Assembly (NCBI RefSeq): GCF_964355755.1
Contig: NC_092679.1
Coordinates: 2,914,001-2,978,000, forward strand
From: Antedon mediterranea
Taxonomy: Eukaryota; Echinodermata; Crinoidea; Comatulida; Antedonidae
Direction: 5' to 3'
Length of the DNA: 64,000 bases
The notes beneath the pieces are model-generated. The model was given only the letters and a program-made list of their open reading frames with translations, had not been told where the DNA came from and ran no database searches. Position numbers and translations under genes: made by a program. Below are positions 1 to 64,000 of this stretch, in pieces (position 1 is the stretch's first letter; every line of letters starts with the position of its first letter).

Positions 1-162
1 CTTTGTCTACACTATCAAACATTATGTGACAACAAAATTTGATGTGCCCATATATGGACATGATGATGTCATATTAGTACCATATTTGAGCATATCACTA
101 CCATATTTTGGCACATCACACTTGTTTTTTTTAAACTAGTTTGATAGTGTAGACAGAGCTTT
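1..162. mobile_element. MITE family 1 copy (at the window edge)
   Basis: This copy ends in the family's terminal inverted repeat, which runs AAGCTCTGTCTACACTATCA at one end and as its reverse complement at the other. The interior holds the shared core with GTGCCCATATATGGACATGATG and ACCATATTTG. Intact copies are about 130-165 bp, nearly palindromic, carry no ORF, and usually sit between TA dinucleotides. That pattern suggests a non-autonomous TIR element with TA target sites (an inference). The extreme left end may be cut by the window. Confidence 0.85.
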
Positions 163-593
163 ACACTAAGGAAAATTGTGTATTAAAAGGTTTTATACTA
201 TAGTTGATACATTTTAGTGTAGAATTATATAATATTATTTATATAACATTTTGTATGGTCACCAAAATGATTGCATTGCAATCTGTGAACTCTGAATGAA
301 CTTCCTCTTTGCACATTGTGTGTGGGTTACGTTTAGCAGTAAAGTGAGTGGAAAAACTAAAGCATCTTCCCACTACACCTGTTTTAAACTACATTAATCA
401 CATTTTATTATTTAAAGGTGTGTTTTCTGCCATTTTAGTTTATTCTGAAATTACTTTCAGGGAACAGATAAAACGATAGAATAATGTATTAAGCATAATT
501 TTTTAATAATCGGCTACAGTTGGCTTTTTGGTATTTTCTTTGTATTTGTGCTTTAAAATAAATGACTCTACACTATCAATTAAATAATAATCT

Positions 594-756
594 AAAGCTC
601 TGTCTATACTAGGAAACTTTATGTGACAAAAAATGTGATATGTATCATATATGGACAAGATGATGTCATATCACTACCATATTTAGGCATATCACTACCA
701 TATGTGGTACATCACACTTTTTGTCACATAAAGTTTGATAGTGTAGACAGAGCTTT
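594..756. mobile_element. MITE family 1 copy
   Basis: Full-length copy of 163 bp. Both terminal inverted repeats are present, with CTAAAGCTCTG at the left and CAGAGCTTTAA at the right. The interior keeps the ATATGGACAAGATGATGTCATATCAC-like core in a slightly diverged form. Confidence 0.85.
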
Positions 757-904
757 AAAACTGTTTTTATTGGCAACATACAGATTTCTATCACATTAAC
801 TGAGTTGCTGGCATTAATTATAATTTTTCTATTTTTTTTCAATTTATGTCTGAGCTCTTTTCAAACTACAATATTAATCATCTCTTCCTTCTTTCTGCTA
901 CTAC

Positions 905-1220
905 TCCCTCTGGTGTATTTTGGACATAACAATCATTATTGTCAACCATTACAATTACTTTTAGATTAAAAATTGTGCATTGCACTATTCCTTTATTTGT
1001 CAACACCCCCTCTGATGGTTTTTTGGACATTAACAATCATTACTGTCAACCATTACAATTACTGTTAGATTAAAAATTGTGCATTGCACTATTCCTTTAT
1101 TTGTCAACACCCCCTCTGATGGTTTTTGGACATTAACAATCATTACTGTCAACCATTACAATCACCGTTAGATTAAAAAATTGTACATTGCACTATTCCT
1201 TTATTTGTCAACACCCCCTC
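905..1220. repeat. Tandem repeat, about 104-bp unit, three copies
   Basis: Three successive units begin near 905, 1006 and 1111, with a partial fourth at 1214. Each contains CCCTCTG, then TGGACATTAACAATCATTA, then TTGCACTATTCCTTTATTTG. The second and third units are almost identical, so the amplification looks recent. No coding potential is seen. Confidence 0.85.
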
Positions 1221-1821
1221 TGATTTTCTGCTGACTGACTAAATATGCCAAGCATCTGTCAATGTTGATCACATGATTGAGTTGTCGCAGACTTTGTAAC
1301 GGAAAAATCCCGTACCGTCAATTGCCAATCAATTACTAATAGGAAATTGAAAATCTGTAAATGCTTTTGCTGCAACCAATCAGACAAAAGATCTTCAAAA
1401 TTATGGAAGTCCTAATCATTCAAAATCCAAAATTACGTTAGATAGATATTTTATGATTGATAGATAAAATAACGATTATTGTCACTTTGATTGACATGAT
1501 TTCATGGCTGTGTGTTTGATTCAGTAATATATATATTATTTCATATTTCATCTTGCAATCTCTCTTTTGTTAATTATATTTGACACTATGTTTGGCTGGT
1601 TTTAATACTTTTGTGATTCAGCCGCCACAAAAAGTATTTCCCTACCTTTTTTTAATAGTGTTTTGTTAGTTACCTCCTTCCTGCACATTTTCCTGTTGTG
1701 TACATGCGACCATTGGCTTAACATCTTATCTGAAGCAATTAAATAAACTTAAAAGACACCAACCAAAAGTCAATGAAGTATTTAGGTCATTTGTACACAC
1801 AACCCATCAACGCAATAGTAT

Positions 1822-1962
1822 AAAGCTCTGTCTACACTATCAAACTAGTTTGACAAAAAAGCCCAAATATGTTAGTGATACACCTAGTTACGGTAGTGAT
1901 ATGATCATCATGATATCATCATGTCCCATATGGGCACATCACATTTTTTTGTTGCATAAATT
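1822..1962. mobile_element. MITE family 1 copy, right end eroded
   Basis: The left terminal repeat (TAAAGCTCTGTCTACACT) and the core are clear. The right end stops near TTGCATAAATTCTC without the terminal GACAGAGCTT, so the copy is truncated or decayed. Confidence 0.75.
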
Positions 1963-2454
1963 CTCAATATAATACAGTATTGCACTAGCTAATCCCTCAT
2001 TTAATTTAAACTATTGATAGAAAAAACAACCTGGATTAATGGAAGATTATGGAAAAAAAAAAACATAATATATTTTAATTTTTTATGTTTCAAAACACAT
2101 CCCTTTATTTTATCAACTGACAATGACCTTACCTTGCACCCTATGTATCTTGTGTCTGTTTACAATAATCCTTACAGGCAGCTCATTGTTTATTTATAGA
2201 CACAGTTTGTCATTTTTAGTAAAACAACATGAAATAGGCACACGTTTCTAACATGGGTAGCTAAGGTTGTCCAGTACCAATGTCAGGTATAATTTGTCAG
2301 AAATCTCTTTGTCACAACTGGCAGTTCAATAAACTCCGTAAAAGATGATTAAGACTTATCTATACCTTCATATTCTATTATGTATTTAAATTTAATTTTT
2401 TTTTTCAATTTTGTTGAAGAATCATTGCTGTCGGAGTTTGAAAAAAAAGCCTAA

Positions 2455-2899
2455 AAAGCTCTGTCAACAATATCAAACTTTATGCGACAAAAAAATGTGA
2501 TGTGCCCATGTAGATGGGCACGATGATTCTTATTCTTATTCTTTTATTGCCAAATATAAAATACATGAAAAACACGACATACAAAAAAAAACAATAGAAC
2601 CAACTGAGTGAGCTGGCATGGGACACAAAAGCGAACCTAATCAGTGTGACTTAAAGCCTGTGTTCCTCACTCACCCAGTTTCACAATAGAACCAACTGAG
2701 TGAGCTGGCATGGGACACAAAAGCGAACCTAATCACTATGACTTAAAGCCTGTGTTCCCCACTCACCCAGTTTCACAAGCAATGAATATATCATCTTAAA
2801 ATATAATATATCAAAATTCCATGATGTTAATATCACTACCATATTTGTGCACATCACACTTTTTTTTGTCGAACTAGTTGATAGTGTAGACAGAGCTTT
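2455..2899. mobile_element. MITE family 1 copy split by an insertion
   Basis: The left half (2455-2526) ends in GATGGGCACGATGAT. The right half resumes near 2824 with TAATATCACTACCATATTTG and ends in GTAGACAGAGCTTT. The intervening sequence of about 300 bp is foreign to the family and is listed separately, so this element was hit by another one. Confidence 0.8.
2527..2823. repeat. Insertion with an 86-bp tandem duplication inside a MITE
   Basis: The inserted block contains two near-identical copies, at about 2597-2682 and 2688-2775. Each runs from AATAGAACCAACTGAGTGAG to ACTCACCCAGTTTCAC. It begins with CTTATTCTTTTATTGCC, followed by an A-rich tract, and resembles a reverse-oriented retroposon tail. 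Family not recognised. Confidence 0.6.
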
Positions 2900-3577
2900 A
2901 AAATGGTGACAAAGTGCTGAATTAAAACTGATGTCGTATCTTGTGCATTATAACTTAATACATGTATGGGGTCCTAGGCCAGCTACCCAATGTTATCACA
3001 ATACTGTACAGTAGTCATAATGTAACACGCTAAATTTATTACTATTACTAGAAGAATTTGTTAAACCTGTTTGAAGGTGATCACTACCGTATATCATTCA
3101 CAAATTATTAATCTTGAGTTTATGAATGTTCTTAACCCAGATTACAGGTAGTAAGTTATGTTATATAACTCAGCTGTTTTCTCCATAAAGCACTGCTAAT
3201 TATGTTTGAGATTTGCCAGCTGTTAGTGCTGGGAATTTTTCCATTTTTTTTTGTAAGTTTGAATAAAATGATAAATTATAGCTTAGTTACCACTTGGATG
3301 TAACACAACGACGCATGCGCAATGCAAGTGAGTTTATCGATTAAACGAAAGTTTAGTACCGGACCAACCGCGTTGTGATTGGCTAGTTTACTTGTGCCAT
3401 GTTTACATGGTGGGATACAATCTTAATCAAAAAATAATGTATAATACAGTGATTATATGTATTTTAAAATTTCATTCAGTGTTTTACTTTATAACATCTT
3501 TTATTTCTGTTAAATTCTGTCTTTTTTAATTCATCATAATTAAGAAAAATATTGTTCAATGTTTGTTTATTTTTCAG

Positions 3578-6500
3578 GATATATATTACTTAGCATTAGA
3601 TTTAAATGAACACGCCTTGGCAACAGTCGCTAAGCAGAAAGCAGACGATATCGAAAAAGAATTGCCAAATTCAGATACAGGTACGTAATTATTAGGGATG
3701 TCTTTATAATTTCTAAACGACTATTAGTTGTGTTATTTTAAACATAAATTTGCTTATATTAGTCTAGTCTTTATTTATAAATATTTTATTATTATTTGTT
3801 ATTCTAGAGAACTTTGATTCTGCAAGTGAATCACACAGCAGCGAGAATGAGTTCCAAAATGAAAGTAACCAACAAGAATTACGGTAAACAGAAAATAAAC
3901 TTTCAATTTTAAAGATGTATTGTCCCCCAAAAACATGAAAAATAAAAATTAATACAATCAGACTTTAAATTGGCCATTTTGCAGTTTTAATAAAGTTATT
4001 CACTTCTGGGAAAAAAAACATATATATTTCACTTATAAAAAGACAAAAGAAATGGTTAATTTTAACCAAAAACCAATATCTGACAGACAACAATACTTAA
4101 AAGTATTTTTTGCTTTAAATTACATTTTTTTCAGGTACTGTAAATAAATTTGTTTTTATCCAGTTTTTGGTCAACAAAGTGAATAACTATTATGTGACAT
4201 TAAAATGGCATATTCAACAAAAAATTTCAAAAAAATTATTAAAAAAAACAAGACAAGACAATATATCTTTATATCACTTTAATTTAATTTTAATATTAAA
4301 AGTTGGATATTTTTTAAGTTGTTGGCCTCTTTTTGTCACTCCTTGGTGTAATCTATCTATTGTTGTTTTTTATATTTGTGTTTTTCCAAAATAAATAAAT
4401 AAAATTTAAAAAAATACTAGGCCAATAATGTACTGTTTAAGAATAATATTTAACTCCTATGTTGTACATGCCCCATAACCAAATATTACATATTTTTATT
4501 CGCATACCAAACCCTAATTTCTTCCCTGTTCTATTGCCAAATTAAACATAAAAAAGCCAACGTTCAAATCAATTACGAACACTTAACACCGTTTCACACC
4601 AGTTCTCTACACAATTCAACCCACAAAATCATCACCCGCATCTATATATAAACATAAGTGTTAATATTGTAATTAATACGTTCGTATTCATTACATATCA
4701 TATAATACTTAAATTATCTTTAAACGCTGTCAGACCACCCGAGTGGAATATTTTTGCTTTATTTTTGTGTGTGACTGACAAGAAATAATTGTATGAGTTC
4801 TTCCCCTACTTGATATGATCGTCAGCCAAGGCTAGAGAGTGTTTATTGTAATCTATAGGAATGTTATTTTCTCCCCAGTGTCATAAATTTTATCTGAGGT
4901 ATTAAATGTTGCCTTTGGGGTGTTATTTTATACTTGAATGTTATTCATCATATTAGTTATCCTTTATAAATATGAAAATACATAAAACATAAACTATTAA
5001 TAGAATCATCATAAAACTTGAGATAACCCATAATTGAACCCAAACCGATGAGGATGAAAAGGCATAATCAAAAGCTGTAATGGGAAAAACAAATATGAAA
5101 TAAATATTTTATGTAACTTGTATTTCTTTCTGGTATTCTCAATTTAGCAATTTTGCAAAAATAAAAAGCACAAAAATTAATGGGCAAAAATTTGTTTTTC
5201 AGTTGAATTAATTTGTTAAATAAATAATTAAACAATTATGTGACATAATAATGTCATATCACTACCATAATAAGCATCACTCCCATATTTGGTTTGATAG
5301 TGTAGACAGAGCATTAGTTTTACAACAATTGAAAACAAAAAAAGACATTCTGCAGTAAAATAAAATAATAATTTCAGAACTAGTGGTACAGCTAAAACAG
5401 CAATGCAAGAACTTAAAGAGAAACAACAGACAAAGAATACACACTGGAAAAAAACGGAGGAAGACATAGACAAGACATACCAACGAACGTATGTGCACAG
5501 TTACATTACAATTTACAATCTATAATATCATGTATTCTTTGTTCTTCATAGAGAACCACAACTTTGAAACAAAATTTTTGACTCCATATTTGGTAATTTT
5601 AACCAGTTCTATCATTCTAAATTTATAGTTTTTTGATTGTAAAATGTAATTGTTCATATTTATTTAATATTAGATTTATTATTTAAGAATATATATATAA
5701 AAGATTTTTTCTCACGTTATAAATAATTTGTTTAAGAATTTATGCAAATCAGTTTGTATTAATTGAAATGAAATCATAATTATAGCGGACACTTACGAAA
5801 TCCAACTCTGAGAATAATTCGGTTGTTTAAATTTTTATTATTGTTATTTTATTTTATGAAACATATTTTTAACAAGAAGCCTATTCAATACAAGCTATGC
5901 TTTCATTTAGGCTCCTCCACTTTATTTAAATTATTAGTAAAGTGTAATAAAATGAAAGGTATATTGTAACTGTGTAATCATTTTAATGTTGAATGTTATT
6001 GCTGCTTTTATTTTATTTTTTTTTAAATCTATAAATTTATGAGGCATCCTGTTGGCTTTTTGCTGTTGCATGTGTATAAATAAATAAAATAAAAATTATG
6101 ATATTTTATTTTACAGTGCGGATCCCGATGACATTGTTATTGATGCTTCCCGCGGACTTGCCGGGATTCCTGAAAGTGTTTATTCCAAGGTGTTGATGGA
6201 TAATCCATTTGGATGGGATAAGACAGGTAAGTAATCCACACAAATCCATCTTAATCTCCAGATATTTGATCCTAATACTTTTAAGATTATAAACAAATAA
6301 ATGTTATGATGATGTTGTGTTAAGAACAAAGTGAAATGTTTGTTTTAATATTATTTCTCAAACATGTTTCGCAAGCGGATAAAATTCAATAAATATCGCT
6401 GGATGTAAGCGATTTAGCAGAGAATTTAACGAATAATTTGTAAATCCTGTTTCTGATTTTCCCTGTTTGTCGGCCTTCGTCGATTGCGTTGGTATGTTGT

Positions 6501-9500
6501 ACTAATGTGAGAACTAGTTTGGTAAGAATTACGAGATTGCACGATTAATAGTGTACTTTAGTTTTTGCATAGTTTTAATGACTGCTTCTAATGCAACAGA
6601 ACATTTGTATGTGTGTGGGAAAATGAAATCTATTTCCTGACCTGTGTCCAAAATGGGTGAGGCAACAACAGTTGACTCAAAGTCTATGGCGGTCAATCAA
6701 ATCACTGTTATTTTGCGTCGCACTGCAGCTAAAAGTTGCATAGCGCTAACCGGTTTAATGTGTTCCAACAACTATTTACTGTTTTAACTGTTTTTGTTTT
6801 TTTAAATTTATCCTGCTTCTGCCTCAAAAAAGATTGTGGGTAATTTATTCATACAGTATTAATCAGTTATTTGTTAGTCGCAGCAGAAACAAGGTCCTAC
6901 CACTAACTACTTAATATCATAAACAAGTATTTTAAGAGCTGATAAATGAATACATTAATTGTATGTTCTCATAGATACTGTAGGTGCTAGGCCAGACAGT
7001 TTCAAATATTGATTGATAAAGAGGCATTCGTTCAGCCTACTTGATAGCCACTCATGGTGGCTAGGTTAATGACTGGTAATTGGTGATGTTAGATCAACAA
7101 ATCACATGTCTAGCCACCTGTGACAATCATGAAACTTAACATTCTTTATTAGTACATCATGTGTCCTATGTATCAAATGTATAATCTTTATTTATTTGGG
7201 CTGTGTTCATACGCGTCCATAGGGACGAATTTAAACGGATTCAAATCATATAGTAAACTCTTCCAAAACCAGACCTTTCTTGTCCAAAAGGTCCCAAATG
7301 TATATTTTTCATGGGCCCAGTTCGTACGCACTAGTGTTAAGCGTCCATAGGGACGAATTTAAACTGATTCAAATCATATACAGTCGGATCTCCCAATACC
7401 GGACTCTCTGAAAACCATTAAACTCTCCAAAAAATAACAGACTTTTCTTGAGGTCTAAATGGCTGTGTTCACACCAATAGTGTTAAGCGTGCATAGGGAC
7501 AAAATTAAACTGATTCAAATCATATATAAGCTACAACTATAGACTTGTGTGATGTTAACTTCTCTTATTAAGGGTCATTCACACTCAATCCGGCATGGTT
7601 CCAATCTGGTGCCAGCAAATCAAATCATGCGGCTATGTGCATATTGATTTATGCATAGCTGCATGGAGCGTCATGAAAGCGAAATAATGAAGTTGCAATT
7701 TTTTTTCCGGACTGGAACCGTGCCGGAATGGGTGTGTTGTTAACTTCAAAGAAACACTTTGCTTCTCTGGCAAAACGTTACCATACACAGAAAAAGTTAA
7801 ACTGATAGAGAAAGAGTTTGAATGTACCTCGTTGATATATTCGACGTACAGTAACATTAGACCACACATGTTTCAACCCTGAGTTTGAATATACCGCTGA
7901 TATAACTTATTCAGAGTTATATCCAACTTAACACTATACAATATACACAGATTAAGTTAAACCAAAAGTATTTAACTCCGAATAAGCTTGGTTCCCACTA
8001 GCGACGGACATAACACAACGTAAGTGATTTGATCAATCATAAACGATGGATTATTCGAACAGTGGCTTATCATTTGTCAACACCCTTGCGTCGCACGTAT
8101 GTCCTTGTATTGCGTCTCTAGTGGGAACCACGCTTTAGAGAAAAATCATGCAAGCATAGCTTTAGCGGGTTGTTCTCTCTGTTACAATTTATCAAAATGC
8201 AAAAATAAGTTTACAGTACATTCAAAAATTTTAATATAACTACCAGCTTCTGTTATTAATCATACCCATATTGCACTGTGACATCTTATATCAATCATTA
8301 TTTTGTCAATAAAACTTGAATGATGTATTCCAGTCACATGACCTTTGACCCGACCTGTCACCACCTCTAAATCATAACTAATGAATCATTATGGGTCCAT
8401 ATTGAATGTTTTCGATTTTGTAAGTAATTTTGTATCAAATGTTTGAAAAATTGTAAAAAAGGAGAAAAAATGTACTTATTGTTAAAAGGTTTGAATGACA
8501 AATTATTTTTTTGTGAAATCAAAATAGGTATTCTGTATATCAATCCAGTTTTATTGTTTATATTTCGAGTGTCAATTGGTTGGCACTGGTAAAATATCAG
8601 TTATTTTCTCCAACATGTGCAAATGAAGTATGGCATAAATTTAGAAAGAATCCATTATTGTTTGATCAATATGATTTATATGAAAATTATATCTTCATAA
8701 TATCTTATTCTCTCCAATTCTACCTTTACCCTTCAATATATTAAAACAATATTTTTACTTAAATCCAATTGTTTAGTCCTTTCGGTCGAAACATAATCTA
8801 TCATAAGTATTTCGCCCTTGATCATAGCTCTGTCGAGAGCCCCTAACCGGCCTAGTAAAGCAGCCTAGCTTTTACCGCCTGCTTTTCTAGTGAGTTCAAC
8901 CACGTGCACTTGTTACTTTGAAATTCCGGAACTCCTTTCGGACTCTTTGTTCTGTGTATTAATGCTTTCTTTAAGTGTTTAAGATATTTTGTCTGTTAGC
9001 AGATTAACTATTTTGATTGAATTAACACTTAAGTTGTACAATTGAATGTGTTTTTGCGCATGATAAATAATGTGATAAATGTTTACATAAACTGTTGGTT
9101 GTAGTGGGAGATGATTAATTTTGTTCTATTAGTAGGGAGAACAAGGTGACCCCCCCTAGGGACAAACAACAAGGTCAAAGTTGGCGTTTAGTCTTCTTAA
9201 CAAACATGCTCTTAAAGTTAAAATTATCTTCACACTGTATTATTTATCGAGGGGCCTTGGATATAAAATTTGAGGAACTTAGGTGGTGAGATTATACTCG
9301 GGCTGTATTAACAAAGTCCTATGTCCATGTTTAACCTAAGTTAGAACTGCAATTATTGAATTATAAACTGTAATATGGTACTCAATCAACTTTCAATAAA
9401 TTATAGAGAAACTTTAGAAATTACATTATCAAATGAATGACTAAATTTCAATACTGGAATTAAGATTGGTTTAATATAAAAACATCTTAAATGATAATAA

Positions 9501-11151
9501 ATACATCTTAATAAATAAATACATATCTTTCAACTGATATAGTACATAACATTTTGATGTATAACCTATATTATTAACCATATTTCAATACTGTGACATA
9601 TTTGGGTGAGACACCAAATAAAAAGGTGCAATTACCCAGTGGTAAAATTAAAGATACATTGGGGAAATCCAAGAGTGCATTGTACTCCTCACAGACATAT
9701 TATACTTGCATCATTTAGACAGCAGTACAGTAATATTGGTTGTTGTTTTATCGTCCTAGATTGTCACAACTACCATAAATCCATAGCCGTTCTACAAACT
9801 TTATTTTTAGTAGATTCAGCGTGGTTTTATAGGTTGCCAAAATATACTTGTCATACTATTGTGATCCGTCTGAAAGTTAAAAAAATTTTAATTCATGATC
9901 AATTTGCGTAACCTACTTTGATCGGTGTTAACTGGTGGCGCCAGACATTCCGTTGAGATTTCCCCTTCCCTTGAGTTGAGGGTGAAATTTTAACATCTGT
10001 ATGATTTCACTTTACCATACCAGCTGTGTTATTTTAACACAATAAATAGGTCCTCCATTCTTCTGTCAGCTTTATGGAGAATCTGTTTGTTCCCAGATAT
10101 GTATGATTCTGAATTTCAAAATGTACTTTCAAAGTTAAATAGATGATCCCTCCGAACAAACACTATGTCTGTGTTTATAAATTGTAAGCACCCGGAACAT
10201 ACTGGTGGCGCCAGAGAACCGAAACATCCTTAAATTGAGTCAGTCAGACCAAACTTAAAAGCTTGGCTAAACGTGTCCTCATACAATTATATTTATTAAT
10301 TTATCAAATGTTCTGTATATTTTTTTTTATATTCTATTGTGTGAAACCATAAACTTAAACTTAAACTTGAAGTAAAAGGCTACAAATGAGACATTTAATT
10401 AACAGCAAACTACAGTACCAAAAGGTATCAGTGGGAAGCCCTCCAATAGAGAGGCATTGTTTTAAGCTGTCTAGTGATAACCCAGCCATCTAAACACTTC
10501 AGTAATTAGTTATGAAACAGAAAAATAAGTTAACAGTTTATAAATTAATATGCCAAGTTAAGTTTAGACCCCAACATGGGGTTGACGGTGTACCAATTTG
10601 GTACTAGCTGCAGGGCTTGATTTGTCACCTACAGACATGCACACACTCCGATACCAATGATAAATAAAAGAAAGCAACATGGGGTGTATAGACAGTCACA
10701 CTCCTTCATGGGGTCCACCAACCACAAGTAAAAGCCAAATAACTTGCAGCATTGAGCTTATCAGGTAATTATCTCACTGACGGTCCAGGTGTGGTATAGA
10801 ACAGATTTTACAAGAACTAGTTTCTGAATGTTTTACGGCAATTTAAAGAGTTATTTGATCTCGGTTAATGATTAGAATTTCAACGAATTTAGCAAAACAG
10901 CTGACGGCTTATGTTTTAATGTTACAGACGTTTCCTGTTCTCATATTCACCATTTTAAATATAAATATTTTATTAATTTTATTATAAAGAAATTAGCTCT
11001 TTCAATACAATTTATTATTTATTTATTATTTTTAATTTCAGATTCAACAAGTGATAGCACAGGTGCGGAGGAAACGGCTGAAAAACAAGAAGAAAAATCC
11101 GAAGAAACTACATCAGCTAGGTTACATGTTGTACACTTTGGAATGGTATGA
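3578..11151 (+). CDS. 3' half of an unrecognised acidic protein gene (five exons)
   Basis: Five coding exons join in one open frame with proper AG/GT borders: 3578-3680, 3808-3883, 5378-5488, 6117-6226 and 11042-11151 (stop TGA at 11149). The intron phases are consistent (1, 2, 2, 1). The visible part encodes 169 residues and the true start is left of the window. The product is hydrophilic and acidic, with no membrane segment. It opens with a helical stretch (DIYYLALDLNEHALATVAKQ), then a Ser/Glu/Asn-rich linker and a basic helical region (KTAMQELKEKQQTKNTHWKK). Next comes the best ordered block (DPDDIVIDASRGLAGIPESV followed by YSKVLMDNPFGWDKT), and the protein ends in an E/T/S-rich tail, HFGMV. 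I do not recognise the family. The last intron is 4.8 kb and full of repeats. Confidence 0.7.
5236..5315. mobile_element. MITE family 1 fragment
   Basis: A right-hand fragment with ATGTCATATCACTACCATA and TTTGATAGTGTAGACAGAGC. The left terminal repeat is lost. It lies in intron 2 of gene 1, just before the exon at 5378. Confidence 0.7.
7198..7540. repeat. Diverged tandem repeat, about 135-150 bp unit
   Basis: Three successive units share GCGTCCATAGGGACGAATTT and GATTCAAATCATATA, with GGCTGTGTTCA or GTGTTAAGCG preceding. The units differ by indels, indicating an older amplification or clustered insertions of one element in gene 1's last intron. Confidence 0.7.
7574..7737. mobile_element. Palindromic MITE-like element
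   Basis: The left end, CACTCAATCCGGCATGGTTC, is mirrored by GGAACCGTGCCGGAATGGGT at the right end, giving terminal inverted repeats of roughly 25-30 bp with a few mismatches. There is no ORF. Seen once in this window. Confidence 0.65.
7984..8136. mobile_element. MITE family 2 copy
   Basis: The terminal inverted repeats are AAGCTTGGTTCCCACTAG and CTAGTGGGAACCACGCTT. The interior has GGATTATTCGAACAGTG and palindromic AACGTAAGTG and TTGCGTCGCACG blocks. At 153 bp with no ORF, and flanked by TA, it is a typical non-autonomous TIR element. Confidence 0.85.
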
Positions 11152-11763
11152 GGAGGAGAGAAATAGTCTTTATTTTAGACATGTTCAATGGTATGAAATG
11201 CTAAAGAGAGCAGAGGATTTTGGATATGTTGAATGATATGAAACGCTGAGGAGGAAACGTGTTTAGCCTTATTAAAATTGGTTCAAGAAATGGTTAGTAC
11301 TGTATGTAGGTTGGGATAGCATACTTGCATTGCCATGAGACTGAACTGGTGCAAAATGTGAATGATGAAAAGAAGGAACCCGTCTGTAAAAATCCTGGCT
11401 ACAGACTTGTAGCTAGTTCTCATCTCATTATATCTACCATATAATGACCATCTAACATCACCACCATAAATCATTGTCATCATCATCTCATCAACATAAT
11501 CATTATCATTTTTCTTCATCACCGTAATAATCAAAATCACCTGTAATTTAAAATACAAAAATAACAAACAATTTGTATTTCTGTTTTTTATTCGATTCTA
11601 TTACAGACATACTGCAGTTGTAAAAAATAAAATAATTATGATTATGCAGGCCCAGTGTGGACATCACACTATCCTGTCATAATAAGTACTATTATTTGTA
11701 TATAAACTGTGTTCACACTGTTGTAAATAATTCTGTATTTATTGTAATAGGCCTATACTTTGT

Positions 11764-11769
11764 AATAAA
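11764..11769 (+). terminator. Candidate polyadenylation signal of gene 1
   Basis: AATAAA followed by GTCTCTCCTATTC, about 610 bp after the gene 1 stop codon. Other A-rich candidates exist near 11626, so the exact 3' end is uncertain. Confidence 0.45.
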
Positions 11770-11899
11770 GTCTCTCCTATTCTATTTAACTGATTTTAAA
11801 TGTAACTGATGTATGTGATAAACTTCGGGAACCACATAACTATCATCATATCGTTGTCGTGAGGTTTCACTAATGTTTCCTCAATCTAGGAGGAAAAAT

Positions 11900-12335
11900 G
11901 ATGTGTATCGTGGGCACCATCTAGTAGATTACTGTATCTAGCGTAGCCGTGAGATTCAACTCATGCGGCAAGTGTGTGATACCATGGGACCATCTCCCAC
12001 CCTGTTTTATCATGAGGATCTTTTCTAAGGGTTGGTGTATCATCTTGGCGTTACTGTGAGATGAACTGATGCGGAAAATGTGAGATGAACTGATGCCATC
12101 AGAAGAGATGCTGTATCATGTTGGTTTTGCCGTGAGATGAACTGATGCGGAAAGTGTGAGATACGAGAGCCATCAGGTGAGATGCAGTATCATCTTGGCG
12201 TTGCCGTGAGATTAAACTGATGCGGCATGTGTGTGATACTATGGCGACCATCTAGGAGAGATGCAGTATCATCTTGGTGTTGCAGTGAGATTAAACTGAT
12301 GCGGCATGTGTGTGATACCATTGCGACCATCTAGG
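11900..12335. repeat. Minisatellite, about 74-79 bp unit, including the P450 3' coding end
   Basis: Five or so units carry CCATCTAG or CCATCAG, then GATGCAGTATCATCTTGGCG, then GTGAGATTAAACTGATGCGG. Their anchors lie at 12328, 12249, 12171 and 12097, with more diverged copies to the left. On the minus strand the rightmost unit is the last part of the P450 reading frame, and the next unit repeats the same frame and stop codon. The array fills part of the space between the convergent genes. Confidence 0.85.
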
Positions 12336-12696
12336 CTGGGATTGGTTCCAACAGACTCTATTGTAAACTTCTGCAATATCGATGTGAAAAATAAGAAAAT
12401 TTCCATTTTCGCTAGATGCTCCCCTAAACAATTTCTGCGACCTAAAATCAAAAATCAAAATCGTTGTTTACTGTTGAAATTTATTTAGATTTGAATACAA
12501 GCTTCTGCGTACAGAAATAAATAGTAATCATAATGTTGTTTAAATGTCTCAACAGAGACAGTCACGTGACTCACGTCGCGTACATAACTCGATGTACCTG
12601 TGATCATCTCGATTTTACAAAACTTTTGAGTCGTATAGTATTAAAATTTCGCGAAAAGGTATAGATTTTATCTTATTAAGGCCTAATTATTTCGTG

Positions 12697-12736
<40 letters not shown>

Positions 12737-15700
12737 ATCTTAGTTTCGAAGTCGTTAAATTTCTAGAAAGTGCGCGACTATCCTCTTCTACCAATGTCTG
12801 CTGTATTTGTCGGTCACGTGTTTGTACACTTCTCAAATTAGTTACTTATTTTGTTATTGTTTATTAGACGTGACCAAATTGTATTAACAATTTAATTTCT
12901 GTTTTCTTCAAAATGTGCGAAAGATGTTGTACCTTGGGCCATGAACTAACAGGTGTCGAGAGAAGATGTTTTGTAGAAAACGAACATGTTAAATGGGACT
13001 ACAGTATTATGTAAGCGGAGTGCGTCTTCTAGGGGTTGTAAGTTCAGGGAGCAGACGGTATAATTTGTGCGGTAAACCTAACAATCTGGAGTTTCGCTTT
13101 ATACGTAAACCTACAGATCTTCAAAAACAACTGTATCATCTGTCGATGTGTATATGTAACGCAATGACGTAAGTGCAATACAGGCGAGTGACCAATGACA
13201 AAGAGAGGTTCGAATAATCCGTCACTTGTGATTGGTCAAAATACTTGCGTTGCGTTTACGTCATTGCGTTGCGTACCAATGGGAACTAAGCTTTAGGCTT
13301 ACATACTTACCGGCTGAATATGGCATAAATGCTTCTGACGTCACTGTACTATTATCGTTGGGATCCAAAAACCGTTCTGGTCTGAACGTGTGTGGTTCGG
13401 ACCACTCGTCTTCGTCCATGTGAACAGAGTACAAATTTCCAAAGATTGTTGTTCCTTTCGGAAGGTTATATCCACACAAATCAATATCCTCGACCGTTTC
13501 ATGCGGTATGACCATCGGGATGACATTGCACATGCGCAGAATCTCTTTAATGACTGCCTGCGTGTATGGCAGCTCTTTCCTGTCACTCATGGTAACGTTC
13601 TTTTCTCTGCCAACAACTTTATCCAGTTCATCCTGAACCTTCTTCTGGACGTCTGGGAAAACCAGCATGTATACTAAACTCCACATGATTGCCGCGATGA
13701 CGGTTTCTGTGCCACCAAAGAACAGATCAATAACAATGTACTTAAGGTCGTCGATGTTGTAAGATGTCTTATGAACGTCTTCTTCGATTGCTCCATTCTT
13801 TTTTGGTTGTTGATATTTTTCGTTTGCCGTGATAAATAAATCTATAAAATCTCTTGGTTCGTCTGCATTGTAAGTCGCCTGATGCGATTCGATACGCTCT
13901 TCTACAAACCGCATGATAAACGTGTAGGTTTCTTCTACTGCAGTATTCGCCTTCATTGGCAAATACCAGAGAAACGGCAAAAAGTTCGTCGCACTTTTAC
14001 TGTCTATATTTTGAAAGAAAATCCCAACGTAGTGTATTAACTTCTGAAACTGCTGGTCGTCGTATTCGAATCGTTCTCCAAAGCATATTGAACAGATGAC
14101 GTTACTGACCATTCGTTGGACATTGTGACGGAGGTCAACTGATTGGCTGTCCGTCTTGTGCAGATCTTGAATGAAGTACGACACCTCTTGCGTTACTTTG
14201 GCTTCCATCTTTGAATGGCGGTCTCCGAATGTGCGCAGAATGTTAGAGGAGAATTTACGGATTTCCCGCCAATGAGTTGTCGGCTGATGATTTGCAATAC
14301 CTATAAAAGTGAAATGAAAGAGAAATTTTTATATACAGTAGTTGCCCCTGTTTTGATTATTGTACTGTTAAACTTGGTTCTCAGTAGGACGCAACGCAAG
14401 GAAGTAACGCAACGAAAAGTGATTTTACCAATCTCAAGGGATGGATTATTCGAACAGTCGCGTGTGATTGGTCAACTCACTTGCGTTGCGCCTACGTCCT
14501 TGCGTTACGTCCTTGTGGGAACCAAGCCTTAGAACCCCTTCGAGACCCAACAAAGCGTCCCATTAATGGCGGTTGACTGAAAAGTGCCCCTTAATAGATG
14601 TGTCATCTGAATAGGGACTTATTGCGGTGATCATGAACAATTGAATTGTTAGTAGTATGCATATTAGATTTTTAATCACATTATTATCATGACATGAACA
14701 AATTTGAGGCGCGTACAAAAATGGATAGTACAACCGTTTTTATACGCGCGAAAAATTATGCGCGTACAAAAACAATAAATTATTGTAGTCGTTAATTAAA
14801 CATTTTTAGAAAAAAAATCATTAAAGCAAGTAGGGCCTACTGTTCTGTTCATTTATCACAAACGTTTGCCAAATTTTAATAGTCCCTGAGAATACTATTG
14901 GGTGATTGATAACCACCCCTCTACAAACAACTAATTAATCTTGGTCTTGAGACAAGGTTAATGTGCACGGCGGCCGTCTACATCAAGGTCATCAACGGTG
15001 CGCCAAACTAACATAGTCAAGGTGAACATAAATACGCGATGACGTCAATCAATAAACAGACGATATAGGATGAGTGATAAAATGTAGTTTAGACTATTTT
15101 ATGTTGCTCATTTTTCCATCGTCATGTTTGCTTATCTCGACAGCATGCATGATAAATTTCATTCGGTAACCTTGATAAACGGTACAAAATGTTTAACAAT
15201 TCTTTTTTTAATGTAAATAATCAGAGAGGAGAATAATGCGGACTGAGAGGGCGATCTGTCATCTACAGGCGCAGACTAATCGGTTTAGGGTTATTGTAAA
15301 AAAATGAATTCCCGCCTTTTCTTCTTCCTTTGGTCTATAGTTTTTGGTGCAACGGTTGGACGTGGTTCTATGCGTTTTGTTAATCGAGTGTTGTTTTTTT
15401 AAGAATCTGCCCATAGTACACGTCTATATGCCTTGTATAGTGTCCCTTTCACGTGACAGCAGTATAAACACACTCGAATACATCCCTAGTAATTTTCTGA
15501 ATCAATTCGCCAAAACCTAACGCGCCAATATAGAATTGACACCGAGAAAAATCCGTACTAATAGGAATCTTGGCCCCCGCAGAGGTCTGGTTACAATGTA
15601 AACTAAATATGTTATTTTTATATAATTTATGATGATAAAAGTACTCACCTCGACCGCCGTTCAGTTTACTTAGCATCCAGTGTGGACGTCCTGCAAACTG

Positions 15701-15988
15701 GCGCCCCTTCTTCACAAACGCTTCCCGGATAACCGTACATCCATTCAGTACGACCACAATTCGCGAACCCATCTTCACGCTGTAGATAGGACCATATTGC
15801 TTGACCAGCTTTGTAAACGTCTTGTACGGTTTGAGACCAAGAAATGGGAGGTAGCCGACCACTGGTAAACCAGTCGGTCCTGGTGGCAACCCTGTATGCA
15901 GTCGTGAGCTGACGTAGTGCCATGTGAAGAGGAGTAACACGACTGGGAGGAAGAGAGTCAAAGTGAGATTGCTAAGATGTATATCCAT
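12269..15988 (-). CDS. Cytochrome P450, CYP2-clan type, three exons
   Basis: The exons on the minus strand are 15988-15649, 14300-13311 and 12441-12269. They join in frame to 500 residues, the usual length of a microsomal P450. Visible parts: an N-terminal hydrophobic anchor (about residues 8-25), a Pro-rich hinge (LPPGPTGLP), a C-helix Trp/Arg (W124 in THWREIRK), the I-helix oxygen-activation motif GGTET (309-313), the K-helix ExxR (EILR, 366-369), the PERF motif (421-424), and the heme loop AGRRNCLGE with axial Cys448. The aromatic residue that opens the heme signature is Tyr (PYSAG) rather than the usual Phe. Such enzymes are ER-anchored monooxygenases needing NADPH-P450 reductase; the substrate cannot be told. 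The family resembles CYP2/CYP1/CYP17-type enzymes. The ATG at 15988 gives the full anchor. Both introns contain family 2 MITEs, and the 3' codons lie in a minisatellite. Confidence 0.93.
12701..12733. repeat. (TA)n microsatellite
   Basis: About 16 TA dinucleotides in the second P450 intron. Confidence 0.95.
13155..13294. mobile_element. MITE family 2 copy in P450 intron 2
   Basis: The right half is clear: TTGCGTTGCGTTTACGTCAT, then GGGAACTAAGCTT. The left end begins at about GTAACGCAATGACGTAAGTG without its outer repeat. It ends only about 16 bp from the splice donor of P450 exon 2, so it nearly abuts coding sequence. Confidence 0.75.
14371..14530. mobile_element. MITE family 2 copy in P450 intron 1
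   Basis: The termini are AACTTGGTTCTCAGTAGGA and TGTGGGAACCAAGCCTT. The interior has GGATTATTCGAACAGTCG, shared with the copy at 7984. It lies just upstream, in transcript terms, of P450 exon 2. Confidence 0.85.
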
Positions 15989-16876
15989 AATTGGCGTATT
16001 TATAAATAATAAAGCAACAGTTTGTGTTATATAAGTCAGTACTGGTCTTAATTGATGTCGCTCGCGATTTTTGATAAAGCTCTGAGCTGGTTTGATGGGA
16101 GTGCTTGTCTGATTTCAGTCGCTCGAATTTAGATAGAGGTCTGGTCCGAGTATATGGTCCTACTCCAACGACTTTGCCGATTGCTATTAGCGTGGTAATT
16201 AGTTTGTTCAGTGCAATGTACTTCTAGAGAGCGACCGATCTTATGTCTCTCCAACTGGGTTGATGGCGGTAACAACGTCACGGCTGATATCCAATATACG
16301 AGAAAAGTCACGACACACACTGTCAAAATTTTAAACAATGTAAACCGCGTATTTTTTGTCGATAGTATAACCCGTAAGGTTAGCACGTCGTCGTTTCCTA
16401 TTGAGGTCCTCACTGTGACGATTTCGTGAAGAGGTCATGTATACGCAGCGCTAGGGTCGCCTCACGACCCGTAGGATAGGTGTGAAGGCTTGCCGCTGAT
16501 ATGGCATAGTTTGGCCTCAACAGATGTGTTTGCATCACGATCCATATGTGTCATAGAACATTGCATAATGATTATATAATATTAAGCGGGTGTGGATTGG
16601 CAGTTGGCTTAGTAACATCCAACCAATGCGTGTCGTCCGAAGTTAAGCCTTGTCGCTGATTGGTGCATTAATGCACCGCCCATTTCTGAATTCTAAAGTT
16701 AAAGGTTTTTAATTGTTTTTTATCACACTTCGAAAAGCGGAAGCGTAGGGTACCACGGAAAATGTATTGCTATTTTAGTCCACGGTATTAGAGGTATTTC
16801 AGCAGTATAATCGTAACATCATTAAAATAACTGTTCGTATAAGAAGGGTCGACGTTCGTACGTGTCCTCAATTATA

Positions 16877-17008
16877 AAGCTTGGTTCCCACTAGAAAGCA
16901 ACGCAATGACGTAAGCCGCAACGCAAGCGAAATGTCCAATCCTAGCGATGAATTATTCGCTTCCGTTGCGGCTTGGTTCTTGCGTTGCGTTCTAGTGGGA
17001 ACCAAGTT
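16877..17008. mobile_element. MITE family 2 copy, strongly palindromic
   Basis: The left end AAGCTTGGTTCCCACTAG and the right end CTAGTGGGAACCAAGTTT match over about 18 bp, with further inner pairing of AACGCAATGACG-type blocks. At 132 bp with no ORF, it is the shortest and most symmetric family 2 copy here. Confidence 0.88.
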
Positions 17009-17080
17009 TAATTGTGTATAAGTTTCTAGCAGCATCCCTAAAATTAAATACACTATAAGCAGACTGATTACAGAGTAACT

Positions 17081-17246
17081 AAAGCTTTGTCTACACTATC
17101 AAACTTTATGGGACAACAAAATGTGATGATGTGCCCATACATAGATATGATGATTTCATATCACTACCATATTTGGGAATTATTATCAGTATCATATTTG
17201 GGCACATTTTTTCGTCAAACTAGTTTGATAGTGTAGATAGAGCTTT
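17081..17246. mobile_element. MITE family 1 copy
   Basis: Full-length, 166 bp, with CTAAAGCTTTGTCTACACTA at the left and GTGTAGATAGAGCTTTA at the right, flanked by TA. It lies in the intergenic region upstream of both the P450 and the CBM48 gene. Confidence 0.85.
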
Positions 17247-17837
17247 ACCGAATAGAACATATAGTTTATAGTATATTTTTAACTTTGACACCGAAAGTAT
17301 AGATTATACACCACGTTCTCAAAGCTTCCTTCCCCGCCGGCCATTCGACAGGTGCGCAGAGACCTATTGTACTCCATTTTAAACCAAATTCTCGTTGGCC
17401 CAACTAACTTTTCTGTGAAAACCATTTTCTTCATATTTTTTAATCTAGCAAACACACAAGGTACGAAATGCGACAGTTTCTAGGATAAAAACATGTTAAT
17501 CCCTCACACCTCTGATTACATAATAATCAAACTGTCTTCGCTTGAATGATCACAGATGTGTGATATCGCTTCACATCTGCTACGAGTAGTGTCGTCACAG
17601 GTGCGCAGTGACGCGCGCAATATCGATTATTGATCAAAAACAGGAAACAAATGTGTGAATTTACCAATATATGTTATTGATTAGGTAAAGTAAACAACAT
17701 AACTCATCACAAGATAAAATAAAAACACCCTTGTTTTTTTTTATTTCAAAAGTCAATTGATTTAATAAGAAACGATAAGAGGAATGTAGTGTGTGAACAT
17801 GCCATTAGTAGGAGAAGGAAGACTTACTAAAAGTGTG

Positions 17838-17965
17838 TTTCACGCTTGGACGCAACTTACAACGACGTAGGTGCAACGCAAATGAGTTGACCAATCACAA
17901 ACGATCCATCGTGCCGTGATTGGTCAAACTTGCGATGCGCTTACGTGAGAGAGAACGGCAAGCTT
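17838..17965. mobile_element. MITE family 2 copy, diverged ends
   Basis: The interior matches family 2, with CGACGTAGGTGCAACGCAA, TTGACCAATCACAAACGAT and GTGATTGGTCAAACTTGCG. The outer inverted repeat has decayed to CACGCTTGG and GCAAGCTTTACG. Confidence 0.65.
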
Positions 17966-18878
17966 TACGTTGTTTCTGTCGAGTACTCTACTCAGACTAG
18001 TTTTCAATTATTTGGTAGCGCCCTCTATCTCGTCACATAAAAATGTTTCAGACAGTCGTAGTGTACAAACAGGTATATAACATTTTACCGAGGAAAGACA
18101 AAATTCCAATTCAAGTTGTTCTGCTAGATGTTCACACATCTTTCTACAATAACGTAAGCTTTGATGGCGTAAGCTATAGTATTAATAATTAGTAAATCCA
18201 AAGTTAATTATTGAAGAATGAATGAATTAATTGGATGGGTTCAGATAGGTCAGTAACATGCCTTAGTTATTGTAATAAGTAGTCTACCAAGTATAGAATA
18301 AACGCAGTATATTTACTATAGCATTATATTACAGGGTAAATAAAAGGTAAATAAGATTATTTAATCAATCCCCTCCCAAAATTAGGGACCACATAGTTTT
18401 GAGTGATTTCGCCCTCTATGTCAATCTTATTAGTTATTAGCCTGATTTTACAGTCTGACTTTTGGATAACCTGAATATTAGTATTATATTAGGCCTATAC
18501 ATTATATTTGTTTATCTTCCAAAACTACTATCGTATTACTAATACTAACTACTGTACCGTACTCTCTATTTAGAAGGGAAAACAAAAGGTGCCACCATGG
18601 TTAAGTAAGATGTATGACATAAAAATATTTTTGTTACTCAATTGTATTGTAATAATGAATAAATAATAATAATCTGATGATAAAGTGACAATACTTTACG
18701 ATGAATTTTCGCATTGTTAGGGTGTGAACAAGCGTAAGATTCTTTTTAAAAAATGATAAAATTAATATGCTAGAATTGTCAAAAACAAAGAAATTGTTTA
18801 AAATAGGTGGCGCTGTTTACAAGAAAATCAAAGAAGATCGCATTTTTTACCTTCACCGCGAAAAGAAAAGATTGAAAA

Positions 18879-18995
18879 ATGGGGAACAAGTTAGGAAAGG
18901 GAAAAACATCTTACGATCTAAAGGCCGCAGACGGAGGCAAACCAAATAATGTAGAACCTAAAAGTTCAAAGAAGAAAAAGAATAAGGGCAGTAAG
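18879..18995 (+). CDS. First exon A of the CBM48 gene (myristoyl type)
   Basis: 39 codons ending in phase 0 at AAG|GTAAGT. It starts MGNKLGKGKTSYDL and ends in a KKKKNKGSK basic patch. Gly2 with Gly6 fits the N-myristoylation consensus, and the Lys-rich patch would strengthen membrane binding. The start closely resembles that of the downstream AMPK beta (MGNTSGKEK), supporting common descent. An out-of-frame upstream ATG at 18767 opens an overlapping frame. Confidence 0.72.
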
Positions 18996-21900
18996 GTAAG
19001 TAAATAATTTGTTTATTCAACATTAACAACACAACGTGTGTTTCGGCTGGCTGCCTCATGTGTGGTAAAAACACGCCCTGCTAGGAGGATCAGGGAGCGA
19101 GACAACGTGAAGCGTCAACCGGTGGTTTGTGGTAACGAAAAGAAAATGGCCTACCTTTCCGTTCATTCTCCTCTTTATTTTTGCACTATTTCTAGTCATT
19201 TTGATTAGATATTTTAGCTATACAATGATTTTATTTAGCATAGAGCACAGAGTGGATTTCAACATGTTATTTTCATCATTTTATTTTCATCACTCATCCA
19301 GCTCTCAACCCATCAACCTCCTTTTTATCAATATATCATCATATTCATAATTTATCCATACATTAAAATAACACTTTGTTATGAATAAATAATAAGTAAT
19401 GATTTATTCATTCACATTGATTACACAAAAGTCTTTTAAAAAATGATGGAATGTCATTAATTAATATTTCAAATTAATAAATAAGGTATTTAATTAATCA
19501 ATTTTTCTTTTTTGTTTTTTATAAATTGTCACAAACCATAACCCATGGGGAAGTACTTTGGTAAAGTATATAATTACTGTGTACTCTGACACCATAAAAT
19601 GTAATGACACCATAAAACAATATTGTAGTGATACAGTACAACAAGTTTGATTTAAAATCTAGGTATTTTTTAATTAAGAATAATTTTAAAACAACAAAAA
19701 AATTCTTAAATCATGTAACAATTTAGAAATAATTGCTCTGCCATACCGAGAAGAACGGTCTTCATAGCATCCACATAATATTGATTACATTATGTACAGA
19801 TATATCTGCTATGATGATAAGTTGCGTACTCTTGCTTACTCATGCGTTTCGTTCCAAAGTAGCTGTGCATAGTCTATTGATTTTAAGATGCTTTTGTGGG
19901 AGTGATTGGCAGGAATGGGAAAAGTGGAATTGATTGCTTGAAACACCGGTGCCAATCAAATACATTTAAAAATTTTAATTTTTGAACCACCGGTGCCAAT
20001 TAAATACATTACAAATCTTTGTTACAAAAAAGGTTTAATCTATTAAATGAAATATTTTTCTATTTTAAAATCATTATTTCTTCAACTATATAAAATTTTA
20101 TACTGCCATATTATTTAAAGACACGATATAAACATGGTTTTTCTTGTATATTTAATTTTTATTGAATTGTAAAATATCTAATTATTTTTAATTATTTCCA
20201 TATGTATGATTTTACATTCGTATTTAATATTAAATATATAGTCTGCTCTGCAATAACAAATGTACAAATAGCTTTTGATGTTTTTTTTTTCGTAGAACAT
20301 TAATGTTGTACACTAATTCCAACTTCCCTCCGGAGACGTTGAATTTCCGAAAATTACTGTAGCATGATGCATGTTTTGACAAAGGAAAAAAAACTTCATG
20401 CATACATTTTCACTCAACTTAAGTGTAATGTTAAGTTTGAATGTTAACTAAAGTATTATTGAAATGAACAAAGATTTCAATTTTTATGTAAAAGAGAAAA
20501 AAGCTTGAATACTCGGACTGAAATCAATAGAATTTAAACAATTCAGAAAAGAATAAAAAACAAAATTGAGGTTGAAACATAGATTTTTATATAGTAATTA
20601 TAAAATTTACTCTGCGATTGGAACTAGTCAATATTTAGAAATATTCATAATTTATACCCAAAAATAGTAAATATACTGTACCTCCAATTTTAAAAATGTT
20701 ATTTGTATTATCAAGTACTGTGTGACATCATTATTTACTGTATCTTCAGTCTTGTCATGATATTAATTATACAGTATTTGGCCTTCATTTGTTCTATATT
20801 AATTAAGATAGTATAGTATTCCTTTTTTTTTTATTAAAAATTAAATTTTAAATTAATACAGTAAATTAAACTGCACAGTACAGTACCACAATCATACCAT
20901 CATATTTTCACACATGGCCTATTTATTACTACAATATAGTTACTTGATATTGGAACAGGTATATTTTATTAAGAAATATTCCTTATCTGTACTTTAGTGC
21001 TGGTTGGTGATTTGCTAATTCCAAAAGGTAGATGTCATTATGACTTGGAAAGTGCATGGTCACTCACTCACCACTAGCCCAACTTCCTATATCCTGTTGG
21101 TCTTGAGTAAATGAAATATTAATTGTACCCAAGTACTGTAAATAGTTTTAGCTTGATTGATGTTTTTATAATAAAGTTATATTTTAGGAGTCCCTGTTGT
21201 AGGTTTATTTCAAGGTGGGCCTACAGTATTCGAAGGTGGGCTTACATACAGTACTTTATCCAGAGGGTGGGCTTATTCTATGGTGGGCTTACTGTATGCC
21301 AGAGAGTGGGCCTATTCCAATATGGGCTTATTCCAGAGTGTGCTTATTTGAAGGTGGGCCTATTCCAGGGTGGGCTTGCTGTATCCCAGAGTGGGTTTAC
21401 TGTATTACAAGGTCTATTCCAGTTGGCTTACTGTATTCCAGAGGGTGGGCCTACAGTATTCCAAGGTGGGCTTATTCCAGGGTGAGCTTGATACATTGAT
21501 GGTACAGTATTTCTAAGAGGATATTTTCGCCAGTTTACTATAATTAATAGTGCAGTCAACCAAATGAGCTACATAAAAAACTCATTTAAAAACTTTACAA
21601 AACTTGGATTCATACTCCAAATTCAGATTGATATTTTAATCAAAAATAAAAATAAAAAGGTTTCATGAAGATACAGTAATTAATTAACTGAGGTTGAAAA
21701 CATTCATCTGGTTTACTGAGATATAAATTAAATGATTTTAAGTGGAAGCTTACTAATGAATTTAAACGCCACAAAATCAGTGAGTTGATAATTTATAAGT
21801 TAATGACAAACGTTAAGTTTAAATGTCTATTGGGGAAGTGTACTAACACGATTTTGTAGTTGTAGCAGGTTAGTTCAGGAGAAGTTGTTTCCGACGCAAT

Positions 21901-24900
21901 ATTTGACCGACTAAAACAAGACAAGTGTTGAACAGTATTGAAGGATACTGTTTAACATGGTTTAATTTAGCTAACCCTAAACAGTTGTATTTGACAAAAT
22001 TTCCAATACCAATGACAGGTACTGTATTGGCAATTATAAACATATTCATATGTGATAGATCTAGCCGAACACAAGGACAACAAAGAGATGCGTTGTGTTT
22101 TACACCAGCTGTCTACAAGTGCCTAGCCTGTAATTATTAGGCTTACCACTAATAAAATGTGGTTTTATTTATTTTTTTTTAAGAGAAAGAAAGACTGTTT
22201 CATTTTATTTTTCTTCCATCCAAACAAAGAGATTTTAATATAAAATTATTGCTTTGTGATATATTACTGTTCTGTATCAATTCATATTTTGCTATGAGAA
22301 TATTCTACAGTATTGACATTATTACATTTATTTAACATTGTATTGAATAATAAATAAATTGTTCCTTTTTTTTAAACAAAATATATTTCATTTTACCCAT
22401 TTCATTTCAGTATAAAAATATACTGTAAAGACAAGATTTACATTTATTGTTGCATTTGATCGTATTTTTTCAAACAATAAAATATATTTAATTTTATTCA
22501 TTTCAGTATAAAAATATATAGAAGGTATATATCTCGCATCAATGTGAAGACAAAACAATATTTGATACTATATGATAATTTATTTATTGTTTGTTCTATT
22601 GAGAAAAAAATGTAGAAATTTGAATAGCCACATTCTACCATTCTCAATTCCTTTAAGTTAATTTATTTCAAGAAAACGTTTTTCTTTAGTATTTTTGGTA
22701 TTAATTGGTTGCCACTGGAATGCAATGACGTGCATTCAATCCAAGTGCATTGACCAATCAGAAGCGACGGTTTGGATGATCCATTGCATCATGATTGGTC
22801 AAAATTACTTGCGGTACGCTTACAAATCCTTGCGTTGTGACCAAGTGCGAACAAAATTTTATGATATTTTCACTTAAAAAATCTTCCCAAAATGTGTTCT
22901 TCATTCGGATCCAAAGTGATAGAAGGTGAAATCGTTAACTTCCTGTAGTTGAGTATCCGGAACAATCGGCACTTCCTAGGAACTGGAGCAGGCTTATTTG
23001 CCAACCCTCAACAGCTAATTCAGGATGTGGTGTGGTTTTAACACTTTGATTTGGCCTGTTTTTATGTTATTACATCAACCTGTGACTATCCAGTTTTTTT
23101 TTTTTATGTGCTCAATTCCACGTATATAGCCAGGAGGGTTTGAAAGTTCAAACGACCCACCTTTTCCTGAAGTGCCGTTTTGAAAACAAGAGACCATAGG
23201 TGTCCCCAGAATATAGCTTTTGCCAGAATAGAGGTGTTCCCAGAATGGAGGTGTCCCTAGAATGGAGGTGTCACCAGAATGGAGGTGTCACCAGAATAGA
23301 GGTGTCACCAGAATGGAGGTGTTCCCAGAATAGAGGTGTCCCCAGAATAGAGGTGTCCCCAGAATAAAGGTGTATCCAGAATATAATTTTACACAGAATG
23401 TGTTTTTTTACTGTACTGTACTTTTTATAGCAATCAAATCTAGGGAAGCTATAAAATAAAGTAGAACATCATGACAAATAATTATGTAAAATTTGCATGA
23501 ACCCCTGTGAACTAATAATAAATCAAAACAATTCACTTAAAGTAAAATAAATGTCATTTTAAAGACATATGAGTTATATAAAGAAATCGTGGTAGAAAAC
23601 ATTTATAGATTTATCGTTTAAAGAAGTATGCAATCTGTAGAGATGTGGGTATGTCCTAGCCTGTCTACTGATGACACCATAATGATTTATTAATAATCAC
23701 AGATGCTTGAGTCACAAACAGCAGTGTTGGCTTTAGTTCAGATACACCCCAACATACCAGATAATACATGCATTTTTGTCCGTGCTATCAAATTGAGTTT
23801 GTGCTTTTGGGGAACGGCCAAAAGTGTCAATAAAAAAAGCTATACGGTATATAAAAACATCTAATTTTGTGTTTTGTGATACAATACATATTTGTGGAGA
23901 TGGGAACATCGCTAGATAAAATGGTAAGTATGTAACTTTGGTATTTTGTGCTGTTTTTTTCTGAAGTGATGCAAGTCCGTATGAATTTCATATTATTAGC
24001 CTACAGTAATAGTTGTGAAGATGGATGGATCAGACAACCATTTACTGTAGTTATAACCAGAGCCTATACTGTACATAGTGTAGTGTATAGCAAGACCTTA
24101 CAATAGGATGAAGGCGAACTGTGGACCTTATGTAAAGCTTCTATTCACCACACTCTCCTCACTGTTGAAAAATGAAATCAGTCTTTTTATTACACAACCT
24201 GGGTTTATATAACTCATATTTTGATTATATCTACAAAATGTAACAACTTGTAACCAGGTTTGCGAAGTGTGAAGACAATTTTCTGGAAATTCTCCAGATA
24301 TTTCACAGAGGATCCTTGTGAATCAAACCCGGTTACAAGTTGTAACAATTTATGCAGATTTGAAAAGGGTATATTGAATGTTTAATGACAGGCATTGATC
24401 TTGAACCTTTGTTATAAAATAAGCCTAATAAAACCACTTTTGTATAATTTGTGAATTTAATCTTGTATTTGAGCTTGATAGTAAATACACAGTGCCCATG
24501 ACACTTGGTCTTGTTGACAAATGGTGTTTGCAAAACCATGAACTAAATCTATTCTTACTGTAAGCAGTTATTTACAAGATATTTAACATTATTAGCAGTT
24601 ACAGGAGTACAGTAGCCTACTTTACTGTACATAGAGACTACTGTACTTTCATAGAGCCAGGCTGTTTGTTGCGATGCTAAATCTGCTTCGTGCCTAACTT
24701 ACCTGGATAAACCAACATAGGATTTTCCCCTCTAAGGAGAAAACACGAATTTCAAACTAACAACAACTTTAGACACCCTTTCAATACAATAGCATTGTCC
24801 ATGCATACCTTACAAATTCATACTGTAGAATCACTAACATTTGTTGCATTACCTAGTAAACATGAATTTAAATATTTTGGGTACTGGCCATACCGTCCAG

Positions 24901-27900
24901 TGCAGGAGCTATCAGTAATTTTTATTTATAATTTGTGTATTGTGACACAGTACATTCATGTAGCTATAGGTTAAAGGTTATTTCATTTCAGTACATACAG
25001 TATACTAATATTTATAATAATAATATTCTTGTTTTGGCAATCTTCCAATGTAAAGTGTAACAAAATTGACTGTATTGCTTTCAATTCAATAATGGCAACA
25101 AAATGTTTTGACAATGTCAAATATCTGTATAGGAATAATGGATTTCCTAAAACCATCAACCATTGTAGGTCACTGTGCCTGGGTAATTGAAACCTGGAGT
25201 CCCATGTACTTCACGGTTTTGAATTCTAAAATTGCAAATTAAAACTATTTCATAGACATTTTTATAGCTTTCGTTTGGGGACGGTAGATGATAATTTAAC
25301 AGACTGTAATAGCTCGTATAATGGATACATTCTACCGGCTAAATGTGGTGGCTAAAATGTACAGAAAAAATATAAATACCCTGTATCTTGATTAAATTAT
25401 CAGAAAGAAACCAACAATCAAGTCAGTCCACAAAGTTCTCAATTCTTGATTAACAAATTCCTGTACATTAGTAAATAGAAAGTCTTTTAAAAAGTTGTTT
25501 ACACTTCAATGCAAATTGTGGTTTAGCCTAAAAAAAAAAAATTATAAAGCAATTTGCTCGATTCGATTCCACCCATCATGATCATATGATACACCACACA
25601 TGTTACCATAATTCAGTTTATCACACATGAATAAAAATATCATAGATAGTAAATAATAGAGGGCTATAAAATATATTTGCTTGTATCAAAACTTTATTTT
25701 TCAAACCAATTTGTAACAAAGTGCATTGGGTCGTATGTTTATTAACGTATATTTAGGTTGATGTCTCCTGCCCATACGACTATAAATAAGGAATTGTCAT
25801 GTGACATAATATTGGACGTCATTGTATGGAATGTTTTTCTTCATTTATGAATTAAATAATTTGTTCAAAATCAGATTGTAACCTTGATTTTATCCAGGTC
25901 CATTTGTTCTATTGTAAATTAATAGAAATGTGCAGATTAGGCCAAATAGGAGAAATGTTTAGTTTCTTCTGACCAGGATTTGAATATTTAATGAGGGCCG
26001 TTTCATAGTACTGTATATTGTGATGGACAGCACCAATGTCAGAATGATGTTTAGCCAAAATTGAGGCTAAACCACAATTCGAATTGAAGCAAAAAAAGGT
26101 ATTTATTTACCCTGGACATGTTTTATCAAGAATTGAACACTGAAATTATGGACAAATTTGTTGATGTTGGTTTCTTTTTGTATTCTTTCTGTACATTTTA
26201 GCCACCACTTTTAGCTGGTTGAATGTGTCCATTTTACACAAGCTGTGACGGTTTGTTAAATTATCGTCTACCGTCCCCAAACGAAAGCTATAAAATTGTC
26301 TATGAAACCGTTTTAATTTTTAATTTTAGAATTCAAAACTGTGAAGTACATGGGACTCTAGGTTTCACCTCTGAATGCTTGAATTTTTTTTACAATTGAT
26401 TAATAAAACTAGCTACTGCGTTTATGATAAATTTAGTAAAGAAAGTTATGCAACTCTAAAATTAGATCGAGGAGGGGAGGTGTAGATTTGAAATTAGTAT
26501 TTTTTTTTTATTTTGTCTTTGCTGCTTGGTAATCCTGATTGACATAATGAAAAATGAAATGTGAAATATGGATATGGAAAGATCTTTTTAAAAGAGATGG
26601 GCAGGTGGGAATAATCCAGGGAAAAAATGGGGGGGGGGGGGAGAAACTGGTGACATCCAATATTAAATTTAAATAGAAATGTACTTTTGTGTTATTATTA
26701 CAGTATACTATTCACGTAGGAAACTGAAATAACCATCATTCATTTTGCTGTTCTTGACGTTTGATGTAAAGATTTTCTTCTTGATAAATGCAAGAAATTG
26801 GTATTTCCAGGGGGAAAGGTGTAAACAGACTTTAGCAACCTCCCTCCCTAAAATTTAACACTCAGCCATGTCTTTTGTAAAATAAAATAATGACTATTTT
26901 TATTTTTTTGCAACCCGACGGATCGTTTATGAAATATTTAGCTACCTCTAATCTATAATGCAATTTAATTGACATAAATGCAAGAATTTGGTATTCTGGC
27001 AATTTTCCATATTATCATCACATGACTATACCTGTAGAAAGAATGGCATTTCATAATAAATGTTTAGAATTGTTTTGATTTTTAGTAGAACTCGTATAAC
27101 TTTCACTTTAATGGGTACTTCACCCTCTTCCAGTTGAAAGTTTAAAACATGTAAAAATTCAAAAGAGTGTACAACAATTTGTTATTATTATGCAACAGCT
27201 TAATGTCTCATATGAAGGACGAGGCAATAAGATCTTGCTTGACTCTGTGTACCTCTTTAGTCAAAGACTGTTCTCCCAGAGGGCCCAGTGAACTACCTGT
27301 AGTATATCCGGTATCCCCCTACTCAACTCTAAGGGCCTGTTTCTATTGAAAAATAAAAAAAGAACAGTTTTTTGGAAACCGATTTCGGCAGTTGTTTATA
27401 AATAAAAATCGCGTTGCAGCTCAATTTTTACTCCCAATACAACCGGTTCCGTCCATGTGCGTTCGTTATGAATGACGTCATTGTATACACCACAATGCAG
27501 TTCATTAGGCGGAAGCACGATTGGAGCGAGGTCATATTTACCTTTTTTTCGCATAGCGCGATCCCCAAGAATTGCATCCATTTCGTCATAGAAGGGGTAG
27601 GTAATCCTGTCATTATTACCTGAAACGTTATTGTGGTCTTTGGTTAAAGTATAGGGCCTAGGTACGTCGCACCCTCCGATATTGTCAAGTTGAACTCGTC
27701 TAGCTTTCACACGCATTACAATATTCTTAAAAACATGTATGTATTTGAGTGTTTCTTCCGATTCCCGGCAACTCCCCTCATCTTCTTCAATCTCCCCACA
27801 TATTATGAACCTCGTAATGACATCGGTCCACATTTTTTAGTTTAATAAAATATCTAGAGAAATAAAAATGACTAGGCCTAGGTCCTATCGCGCGGGTTTG

Positions 27901-30900
27901 ACTGCGAGTTGACCGCAATCATGCTGCAGAGTTCAGTTTTTGGGGTCAAATTGAGATTGTGTTGCAGCTAAAAATTGCTCCACGGAAACCGGTTCCAGAA
28001 CGGTTCTTTGCGATCGAGACCGCAATTAATTGAGGTTTTTGAAACCGTTTTTAAGATCTGTGTTTTTTTGTGGGGACCCATTTCTGCTAGCATGAAAAAA
28101 CCGTTCTTGATAAGAACGGTATTCAAAACCGTATTTTCTGCTCTATAGAAACATGCCCTAAAGATGTACAGGTTCTTTAGTGAACATGAACCAGATGTGT
28201 CCACTGGACCTACGGTTTATAGTCCTTAGACGAGAAGACTTGTTTTACCACCAGAAGGATGGAGCGAGTAAGCACAGCTTCTTTTCCAAGTATTTTCTAA
28301 CATCCAATTGTTGTTACATGTAGTGCAATGTTCTCCCAATATAGAATTCAAGTCTGGGCAATTAAACCATGGAAGTACTATTTTTATATCTCCATGATTA
28401 AACAATGTCTGAATCCTAGGTGATGGTAGTAGTATGGCAGACATCTGTCGCAAAACGTCGTCAAATAGACAATTATTACGGAGGCCATTTCCTAATCATC
28501 TTGATGTTTGTTTGTGGATGGTCATGTTTTATCCCATTTTGCAGTATGAATTCACTGACTTTACATTTCTTACATCATTCAGTCAGATCTACGGGGCGCC
28601 ATTTAGAACATTACTAAATTTTGTTGACATAATATAATGTCCAGAACCGCGCCTCGTACAAATCCAGAATAGTATTATTCCAGTAAACCTTGCTGGTAAA
28701 AACTTGCTTTGGGAGAACGTTATTTAATTTTGTGAAATTAGACTTTTTTCATTGGTTTATTAGGTTGTCTCTCATTGCTTTTGTTGACTGCTGCCAGAAT
28801 TACTAACCTACTCTCTGTATGCAAGTAAAGCAAAGTGTTGCTGTTAACTGTTTAATATTCAGAACGCATCATACTGAATCATTTAAATTTTAAAGGCTGG
28901 GTGTACATTCTTATTAACATACATGGAATCATTCTCATTTGAATTTTGAGGATTGTATCCTACTTTACGGTATTCACTTTATTGAAGCTTGAACAATTTA
29001 CTGATTTTCAATTGAGACCTAATTTTAAAAAGTACTATACTGTATACAAATGTTTAGTTGTTATATAGCGCCCTGTAATTGTCTTTCCATATTGTTCTCT
29101 AGTACTTGTAAAATTCTGTCCAAAGAAGAAAAATATTTGTTTTTAGAAGGACGATGATAAAATAATAATAAATTTAGATTATTAAAAATGAAATAATTAT
29201 TTTGTTACTATTATTTTTCATTTAATTTCCTGTTATTTAATATCGAAATATTTTTTTTTAAATGAAAACCAATAATTATGAATATTTTATGAGAGCCACT
29301 ACATTCAAAGAAACATTTGCGGTACTATTACTACAGCATAATACCTTTATGCTATCAATGTAATATGACTCACAGCTATTTACTAAAAAAAATGATTTCA
29401 TTATTGTAATATGTTTATAATATTCTGACCTTATATGGATAATAATAATCATGTGTAATCAAATTCTTATATAAGTTCCTGTAAATGGAATTTTATATTA
29501 TTTGATATTTTTTATAAAATTACAATTTTGGCGCAATTCAGATTATTCTGCAATGCCACTTACATTTTTAATAAACTAGAATTGTTTGAATTGAAATCTC
29601 ATTCTGTGGTGTTAAAAAACCTATCCATAAGACACCTTTCCTCATATTTATTAAGGGGACACTACTATTCATCGAAAGGACACCCCTATTCATAATGGGG
29701 AATCCCTGTTTATTAGAGGAAAACCCTATTCATCAAGGGGACAATCCTTGTATTCATCAAGGGGACTACACCCCTATTCATCAAGGGGACTACACCCCTA
29801 TTCATCAAGGTGACTACACCCCTATTCATCAAGGTGACTACACCCCTATTCATCAAGGAGACATCCATTGTATTCATGAAGGGGATGCCCCTTAAGGGGA
29901 CACCCTATTAATCAAGGGAACACCCCTATTAATCAAGGGGACACCCCTATTAATCAAGGGGACACCCCTATTAATCAAGGGGACACCCCTATTAATCAAG
30001 GGGACACCCCTATTAATCAAGGGGAATCCTTTGTATTCATCAAGGGGAATCCCTTGTATCATCAAGGGACACCCTATAGTAAAATATGGGTGAACCTATT
30101 AAACACCCTTACGAAGGGGACACAATTAAATTGTGAAACGAACGCAATACTGGTATGTACTGTAACACCAATAACGCCTATCCAGGGGACACTACTATTA
30201 TGGGGACACTTTGTATACGGGTCCCTTACTAAATAATAGCAGTACATACTTTCTATAATGAACTTTAAGTATAGAAACCAGATCGTCTATCAGTAAAACG
30301 TTCAATAAAAAGTGAATAATAGGTAGCATAGTACCTAAAGAATATAATCATTAGCAATCCACTGTACATTACAAATTGAGGTTCTCTACTGTAAATTATT
30401 AGAAAACTTACTAATTTGAGTGAACAACAAATACCTAGGTATAATATATGAATATATTTTAACGACGTCATCTTCTATTAAAATGAGTCAGCAGCCTCTG
30501 TAAGTCATTTTAAATTAGTATTTAATCAATGTATTTTGAAATTCTACTTAAATATATTATAGAAAACATTTAGTTTTAATGATTTGTGTTGACTAGTAAA
30601 AAAATGTAATGACCCTTTGTTTGAAAATAATTGGCAGATTATTTTAGCATTTAGTTTGGACAACAGTTCAAGGAGATTTTGTAGGATTTGATATTCTGTG
30701 TCATCAGTATGGGTCAATTCAAATTGTCTATGAAAGAAAATTTTTAAACATATTACTGTATTAAAAATATCATTCAACCTGAAATTATACCACAACATTT
30801 CCATCGCTAAATTATGAATGAAAAAATTATCGATAATTGAGAAATTATGTTAAAAACTTTCAATATATTACTGCTTTTGTTTTTTTATAGTTATAAAATG

Positions 30901-33900
30901 TATTGTATTTTGTGTTCTAAATACTTTGTTGAGGTTTCCACTAGTTGCAGTCAAAGTTCTTGTAAAGTTAAGGTATACTGTTATGAAGCCTTAAAATACT
31001 TTGTTATCCAAAGGCTTTTGAGCCTTTCCATTTTCTCATCAAAATGGTTTCACTTGAATTCCTCATAAATAGTTGGCATTTTATTAGGAGACCACTACAC
31101 CAATAAGAACAGTGTAATTCTTAGAATAAAGTCAATCATTATTGAGTAACTTATCCATTGTGCGTTTGGTTCCATGTAATGAACACATCGCACACCTATG
31201 TTTTAAGGGCATTTCTCAACACTGACCGCATAATTATTCCAAAACTATCACTTATTTATTTAGATGGAATACAGTAGATACAACAAAACAAATTTCAAAG
31301 ACGTGTGTTTGAGGAGTTGGCTATGTTCTTTTTCAAACAGTAATTGATTTTAATTAGTTGCGACAGATTCTATAATTTTAGGCAAGTAACCAATTTTAGG
31401 CAGGCAGTGAATTTTAATAGGTGTCAAGTAGTTCAGATTGTTGGTGGCGAATATTAGGAATTTACTTGAGCTGCATATATAAAGTTATCCAGTAAAAATG
31501 GTAATAAATTGCATATCATACATATCTATACTTGTTAACAATAAACATATTTAATTGAACTGACTAAATTATGTCAAACTATCCGGGTCAAAATATGGAG
31601 AGAAAAATGTACAATAAAGTGTACTAAAAAGACCAACCTAAATCATTGAGAAAAGGTTGATTACAGCATGAAAGTACCATAAAAAATGATTGAAAAGAAC
31701 AAAGGATATCTACAATATTTATTTATTTACTTGTGAAAAATTAAAATTAATTTGTTGCGTCAATTTATTGTAATTCTGTATGAGGGGTCAAGTGTACCTT
31801 GTTCTGTTTTCATACAAATATCATGTTCCTATAATTACCCTGAACAAGGTGTTTATTTACCTTCAAAAGTTCACAAATATGATATCCTCCAAGCCAGACA
31901 TCATAGTCTCTCACCTGTCACATTTATCAATTAAAGAATTTCTGGTAATTGAGTCTAGCTTATACATGCATATTAATGAGGTCAGAGGTTGAAAGAAAAG
32001 TAAAGTTCTTGAAGATGATTCAAAGTTGATAAATATGATATCCTCCAAGCTAGACATCATAGTCTCTCACCTGTCACATTTATCAATTAAAGAATGTCTG
32101 GTAATTGAGTCTAGCTTGACATGCATATTAATGAGGTCAGAGGTTGAAAGAAAAGTAAAAATTCTTGAAGATGATTCAAAGTTAAGAAGCATTCCATGTC
32201 TAACGTGGCCTTCAAATCTTGGGGATTTATTTTGGGGAGCGTTTCAATATTTTTTGGTACGATATTTTATCGCGGGATGTCAATGGAGAATCAAGTGCAG
32301 GACTCGATAAACGCTATTTGGGCGGCCATTGCGGCATTAAACCGGAGGTTGTCTTCTCTCGAGGACCTAAATACTAAATTGTTAGAAGAAGCAACTGTAA
32401 GTTTTATTTACTATTTGTTATTAATGCACAAAACAACATTTGATTTCTCTTTTGTTTTATATCTTTAAAATTATAATTTTAACCTATTTAATTTTTTGCT
32501 AGAAATGTAAATTTTACATAATTATACACTTTTTAGATAATATATTGTGCAGTTGATGAAAAACATTGATTATTTAAAATACAGATAGTACCGGTACTGT
32601 AGTAATAATGACATCTGATTATATTTTTTACCAAAAAATAGAGCATTAAATTTGAAATTGCTGTAAAGTTTAAATTAAAACATGACCTTCCTCTAGCAAT
32701 ACTGTGATTATTTCTACTGAAACAACCCAAATTCATTTTGAAACATTTAAATTTTACCCTTATAATTTATATAGAAATATATTTTTAATCTTAATTTAAA
32801 ATTTTGTTTGATGAAGCATTAAAAATTGAAAGGGAATTAATAGAAGAATAATACAGTGTGCATTGCTTATTAGAACAAAGCACCAATTAATTAATTTAAT
32901 TAATTGCATCATAATATTTTCTTATTAACAATTCAGTTTAACCTTTATAATTATCTAATTACCATGATATAAATTTTTAATTTAAATTGCGTAATATTTT
33001 ATAAACGTCAAAGGAATAGTTATGTGTGTGTATGTATAGTAGCATACCAGAGATTCCATTTGATGAAAAGAGTTGACTTATCGAGTGTCTTCACGCATTA
33101 CTAAAAGATGAGTCAGTCATGTGACACACAAGACCAGAATGCATCAGCATGCGTGTCATATATCTTGTTACATTTTATCATAGCAGTATCTCATTGCCTA
33201 TTTATTTCATTACGTTGAAGGCTTCGTAAAGGTTAATCTATTAATATTATATTATTGCATATATTGTGTGTATTTTGAGCTTTAAATACTGAAGATGATA
33301 AACAAGTAGAGATTATATCTTTCTAAATACATTTTTACATTTGTTCGTTTATCTACTTATTGTAATACTAGATTAATCATGTATTTTTTTTTATATATAA
33401 TTGAATTCTTTTGAAGATTTTTAACAATTACAAAAGGCTAAAAACAAACAAACACCACAATAATCATGATAATGTGTCCTTTTCCCTAGAAAATGATTAT
33501 GATATTGATATCATCAGTAAATACAGTACAGTAGGCCATATGAAATAAAGGATTGAAATTAGTTAAAGTTAAAAAAGGTTTTCAAGAATAGGGATACCAT
33601 GAAGGTACCAACAGCAGATGATGAGATTAAGTGGCAATTGAGAGGGTTTAAAAATACAGTAACTGCTTACTCTATCATTGATCAACAATTTTCAAAAGAG
33701 ATAGTAAATTAATGTGATGGGGTAGGGATTGTAAAGATAAATAATAAAAAAGAAATATGGATATTAAATCCTTGTCCATCTTTAACATGTCACTGTGTAT
33801 ATAGCACTATGCACCCACTCTCCACCCGCCACACCCCAATTTCTCTTTTGAAATCTTGCAACCAAGTCTACAAGATTTCAATTCACCCATGTACAGTACA

Positions 33901-36900
33901 GTAGCTTGGAAGGGATGACAGTTGACCTTCATCTAGGCTAGTTTGCACAACACATTGGGTTAAACATCCTATTTTGCCAACTTCTTCCATTCTCAGTCAA
34001 GAAAACATGGATTACTAAACATACTTTCCCAATTAATGTAAAGATTGTGGCCTTAAAATGAATCAACATAGCAGTCTATTAACAACGCTCGTTGTTCAGA
34101 GGGTTTAATTAAATTCAGTACAATATCATGCATGTTAAGTTTAAAATATGAAATTTGTATTTAACAGGATTTAATTTGTGTTGAATTACACGCTAGACTG
34201 GGTACATAGCACGAGGGAATTCCGTAACATCTGTCTCTAATTTTACTGTATTCCTAATATTCATTTAAAAAAACTATCATCCGAAACCAAAATATTTTAT
34301 TTGAAAGTGCAGTATTGTCAGCAAACATTTTTAGGCTTTTTGGTATGAAGTAGTGGGAGGTGCTTTCCTTCTTTCTGTTTTTCATACAGTATGCATCTAA
34401 CAGCGAGTAACTTGCCAATTACACAATGGATAACCTATGTAATAATTTATCGTGCTTATAACCTAAGTCTCATCTGAGGCTTAGGAAGTGGAGTTGAAAG
34501 AGTTGCGAGTCACAACCCTGACACTACAGTAGGTCAGGATTGAAGCTTTGGATTGGAAGGCAAGCATGTAAACCACAAAGCTACAGTTCCACTACAAACA
34601 GTTTAATTAGGAAAAAACTTTTTGTAGTAGATATCAAATTTACCAATAATTTGCCATGTATTGTTAATATCTTTATGAATATTACTAATTCACAATGATA
34701 TTAATTATTCAAAGTGCAGTTAATACACTAAAAAAGCTGGTTGATATGATATAGTACACGTCTATTAAAACGCTAGTCTTTCATTTATTCTTGATACACA
34801 CAGATGGCCAGCATACCTAATGGTTATAGCCTAATGAATGTTTGGTGAATTATGTATTAAAAAATTCTCAACAGCAATGCTAAATAAAAACTGGGTGTTA
34901 CAGTATCATTTTATGAATTGGAAATGTAATAATAATGTAATAATCAGGAAGTATGTTTTGTTATAAAAATGTTTATTAAAATTGCAATCAATCATGTTGG
35001 ATCATAAGTAACATATAAATTAACAAAAATAATGATTTTAAAACATTTTTTATAGAAATTATATTATTTTCAGTAATATTCTATTATGACTGATAGTATA
35101 TTTTTTCTTGTTATTTAGGAAAATTGTAATTTATGTTTAATAGCTAATACTTGGACAAATTTCAAATTATCAATTTTTGCACATGTACTGTTTTTAAAAT
35201 TTCATACAACAATATTTTACGAGGGTGGTCCATCCAGTCGAAGCTGATCATTAGGGACCCTCATAAAAATACAATGTGACGAGACATAAACATGAAACAA
35301 TAAATATTGAATTGAAATAAATAGAATTTATAAAAATAAACAAAATAAAATAATGCACAACAAAATTTAGAATGAAAAATTATATAAATTAAATTTTAAA
35401 TTCCTTAATTTGTTTTGCAGAAATCCAAGGAAGAAGCAAAGGTTGCCGGAGGAGAAAATGGAATCCAAGAGAATGCAGTAGGAGAGGTTGCAACAAAGGT
35501 GGAGAATGACCCAGCAGCAGCAGCAGGTGGAGAGGCTGCATCACAGGTAAACAGTCTATGCTCATGCCTGCCAAGAATATTTAGAATTGCTACCTAAAGC
35601 TCAGTCTACACTATCAAAATAGTTTGACAAAAAAAGTGTGATGTGCCTAAATATGGTAGTGATGAGCCCACGATTGTGATGATCATCACTTTTTTTTGTC
35701 ACAAAGTTTGATAGTGTAGACAGAGCTTTAACTTGTATAAAGAGTCTTTTATATCTGTTCCGGCGCTCGAAAATCAACTTGAACGTCAATGTTTTGTTTC
35801 CACAACACTCCTTGCAGTTATGAGGCAATTAAAATATGCATAGCCGAGTGAAAATGAAGCATTGATGTCCAATTTGATTTGACGCATGCCAAAATAGGTG
35901 TGAAAGACCATTTAGCCAAGTAGAAGTCGTCTTAGGTTCTTCTTGCGAACAGCTACAGATATTAAAGAGATGTAATGAAAGTTTTTTAAGGGGTTTCATG
36001 CAAACATGATCCATAATTGTAGTTTTTTGAATTTTTTTTTTCAGTATTTAGAATTGACAAAATGCAAAACATATTTTCCAAACCTCCAAAAACTGATAAA
36101 CATTTGCATCCAATTCAGTTGGTATTAGGGACGTAGTTTGGTTGTTGATCATTAAAAATTGAATGCTGCCTATTAATGTCTTATTCAGCATAGAATCACT
36201 CACATTTTCTAATTGTACTTTTTGAAATTTTCCAAATAATTGGCCTCATTAACTGCACATTGTGCATAATTGAATAGCCTGTGTTTCTACTTTGCTGTTT
36301 GACATTAATTTGTAGTGAAGGTAATTTAAATTAATCAACCTTCCATCAGGGTCATTTTTCTTGTTATTTGTGGGTATTGCACTTAGTTGCCATAGAGAAG
36401 ATGCAATAGAAATGAATGTAAACAAAATTATATTTTGAGGATAAACTATAAACTGCCTAATAAACGCTACAAATGTCCTTTTTTATCTACTAGTAAAATT
36501 AGCAATACATTTAGCAACTGGAAATATGTGTGAAACATCTATTAGAATAAAATCTATCTATGAAAATTCTTTGTTTCCAGCAAAATGCAACAGAACCAGT
36601 GGCTGCAGATGTAAAGCCAGTGGAGGAGAAGAAAGAAGAATCAACTGAAGCTAAACCAGAAGCAGATGATTCACCAACAAAGACAGAGGAATCACCAGTA
36701 AAGGAAGAGGAATCACCAGCAAAGGCAGAGGAATCACCAGCAAAGGAAGAGGAACCACCAGCAAAGGAGGAGGAATCGCCAGCAAAGGAAGAGGAACCAC
36801 CAGCAAAGGAGGAGGATTCCCCGTCGGCAAAAGAAGAGGAGTCACCAGCAGAAGTAACAAAAGAGGAACCAACGGAACAAGCTAAAACAGATGATGTAAT

Positions 36901-39900
36901 AATAATTCATTATTTATTTATCTTTTTATGTATGGCATCAGCATTGTTTTTGTTGTTTAATAACACTTGAATGAACAATTAATTAATATTAATACTTAAT
37001 TTTTTGTATTTTTAGGAAAAGGTAGTGGAAATTCAAGAACCACAAACAATTGAGGAACCTGCTCCAGTCACTACAAAAATAGTTACTACACCAGCTGTAA
37101 CATCTGTATCATTGGAACAAAGACCAGAATCAATAGAGGCTGTAACAAAGGAGGAAACACACACATATGTTCCTCCAATCTTGGGCTCTGCATCAGTGGA
37201 ACAAAGGCCAATGTCAGTAGAGAATGTAACAGTAGTTGAAACTGTAGAAGAAGTTGCACCAGCTGAACCCACCCCAGTAGAAGAACCTACACCAGTAGTA
37301 GAACCTACACCAGTAGAAGAACCTACACCAGCAGAAGAACCTACACCAGCAGAAGAACCTACACCAGCAGAGGAACCTACACCAGCAGAAGAACCTACAC
37401 CAGTAGAGGAACCTACACCAGTAGAGGAACCTACACCAGTAGAGGAACCTACACCAGTAGAGGAACCTACACCAGTAGAAGAACCTACACCAACTGAAGA
37501 GCCTATACTGGCAGAACAAACACCAGTAGAAGAAGTTCTACCTGCCGAAGAACCGGCACAAGTAGAAGTACAGACACCGACTGAAGAGCCAGCTTTACCA
37601 GAACCTACAATGATCCCTGCTCTTGAACAGGTGACTGCTAATGAACCAACACAGATGGAAGAACCTAAATTAGTAGAACCTACTCCAGAACCAACAGAGG
37701 AACCAGAAAAAACTGCATCAGTAGAAGAAACAATACCAACAATAGAAATAGATGAATCTGGACCTTTAGACAATACTTCAGAAGACTCCATAGAAACACC
37801 TGCCACAGAGGAACCGTCCCAAACTGAACCAATTCCAGCTGAAGAATCAGCAACAGTAGAAGAACCAACGGAAATAGAAGAATCAGCACCAGTGGAAGAA
37901 TCAGCACCAGTGGAAGAACCAGCACCAGTGGAAGAACCTACACCAGTGGACGAACCTACACCAGTAGATGACCCTACACCGGTTTCAGAACCTGAACCAA
38001 CACCAGAGTTAATTGCTGTAGAAAATACAAATGGAGAAATTGACAAAAAACCAAATGACAAAGTTTCTGTGAACTTTATGTGGAATGAATCTGCAGATGT
38101 TGTAACTGTGTCTGGAAGTTGGGACAACTGGAGTGCCAAGACTCCCCTTGTTCATGAGTGAGTATCTCTATATTTAATTTGTGAATTTAAAGATTGAAAT
38201 ATTATCCAAATTTAAAAATTTAGAATTATGTTTTTGAAAGTACCTTGTCTCTGCTGTCATTTATGGTGAAGCATACGTTCAAACAAATCGTTCAATTAAT
38301 TCAGACTTTTTTGACTAAAAATGATTGATAATTCAAAAACTATGTTTTGTTGCTCATTTGTTGTTTTGCACTTATTTTTATATATTGTTTGTGTTTGCCT
38401 AATTTTATATTTAGTTGTAATCATTTGTTTGCATGTTCAATATTTTCTTCAGTGTTTTTTTTTTTAAAGCTGCAAATAAATCGTGTTTAATGCATTAATT
38501 ACAAGTGTACAAGAGTAAACAATTTGGCTTGTCTCTGCTCTTGGTTAAAAGAATACGCTGATAATGCTGTACTGTTACTCTGATTGCAGTAGACAATGTT
38601 CAACTGGTTAAGGGTTGTACAAAACCTAAACCAGGCCTTCCAAACTAAAACAAATAATCTGCAATGTTTTGATATACAAAAATATCCAAATAGTGCATAA
38701 CACTTCTATTTAGTCTTTACTACTAGGCCCATTTTGTTTATCAGAAATTTGGATAATCTGTTTACAAACAATGTTCAGCATATGGCACATGTTGAATGTG
38801 CCTCTCATAACAAGGCAATCTAACAACAGCATGCTGAGCTCCAGAGATCAAAGGATTTATCTGTGGCTGCAACATAATCAGTTCCACACCGCTTAACAGA
38901 TACCCTGTGCCACATAGAATATGTACAAAGTACAGTCCTGTTGGTATTTGTTGCAGCCAGACATAAGATCAAAGGACTGTTGCGAGTAGAGTTCCTATTT
39001 GGCAAGGCAAGCTCAGTGTCCTGTTGTTAGATTGCCTTGGTCATACCAATTGTTTACTGTAGATGCTGATGAATTTTATGTTTGAATGTATTTTTTAAAC
39101 AATGCTTTAATAAAGTATTTCCGAAAGTTCAATTTTCAAAGTTGGCAATGTGAAATATTCCATTGAATGTTCTATTCAAAAAAATTAAAAGCTAATAAAT
39201 TAATGCATTAAACAAAGTTATAGATATTGACTGACTTCAGCTTTTAGTAATAAGTTCTGCACTTCTCATTTTTGTTCAAGTTTTTATTTGTTATTTATAT
39301 TTAAAACTAAAATTTTAATCTAAAAACAACATTAACTGTTCAACTTTACATACAACAAATTAAACATTTCATATAACTTTTTACTAGAATCAATTCAACT
39401 CTCTCATAACTAATTATCTAATGAAAATTGCTGTTCTTAACATTTTTTTTTTTCATTTCGCCCAGAGTTTTGCTTTAAATCACAAATCAAAAACATTTTA
39501 ATAACACTGTGCTGTAATTTCACTAACTGTTCATTTGTTACGTAGTGGCATGCACCATCTGTCCACCATGATAGCTCTATCGCAAGGTGAATACGAGTAT
39601 AAATATATAGTAGATGGTCAGTGGAGATGCGATAACTCCAAGGTAATTAGCATACGCAAGACAGGATGTATGAGGGATTCAATGCCAAACAAAACTGAAC
39701 CTGTTATTGCGAAAAAAGAATTTAAATCTATGATGTTGTTTTACGATTAAACAAAAATGTTGTCATTAGTTTTCACATTAGGTTTCATGTTACAGTGGTT
39801 TTATGGAAAACGAAAATTTGGCAAAAGTCCAGTTTCAGTTTTGTTGGCATTGTTTCCTTTTAAAGCATGAGGCATGAAATGTGCATCCTCTCCTTACGAA

Positions 39901-41898
39901 TGGGCATTTTTTTTTTTTTTTTTTTTTTTGTGTATATAATAATGAATAATAACCAATTGGGTTCATGGACCCCATTTTTTCCACAGTGAGGGTAAATTTA
40001 TTTTGAGTATTGATTTAGCGGAGGGTGAATACAACTACAATTTCACTGTTGATGGCGAAACAAAGGTAGACACTGATCAGGTGAGGGAATTGTCCAATGA
40101 CGATTCAGTATTTCATCGTTTTCCATAGCATGCATGTTTGAAACTTCCTTATGGCATTTTGTTTAGTCTTGTTCTGATGTAGCATGTTTTGTTCATTTCT
40201 TTTGTAGTGCAGTAGAACTCCTCTAAAGAGAACTCCTTCAGAACAATTCTTATTTAGGAGACTTCTTCAAAAGACAATAAAAGTGTCCCCTTAATATGGG
40301 CTGGCGAAGTGTAAAAATAAAACATATATCGAAATGATATTATATATCATTTCACAGAAAAGTATCCCCTTAATGGGAGTGTCCCCTTAATGGGAGTGTC
40401 CCCTTAATGGGAGTGTCCCCTTAATGGGAGTTTCCCCTGAAATATGTACTGACAGAAATGTTAAAATGTTTTGTATTCATTTTTTATAAAAGTTTCCCAA
40501 AAGAGTTCTACTGTAGATTTTTAATTTAATATTAACTTTACATTATTGACTTTGCATTCTTTATCTCATTCGAATTTAATACAAATTGTTTATTATTATA
40601 AAATCAATTTTATCATGATCAAAAATACATTTTAACAATGCTTTTGATTACATTTACTTTATAAAGCTCTATAACTATCAAACTTTATGTGACAAACAAA
40701 ATGTTATGTGCCCAAATATGGAAATGATGATGTCTCATATCACTACCATATTTGGACATATCACTACCATTTTTGGGCACAAATTTTGTTGATAGTGTAG
40801 ACATACCTTAACTTCTATTTAGAATCAGTTTTAATGTTCCTTTTAGATTTAGCAAATCTTTTCATTTCTTTTGTTGCTTTTCTAACTACATGCATCATAC
40901 TCCTTACATCGCTGTTGTGATAGTTCCAAGGACTACACCAATCAAAGTTTTGTGCATTTTGTAAAAGCCAAATACAACACAATTTTCGTTCAGATTTTTG
41001 TACAAAATATCCTCCACTCTGTCTTTTTGAAATATGATATTTGAAACAGAAAGAATTGAAATTTTTTTTTTTTATTCTGTAAAAGTTTTGGCAACAGAAA
41101 TATGGTGTTTGTCCAAATTTTAAATTAACATAATTATTTCAACAATTTGTGGTTTAGCTTGACGGCAGAATTTTGGCTCTTTGCATGATGTGTGCATTTT
41201 AATTTTTTTAGTAATATTGATAACAATTGCGTTAACTAAATTCAGTAGATGTAGTGCGTTTTTTAGTATTGTACTTAATTGAAGGTAGGAATCATTCTAA
41301 AAGTTATTTAGTATTAGACAATTTTATCATGACCATTTGCACTACAATTTGTTTTTTGGTTTTTTTTAACCTGCTGTCGCAGTTGTGTTTCACAGGACAT
41401 CTCCATCTTCCATTCTGTTTTTGGAACAAGTTTGTATCTTTAATATGGTACCCCAAACTTGCTTTTGTGAGAGTTTTAAAAATTGCATTAAAATTACAAC
41501 AAAGGGTAAATAATTGAAATGGAGAAAACAATGCAGTGTAAATCTATGTTTCCTTAATCTCGGTTTACACTATCAAACTAGTTTGCAAAAAAAGTGTGAT
41601 GCGCCGAAATATGGTAGTGATATTCCCAAATGGTAGTAATATGACATCATATCCATATATGGGCACATCACAATTTTTTGTCACATAAAGTTTGATGGTG
41701 TAGACAGAGCTTAATCCTAATTCGGCTTGATCAGCAGTTATGGCCTTGAATCAAAAGTTATTAATGAAAATTGTCCATAAATATAAAAGCACATGTTATG
41801 TACAGTATGTTAATGCATTTTATTTATCTTTTTTTCAGCCAACAGTAGAAGCAGAATTTGGATTGAACAACGTAATCCAGGTGTCACAGTCCTCCTAA
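18879..41898 (+). CDS. CBM48 glycogen-binding protein, AMPK-beta paralogue with alternative exons
   Basis: The longest myristoyl-type path joins 18879-18995, 35421-35546, 36581-36895, 37016-38157, 39546-39642 and 41839-41898 (618 aa), all with GT-AG borders and matching phases. The N-terminus MGNKLGKGK fits an N-myristoylation motif. It is followed by a Lys-rich and an Ala/Glu stretch, SPAKEEE repeats, then dozens of EEPTPV/EEPTPA hexapeptides. About residues 530-618 form a CBM48 like that of AMPK beta: FMWNES, VSGSWDNWS, GEYEYKYIVDGQW, NNVIQV. Trp558, Lys586 and Trp593 align with the beta1 glucan-binding residues; the beta-type Thr148 has no clear equivalent. The ASC domain that binds AMPK alpha/gamma is absent, so it should not join the kinase complex in the usual way (inference). 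Alternative first exons (23900, 32196) and an alternative CBM48 exon (39987) are listed separately. Likely role: a tethered glycogen-associated scaffold, function unproven. Confidence 0.8.
21190..21490. repeat. Minisatellite, about 20-22 bp unit
   Basis: Roughly a dozen imperfect units of the type GGTGGGCTTACTGTATTCCA. The array is open in two frames (GLFQGG-like translation) only because the unit lacks stops. It is not a gene. Confidence 0.85.
22703..22853. mobile_element. MITE family 2 copy
   Basis: Diverged termini ATTGGTTGCCACTGG and TGACCAAGTGCGAAC. The internal blocks CATTGACCAATCAGAAGCG and ATGATTGGTCAAAATTACTT are typical of the family. Confidence 0.75.
23190..23390. repeat. Minisatellite, 19-bp unit
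   Basis: About nine units of AGAATGGAGGTGTCCCC or AGAATAGAGGTGTCACC in a row. It sits about 500 bp upstream of first exon B. Confidence 0.9.
23849..23857 (+). promoter_or_regulatory. TATA box candidate for first exon B
   Basis: TATATAAAA lies 43-51 bp upstream of the ATG at 23900, which would put initiation about 20 bp before the start codon. In an AT-rich region this could be chance. Confidence 0.35.
23900..23923 (+). CDS. Candidate first exon B of the CBM48 gene
   Basis: ATG with a purine at -3 opens eight codons, MGTSLDKM, and ends at ATG|GTAAGTATG, a strong donor in phase 0, the phase needed to splice to 35421. A TATA-like box lies upstream. Gly2 is present, but Asp6 makes myristoylation doubtful. 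The exon is very short, so the call rests on the donor, phase and promoter only. Confidence 0.35.
24239..24347. mobile_element. Small palindromic element
   Basis: The left end TGTAACAACTTGTAACCAGG is mirrored by CCGGTTACAAGTTGTAACA at the right. Total 109 bp, with inner partial pairing and no ORF. Seen once here. Confidence 0.7.
25189..26366. mobile_element. Long foldback element with arms of about 300-340 bp
   Basis: The left arm (25189-25530) and right arm (26061-26366) are reverse complements along most of their length. Matching blocks from outside in: CCCATGTACTTCACGGTTTT with AAAACTGTGAAGTACATGGG; TTTCGTTTGGGGACGGTAGA with CTACCGTCCCCAAACGAAAG; AGAAACCAACA with TGTTGGTTTCT; and ATTGTGGTTTAGCC with GGCTAAACCACAAT. 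The loop of about 530 bp has no ORF. It lies in an intron of the CBM48 gene. Confidence 0.85.
27333..28158. mobile_element. PIF/Harbinger-like DNA transposon, non-autonomous
   Basis: 826 bp with terminal inverted repeats GGGCCTGTTTCTAT and ATAGAAACATGCCC (one mismatch), flanked on both sides by TAA (27330-27332 and 28159-28161). A 3-bp TWA duplication is characteristic of PIF/Harbinger. It carries a decayed Myb/SANT-like ORF on the minus strand and no transposase. The intact SINE at 52360 serves as an empty-site comparison and confirms the borders. Confidence 0.85.
27396..27833 (-). pseudogene. Remnant Myb/SANT-like protein of the Harbinger-like element
   Basis: A 145-codon open frame. Its middle, KDHNNVSGN followed by YPFYDEMDAILGDRA, is the hallmark C-terminal half of Myb/SANT-like DNA-binding domains found in Harbinger-type accessory proteins and their domesticated relatives. 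The upstream tri-helical part is not recognisable, so the frame appears truncated or rearranged. In autonomous elements the partner protein delivers transposase to DNA; none is present here. Confidence 0.65.
29640..30075. repeat. Minisatellite, 21- to 24-bp unit
   Basis: About 18 units of the types ATTAATCAAGGGGACACCCCT and ATTCATCAAGGGGACTACACC plus CCT. The 21-bp subset between 29900 and 30020 is almost perfect. The open frame across it (repeated HQGDYTP) is a by-product of the repeat length. Spacers are absent, so this is not a CRISPR array. Confidence 0.92.
31868..32185. repeat. 156-bp tandem duplication upstream of first exon C
   Basis: The block from AAATATGATATCCTCCAAGC (31875) to GATGATTCAAAGTT recurs at 32031 with about a dozen differences. 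The second copy ends about 10 bp before the ATG of first exon C, so the duplicated sequence is its proximal promoter or 5' leader. Confidence 0.9.
32196..32396 (+). CDS. First exon C of the CBM48 gene (membrane-anchor type)
   Basis: 67 codons ending GCAACT|GTAAGT in phase 0, as needed to join 35421. It encodes a hydrophobic segment at about residues 8-26 (WGFILGSVSIFFGTIFY), a likely signal anchor. An amphipathic, Leu/Ala-rich helix of about 35 residues follows (SINAIWAAIAALNRRLSSLE), probably a coiled coil. The resulting isoform would be about 646 aa, membrane-anchored by its N-terminus. This architecture resembles vertebrate STBD1, which has an N-terminal anchor and a glycogen-binding domain, though STBD1 uses CBM20. 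The ATG context is weak (T at -3). Confidence 0.55.
34379..34595 (-). mobile_element. tRNA-derived SINE copy
   Basis: Read on the minus strand it begins GTGGAACTGTAGCTTTGTGG and continues with a box B-like AATCCTGACC region, then GACTTAGGTTATAAGCACGA, matching the plus-strand copy at 55912. Anticodon-arm pairing is degraded, so it is not a functional tRNA. Confidence 0.75.
35421..35546 (+). CDS. CBM48 gene, first shared exon
   Basis: 42 codons, phase 0 on both sides (TTTTGCAG|AAA and CAG|GTAAAC). Encodes a low-complexity acidic Ala/Glu/Gly stretch (KSKEEAKVAGGENG, DPAAAAGGEAASQ). All candidate first exons can splice into it without changing frame. Confidence 0.75.
35596..35729. mobile_element. 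MITE family 1 copy
   Basis: 134 bp, with CTAAAGCTCAGTCTACACTA and GTGTAGACAGAGCTTTA ends flanked by TA. Shortened interior. Confidence 0.85.
36581..36895 (+). CDS. CBM48 gene, SPAKEEE-repeat exon
   Basis: 105 codons, phase 0 on both sides (TTTCCAG|CAA and GATGAT|GTAATA). Encodes an acidic domain with about nine units of the form ESPAKEE or EPPAKEE, expected to be disordered. The donor is weaker than the others. Confidence 0.75.
37016..38157 (+). CDS. CBM48 gene, EEPTPV-repeat exon and start of CBM48
   Basis: 1142 bp, entering in phase 0 (TTTTTAG|GAA) and leaving in phase 2 (CATGA|GTGAGT). Most encodes Glu/Pro/Thr hexapeptides, with a core run of perfect 18-bp units at 37285-37497 and a second run at 37860-37990. 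The last 33 codons hold the first CBM48 strands, with FMWNESADVVTVSGSW and DNWS. Confidence 0.82.
37265..37497. repeat. Coding minisatellite, 18-bp unit
   Basis: Some 12-13 in-frame units of the type GAAGAACCTACACCAGTA, alternating Val and Ala at the sixth codon. Because the unit is a multiple of three, copy-number changes keep the frame, so length polymorphism is expected. The antisense strand is also open for 368 codons, which is an artefact of this composition. Confidence 0.9.
38811..39039. mobile_element. Palindromic DNA element with 5-bp duplication
   Basis: Perfect 19-bp terminal inverted repeats, CAAGGCAATCTAACAACAG and its complement, lie just inside matching TCATA pentamers at 38805-38809 and 39041-39045. 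The interior also shows the symmetric pair GATCAAAGGA and AGATCAAAGGAC. No ORF. It lies in the intron between the two halves of the CBM48 domain. Confidence 0.8.
39546..39642 (+). CDS. CBM48 alternative exon 1 (Trp-containing)
   Basis: 97 bp, phase 2 in and phase 0 out (TTACGTAG|T and AAG|GTAATT). With the preceding two bases it encodes 33 residues including MHHLSTMIALSQGEYEYKY and IVDGQWRCDNSK. It matches the AMPK beta exon at 55797-55890 in position, phases and sequence. Lys586 and Trp593 correspond to glucan-contacting Lys126 and Trp133 of human beta1. Confidence 0.8.
39987..40080 (+). CDS. CBM48 alternative exon 2 (Trp-less)
   Basis: 94 bp with intact borders (TTTTCCACAG|T and CAG|GTGAGG) and the same phases as alternative exon 1. 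It encodes EGKFILSIDLAEGEYNYNF then TVDGETKVDTDQ, clearly homologous to both alternative exon 1 and the AMPK beta exon. The glucan-contact Lys is Asn and the Trp is Thr. Joining both exons would read AAG TGA at once, so they are probably mutually exclusive. Confidence 0.68.
40340..40440. repeat. Minisatellite, 19-bp unit
   Basis: Four to five units of TCCCCTTAATGGGAGTG. Similar CCCCTTAATATGGG sequence is present at 40288-40306. It lies in the intron after the Trp-less exon. Confidence 0.88.
40663..40810. mobile_element. MITE family 1 copy, last intron of the CBM48 gene
   Basis: The left end ATAAAGCTCTATAACTATCA has a small deletion in the terminal repeat. The right end is TTGATAGTGTAGACATACCT. 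Core intact. Confidence 0.8.
41556..41712. mobile_element. MITE family 1 copy, just before the last CBM48 exon
   Basis: The ends read TCTCGGTTTACACTATCAAA and GATGGTGTAGACAGAGCTTA. It lies about 125 bp upstream of the final exon at 41839. Confidence 0.82.
41839..41898 (+). CDS. CBM48 gene, last exon
   Basis: Phase 0 after TTTTTCAG. Encodes PTVEAEFGLNNVIQVSQSS and a TAA stop, matching PTVDNNVGSVNNTINV of the adjacent AMPK beta. The protein ends right after the last CBM48 strand, so the ASC domain is missing by design rather than by frameshift. Confidence 0.82.
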   Translation, partial: PTVEAEFGLNNVIQVSQSS

Positions 41899-42049
41899 GG
41901 AGGAACCACTAAGGGGCATTAAACACAAAAACATGTGCAACATCTCACCGTGTGATTCCTTAAGATTCCAGAATATTCTAAGCTAAAACGGCTTAGAATT
42001 CTAGTTTTATGCCTAGGTTGTTACAAAGACAGAAAATCTTATGGGATGA

Positions 42050-42055
42050 AATAAA
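42050..42055 (+). terminator. Candidate polyadenylation signal of the CBM48 gene
   Basis: AATAAA about 150 bp after the stop codon. Another lies at 42239. The choice between them cannot be made from sequence alone. Confidence 0.35.
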
Positions 42056-43019
42056 GACTAATGACCTGGATTTAGTCTTTGCTTCAACCTAGGTTCCAGA
42101 AAATGCGGCCTAGAATTCGGCAGTCTTTTAATATTTCTACGTTATTGGTTTTTGGTACACATCATCTCTTTAGAATCTATTGTACAAACAATTATATTTA
42201 AAAAAAGACAACTTGTAGTTAGTATAGACAATAGACATAATAAATAAATTCCACCTATTTATGTACTTGGATGATAAGAAAGGTCTTTTGCCAGGGTCTG
42301 GTATAACAATAGGCTTAATAATAATGGTCATCCAGGGACGTTTAGAGAGCGTTTTAGGGAGGTTAATGCTTTCCTTAGAATATAAAAGGGGAAACTAAAA
42401 TTGCCTATAGTTAGGTTTTCTTTATGTGTGCTTTTTAGAATATTATGGTGGTCGTCCATCTAAAGATCTTTCTGGATAAACCATGACTTCTGACCTCCTA
42501 TCCCTAGGTTGTAACCCTGTTCCCATTCCCAGAAATGACCCCCCTTCCTATTTATTTTACAGATAATTTTGAGAGGGTGTTACATATATAACAACAAAAA
42601 AACATTTTGCTTATATAAAGTTTTCTGTACCCACCTAAAAAATTCCAACTCTATTTTGTATTTTAATGCCATTCTTTTACTTTAACATTTTATTTTTTGT
42701 ATTATGTTTATATCAAATTGGCAAATTATATTTACTTGTTTTATAGAAGAAATATTTGGATTGAGGTTTCTAAAAAATATACAACATTTATTTATACATT
42801 ACAACAATATAATTATGTGTATACGTTAATAGGAGTATTGTAAAAATTATCTAAAATTTCCATCCATATCCTATGTATAATTTGCAGTGGTTACATAAAA
42901 AAAACAGCGCCCTCACAATGTATGAAATCAGTGATGTGTTATCAACGTGGCTCTCTGACTGTATTATGTTTTACATGTACTGATATATGCTTTCTTAATT
43001 CAGTTTATTTACCAATATC

Positions 43020-43265
43020 AATCAATTGATATCTTTCAATTGATATATATTGATTGATATCTATCGATTGATATCTATTGATTGATATCTATCAATATCT
43101 ATTATTGATATCTATCGATTGATATCTATTGATTGATATCTATCGATTGATATCTATTGATTGATATCCATCGATTGATATCTGTTGATTGATATCTGTT
43201 GATTGATATCTACCGATTGTTATCTACTGATTGATATCTATTGATTGATATCTATCGATCGATTC
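43020..43265. repeat. Minisatellite, 14- to 15-bp unit
   Basis: About 17 units of ATTGATATCTATCG or ATTGATATCTATTG. It is rich in GATATC and ATCGAT palindromes, so either strand can fold. No spacer structure. Confidence 0.92.
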
Positions 43266-46200
43266 AAAGTATTCACAGTGGTATTGGGTTTTGTCCAAAG
43301 CCGTGTTAGATATTTGATTCAAATTTTGTGAATGTTTTGCTTGCTTGTTACTTATGCAATGTTGTTAAATGTAGATCCACTATGCAAATACTCCCTCCAA
43401 TTAGAGACCACTATTTTACATGATAAATAGAACATAGCTAGTGATCCTAATGATAGACCAAAACTTATAGGGTTGTCTGTAGTTGATTTTTATTAACATC
43501 ATATTCAGTACAGTGATAGAACAACAGGGTAACAAATTGCGGTCCCTTTTTGGAAAACGTTATTTGTGGTTCCTAAATAGAGTTTCAGCGGGATTTATTT
43601 CATAATAATGGCTTGTTGATAATATTATTGGTAATATTCCTGTTTATGTAAAACATAGTATATAATATTACAAGAAGAATATAACACATTTTTTTTTTGG
43701 CAAATAAATTGTGCACTTTGTGTTTAAAGCGCTCTAATACAATAGAAGGTCGAGTGAGGTTGATTTCTTAAGGTGAGCTGAGCTCGTATTTAAACACAGT
43801 TTATTTACGTTTAGGTGCGTAGTTTACTTTCGTTGCCATAAGGCTTTAAAGGTATTTGCTTCATGATTACATAAAAACAACAATGATGACTTTTACTCAA
43901 CTCAATGTACCCTACACTGTACATATAAACCCAAAGTATAATATAGTTGAGTAAAGGCTTTAATGTTCCTTCTACCTAATTGGCTGCAGCCGTTCATACT
44001 ATCCTTCGTTGTTCAACCTATTTGGTACGCTGATCATAAGCAATTCACCTGCACTAAAATACTCTATTATGTAAATAGCAATTGTCCAATTTACATAGTG
44101 TACAAGTGTTTTACAGTCCGACAATCTTCTTGTTAGTTGTTCCATTAGTTTTGCACATCTGTGGTTGCGTACATTTAAACATACGAGGGCATTGCCTTGT
44201 GGGTAATAATATGCAATATTGAGGATTTCTTGCGCAATTTTCAAATAGTGAAATTAAATACATACTTTCACATTTGTAAATATCATTTTTTTTTTAAGGC
44301 TGTTCTATGAGTTTGCCCCGCCGCATGCCTATTAACAATTCAACCTGAATATGCAAATTTTGTGACGAACAATGTTTATTCAAATGCATGTAGAATTTCA
44401 TGTTAACTGTGTATTTAGCTTAGCTATAATAAAGCAATATGAAGTATCTGCTGTTTGTGTTTGTTTAAATTGATCTAGTTTTTTAAAAACATTGCAAAAA
44501 CAAACTTAACAAATCCTGAATGATATATGTTGCCCTGACCGTCTTCCGACAAAACACAAGTTTATTTTCTCCGGTTTTTTTTCACAGTTTAATAATGCAA
44601 TATAGTAAAAATTTCAAACAAAAATTATTTGTATATAATTATTTGGACATCATGAAATATAAACAGCATTTTTTTATACTTAAAACGTACTTTATTAATG
44701 TTGATTTTAATTAATAATGTTGGTGAAGAAAATAACTGTTTACTTAAAATGTTGGTGAATTCATTTTAAAAAGGAAAAGAAATTGACTAAAGTTTTGAAA
44801 TTAAGTAATGCACAGTTTATGAATGTATTTAATACCCTCCTTGATGATTAATTTGTACTAAAAAATAATAATTACACAGTGTACGTAGTACAGAGAAATA
44901 TATAATTAAAAATGAATGAAAAGGTTTTGAATTTAAAAGTAATAATATACAAGGTAATTTGTTATTAATTCATGAAAGACAAATTTAATGTTTTTATTTT
45001 AGACTTGGTTCTCCTTGTAGCGTTGGAAGAAGTATTTATACGTTAAATTTTCCCTTTTTACTATAAGCAATTTGCTACCCTGATATTAATCTTGGTCATG
45101 TTCTCAATCTTGCCTAATAAATTGGAGATTTATTACTACTACGATGAAATTGATTTCATAAATTTTCAATGTGGATTGTAATTAAAAAGTAGTTTAAGCA
45201 GTAGGTAATTAGTATATTAATGTTAAGAGTTCCATAATTACTATTTTCACAACAAAAAAATGTGTTTGTTACCAGACATCATGATTACAGTGTTCATTAT
45301 GCTTGCTGATTGACTCCAGTTTTCTCGTAATTCAAAATGTTTAAAATGATTTTATTAAAACATACTAAACATTAATGCCTTTTACTTTAAAATTTTGATC
45401 TAACAATATTTAGAACGTTTAACATTTACACAGAAGAGTCTATGATCAAGTTAGAATGCTATTTTGTTGATAACATCTTAAGTAAATATGGAACACCATA
45501 TATGGAAAACGATCCCATTCTGTTGTTATCAGTTTACCACACTGACGCAGGTGCAACTTTACCCCCAGGTTTTAGTCATGGGTAATAAGCATCCCAAAAT
45601 AAAGGTTTGGGGAGTCGTGTGCGACTGTAAAAGTGTACTATAGGTATATAGACAACCTTTTTGTAAAATGGAATATATAATTCACAATGTTATTTTGTTT
45701 GGATTTCACCGTTGCTTGCCTGGTTAACAAAACAGTAGTAGAACCCATCCTTCGGGACAGGACAGCCCTATTCACAAGACATTTTCCCATGAAACGGATA
45801 AGGGGAAATATACTTTTAACTATTCAGAGGTTGTGTCCTGAAAGTAGATACTGTATGTAGTAACATATCCATGGCAAGTCTTTGTACAGAATAAACCTGT
45901 TTGTATTGTGGAAGTTGATCAATTCAGCAGAATGGGGCTGGTAGTAGATGTCAAGCTGTTTGAATTATATTTAGTGTTAAATATTACTTTTTGAGTTCTG
46001 GTGCTTTGTGTGCTTATCCTGTTATAACTGAAGATTAAGTCTACTGCGACTATACCGCACTTCAGAAAATGCAATTAAAAGTATATACTAATCTAAAATT
46101 GACTATTGAGTTTTCTTTGACTTTTTTTGTGAGCGGTGTTTGGAGATTTCCTCAATGAGGAAGCCAAAAGTTCCTGTGAAGGACAGTGTTTCAATTTGTT

Positions 46201-49200
46201 AAATACAGTATGGAGTTTAGATCCAGTATGTTGTGAAAGTTGTTTTGAAACACATTTCCTTTCCAATTTCCTAAAAATGCCCTTTAAAAAAAAAGAGGGT
46301 GGGGTGGAGGTGATTGACTAATAATTGTAGTTCAATAACAAATATTCTCTTCCCCCTCCCCTATCATTTATATCAACATTATTCGATAGCTTCCATTCCT
46401 ATTTTGAAGTGCATGCAGAACTAATAAATGCATGCACCAGCAACAGCCTATCTATAGTATACATTAGAGAAATATAATAAATGTTGAAATAATTTTTATC
46501 CGTCACTCTGCAAGTTTTTGATGGGGATTTTTGAAAAAAAAGAAAAGACAGGAAAAAAGGGGCAAGATGCATTGTAATAAGCCACCTTTTCCTTTTATCA
46601 TAATTATCACGTTCATACTAGAATAATCTGGCTAAATACAAAAATTCATGACGTTTTGCACGTAGTCCATGGCCCAGCAGACGACGTATCCTGTATTTAA
46701 TATCTTGTCTGCACTCTAGTAGTGAGCCACCAATGCAGAAATTCATCGAACCATGTGCTTTTATTGACCTGGAACATTCACAGGCCACTGACCTAGTTAT
46801 TTGTACCCAAGATTCTCAGGAAGTAGACGATAGTATTTACAAAACGGGGGTGTTTATTTAGAGCTATAGTCAATCTAACTCAACAATTGCATTTACATAT
46901 TATTTATATTTATAAAACGTAGTAAATATGTTATTAATGTATTTTAAATATGTTTGCAAATTTGTTTTAACGTTAATGTAAATTGAAATTCGGGATTTAA
47001 ACTCGTTTTTCTTTTGTTTACATAAATCAACTAGTCCTGACCCAGGTAATTTTATCGACGCCATATTTGTTTTCATCAGTATGCTCGGAAAGAAGCCACG
47101 AGGGTAGGTAAATGTAAACAAACTTTTTTATTCGAGATTGTTCACTTGTCTCTACAAATTGGGAGAAATATTTGAAAAGGGATCGAAAGGTAAATTACTG
47201 ATGTATTTTTTATATGGGAATATGCTCAAATCGGTTATAAAATTTCGGATAAACATTACATTCTTTTTTGGTTATCATTTTGCGATCTGGATAAATTGAG
47301 GCTGGGTTTGGCGGCCACCAACGGCTGGTCATCGCCATCTGCTGTTGCTCTGCATACTGCATCATGAATTCGGTATTTGTTGTAAACACTTGGTTATATT
47401 ATTGAACAGAACTATCTTTAGAACATGTACCATATCATTTATTTATCCAAAATGTATGTTTAATTATGCTTTGATGTTTAGTGCATTGTTAATGTTAGCT
47501 GTCAGAAAGGAAATCAAATTTAATTTAATTAAGAAGGACGAAAGGCCAGTTTGTATTTTGAATGTTATTTTATGGTGTAAAAACGTAGCCCTCCACTCCA
47601 CTGACACTCCAGCCTTCAGCCTATTTATATTATGACTGAGCAAAAAGAACATTCTCTATGGCCATTGTACTGTAGATTAAGGTAAGGGTCATGGCAACAC
47701 TACTATGACCGAAATGGAGGCATATCTGTAAGTTGATTAATATAGGCATAATAATATTTTAGTGACATTAGGTCAAGATTTGTTTGTGTGAATAGGCTAG
47801 ATCCTTATTTTAATTTCATTAAATTTTAAAGTATGTTAATAATATTAATAATAATACATTTTTCATTGGAATGATTATTTCTATTTATTTTAATATTATA
47901 CTATTGATGCACTCTCACTTGTATTTTTGCTAATGAAAATTTTTGAATATTTAAAGTTCTTATTTTTGCATAAAAAATTAAAATGCAATTTTGGTTGCAA
48001 TTGTAGTATGCCCTTTTTTTTCAAATTATGTGATAGCAATTTGTTATTGAAAACAAACAAGGGTATTTATTCTTTAGACCCTCAATTTAGGGTTACTTAG
48101 AATTTACTTAAATTATCATTGAATGTATTCAGTTTATTTTCTTTCTCTCCATTGTTAGAGGGTTTTTAAAATAAACTATTTGGAATTTAAAAAAAACTAT
48201 TTAATAAAAAAAATGACATTCAATAAATTCTGTAATTGGCGAGTTACTTGCTTTATATTCGATGCATATGAAAAAAACATATTAATCTTACTTTATCTAA
48301 AATAAAGATACTGAATAAGAAATTGAGTTTAATTACTTACAGTAGTAATTATAATCATTTAACATTCACTTCTAGATGTACTTACAGTATGCATCTTTTT
48401 TTTTTTCGTAAGAGAACTTAAAAATCATGTAATCTACCAAACAACATTGCATTTGCATTTATGAGATTGCAAACATGTTTTGTAATTAATTGCCTTTCCC
48501 CTTCAATGTCATTGTCATCATAAGTAAAACAGTACTTTATACTGTACATTCAAAATTGTTTAAATTCTCAAAATTGTGATTTTATTCTAGTTTTCCTTGA
48601 AAATATTTAATTTTTATAACATTATAATGCATTGACACTGCCATGATAAGTGTACCGTGAGAGTGGATAGCTAAATTCTTCCAATTTCATAATCCATACA
48701 TCTTTGTGTGGAAGATGGCAAACGTGAATACACATGTGATTACGCATAAGGTGACATATTTGTATTCATGTAAAACACAATCGCCTAGTGTAAAACAGGC
48801 TTAATGTTCATAGTTTATGGCCACTTACATTTTTATATACTTGAGAGGTAGGGTTTATTTATAGTTACCATGGAAACTCTGGTACCATCAAAATATATCA
48901 AAACTGAAAGGGATCAATTTGGCATTATGCAAAGCATAGAACATCTTGTATAACACAGTAGTAAAATCATTTAACAGAAGGCTAAACAGAAAAGATTGTC
49001 TACTCAGAGAGTTTATTGAACTGTGATTGGGAAACTGACATGAATACCCAGTCAGCAACAGATGTACAGTAGATTGCACATTAATTCATCTATAGCACAT
49101 GGAAACAACAACAACATCGTAAAGGCATTGCATGGGTTGTATGTTTTTAGGTCAGCAGTATTGGTATCTGCAGCGATGCATGCACAAATTAAGAACATTG

Positions 49201-49438
49201 CAAAAATGCTTGCAAATCAATATCTCTTAATATTATCATCGACAATTATCACCTGTGTCTTTTGATTGCGTAGAGGTGGTCAAAGACCTGGCGTCAATAA
49301 CGCAAGAATGCACAAACTGTTTTTTTTTTTTAAATGTCTTTATTGTTTCCGCATCTGACTGTTTTATACAGTATATTATTATTCTACAGCAGTATCTACA
49401 TTTTCTAACTGCAGTACACATTTTCACTGTATGTGTTT

Positions 49439-49612
49439 AATAAGCGACGTTGATAACTCCAGAGGGCGCCATGTTTACAAGGTCAATTGGGACAAAAAGT
49501 TCCATCTAGGCGGTACAAATTTACATAACCGCAGTAGGGCCTAGATGGAAATTTTTTTGCCTGATTGACCTTGTGAATATGGCGCCCTCTGGAGTTACCG
49601 AAACCGCTTATT
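49439..49612. mobile_element. Palindromic MITE, 174 bp
   Basis: The left arm contains AATAAGCG, AACTCCAGAGGGCGCCAT and ACAAGGTCAATTG. The right arm contains the mirrored ATTGACCTTGT, ATGGCGCCCTCTGGAGTT and CGCTTATT. The arms are about 55 bp with few mismatches, around CCATCTAGGC and GCCTAGATGG at the centre. Flanks are TTA-like. No ORF. Confidence 0.85.
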
Positions 49613-49720
49613 AGGTTTTTTAAGGTTTATTGCAATGACTGACTGATAAACTTCATCATTGAAACAAATTACAGTAAAACCATACGTATTATTGCAGTTA
49701 GCAAAATATAATAATAATAG

Positions 49721-49985
49721 TTCATTCTTATAACGCGCATAAGCAAGCTCTCAATGTGCTGCACATTATTGGATCAAACATATAAGGAAACATACTCCCG
49801 TGATAATGCAGCTAGTAATCAGTGCAGTTGTGTCTTGATCTAACCAGTACCCATTTATACACCTGGGTTGGGGCGACGAGAGGCAAATGTAAGTAAAGTA
49901 TCTTGCCTAACGATACAAGCAATGCAGCGAGAGTTGGAATCGAACCATGATCTCATGATCAGTAATCCATTGTCCAACACACTGC
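49721..49985 (-). mobile_element. SINE-like interspersed repeat
   Basis: On the minus strand it carries a box B-like GGTTCGATTCC (complement of GGAATCGAACC at about 49937). The segment CACCTGGGTTGGGGCGACGA, then AAGTATCTTGCCTAACGATA, is of a kind common in tRNA-derived repeats of deuterostomes (from memory). The box A region is not clear. Confidence 0.55.
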
Positions 49986-50347
49986 ACACACCTCAATATA
50001 GAAACTATATAAACTGTACTGCAGTAAAATAATTGTGCATGATCATTTAAAACAGAGCAATAGAACAATTGCTGCTCATTTTTATACTGAGTGGATATAA
50101 ACTGATCCATACAGTACTGTACATAATAATATAAAACTAATACTAGTTCAATACTTGAGTCAGTTTTATATTTTAACAAATGTTGTCTTTTTATTCAGTG
50201 TTTTCTAGATCCCTGCAGTTCCTATTGCCTCAGTTCGTGACTCAGTTTTCAAAACAGATGCTTCGTCGTATTCACTCTCAATCTTTAAAGCGACTCGGTA
50301 CATTCAAAAGTATTCGAAAGAAGTGCGGTCTTGTATGAAAACACACT

Positions 50348-53300
50348 ATGGGCAACACCAGTGGTAAAGAGAAGGGTAAAGATGGTTTGCCTATGTCGCC
50401 GAGCAAGGAGACACCGTCATTTGATTTTAATCCGCGCAATCATCAGCATCGTAAACTTTTCCAGCAGTTGTCGTTAGATGATAATGACTTATCGCAAGCA
50501 AGTTTTAAGGTAACAATTGTTTTTAGGGTGAATAAAATGAAATTTCTATTCTCATTGTCATCAGCATAATAGCATAATACACTGTGGTGTTAGTTTGGTA
50601 CGGTATCTTTCTAAATGAATATAAAGTTAAACACACAATAATAGCTTTCATTTACACTAGATAGCAGATTTGAATTGGGAAAAAAAAGCATCCTTATGCT
50701 TCGGAAAAAATGTTAATTACTTTGCTTCTGCTTTCTAATAATGACCAGTTAAGTAATTAAATGCACTATTAGAATAGCCTAGGGTGTTCTAAACAATTTA
50801 ACCTTCTCCCTACGCACATTTTAATAGACCCCCTATGTCGGCCTATATTTTTCCTAGTACATTGTTGTGACCTTGGCAGATGACCAGAAGGTGAACACCA
50901 ATTATCAGGGATGCGCTTAGAAATTCAGTTTATAAAAATATCAGATACTGTTTTCTTCTTTTCTTTCTACTGTTAAGAAAAGGAGATAAATTTAATATGA
51001 TTTGTTCTTCTGTAGCTTGACAGCATATCTGCCAGCGCTTTGTTTACGGATTCTCGTTTTAGTAGATCATATTTTATAGTTTAGTTGCGCAGAGTATTTT
51101 TAGAGTCAGTCTACCACTCAGCTATTCCAAGGGAAGTGGGTGAGGATCTTCAACACTGATTCTATTGTTGTGTTCTTGGCACGAATCCAACATTATTGTC
51201 CAGATCCCTTCGGGATGTGATTCAATAATAATAGGCAACATTATGTTTTACTTAAAAACAATATTCAAGGACTTCAATTGAGTTATTTATAATCAATCAT
51301 AACCAATGGAGTATAAAATTAGGGTGTATTTTTAGCTTGAATATTTCATCATTATACTGTGTAAGGATCTATCTTATATTATACAATGAAATGGATAACA
51401 AACATTTTAAAGCCCTGTCTACACTATCAAACTTTATGTGACAAAAAAATATGGACATGATGATGTCATATCACTACCATAATAATAATAATAGTACGAA
51501 TTTGTAACTCGCCAATTCCAGCAGTAAGTGATCAAAGAGAGTACCATATTTGGGCACATCACACTTTTTTTGTCAAACTAGTTCGATAGTGTAGACAGAG
51601 TTTTTAAACAGTTAAAATAATGCCAAACAAACTTGTGGATGGATAACCAACTAAACCCACACAAATACATATTTAAAACGGAAAAAAATAATTACCCAAT
51701 TCTGTACTTTATCTGGTTTATCAATATTTGTAATACATACAGTGTCACATGAATACTGTATTACAGAATTTGCCTATGATGATACAGTATCTAGAATCCG
51801 CTAAAAATATATGTTGTGTTTTATTCCATGTTAATTGCTTTTAATTGAACTATTTATTTCATCATTATTTTAAGAGGGTGACCCAGCCAGCGTGAGCTGA
51901 TTTTACTCAGCCCTCAAACCAACATTGGTTTAAGCTCTGTCTATACTAACAAACTAGTTTGATGTGCCCAAATATGGTAGTGATATGAAATCATCGTGTT
52001 TATATAGGCTACTCGGTGTAGTTTGATAGTGTGGACAGAGCTTTATAACTTATAGTACAGTAGGCCATCTTCATTCCGTTGTATATTTCACATCTTATAT
52101 TTTCACATACATGTCTGTTTGTTTTAAAGGATATTCATAGGTCAGAGTTCACAAGACCCAGAGCTAGTACTATTGTTGAACAACCTGTTCTCAACCTAAA
52201 AGCCTTACCCACTGTGTTCCATTGGAATGGAGGAGGCAAAAATGTGTTCCTATCAGGGAGCTTTAACCAGTGGAAGACCAAGATTCCAATGTCTAAAAGG
52301 TATTTGAAAGATTTTATTTATCCTAGAAGGCCTAGTTATGATCAGTTGCTGTGATGTACCAGTACACCGGGGTAACCCCCTACTCGTCTCGAAAGATGTA
52401 CTAGGTTCTTTAAAGTGCACATGAGCTAGATGTGTGCACTGGACCTACGGTTTATAGTCCTTATCCGAGAAAACTCGTTCTACCACCAGAACCATGGAGC
52501 GAGTGAGCCTCGAACCTTTGCCAATGTTATAGCTATGTAATTACGGTTCCACTGTCTTAACCGCTTGGCCACTAGAAGGAATATAATTTCACACTGTCCC
52601 TATGAATACCGTATCATATCTGGCTGCTGAGGTCAGTATTGAGAAGGTGATAATATAGATTTACTGTAGCTACTCAAGAGTGCTCAAGAGCCTCCTCTCC
52701 TCAAAAGCTAAGAAAAACATCTTTCTAGGCAATGGTGATGACAGTAAAGATGAGGATGAATTAAAGAAAAGAGAAATAGACATTTTAAAATGGACCGGCC
52801 GTTGGAACATAAATTTCTCCATCTGATTTGTGTGCTGTATGTACAGTATGTGTACCCTAATATTTTGCATTATAATCTATTATACACTTACTAAAATAGC
52901 AAATTTAATAATAAAACACAGTTAGCGCTGAATTCCCAATATTATTGATTAAATCCAAGGTGATTTTTATACTTGGTTTACATTTTATTTTATATAAACA
53001 ATTTTTTTTCAAGTTACAATTGTGTTTTATGAATAATAAATGAAAATCAAACATAGCATCTTCGCCGTATTGCCTGAAGATATTCTTCGAAATGAATAGG
53101 TTACAATACAAGATACATTATTCCCATTGTAGATATTGGTTGACTTATTCACCATTGATTCAATTATGAAGTTGGTTTTAGACTGTTTGTTGGTAATAAT
53201 ACTACTATATAATCAATATTGTATCTTGGCAGTCACAACATTATATATTTCTGTTTTAATTATCAATTCAAAGCCATTAGATTCTAATTAAATGTTTTTT

Positions 53301-56300
53301 TGTAAATATTTTGTAATAATTTTTCTTATGGAAGATATTGGGAATAAGCTGTTCCATCAATACTCTGAATTTCTTAAAGTTCTGTCTACACTATAAAAAC
53401 AAGCACGAATGTGCGATAGTCGGGGTACAGCAAAGAAGCTATGATGACGTCATAAGACGCGATGTGACGTCACATACACATCAATAACCTCGCTACCAAA
53501 TATTTTATACGGCTATACGGTACCATCTTCGAGACGTCATATGGCTGCATCCGGTTTGAAATTTAAAAATCCGGCTCTATAGCTTTGAGGACATCACTTT
53601 TTTTGTCAAACTAGTTTGATAGTGTAGGCTGAAAGCTGTACTATCAAACTTATGTGATAAAAAGAGTGATATGGACAGGATGACATCACATCACTACCAT
53701 ATTTGGGCACATCACACTTTTTTGTCAAACTAGTTTGATAGTGTAGACAGAGCTTTTGGCTAATTTGATGTTGTTTGTGTACAGTGTGTTTGCCTGTTTA
53801 AGAATTATTGATCAACAATTAATCATAGCTAATGAAGTTCGTTAAAGCGTATTATATAACACCTAAATAAATTCCTGTCATTTGATTGGACGATTGTGGG
53901 TCACATGGCGTGCAATAGTACGCACTATTAAACGATCGTTTAATAGTACTTTTTGAAACATTTTTGTGTACGAAAAAAAAAAACGTCTCGCGGATGAAAA
54001 AAAATCTAGTACACAAATTATCCTATGATATGGCTCTGTACTGTGAAATACAACAGCGCCACCTGTCGTCTGGCCTCAGTTTCGTTTTCTTTTAAACATT
54101 TGTGTACGAAAAAAAACATTCATTATTTGTATACCATGGCGAGATCACTAACCTACCCATACTGTAGTTTATCAACACAACCTTGTGTAAAAAAAATGTA
54201 TATCTCTCTACTGATAAAGTGGATTTCACAGCCTTTATACCGTTTTTAAGAACTACATACAATGTTGGAGGTTGTGTTAATAATGCAGGCCTTTTCTTTT
54301 GATGTGAGCAAGTGCGATCACTCATCTAACACACTCCTAAACTGCACTTTAGGAGTGTGATTTACAACACACTTAAATTTGGTAAACTGCTACTCACCAA
54401 AATACAAACAGCACACCTACAGCACCCTTGAATGTATTGACGAGTGCAATTTGTAGCACACCTACAATTTTAAGGCTCGATAACGATAAATTAATGCAGC
54501 TAATACCCACCCACGACAACAACAAGTGCATGTGTGTTTTAATTACATTTGACGGAATTTGATTCCTAGTTCACATGTTTACTGACGTGGACATGATCAC
54601 ATTTCACAAATCTATATTTCAATAATGCTTCTGTAGAAAAATAAACTTGCCGTATAGATTTTCTCGATGTATTGTTATTATGAGATAGATTAATATGCTC
54701 TAGAAATCTGCACAAGGTCTTGTGTTTGATATTAACACTTAATGCTGATCCTAAAAGGCTGCCTTTGGCGCTAATATCGAGCTGTTGCACTTACAGTACC
54801 AAGGTTTTTATAAAATATTAGTATAACAATAGCTAGGTTCATGTTTGCTAGACATCTCCTGTTGTTTTAAATTTTTGATAATGATATGATGATATTTCAT
54901 AATTAATTATGTTTCTTAATGGTTATTCATTGTTATTGTTATGCTCTAAGAAAACAACCAAAGATCATCTTCACATATTTAATCCTGCATCTCTTTTTTA
55001 AATTTTTTAGATTGAAATTGTATATATTTTTTATATCTTGTATCATAAATTGTGTTACTTACTGTTGGATGCGTATGAAATAAAATGTTTAAAAAAATTG
55101 GTTAAAGTTAATGATTTTTACCAGATTAAACCCTTCATGATTTATACTATAGTTATTCCAATTTGCAATACTTTGCAAAATTTTAAATGAAAGTTGCCAG
55201 GTCAGCATTTAGCAAAATAATGATGATTACAGTATCATATTGATTGCCTTTAAAGGAAGCATATAGAACATTGTTATCTAATCTAGAGACAAGCCTCAGC
55301 CACAAACAAGCATTGCTTTCAGTTTCATTTTTCCTGAGGAAACCCTGTTTTGTGGTCATGTAGTGAAGGTTACATCCAGGGGCCTACTCCAGTGGATAGC
55401 TTTATCAAAGCATTCATTATTGACCAATCATTGAACTTGACCTTGTTGTTGAAATAGCAGGTCAATGACCAGGTGTGAGGTACATAGCAGCGATTACTCA
55501 CATGGATCTGTTTTGAATAATTTGATTTTTATGTCCACACTATCAAAGTAGTTTGACAAAAAAAAGTGTGATGTGACCAAATATCATGGTAGTGATATGC
55601 TCACATATGGAAGTGATATGGTATCATCATGTCTATATATGGGCACATCACATTTTTTTGTCACATAAAGTTTGATAGTGTAGACAGAGCTTTTAATGAC
55701 TTGAAATTCTGCAGAATACATTTGATATTTTTGAAATATAATGCATTGCAACTAAAATAAAATTGGTGACTGCATTAATATTTTTGTTTTTTATAGCACT
55801 GGTGAGTTTGTGACCATAGTGGAGCTTCCAGAAGGCAAGCATGAGTACAAGTTCAACGTGGACGGTCAATGGACTCACGATCCTAAGCAGGTAATACACA
55901 ACATAAACGTAGTGGAGCTGTAGCTTAGTGGTTAACGTGCTTGCCTTCCAATCCCAACGTCTGGGGTTCAATCCTGACAAAGTGCCAGAGTTGTCACTCA
56001 CAACTTTTTCAACTCCACACTTATACTGGGTTTATAAGCACGATAAATGATAAATAGTTTATCCATCCTGTAACTGGCGAGTTTTTGCTCGCGTATGAAA
56101 TATTTAAAAAAATTAATACAAAATAATGAATGGTCATATGTGACACTGTATTACGGAATTTGTGGTGATACAGTCCAGTGAATCTGATGCAATTTCAGTT
56201 TCTTTTTTTAAATATAAATGATAAAATTTGAAAGTGAATAACATTTCAAATCATAAAATTGGTTGATTAAAACTATATTGTAATTTAAATAACTTCTAGA

Positions 56301-59138
56301 TGCATTAGTGTTCAACTTCATCCAATTATTACTGATAATAGTTAGTGGCACCATTCATTAAAGAGTGACCCTACAGATATCATTCATCTCCTATTACATT
56401 TACCATTTTCAAAAGCTATCAATATTTCCTATATTGTGTAATTAGAATCCAAAGTTATTTAAACTCGTTCTTTCTAAATTGAAGGGGAGCTTCGGGGAGG
56501 CATGTTTAAAACGAGAAGTTTGCGTTATTAGAGCCGTTTAATTATAGTGTCTGAGCAGGCTTGTATACTTTACAGACTAAATTAACCTTTTGATTTGGCC
56601 TCGGACTACAGCGATTTCTGAATTAGAAGTAGTTGAGTGATATTATGCAACTGTGATTTAGTCAGTATATGATTTGTATGAACACTGAAATGAAAGGATT
56701 TTAGCTAACCCAAAATATAAAATAAAGGAATATCAAATTGCCAAAAATATTGTGTAACAGATATAATGTTTTCTGATTTGTATTGCTTTTAAGATGGTAT
56801 TTCTATCATCAGATAGTCTGGTAGACAGCTTAGTATTTAAACTAGAATAGGTATGTGATATGTTAGCAGGCGGCCCCTATAGGGCAGTTTATATGCTTAA
56901 TAGTATCATGTTGTGGGCTAAGTGCCAATTGAAAATAGGATTCAAATGTGCTTGCTGCCTAGCTAAGCTTGAAATGTAACCCATGATCATACTAATGTAC
57001 TGTATCCCTACCACCTAGGGTTCTGCAACAGCAAAATTTCAGTATTTTGGCTCTGTACCAACATTTAGAAGTTTAATTTAGACTGTCTGGTTTTTGATGA
57101 TTTTTTTTTATTGGCTTGATACCAGCACATTTGTTCCTATCTGAAATGTGACAAGAACTAACAGTATACCATTGACCAATTAGATCACTTACCGCCAGTT
57201 GGTATGCTAACAGATTTGAACCAATGATTTGATGACAAGATGGCTGGCACCAAACTACAGTACCTTTCTCAGTTTGCCATTGCAATATAATGTTTATAGA
57301 TATGAAATATATTAGTTTTCACTTTGTTTTTGTACCTACCAGCAATAGTGATAATTTTACTGTATATCAATTATATCAATATTCATATACGTGTTGGTAT
57401 GTTCATTGTGTCATGATAACTAGCGTGTACGTCTCAGACACGGTGTTCTTTTACTGTTGTAGCTGCAAGTTTGGTAATGTCAATAGCATTTTCTAATTCA
57501 TTGTTTAATTGTATGACCATTCTATAGTACTAGTGACTGGTTGCCTAGGTTCTAGGCCCTTCTGTAGTGTTACTTTATTTTTACAGTATTATATCAAATA
57601 TCCCTTCTAAAATCATTTTTTAGACCACGCCCGAATAAATAACTGACGAAAGATGTACTGTAATAACCGGAAGTTCTGTTGTGTTTTTTTCTCTTTTAGC
57701 CGACTGTGGATAATAACGTAGGTAGTGTAAACAACACAATTAATGTGATGAAGTCTGACTTTGAAGTTTTAGAGGCGTTAGCCATTGATTCTATTAACAG
57801 TAGCAGTACTGCCCATCAGAATGTAACAAAAGGTATGCTCTTTAGATTTCAACATAAATTGATATGGTAAATTACATCTAACAACAGGACACATTTTCTA
57901 TCAAAGTTTGATAATGTAGACAGAGCTTTTTGACTGTTTTAAAGACAATAGAATGAGTAACCATAACAAGCACAAACATTTATTCCCAAGTAAGCCAGCC
58001 AGCCAACTGCAAAATTAACTGATTTTAAATTTCAATTTGTTTGTAGGAGAGAGTAGTTCACCACCAGGTGACTATAGTCAAGAAATACCTAAAAGGATTT
58101 CACCCGAGAAGTCTGGAGGTCCTCCAATTCTTCCACCACATCTCCTGCAGGTGATGTTGAATAAAGACACAGGTCTACAGGTTAGTGAAACAGTTCAAAT
58201 ACAGATTTGATAATTAATTGTTAAGATGATTCGATGGCAACACCTTGGCAACCATGGTTTCTCACCATCATGCCAGGAGTGCCAGTCAGCAACCACGCCC
58301 TGGGTGGGGAGGGAGGTTGCATCGCCAACCAGCGTGATAAGAACCGTAGATAAGGAATCATTGGTTGTAAAATGGAATGTTCTCTTGTCTGTGTTCTCAT
58401 GTGAAATTGTGAAAAACTCTCATTCTCTCTTTCCTACACTATCACACTAGTTTGACAAAAAAGTGTGATGTGCCCAAATATAGTAGTGATATGACATCAT
58501 CATGTCTATATATGGGCACACCACATTTTGATAGAACTTTAGCTTCCTATAAAACACTACATTGAGTCTGTATGCTATTTTATTTTTATAGTACGATCCT
58601 TCGTTGCTTCCTGAACCAAATCATGTGATGTTAAACCATTTATATGCTCTGTCTATTAAGGTTAGTATCACCTCAGTATGACCTCAAATGACCTTTTGGA
58701 GGGTACAGTAGAACTCCTCCCATTAAAGAGACATTTTGTTGGCTCCTGAAGAGTTGTACTGCAATCTTAATTGCCAATTTACACAGACAAGCGGTAACGG
58801 TAAGCAGAAAACCGTGTAGCTTGTCCCACGTAGAATCTGTATATATCCCAAGCGGAAGCCGCCTGTCTGCTCCACCTTATTCATAAGGAATAACATAGAT
58901 TCTATGTTACCGCTCGTCTTTGTAAATTGTCCTTAAGAGTACAGTATAAATAAATCGGACCATAATAATGTTTTCCATGGGGGATCTCATTTATATTGTA
59001 GGTTTTTTTAACATTTTTAATAGAATTTGTCTTACTTTGTTTTAATTCTTTGCCATGTAGGATGGTGTGATGGTTTTAAGTGCAACACATCGGTACCGCA
59101 AGAAATATGTTACAACAGTAATGTACAAACCCATATAA
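50348..59138 (+). CDS. PRKAB: AMP-activated protein kinase subunit beta, seven exons
   Basis: Exons 50348-50509, 52130-52299, 55797-55890, 57700-57832, 58047-58180, 58592-58660 and 59061-59138 join in frame to 279 residues, close to the 270-272 of vertebrate beta subunits. MGNTSGKEK is an N-myristoylation site. CBM48 (about residues 77-160) has HWNGGGKNVFLSGSFNQW, Lys129, DGQW (Trp136) and GSVNN; Trp102, Lys129, Trp136 and Asn153 correspond to the glycogen-contacting residues of human beta1. Ser111 in KSTGEF matches the beta1 Ser108 site at the kinase/CBM interface. The ASC domain closes the protein: GGPPILPPHLLQVMLNKDTG, LLPEPNHVMLNHLYALSIKD, ATHRYRKKYVTTVMYKPI. The subunit scaffolds AMPK alpha and gamma and anchors the kinase to glycogen and membranes. 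Introns carry several family 1 MITEs. Confidence 0.97.
51409..51603. mobile_element. MITE family 1 copy with an insertion
   Basis: The ends are AAAGCCCTGTCTACACTATC and TCGATAGTGTAGACAGAG. At about 51482-51541 there is a foreign stretch with GTAACTCGCCAATTCCAGCA, similar to the reverse of the tRNA-derived SINE tail at 56075. A SINE fragment has evidently landed in the element. Confidence 0.8.
51932..52043. mobile_element. MITE family 1 copy, AMPK beta intron 1
   Basis: 112 bp with ends TTAAGCTCTGTCTATACTA and GATAGTGTGGACAGAGCTT. The core is shortened. It ends only about 90 bp before exon 2. Confidence 0.8.
52360..52578 (-). mobile_element. tRNA-derived SINE, second family
   Basis: On the minus strand it starts AGTGGCCAAGCGGTTAAGAC (box A-like) and continues to box B GGTTCGAGGCTCACTC, followed by a tail with CCACCAGAACC in reverse. 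The head resembles a Leu- or Ser-type tRNA. The downstream body matches the Harbinger-interrupted copy at 27292-28275. Confidence 0.78.
53376..53756. mobile_element. Two joined family 1 elements
   Basis: The left element (53376-about 53630) has family 1 ends, AAAGTTCTGTCTACACTATA and TTTGATAGTGTAGGCT. Its middle is unrelated, with TGATGACGTCATAAGACG and CCGGTTTGAAATTTAAAAAT. The right element (about 53634-53756) is an ordinary copy ending GATAGTGTAGACAGAGCTTT. They share their boundary. Confidence 0.78.
55531..55693. mobile_element. MITE family 1 copy, AMPK beta intron 2
   Basis: The left end is weakened (ATGTCCACACTATCAAAGTA) and the right end is intact (GATAGTGTAGACAGAGCTT). It lies about 100 bp before the CBM48 exon at 55797. 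Confidence 0.83.
55912..56115 (+). mobile_element. tRNA-derived SINE copy
   Basis: The head is GTGGAGCTGTAGCTTAGTGG then TTAACGTGCTTGCC (box A region), with box B GGTTCAATCC at 55965. The body contains TTTATAAGCACGATAAATGA and CTGTAACTGGCGAGTTTTTG, then an A-rich tail. It lies directly behind the AMPK beta CBM48 exon. A reverse copy is at 34379. Confidence 0.85.
57900..57929. mobile_element. MITE family 1 terminal remnant
   Basis: Only the right end remains, TTTGATAATGTAGACAGAGC. It is in the AMPK beta intron between exons 4 and 5. Confidence 0.65.
58432..58540. mobile_element. MITE family 1 copy, both ends eroded
   Basis: The core reads AGTGTGATGTGCCCAAATAT and TGACATCATCATGTCTATAT. The left repeat is reduced to CTACACTATCACACTAG and the right to TTTTGATAGAACTTT. 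It lies just before AMPK beta exon 6. Confidence 0.75.
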
Positions 59139-59199
59139 AAACCACAGAATGGGGTGTTCTGTTATATATTTGCTCTAGTCTGGACTGATAAAGATGTTT

Positions 59200-59560
59200 T
59201 ATGTTTGTAGATACCCATATATGGTCATGATGTGTCCATATATAGTCATGAAGTACTCAAGTTTACGACATGTCCATATATAGACATGGTGTACCCATAT
59301 ATGGTCATGATGTGTCCATATATAGTCATGAAGTACTCAAGTTTACGACATGTCCATATATAGACATGGTGTACCCATATATGGTCATGATGTGTCCATA
59401 TATAGTCATGAAGTACTCAAGTTTACGACATGTCCATATATAGACATGGTGTACCCATAATGGTCATGATGTGTCCATATATACTCATGAAGTACTCAAG
59501 TTTACAACATGTCCATATATAGACATGAGGTACCCATATATGGTCATGATGTTTCCATAT
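59200..59560. repeat. Minisatellite, 80-bp unit, AMPK beta 3' UTR
   Basis: About four and a half near-perfect units, each with GTACCCATATATGGTCATGA, TGTGTCCATATATAGTCATG and AAGTACTCAAGTTTACGACA. The anchors are at about 59211, 59291, 59371, 59451 and 59530. The internal CCATATATGGTCATGATG closely resembles the family 1 MITE core, suggesting the array grew from one. It starts about 60 bp after the stop codon. Confidence 0.9.
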
Positions 59561-61935
59561 TATCTTATGCCTATATAAGGTAATGATGTATCATATATAG
59601 TATAATATAATGCTGATATATGGTAATGATGTACGAATATTAATATCATAATGTGTTGTCATGCCCATATTTAGCTGTTGGGTAAGATGTCACCATTGCC
59701 TTATATAGGCATTTGTCCGTTAAAAGGTTGACTTTAAAGTGTGATTTACTTTCTATAGGTTATTGTGTACTGTAGGTGTGCCAAATTTATCAGTAGTATA
59801 TTAGTCAACAAGGTTTGTGAATAATTGAAATATGATTGGCTTATAAATGTTTTAAAGGAGAGGGACTATTTTGGTGTAAATGTTTCGGTTTATAATTGAT
59901 AAAATTGAGCGATGTGGTACGGTGTTAACGTGCATGGTCATTTTAGTGCAACATGATTTAAAACCAAAGAGTTCATAATACTATCGTATTTAGCGCTGAG
60001 GTTATTATAACTATTTTTTAAACCCACTTTCAGCTTACTAGCCCTGTTATTTACTTTGCTGAAATTGGTTTATTGCTGAAAATTTGAGGGAGGGTTAAGA
60101 AAGATAATGATTGTAAAGTAAGGGTTAGGAAAATTGTAAAATTACTGCATAAGCGTTACTGCAGTTTAGGCAGTAGAATTACTGCAGCAATTGTAGTAGG
60201 ACTGCCACTGCATTAGTGCTAAGAGTTGCTTGTCTATGTTATTCGAGAATGATATGAAAATTATTTTAGTAAGAGAGAAAAATGAGATTTAAATTTGCAA
60301 GGATAAAAGATACTTAAAATCTGAAATTTACTACTGTACAAAAAATGACATTCCTTGTATTTGGAGGTTAACAATTTTAATTTTTTTTCGGCATACAAGC
60401 ATGACAATGTCAGAAGACACTAGATATAAACATTCTGTATAACATTTTTTAAAGAAAAAAGCTCTGTATAGAACAGGAATGATAATTGGGTCTTTTTTTA
60501 TAATTTAAAACAAATATGACAGCAAAAAATGGTTTATTTTGTGTTATATAATATAGCGTACCAATATAATTAAATTTCAATTCTATAAAATTTATCTTGA
60601 ACTATTATTTAAATTTAAAAAATTATAAAAAGATTAGGTAAGTTGTTTTTTTAAATAAGTTTATTGTTAATATGCGAAAATCAAAATCAAGGAAAATATG
60701 ATTATATAAGTTCTTTAAAATAATTATGTGCATTTAACACATTGGAGTAGGCAAAGAATATAATAATAATAGATTATATTCTTGAAAGAATGTATTGATC
60801 TGTTGATTAAGTGTGATTGGTATAAATTACCACTCACAGTATAACTTTTATTAAGATGAAATTAAAATGTAAAATAATCCCAGTGTTGCCAGGTTATATC
60901 TATATTTGACTGCCCAATTTCCAGTTGTAAATTCTTAAGTGTGTGCACTAAGTTTTGAGTTATGAAGAGTAGGGTAATAAAGTAAGAATTTTGTAAAGTG
61001 TTAAGAAGGAAAAACGATCGTACAGTATAAAGTTATTACAAAATAATTGTTTATATCCAGTTGTTAAGGTCTAAGGCTATGTTCAGACTGACTGACTAAG
61101 AAGTAGATTAGGATAAGCCAACTGTATTTTGATAAGCACACTAAATTGATTTCTGTCCACATATTGACCAATAGAGGTTCACCTTGCAAAACATGTAATA
61201 TATCCCCATATATATAGCAACAAATATAATAACTTCTTATATGTACACTATCATATCGCGGTCAGTCTGTATGTTAGTCCTAACACCACGTTTAAAACAG
61301 TTAATCAGATTGTCTTTTGTACTGTTGTACATTTTGTGCCAAATAATATATCAAACAATATCAGTACATTGGTACTAATATAACAGTTTTTCTGGAAACA
61401 GCAAAAGTGTACGAAGCAATTTGAGGCTGGGCCTTGTAAATAATGTACAAAGAATATAGGGAGATTAAGTCAAATGGTTGGTTTGTAGAGCGACGGGAAA
61501 ATAAAAATTATTGATGTTGTAAATGTGTAATATATTAATAATGTAATTCATTGCTGTATAATCTATCAAATTGGCAGGTGAATTATTCAATAACACTGTT
61601 CATGGTACATCAATGTCTGTTTTTAATTTCTTTTTTCAAACATAGAGATAATTAAGAGTAGTATAATAGTATACCACATATATATGGCGCTCTTTTCATG
61701 AATAAACATTGGTCCCCTGAATTTATACAAAAAAAAAATTTAATGTATAACATTCTACTCCAATGCATAAATAATAATAATCACAAAAAAATCATTTAGG
61801 TATTATTGGAGAAATTTATTTTCATATTTCATTGGTTTTTATTTCAGGATTTACATACCCAACTATAAAAAGCACCACTGTATTAAATAGATTGTGCGTG
61901 TCATCTATAACTTTTATATTTAAAAACTTCTGTGC

Positions 61936-62038
61936 AACGCTCTGTCTACACTATCAAACTTTGTGACAAAAAAAATATGATATTTGGGCACATCACACTT
62001 GTTTTGTCAACCTAGATTGATTGTGTAGACATAGCTTT
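61936..62038. mobile_element. MITE family 1 copy, short form
   Basis: 103 bp, with AACGCTCTGTCTACACTATC and TTGATTGTGTAGACATAGCT ends and an internal deletion that removed half the core. Confidence 0.8.
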
Positions 62039-62082
62039 AGGCTCTTATTTGTCAATGGAAGAACAACAATTAAAAGTCCTTA

Positions 62083-62088
62083 TTTATT
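62083..62088 (-). terminator. Candidate polyadenylation signal of PRDX5
   Basis: AATAAA on the minus strand, about 210 bp after the PRDX5 stop codon, in an AT-rich context. Confidence 0.3.
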
Positions 62089-62297
62089 TTTTGGTTTAGA
62101 GGTCCTTGGGGGTTAGACAAGATTAGTTTCAACAACTCATTATTAATACTTAGTATTTTTACTAATAATACCAAAAATGTTTTTTAATACCGATTATCTT
62201 TATATTATCTACGATTGTCTTTCTTTCCTTTTAAATATCTTAACAATAATCTTATTAATCACACTATTTTACACATTAAAACTTGTTGGTTTTCTTT

Positions 62298-63797
62298 CTA
62301 AATTTGATCGACGATGTTAGCAGCTAGCGTGCATGTCAGTCCTGTACCGTCGGGTTCTACATTAATCTTCTTTACCACGCCATCTTCAATAACCATTGCA
62401 TATCTGAAACATGTCAAATTATACTCTTTTAGTATTTAACTTTAGTATAACCTCATTAAAACTCTAGTATTTTCAACTCTTAAGCTCCTTTCCCACAACA
62501 AGAGTGCTTGTATAGATGCCTGCATTGGCTCAGGGGAGGAGAGGTTAATTGTTCAAATGTTTATTGTAAATAATGGATTTCAATTCAATGTAAAAACTCC
62601 AGATTGTTGGACCTCCACTTAAGTTCTGTCTACACTATCAAACTTTGTGTGAAAAAAAAATGTGATGTGCATATATATTGACTTGATGATGTCATATCAC
62701 TACCATATTTGGGCACATCAAACTAGTTTGATAGTGTAGACAGAGCTTTAAACCTAAGTTGGGATATGCATCACAGTTAAAGTGACTAGTAAAATGTGCA
62801 ACCCCCTTAATTTTATCATGTGATCTCCCCTTATATTATTTACATATCTGGTATCTCTAGGTATAGTTACAGTACCACCATTCACAAACAACATTACTAT
62901 ATTACAACAATAACATGAATTTGCATAAAACATAAATTATGTGATCTTTAATCATAAATAGTAAGGTTTATTAGTATAAATATTGGTATTGTTCGTACCT
63001 CTTTGATCGCAGGTTTCCTAAAATGGCAGTAGCGTCCAGTCCCAAGTCAACGGCCTGTAATAAAATAATAACATCGTATATTTTTAGTTTATTTCTCCTG
63101 TATTGATACTCTTTATTTACACATTGAAAAAAAAAAGAATTTTGACAAACCTTAGTAAATTCTGCACATGTATCTGCTAGCATACGAATCTGAAAAAGAC
63201 AAGAAAATTAACATAATTATACAGGTGTAAATATACACCATTGATCGTGGCTTTAAACCTGATATACAGATAGACATATAGATATCACATGTTGAATAGC
63301 AACTCTTCTCCAACATGGCGGCTCTCAATCATATAGGATAGGGAATGTTTTTAGTGTTCTTTTAAAACGTGTAATAAGCGTACCTCTCCAGCTTTGTGGG
63401 CATCTCCCCACGCTGACATCACAAAGGCATCGTTGACAGAGATACAAGCAACAATGTCAATGTTCTTGCTTTTGATCTTGGCAAAGTCCTGCACATACCC
63501 TGGTAGATGAGTCTAAAAAAGAAACGTTTTATTCAATTCAATATTTTATTTCGGAATCCCTAGTCTAGAATCAAATATCATAATTAAATGAAAGGCTTGT
63601 TCTAACCAAAAAATGAATACGATTGTACAGCATTTGTAGAGTTACCTCTCTAGATAGCTTACCTTTGAACAGCCAGGGGTGAAAGCCCCAGGCACGGCAA
63701 ACAGCACTCCCTTCTTGCCTTTAAAAAGGTCCGCCATATTGACCTTTTGACCTGGATTGCCTTCATGAACTTCCACACTGGGAATTTTGTCACCAAC
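62298..63797 (-). CDS. PRDX5: Peroxiredoxin 5, five 3' exons (5' end outside)
   Basis: Exons on the minus strand are 63797-63663, 63512-63384, 63189-63151, 63054-62999 and 62403-62298 (stop TAG). They join in frame to 154 residues. The start VGDKIPSVEVHEGNPGQKVN is just inside the mature domain; the start codon and any mitochondrial presequence lie beyond 64000. FAVPGAFTPGCSKTHLPGY holds the peroxidatic Cys in the TPGC motif. VACISVNDAFVMSAWG follows, and EPDGTGLTCTLAAN carries the residue equivalent to the resolving Cys151 of human PRDX5, so atypical 2-Cys chemistry is preserved. An additional Cys (LADTCAEF) lies in the third visible exon. The enzyme reduces hydrogen peroxide, alkyl hydroperoxides and peroxynitrite with thioredoxin, in mitochondria, peroxisomes and cytosol in other animals. 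It ends convergently with AMPK beta. Confidence 0.96.
62621..62749. mobile_element. MITE family 1 copy in the last PRDX5 intron
   Basis: 129 bp, ends AAGTTCTGTCTACACTATCA and TGATAGTGTAGACAGAGCTT, flanked by TTA and TTTA. It lies between the last two PRDX5 exons. Confidence 0.85.
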
Positions 63798-64000
63798 CTA
63801 TAAAAAGGGATTTACATTTATTTAATAAGATATTAACTATATTGCCATGTGTGCACAAAACACGATTCAAAATAAATATAATATGTGTGTGTACCTTTCT
63901 TTCCTTTCTTTTTGTTTAGAAAGTCAAAGAATTAAAAATTAAAAAAAAAAGAATAGGCTAGGCCCTAGGGCCTATAGTATTACTATTAGTAGGCCCTCAA

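Follow-up and report, generated by a model that had tools for sequence, protein, structure and literature searches.

Does a crinoid decide by splicing whether one of its proteins holds on to glycogen? The question is raised by a locus of Antedon mediterranea, studied here in a window of 64,000 nucleotides (contig NC_092679.1, positions 2,914,001 to 2,978,000), in which two adjacent exons, A and B, each encode the second half of a CBM48 carbohydrate-binding module. A preliminary description proposed that only one exon of the pair can be used at a time, and that the choice would switch glycogen binding on or off. Judged from its sequence, the pair is real, old and maintained, and it belongs to a neighbour of the AMPK beta gene.

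Exon anatomy and the neighbouring AMPK beta gene

The gene lies on the forward strand and opens with a probable first exon at 32196..32396, which runs as an open frame from an ATG at 32196 to the donor ACT|gtaagt in phase 0; its 5' end is predicted, an in-frame TGA precedes this ATG by 21 nt, and no further ATG falls between them. Exon 2 (36581..36895, ttccag|CAA..GAT|gtaata, phase 0 in and out) starts a Glu/Pro/Lys-rich linker and has a weak donor, matching 5 of 9 consensus letters. Exon 3 (37016..38157, phase 0 in, phase 2 out) encodes a Glu-Pro repeat linker followed by the first half of the CBM48 (PF16561 match of 28.1 bits), carries the Trp equivalent to W100 of rat AMPK beta1 within the motif SGSWDNW, and ends at 38157 with ..CAT GA|gtgagt.

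Downstream lie exon A (39546..39642, 97 nt, ..gttacgtag|TGG..AAG|gtaatt), an intron of 344 nt with GT-AG ends (39643..39986), and exon B (39987..40080, 94 nt, ..ccacag|TGA..CAG|gtgagg). Exon A encodes the second half of the domain in a Lys/Trp version (YKYIVDGQW) and exon B in an Asn/Thr version (YNFTVDGET); each is 3n+1 long, is entered in phase 2 and left in phase 0, and begins by completing the codon GA|T. The last exon (41839..41898, ..tttttcag|CCA..TAA), common to both isoforms, supplies the end of the CBM48 (PTVEAEFGLNNVIQVSQSS, then a stop) and is followed by AATAAA signals at 42050, 42239 and 42243. The predicted spliced proteins, of 604 residues for isoform A and 603 for isoform B, differ only over 31-32 residues of the CBM48 fold. 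All six junction coordinates given in the preliminary description proved exact, and both of its motifs read as it quoted them.

Its assignment of the exons to an AMPK-beta-like gene did not hold. A separate AMPK beta (PRKAB) gene occupies 50348..59138 on the same strand, beginning 8.4 kb downstream of the last exon of the A/B gene. It has an N-terminus reading MGNTSGK.. and a CBM48, and its C-terminal AMPKBI exons close with ..HRYRKKYVTTVMYKPI-stop; this gene model is partial, with positions 1-25 of the 71 in the AMPKBI profile unmatched. Like AMPK beta (PRKAB1/2), the A/B gene encodes a domain of the Pfam family CBM48/AMPK1_CBM, but it has neither the AMPKBI/ASC domain nor the AMPK beta N-terminus, its N-terminal half being different, and it ends 8 residues past the conserved NN of the CBM.

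Genome-wide searches covered 18 contigs and 354 Mb, in which a let-7 gene, a marker of bilaterians, and 38 Wnt exon matches point to a bilaterian animal; those with PF16561, PF04739 and protein queries can miss weak or split exons. PF04739 gave two exon matches, both in the AMPK beta gene; with AMPKBI/ASC matched genome-wide only in this downstream gene, the A/B gene is ruled out as AMPK beta itself. PF16561 marked four exon places, all in the A/B and AMPK beta genes, exon B not being among them, and the spliced CBM of isoform B returned only three exons of its own gene (E <= 1), missing exon A and AMPK beta. A single AMPK beta gene was detected in the genome by these searches, to which split exons can be invisible, and tblastn within the window detected no second copy of the exon in that gene. 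The two genes have CBM48 introns at the same two positions and in the same phases (SK|S, phase 2; Q|PTV, phase 0), which points to derivation of the A/B gene's CBM from an AMPK-beta-type gene, and most simply it would have arisen by local duplication.

Elsewhere in the window we noted, on the reverse strand, a cytochrome P450 gene (13261-16114), two open frames of which match PF00067 at 302.9 and 49.3 bits, and a portion of a gene resembling peroxiredoxin (63678-63794; Redoxin, E 8.7e-7), which we take to be peroxiredoxin-5. There are also short tandem repeats in open frames at 29590-30236 (+) and 21123-21499 (+), reading ..HQGDYTPI.. and ..GLFQGGL... A short inverted-repeat element, likely a MITE, is present in several copies (about 40674-40811, 41565-41714, 51413-51604, 53630-53758 and 55530-55690; ..GTCTACACTATCAAACT.. 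/ ..AGTTTGATAGTGTAGACAGAGC..).

Homology, constraint and probable either/or joining of exons A and B

The proposal that A and B are the same half of a CBM48 with equal phases is borne out by the exon anatomy together with homology. Against a PF16561 cut-off of 26.8 bits, the spliced isoforms score 84.3 (A) and 78.0 bits (B), and in the PDB each finds AMPK beta chains, with a best E of about 6e-16. Taken singly, the exons reach 36.1 bits (A) and 26.2 bits (B, E 9.4e-6), the latter a little short of 26.8, which is a cut-off for whole proteins; tblastn of the window also aligned exon B with its counterpart in the true AMPK beta gene (E 1e-5). Aligned with each other, the two exons agree in 14 of 31 residues and in 48 of 93 bases, with a pS of 1.08, which is saturated, and a pN of 0.34 for a pair as short as 31 aligned codons. 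Each is identical to the AMPK beta exon at 12 of 32 residues; B therefore lies about as near to AMPK beta as A does, with nothing to suggest that the constraint on it has been relaxed. Global scores to AMPK beta place B nearer (68 vs 56 for A), local scores A (73 vs 69 for B).

In neutral simulations carried to an equal DNA distance, 13 of 5000 runs starting from A and 7 of 5000 starting from B attained the protein score seen between the two exons; for the scores against the AMPK beta exon, the count was 0/5000 for B and 0/5000 for A. An alignment-fixed version of the simulation gave 1 in 20,000 and 0/20,000. Since simulated drift rarely keeps the similarity between A and B, exon B would be old and would not have been drifting for long, and by this measure both exons look old and maintained.

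The splice signals call for a more cautious reading. The donors of A and B are equal, at 8/9 consensus letters each, the acceptor tracts are similar (11/16 pyrimidines in A, 12/16 in B), and a branch-point-like CTAAC stands ahead of exon A at 39523. The preliminary description had counted intact splice sites in favour of both exons; they are present, yet they make a weak argument, given how often such segments occur. Open segments of the form AG-[88-103 nt, 3n+1]-GT in the same phase number 94 in window positions 1-32000 on the + strand, and 12 in the 3,681 nt between exon 3 and the last exon (38158-41838), A and B included. As such segments are common in this A+T-rich DNA, an open frame with splice sites carries little weight: it is the homology between A and B that goes beyond chance, not the splice sites alone.

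The abundance of these segments also speaks for a different account, which we consider improbable, in which one exon only is in real use. Its partner, intact though it still looks, would be either a copy that fell out of use recently or a relic that is seldom spliced. After five neutral changes B was still open in 797 of 1000 simulated copies, and a very recent loss of its use may leave little trace. This account has to be set against the saturation of synonymous change beside a conserved protein, the near-consensus donors of both exons, and the equal identity of A and B to the AMPK beta exon.

A third CBM exon copy was rejected within the window: sensitive tblastn with seven exon peptides returned A, B and the AMPK beta exon, and the only other match under E 0.01 was gapped (24822-24905, E 0.003); its CAG is not followed by a GT, and it matches nothing in Pfam. 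Past exon B, a 20-nt stretch at 40190-40209 (+) resembles the acceptor of exon A at 39528-39547 (+), with 85% identity; it runs into repeat-like sequence in which tblastn found no CBM similarity, and could be what is left of a third copy, since lost, or a chance likeness.

Turning to how the exons can be joined, splicing A to B yields AAG|TGA, just as the preliminary description had read it; this is an immediate stop, 91 nt before the last junction, and leaves room for one exon only in a full-length protein. Skipping both exons yields ..H D Q Q followed by a stop in the last exon. The pair thus has the features by which mutually exclusive tandem-duplicated exons are recognised, being adjacent homologues of similar length and equal phases, with a product that is broken when both are used or both are skipped. 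The human mutually exclusive tandem exons described in PMC5740500 are alike in adjacency, homology, equal phases, lengths other than 3n and a frame broken by joint use, and there exons not divisible by three occur in 377/629 clusters, making frame incompatibility common. Unlike those human pairs, A and B would alter the ligand-contact residues of a carbohydrate-binding module. From this frame logic we regard mutually exclusive use of A and B as likely, and we infer that both forms are really spliced.

Two other causes of exclusivity were rejected. Steric exclusion does not fit an A-B intron of 344 nt, set against the limit of 50 nt given for exon-pair splicing in PMC5740500, and neither does U2/U12 incompatibility fit sites that are all GT-AG with no U12-like donor by eye. 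Competing intron RNA structures gained no support: the best duplexes between three intron stretches were no stronger than those of shuffled sequence, being reached by 39, 45 and 58 of 60 shuffles, in a crude pairing test that covered duplexes of up to hundreds of bases and about 700 nt per outer intron, and that short docking sites could escape. The intron before exon A holds an inverted repeat at 38811-39039, with 30-nt arms that are 90% complementary and 169 nt apart.

The frame of exon A stays open past its donor to a stop at 39750, with an ATTAAA at 39746, and read-through could in principle make A an alternative terminal exon as well, giving a truncated CBM. We give this very little credence, because the donor of A is near-consensus (8/9), its phase exactly fits the last exon, and hexamers like ATTAAA are frequent in A+T-rich DNA.

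We favour, as the probable reading overall, an old exon duplication with either/or splicing in the gene of an STBD1-like tether, with A as the binder and B as a weak binder or non-binder. One exon would have been tandemly duplicated long ago, in a gene sharing its CBM48 with the adjoining AMPK beta. Exon 3 would then be spliced to A or to B, and on to the last exon, giving two full-length proteins. Transcripts containing A and B together, with their stop 91 nt ahead of the last junction, would be expected targets of nonsense-mediated decay, and those with neither exon would encode a protein without the second half of the CBM.

Glucan contacts and the proposed switch

In rat AMPK beta1, glucan is contacted by W100, K126, W133, L146 and T148 (PMC2642990), and N150 is named as a further contact (PMC4032982). 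Placing Gly or Ala at the five former positions is reported to reduce binding markedly (PMC2642990), and in another account W100G and K126Q abolished glycogen binding and W133L disrupted it partly (PMC6274970). We assigned these contacts through alignments to human beta2, carrying the rat beta1 numbering over by counting. By this assignment, isoform A keeps the equivalents of W100, K126, W133 and N150, and isoform B those of W100 and N150 only, with Asn at K126 and Thr at W133. Through the shared last exon, both isoforms have F at L146 and are missing T148, from which isoform A may bind glycogen less well than AMPK beta does.

For the switch proposed in the preliminary description, the difference at K126 and W133, kept in A and lost in B, stands. 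The wording 'on or off' was an overstatement, as B keeps the W100 and N150 equivalents, the last exon also affects A, and the plant AMPK beta relative AKIN beta 2, which has both Trp and is without K126/N150 equivalents, is described as binding starch (PMC4032982); this last case makes 'much weaker in B' safer than 'off'. Moreover, B differs from AMPK beta at 20/32 aligned residues, so that the changes at K126 and W133 alone are no evidence of selected loss. On the residues present, a choice between A and B as a glycogen-binding switch is plausible.

The same residues could be read as tuning, an interpretation to which we assign a modest chance: A and B would be mutually exclusive and both used, but the choice would adjust the domain, in its preference for ligand length or branching, its partners or its stability, with no on/off switch. 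It is consistent with the full CBM signature of B (78 bits) with its W100 and N150 equivalents, with an exon end in B (DTDQ|PT) that is nearer to AMPK beta (DPKQ|PT) than is the DNSK of A, with starch binding by AKIN beta 2 despite its missing K126/N150 equivalents (PMC4032982), and with the statement in PMC5740500 that human exon pairs modulate, and do not considerably alter, function. What speaks against tuning is that B is without both Lys126 and Trp133, when single changes at either are reported to abolish or weaken binding in rat beta1 (PMC2642990, PMC6274970). Under the favoured combination of a binder and a weak binder or non-binder, isoform A should bind glycogen and isoform B is predicted to bind it weakly or not at all.

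An STBD1-like layout and its possible consequences

The predicted protein consists, in order, of an N-terminal hydrophobic segment, a heptad coiled coil, a 448-residue Glu/Pro-rich linker and the C-terminal CBM48. Exon 1 encodes the hydrophobic segment WGFILGSVSIFFGTIFY between Lys7 and Arg26, the most hydrophobic 19-residue stretch of isoform B, with a Kyte-Doolittle mean of 1.39 that is borderline for a membrane helix. It also encodes a 4-3 heptad, identified by eye, of V34, I38, I41, I45, L48, L52, L55, L58 and L62. The linker (residues 68-515) is 27% Glu and 19% Pro, with a net charge of -111. At E <= 1, the exon 1 sequence matched itself alone in the genome, and residues 1-271 matched nothing in Pfam.

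This order recalls STBD1, for which three features are described: a hydrophobic stretch at the N-terminus, on which ER targeting depends, a putative leucine zipper, and a CBM20 at the C-terminus (PMC4076837, PMC5358331). Common to both proteins are the hydrophobic stretch at the N-terminus, a long variable middle and a CBM of glycogen-binding type at the protein's end, and where STBD1 has its putative leucine zipper in the middle part, the A/B protein has its 4-3 coiled coil. The module itself is different, CBM20 in STBD1 and CBM48 in the A/B protein, and a genome search with PF00686 (CBM20), weak for split exons, gave no match. Mouse Stbd1 is myristoylated at Gly2 (PMC5358331), whereas the A/B protein starts Met-Ser and is without Gly2. 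An Atg8-interacting motif, another feature of STBD1, was not found in the A/B linker; isoform B fits W/F/Y-x-x-L/I/V at three places, residues 9, 20 and 42, all of them in the hydrophobic segment or the coiled coil. We know of no counterpart in STBD1 to an exon pair within the CBM. As far as its predicted sequence goes, then, the A/B protein resembles STBD1 in layout, not in membership. With this layout it would probably be a membrane-anchored glycogen tether, of which isoform B could be a non-binding partner, possibly through coiled-coil pairing with isoform A.

Studies of STBD1 suggest what such a partner might do. Overexpressed STBD1 that has lost the CBM20 tryptophan is reported to bind no amylose, to be less stable and to make contact no longer with its partners glycogen synthase, debranching enzyme and laforin (PMC4076837). 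For mouse Stbd1, a non-myristoylatable form is described as overlapping preferentially with mitochondria only if it binds glycogen (PMC5358331). If isoform B acts like such mutants, exon choice would, by analogy, set location and partners besides binding.

Exon pairs tune channels, motors and enzymes. Among the papers listed on paired exons or splice variation in connection with carbohydrate binding, glycogen binding or AMPK beta, in a scope that left most subscription journals outside, none was seen to concern an exon pair in a CBM48. The most far-reaching version of our reading, which we offer tentatively and think rather unlikely as a whole, is that a bilaterian built the equivalent of STBD1, a membrane glycogen tether, from the CBM48 of the adjoining AMPK beta and placed it under RNA control, with one form that grips glycogen and an intact twin that does not, and that could pair with it by coiled coil, freeing glycogen from membranes.

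If true, A and B would parallel in nature the point mutants made in the laboratory for glycogen-binding studies of AMPK and STBD1, set in a glycogen tether with a binding domain other than that of STBD1, and the purpose of tethering glycogen to membranes would become testable in an animal that splices its tether.
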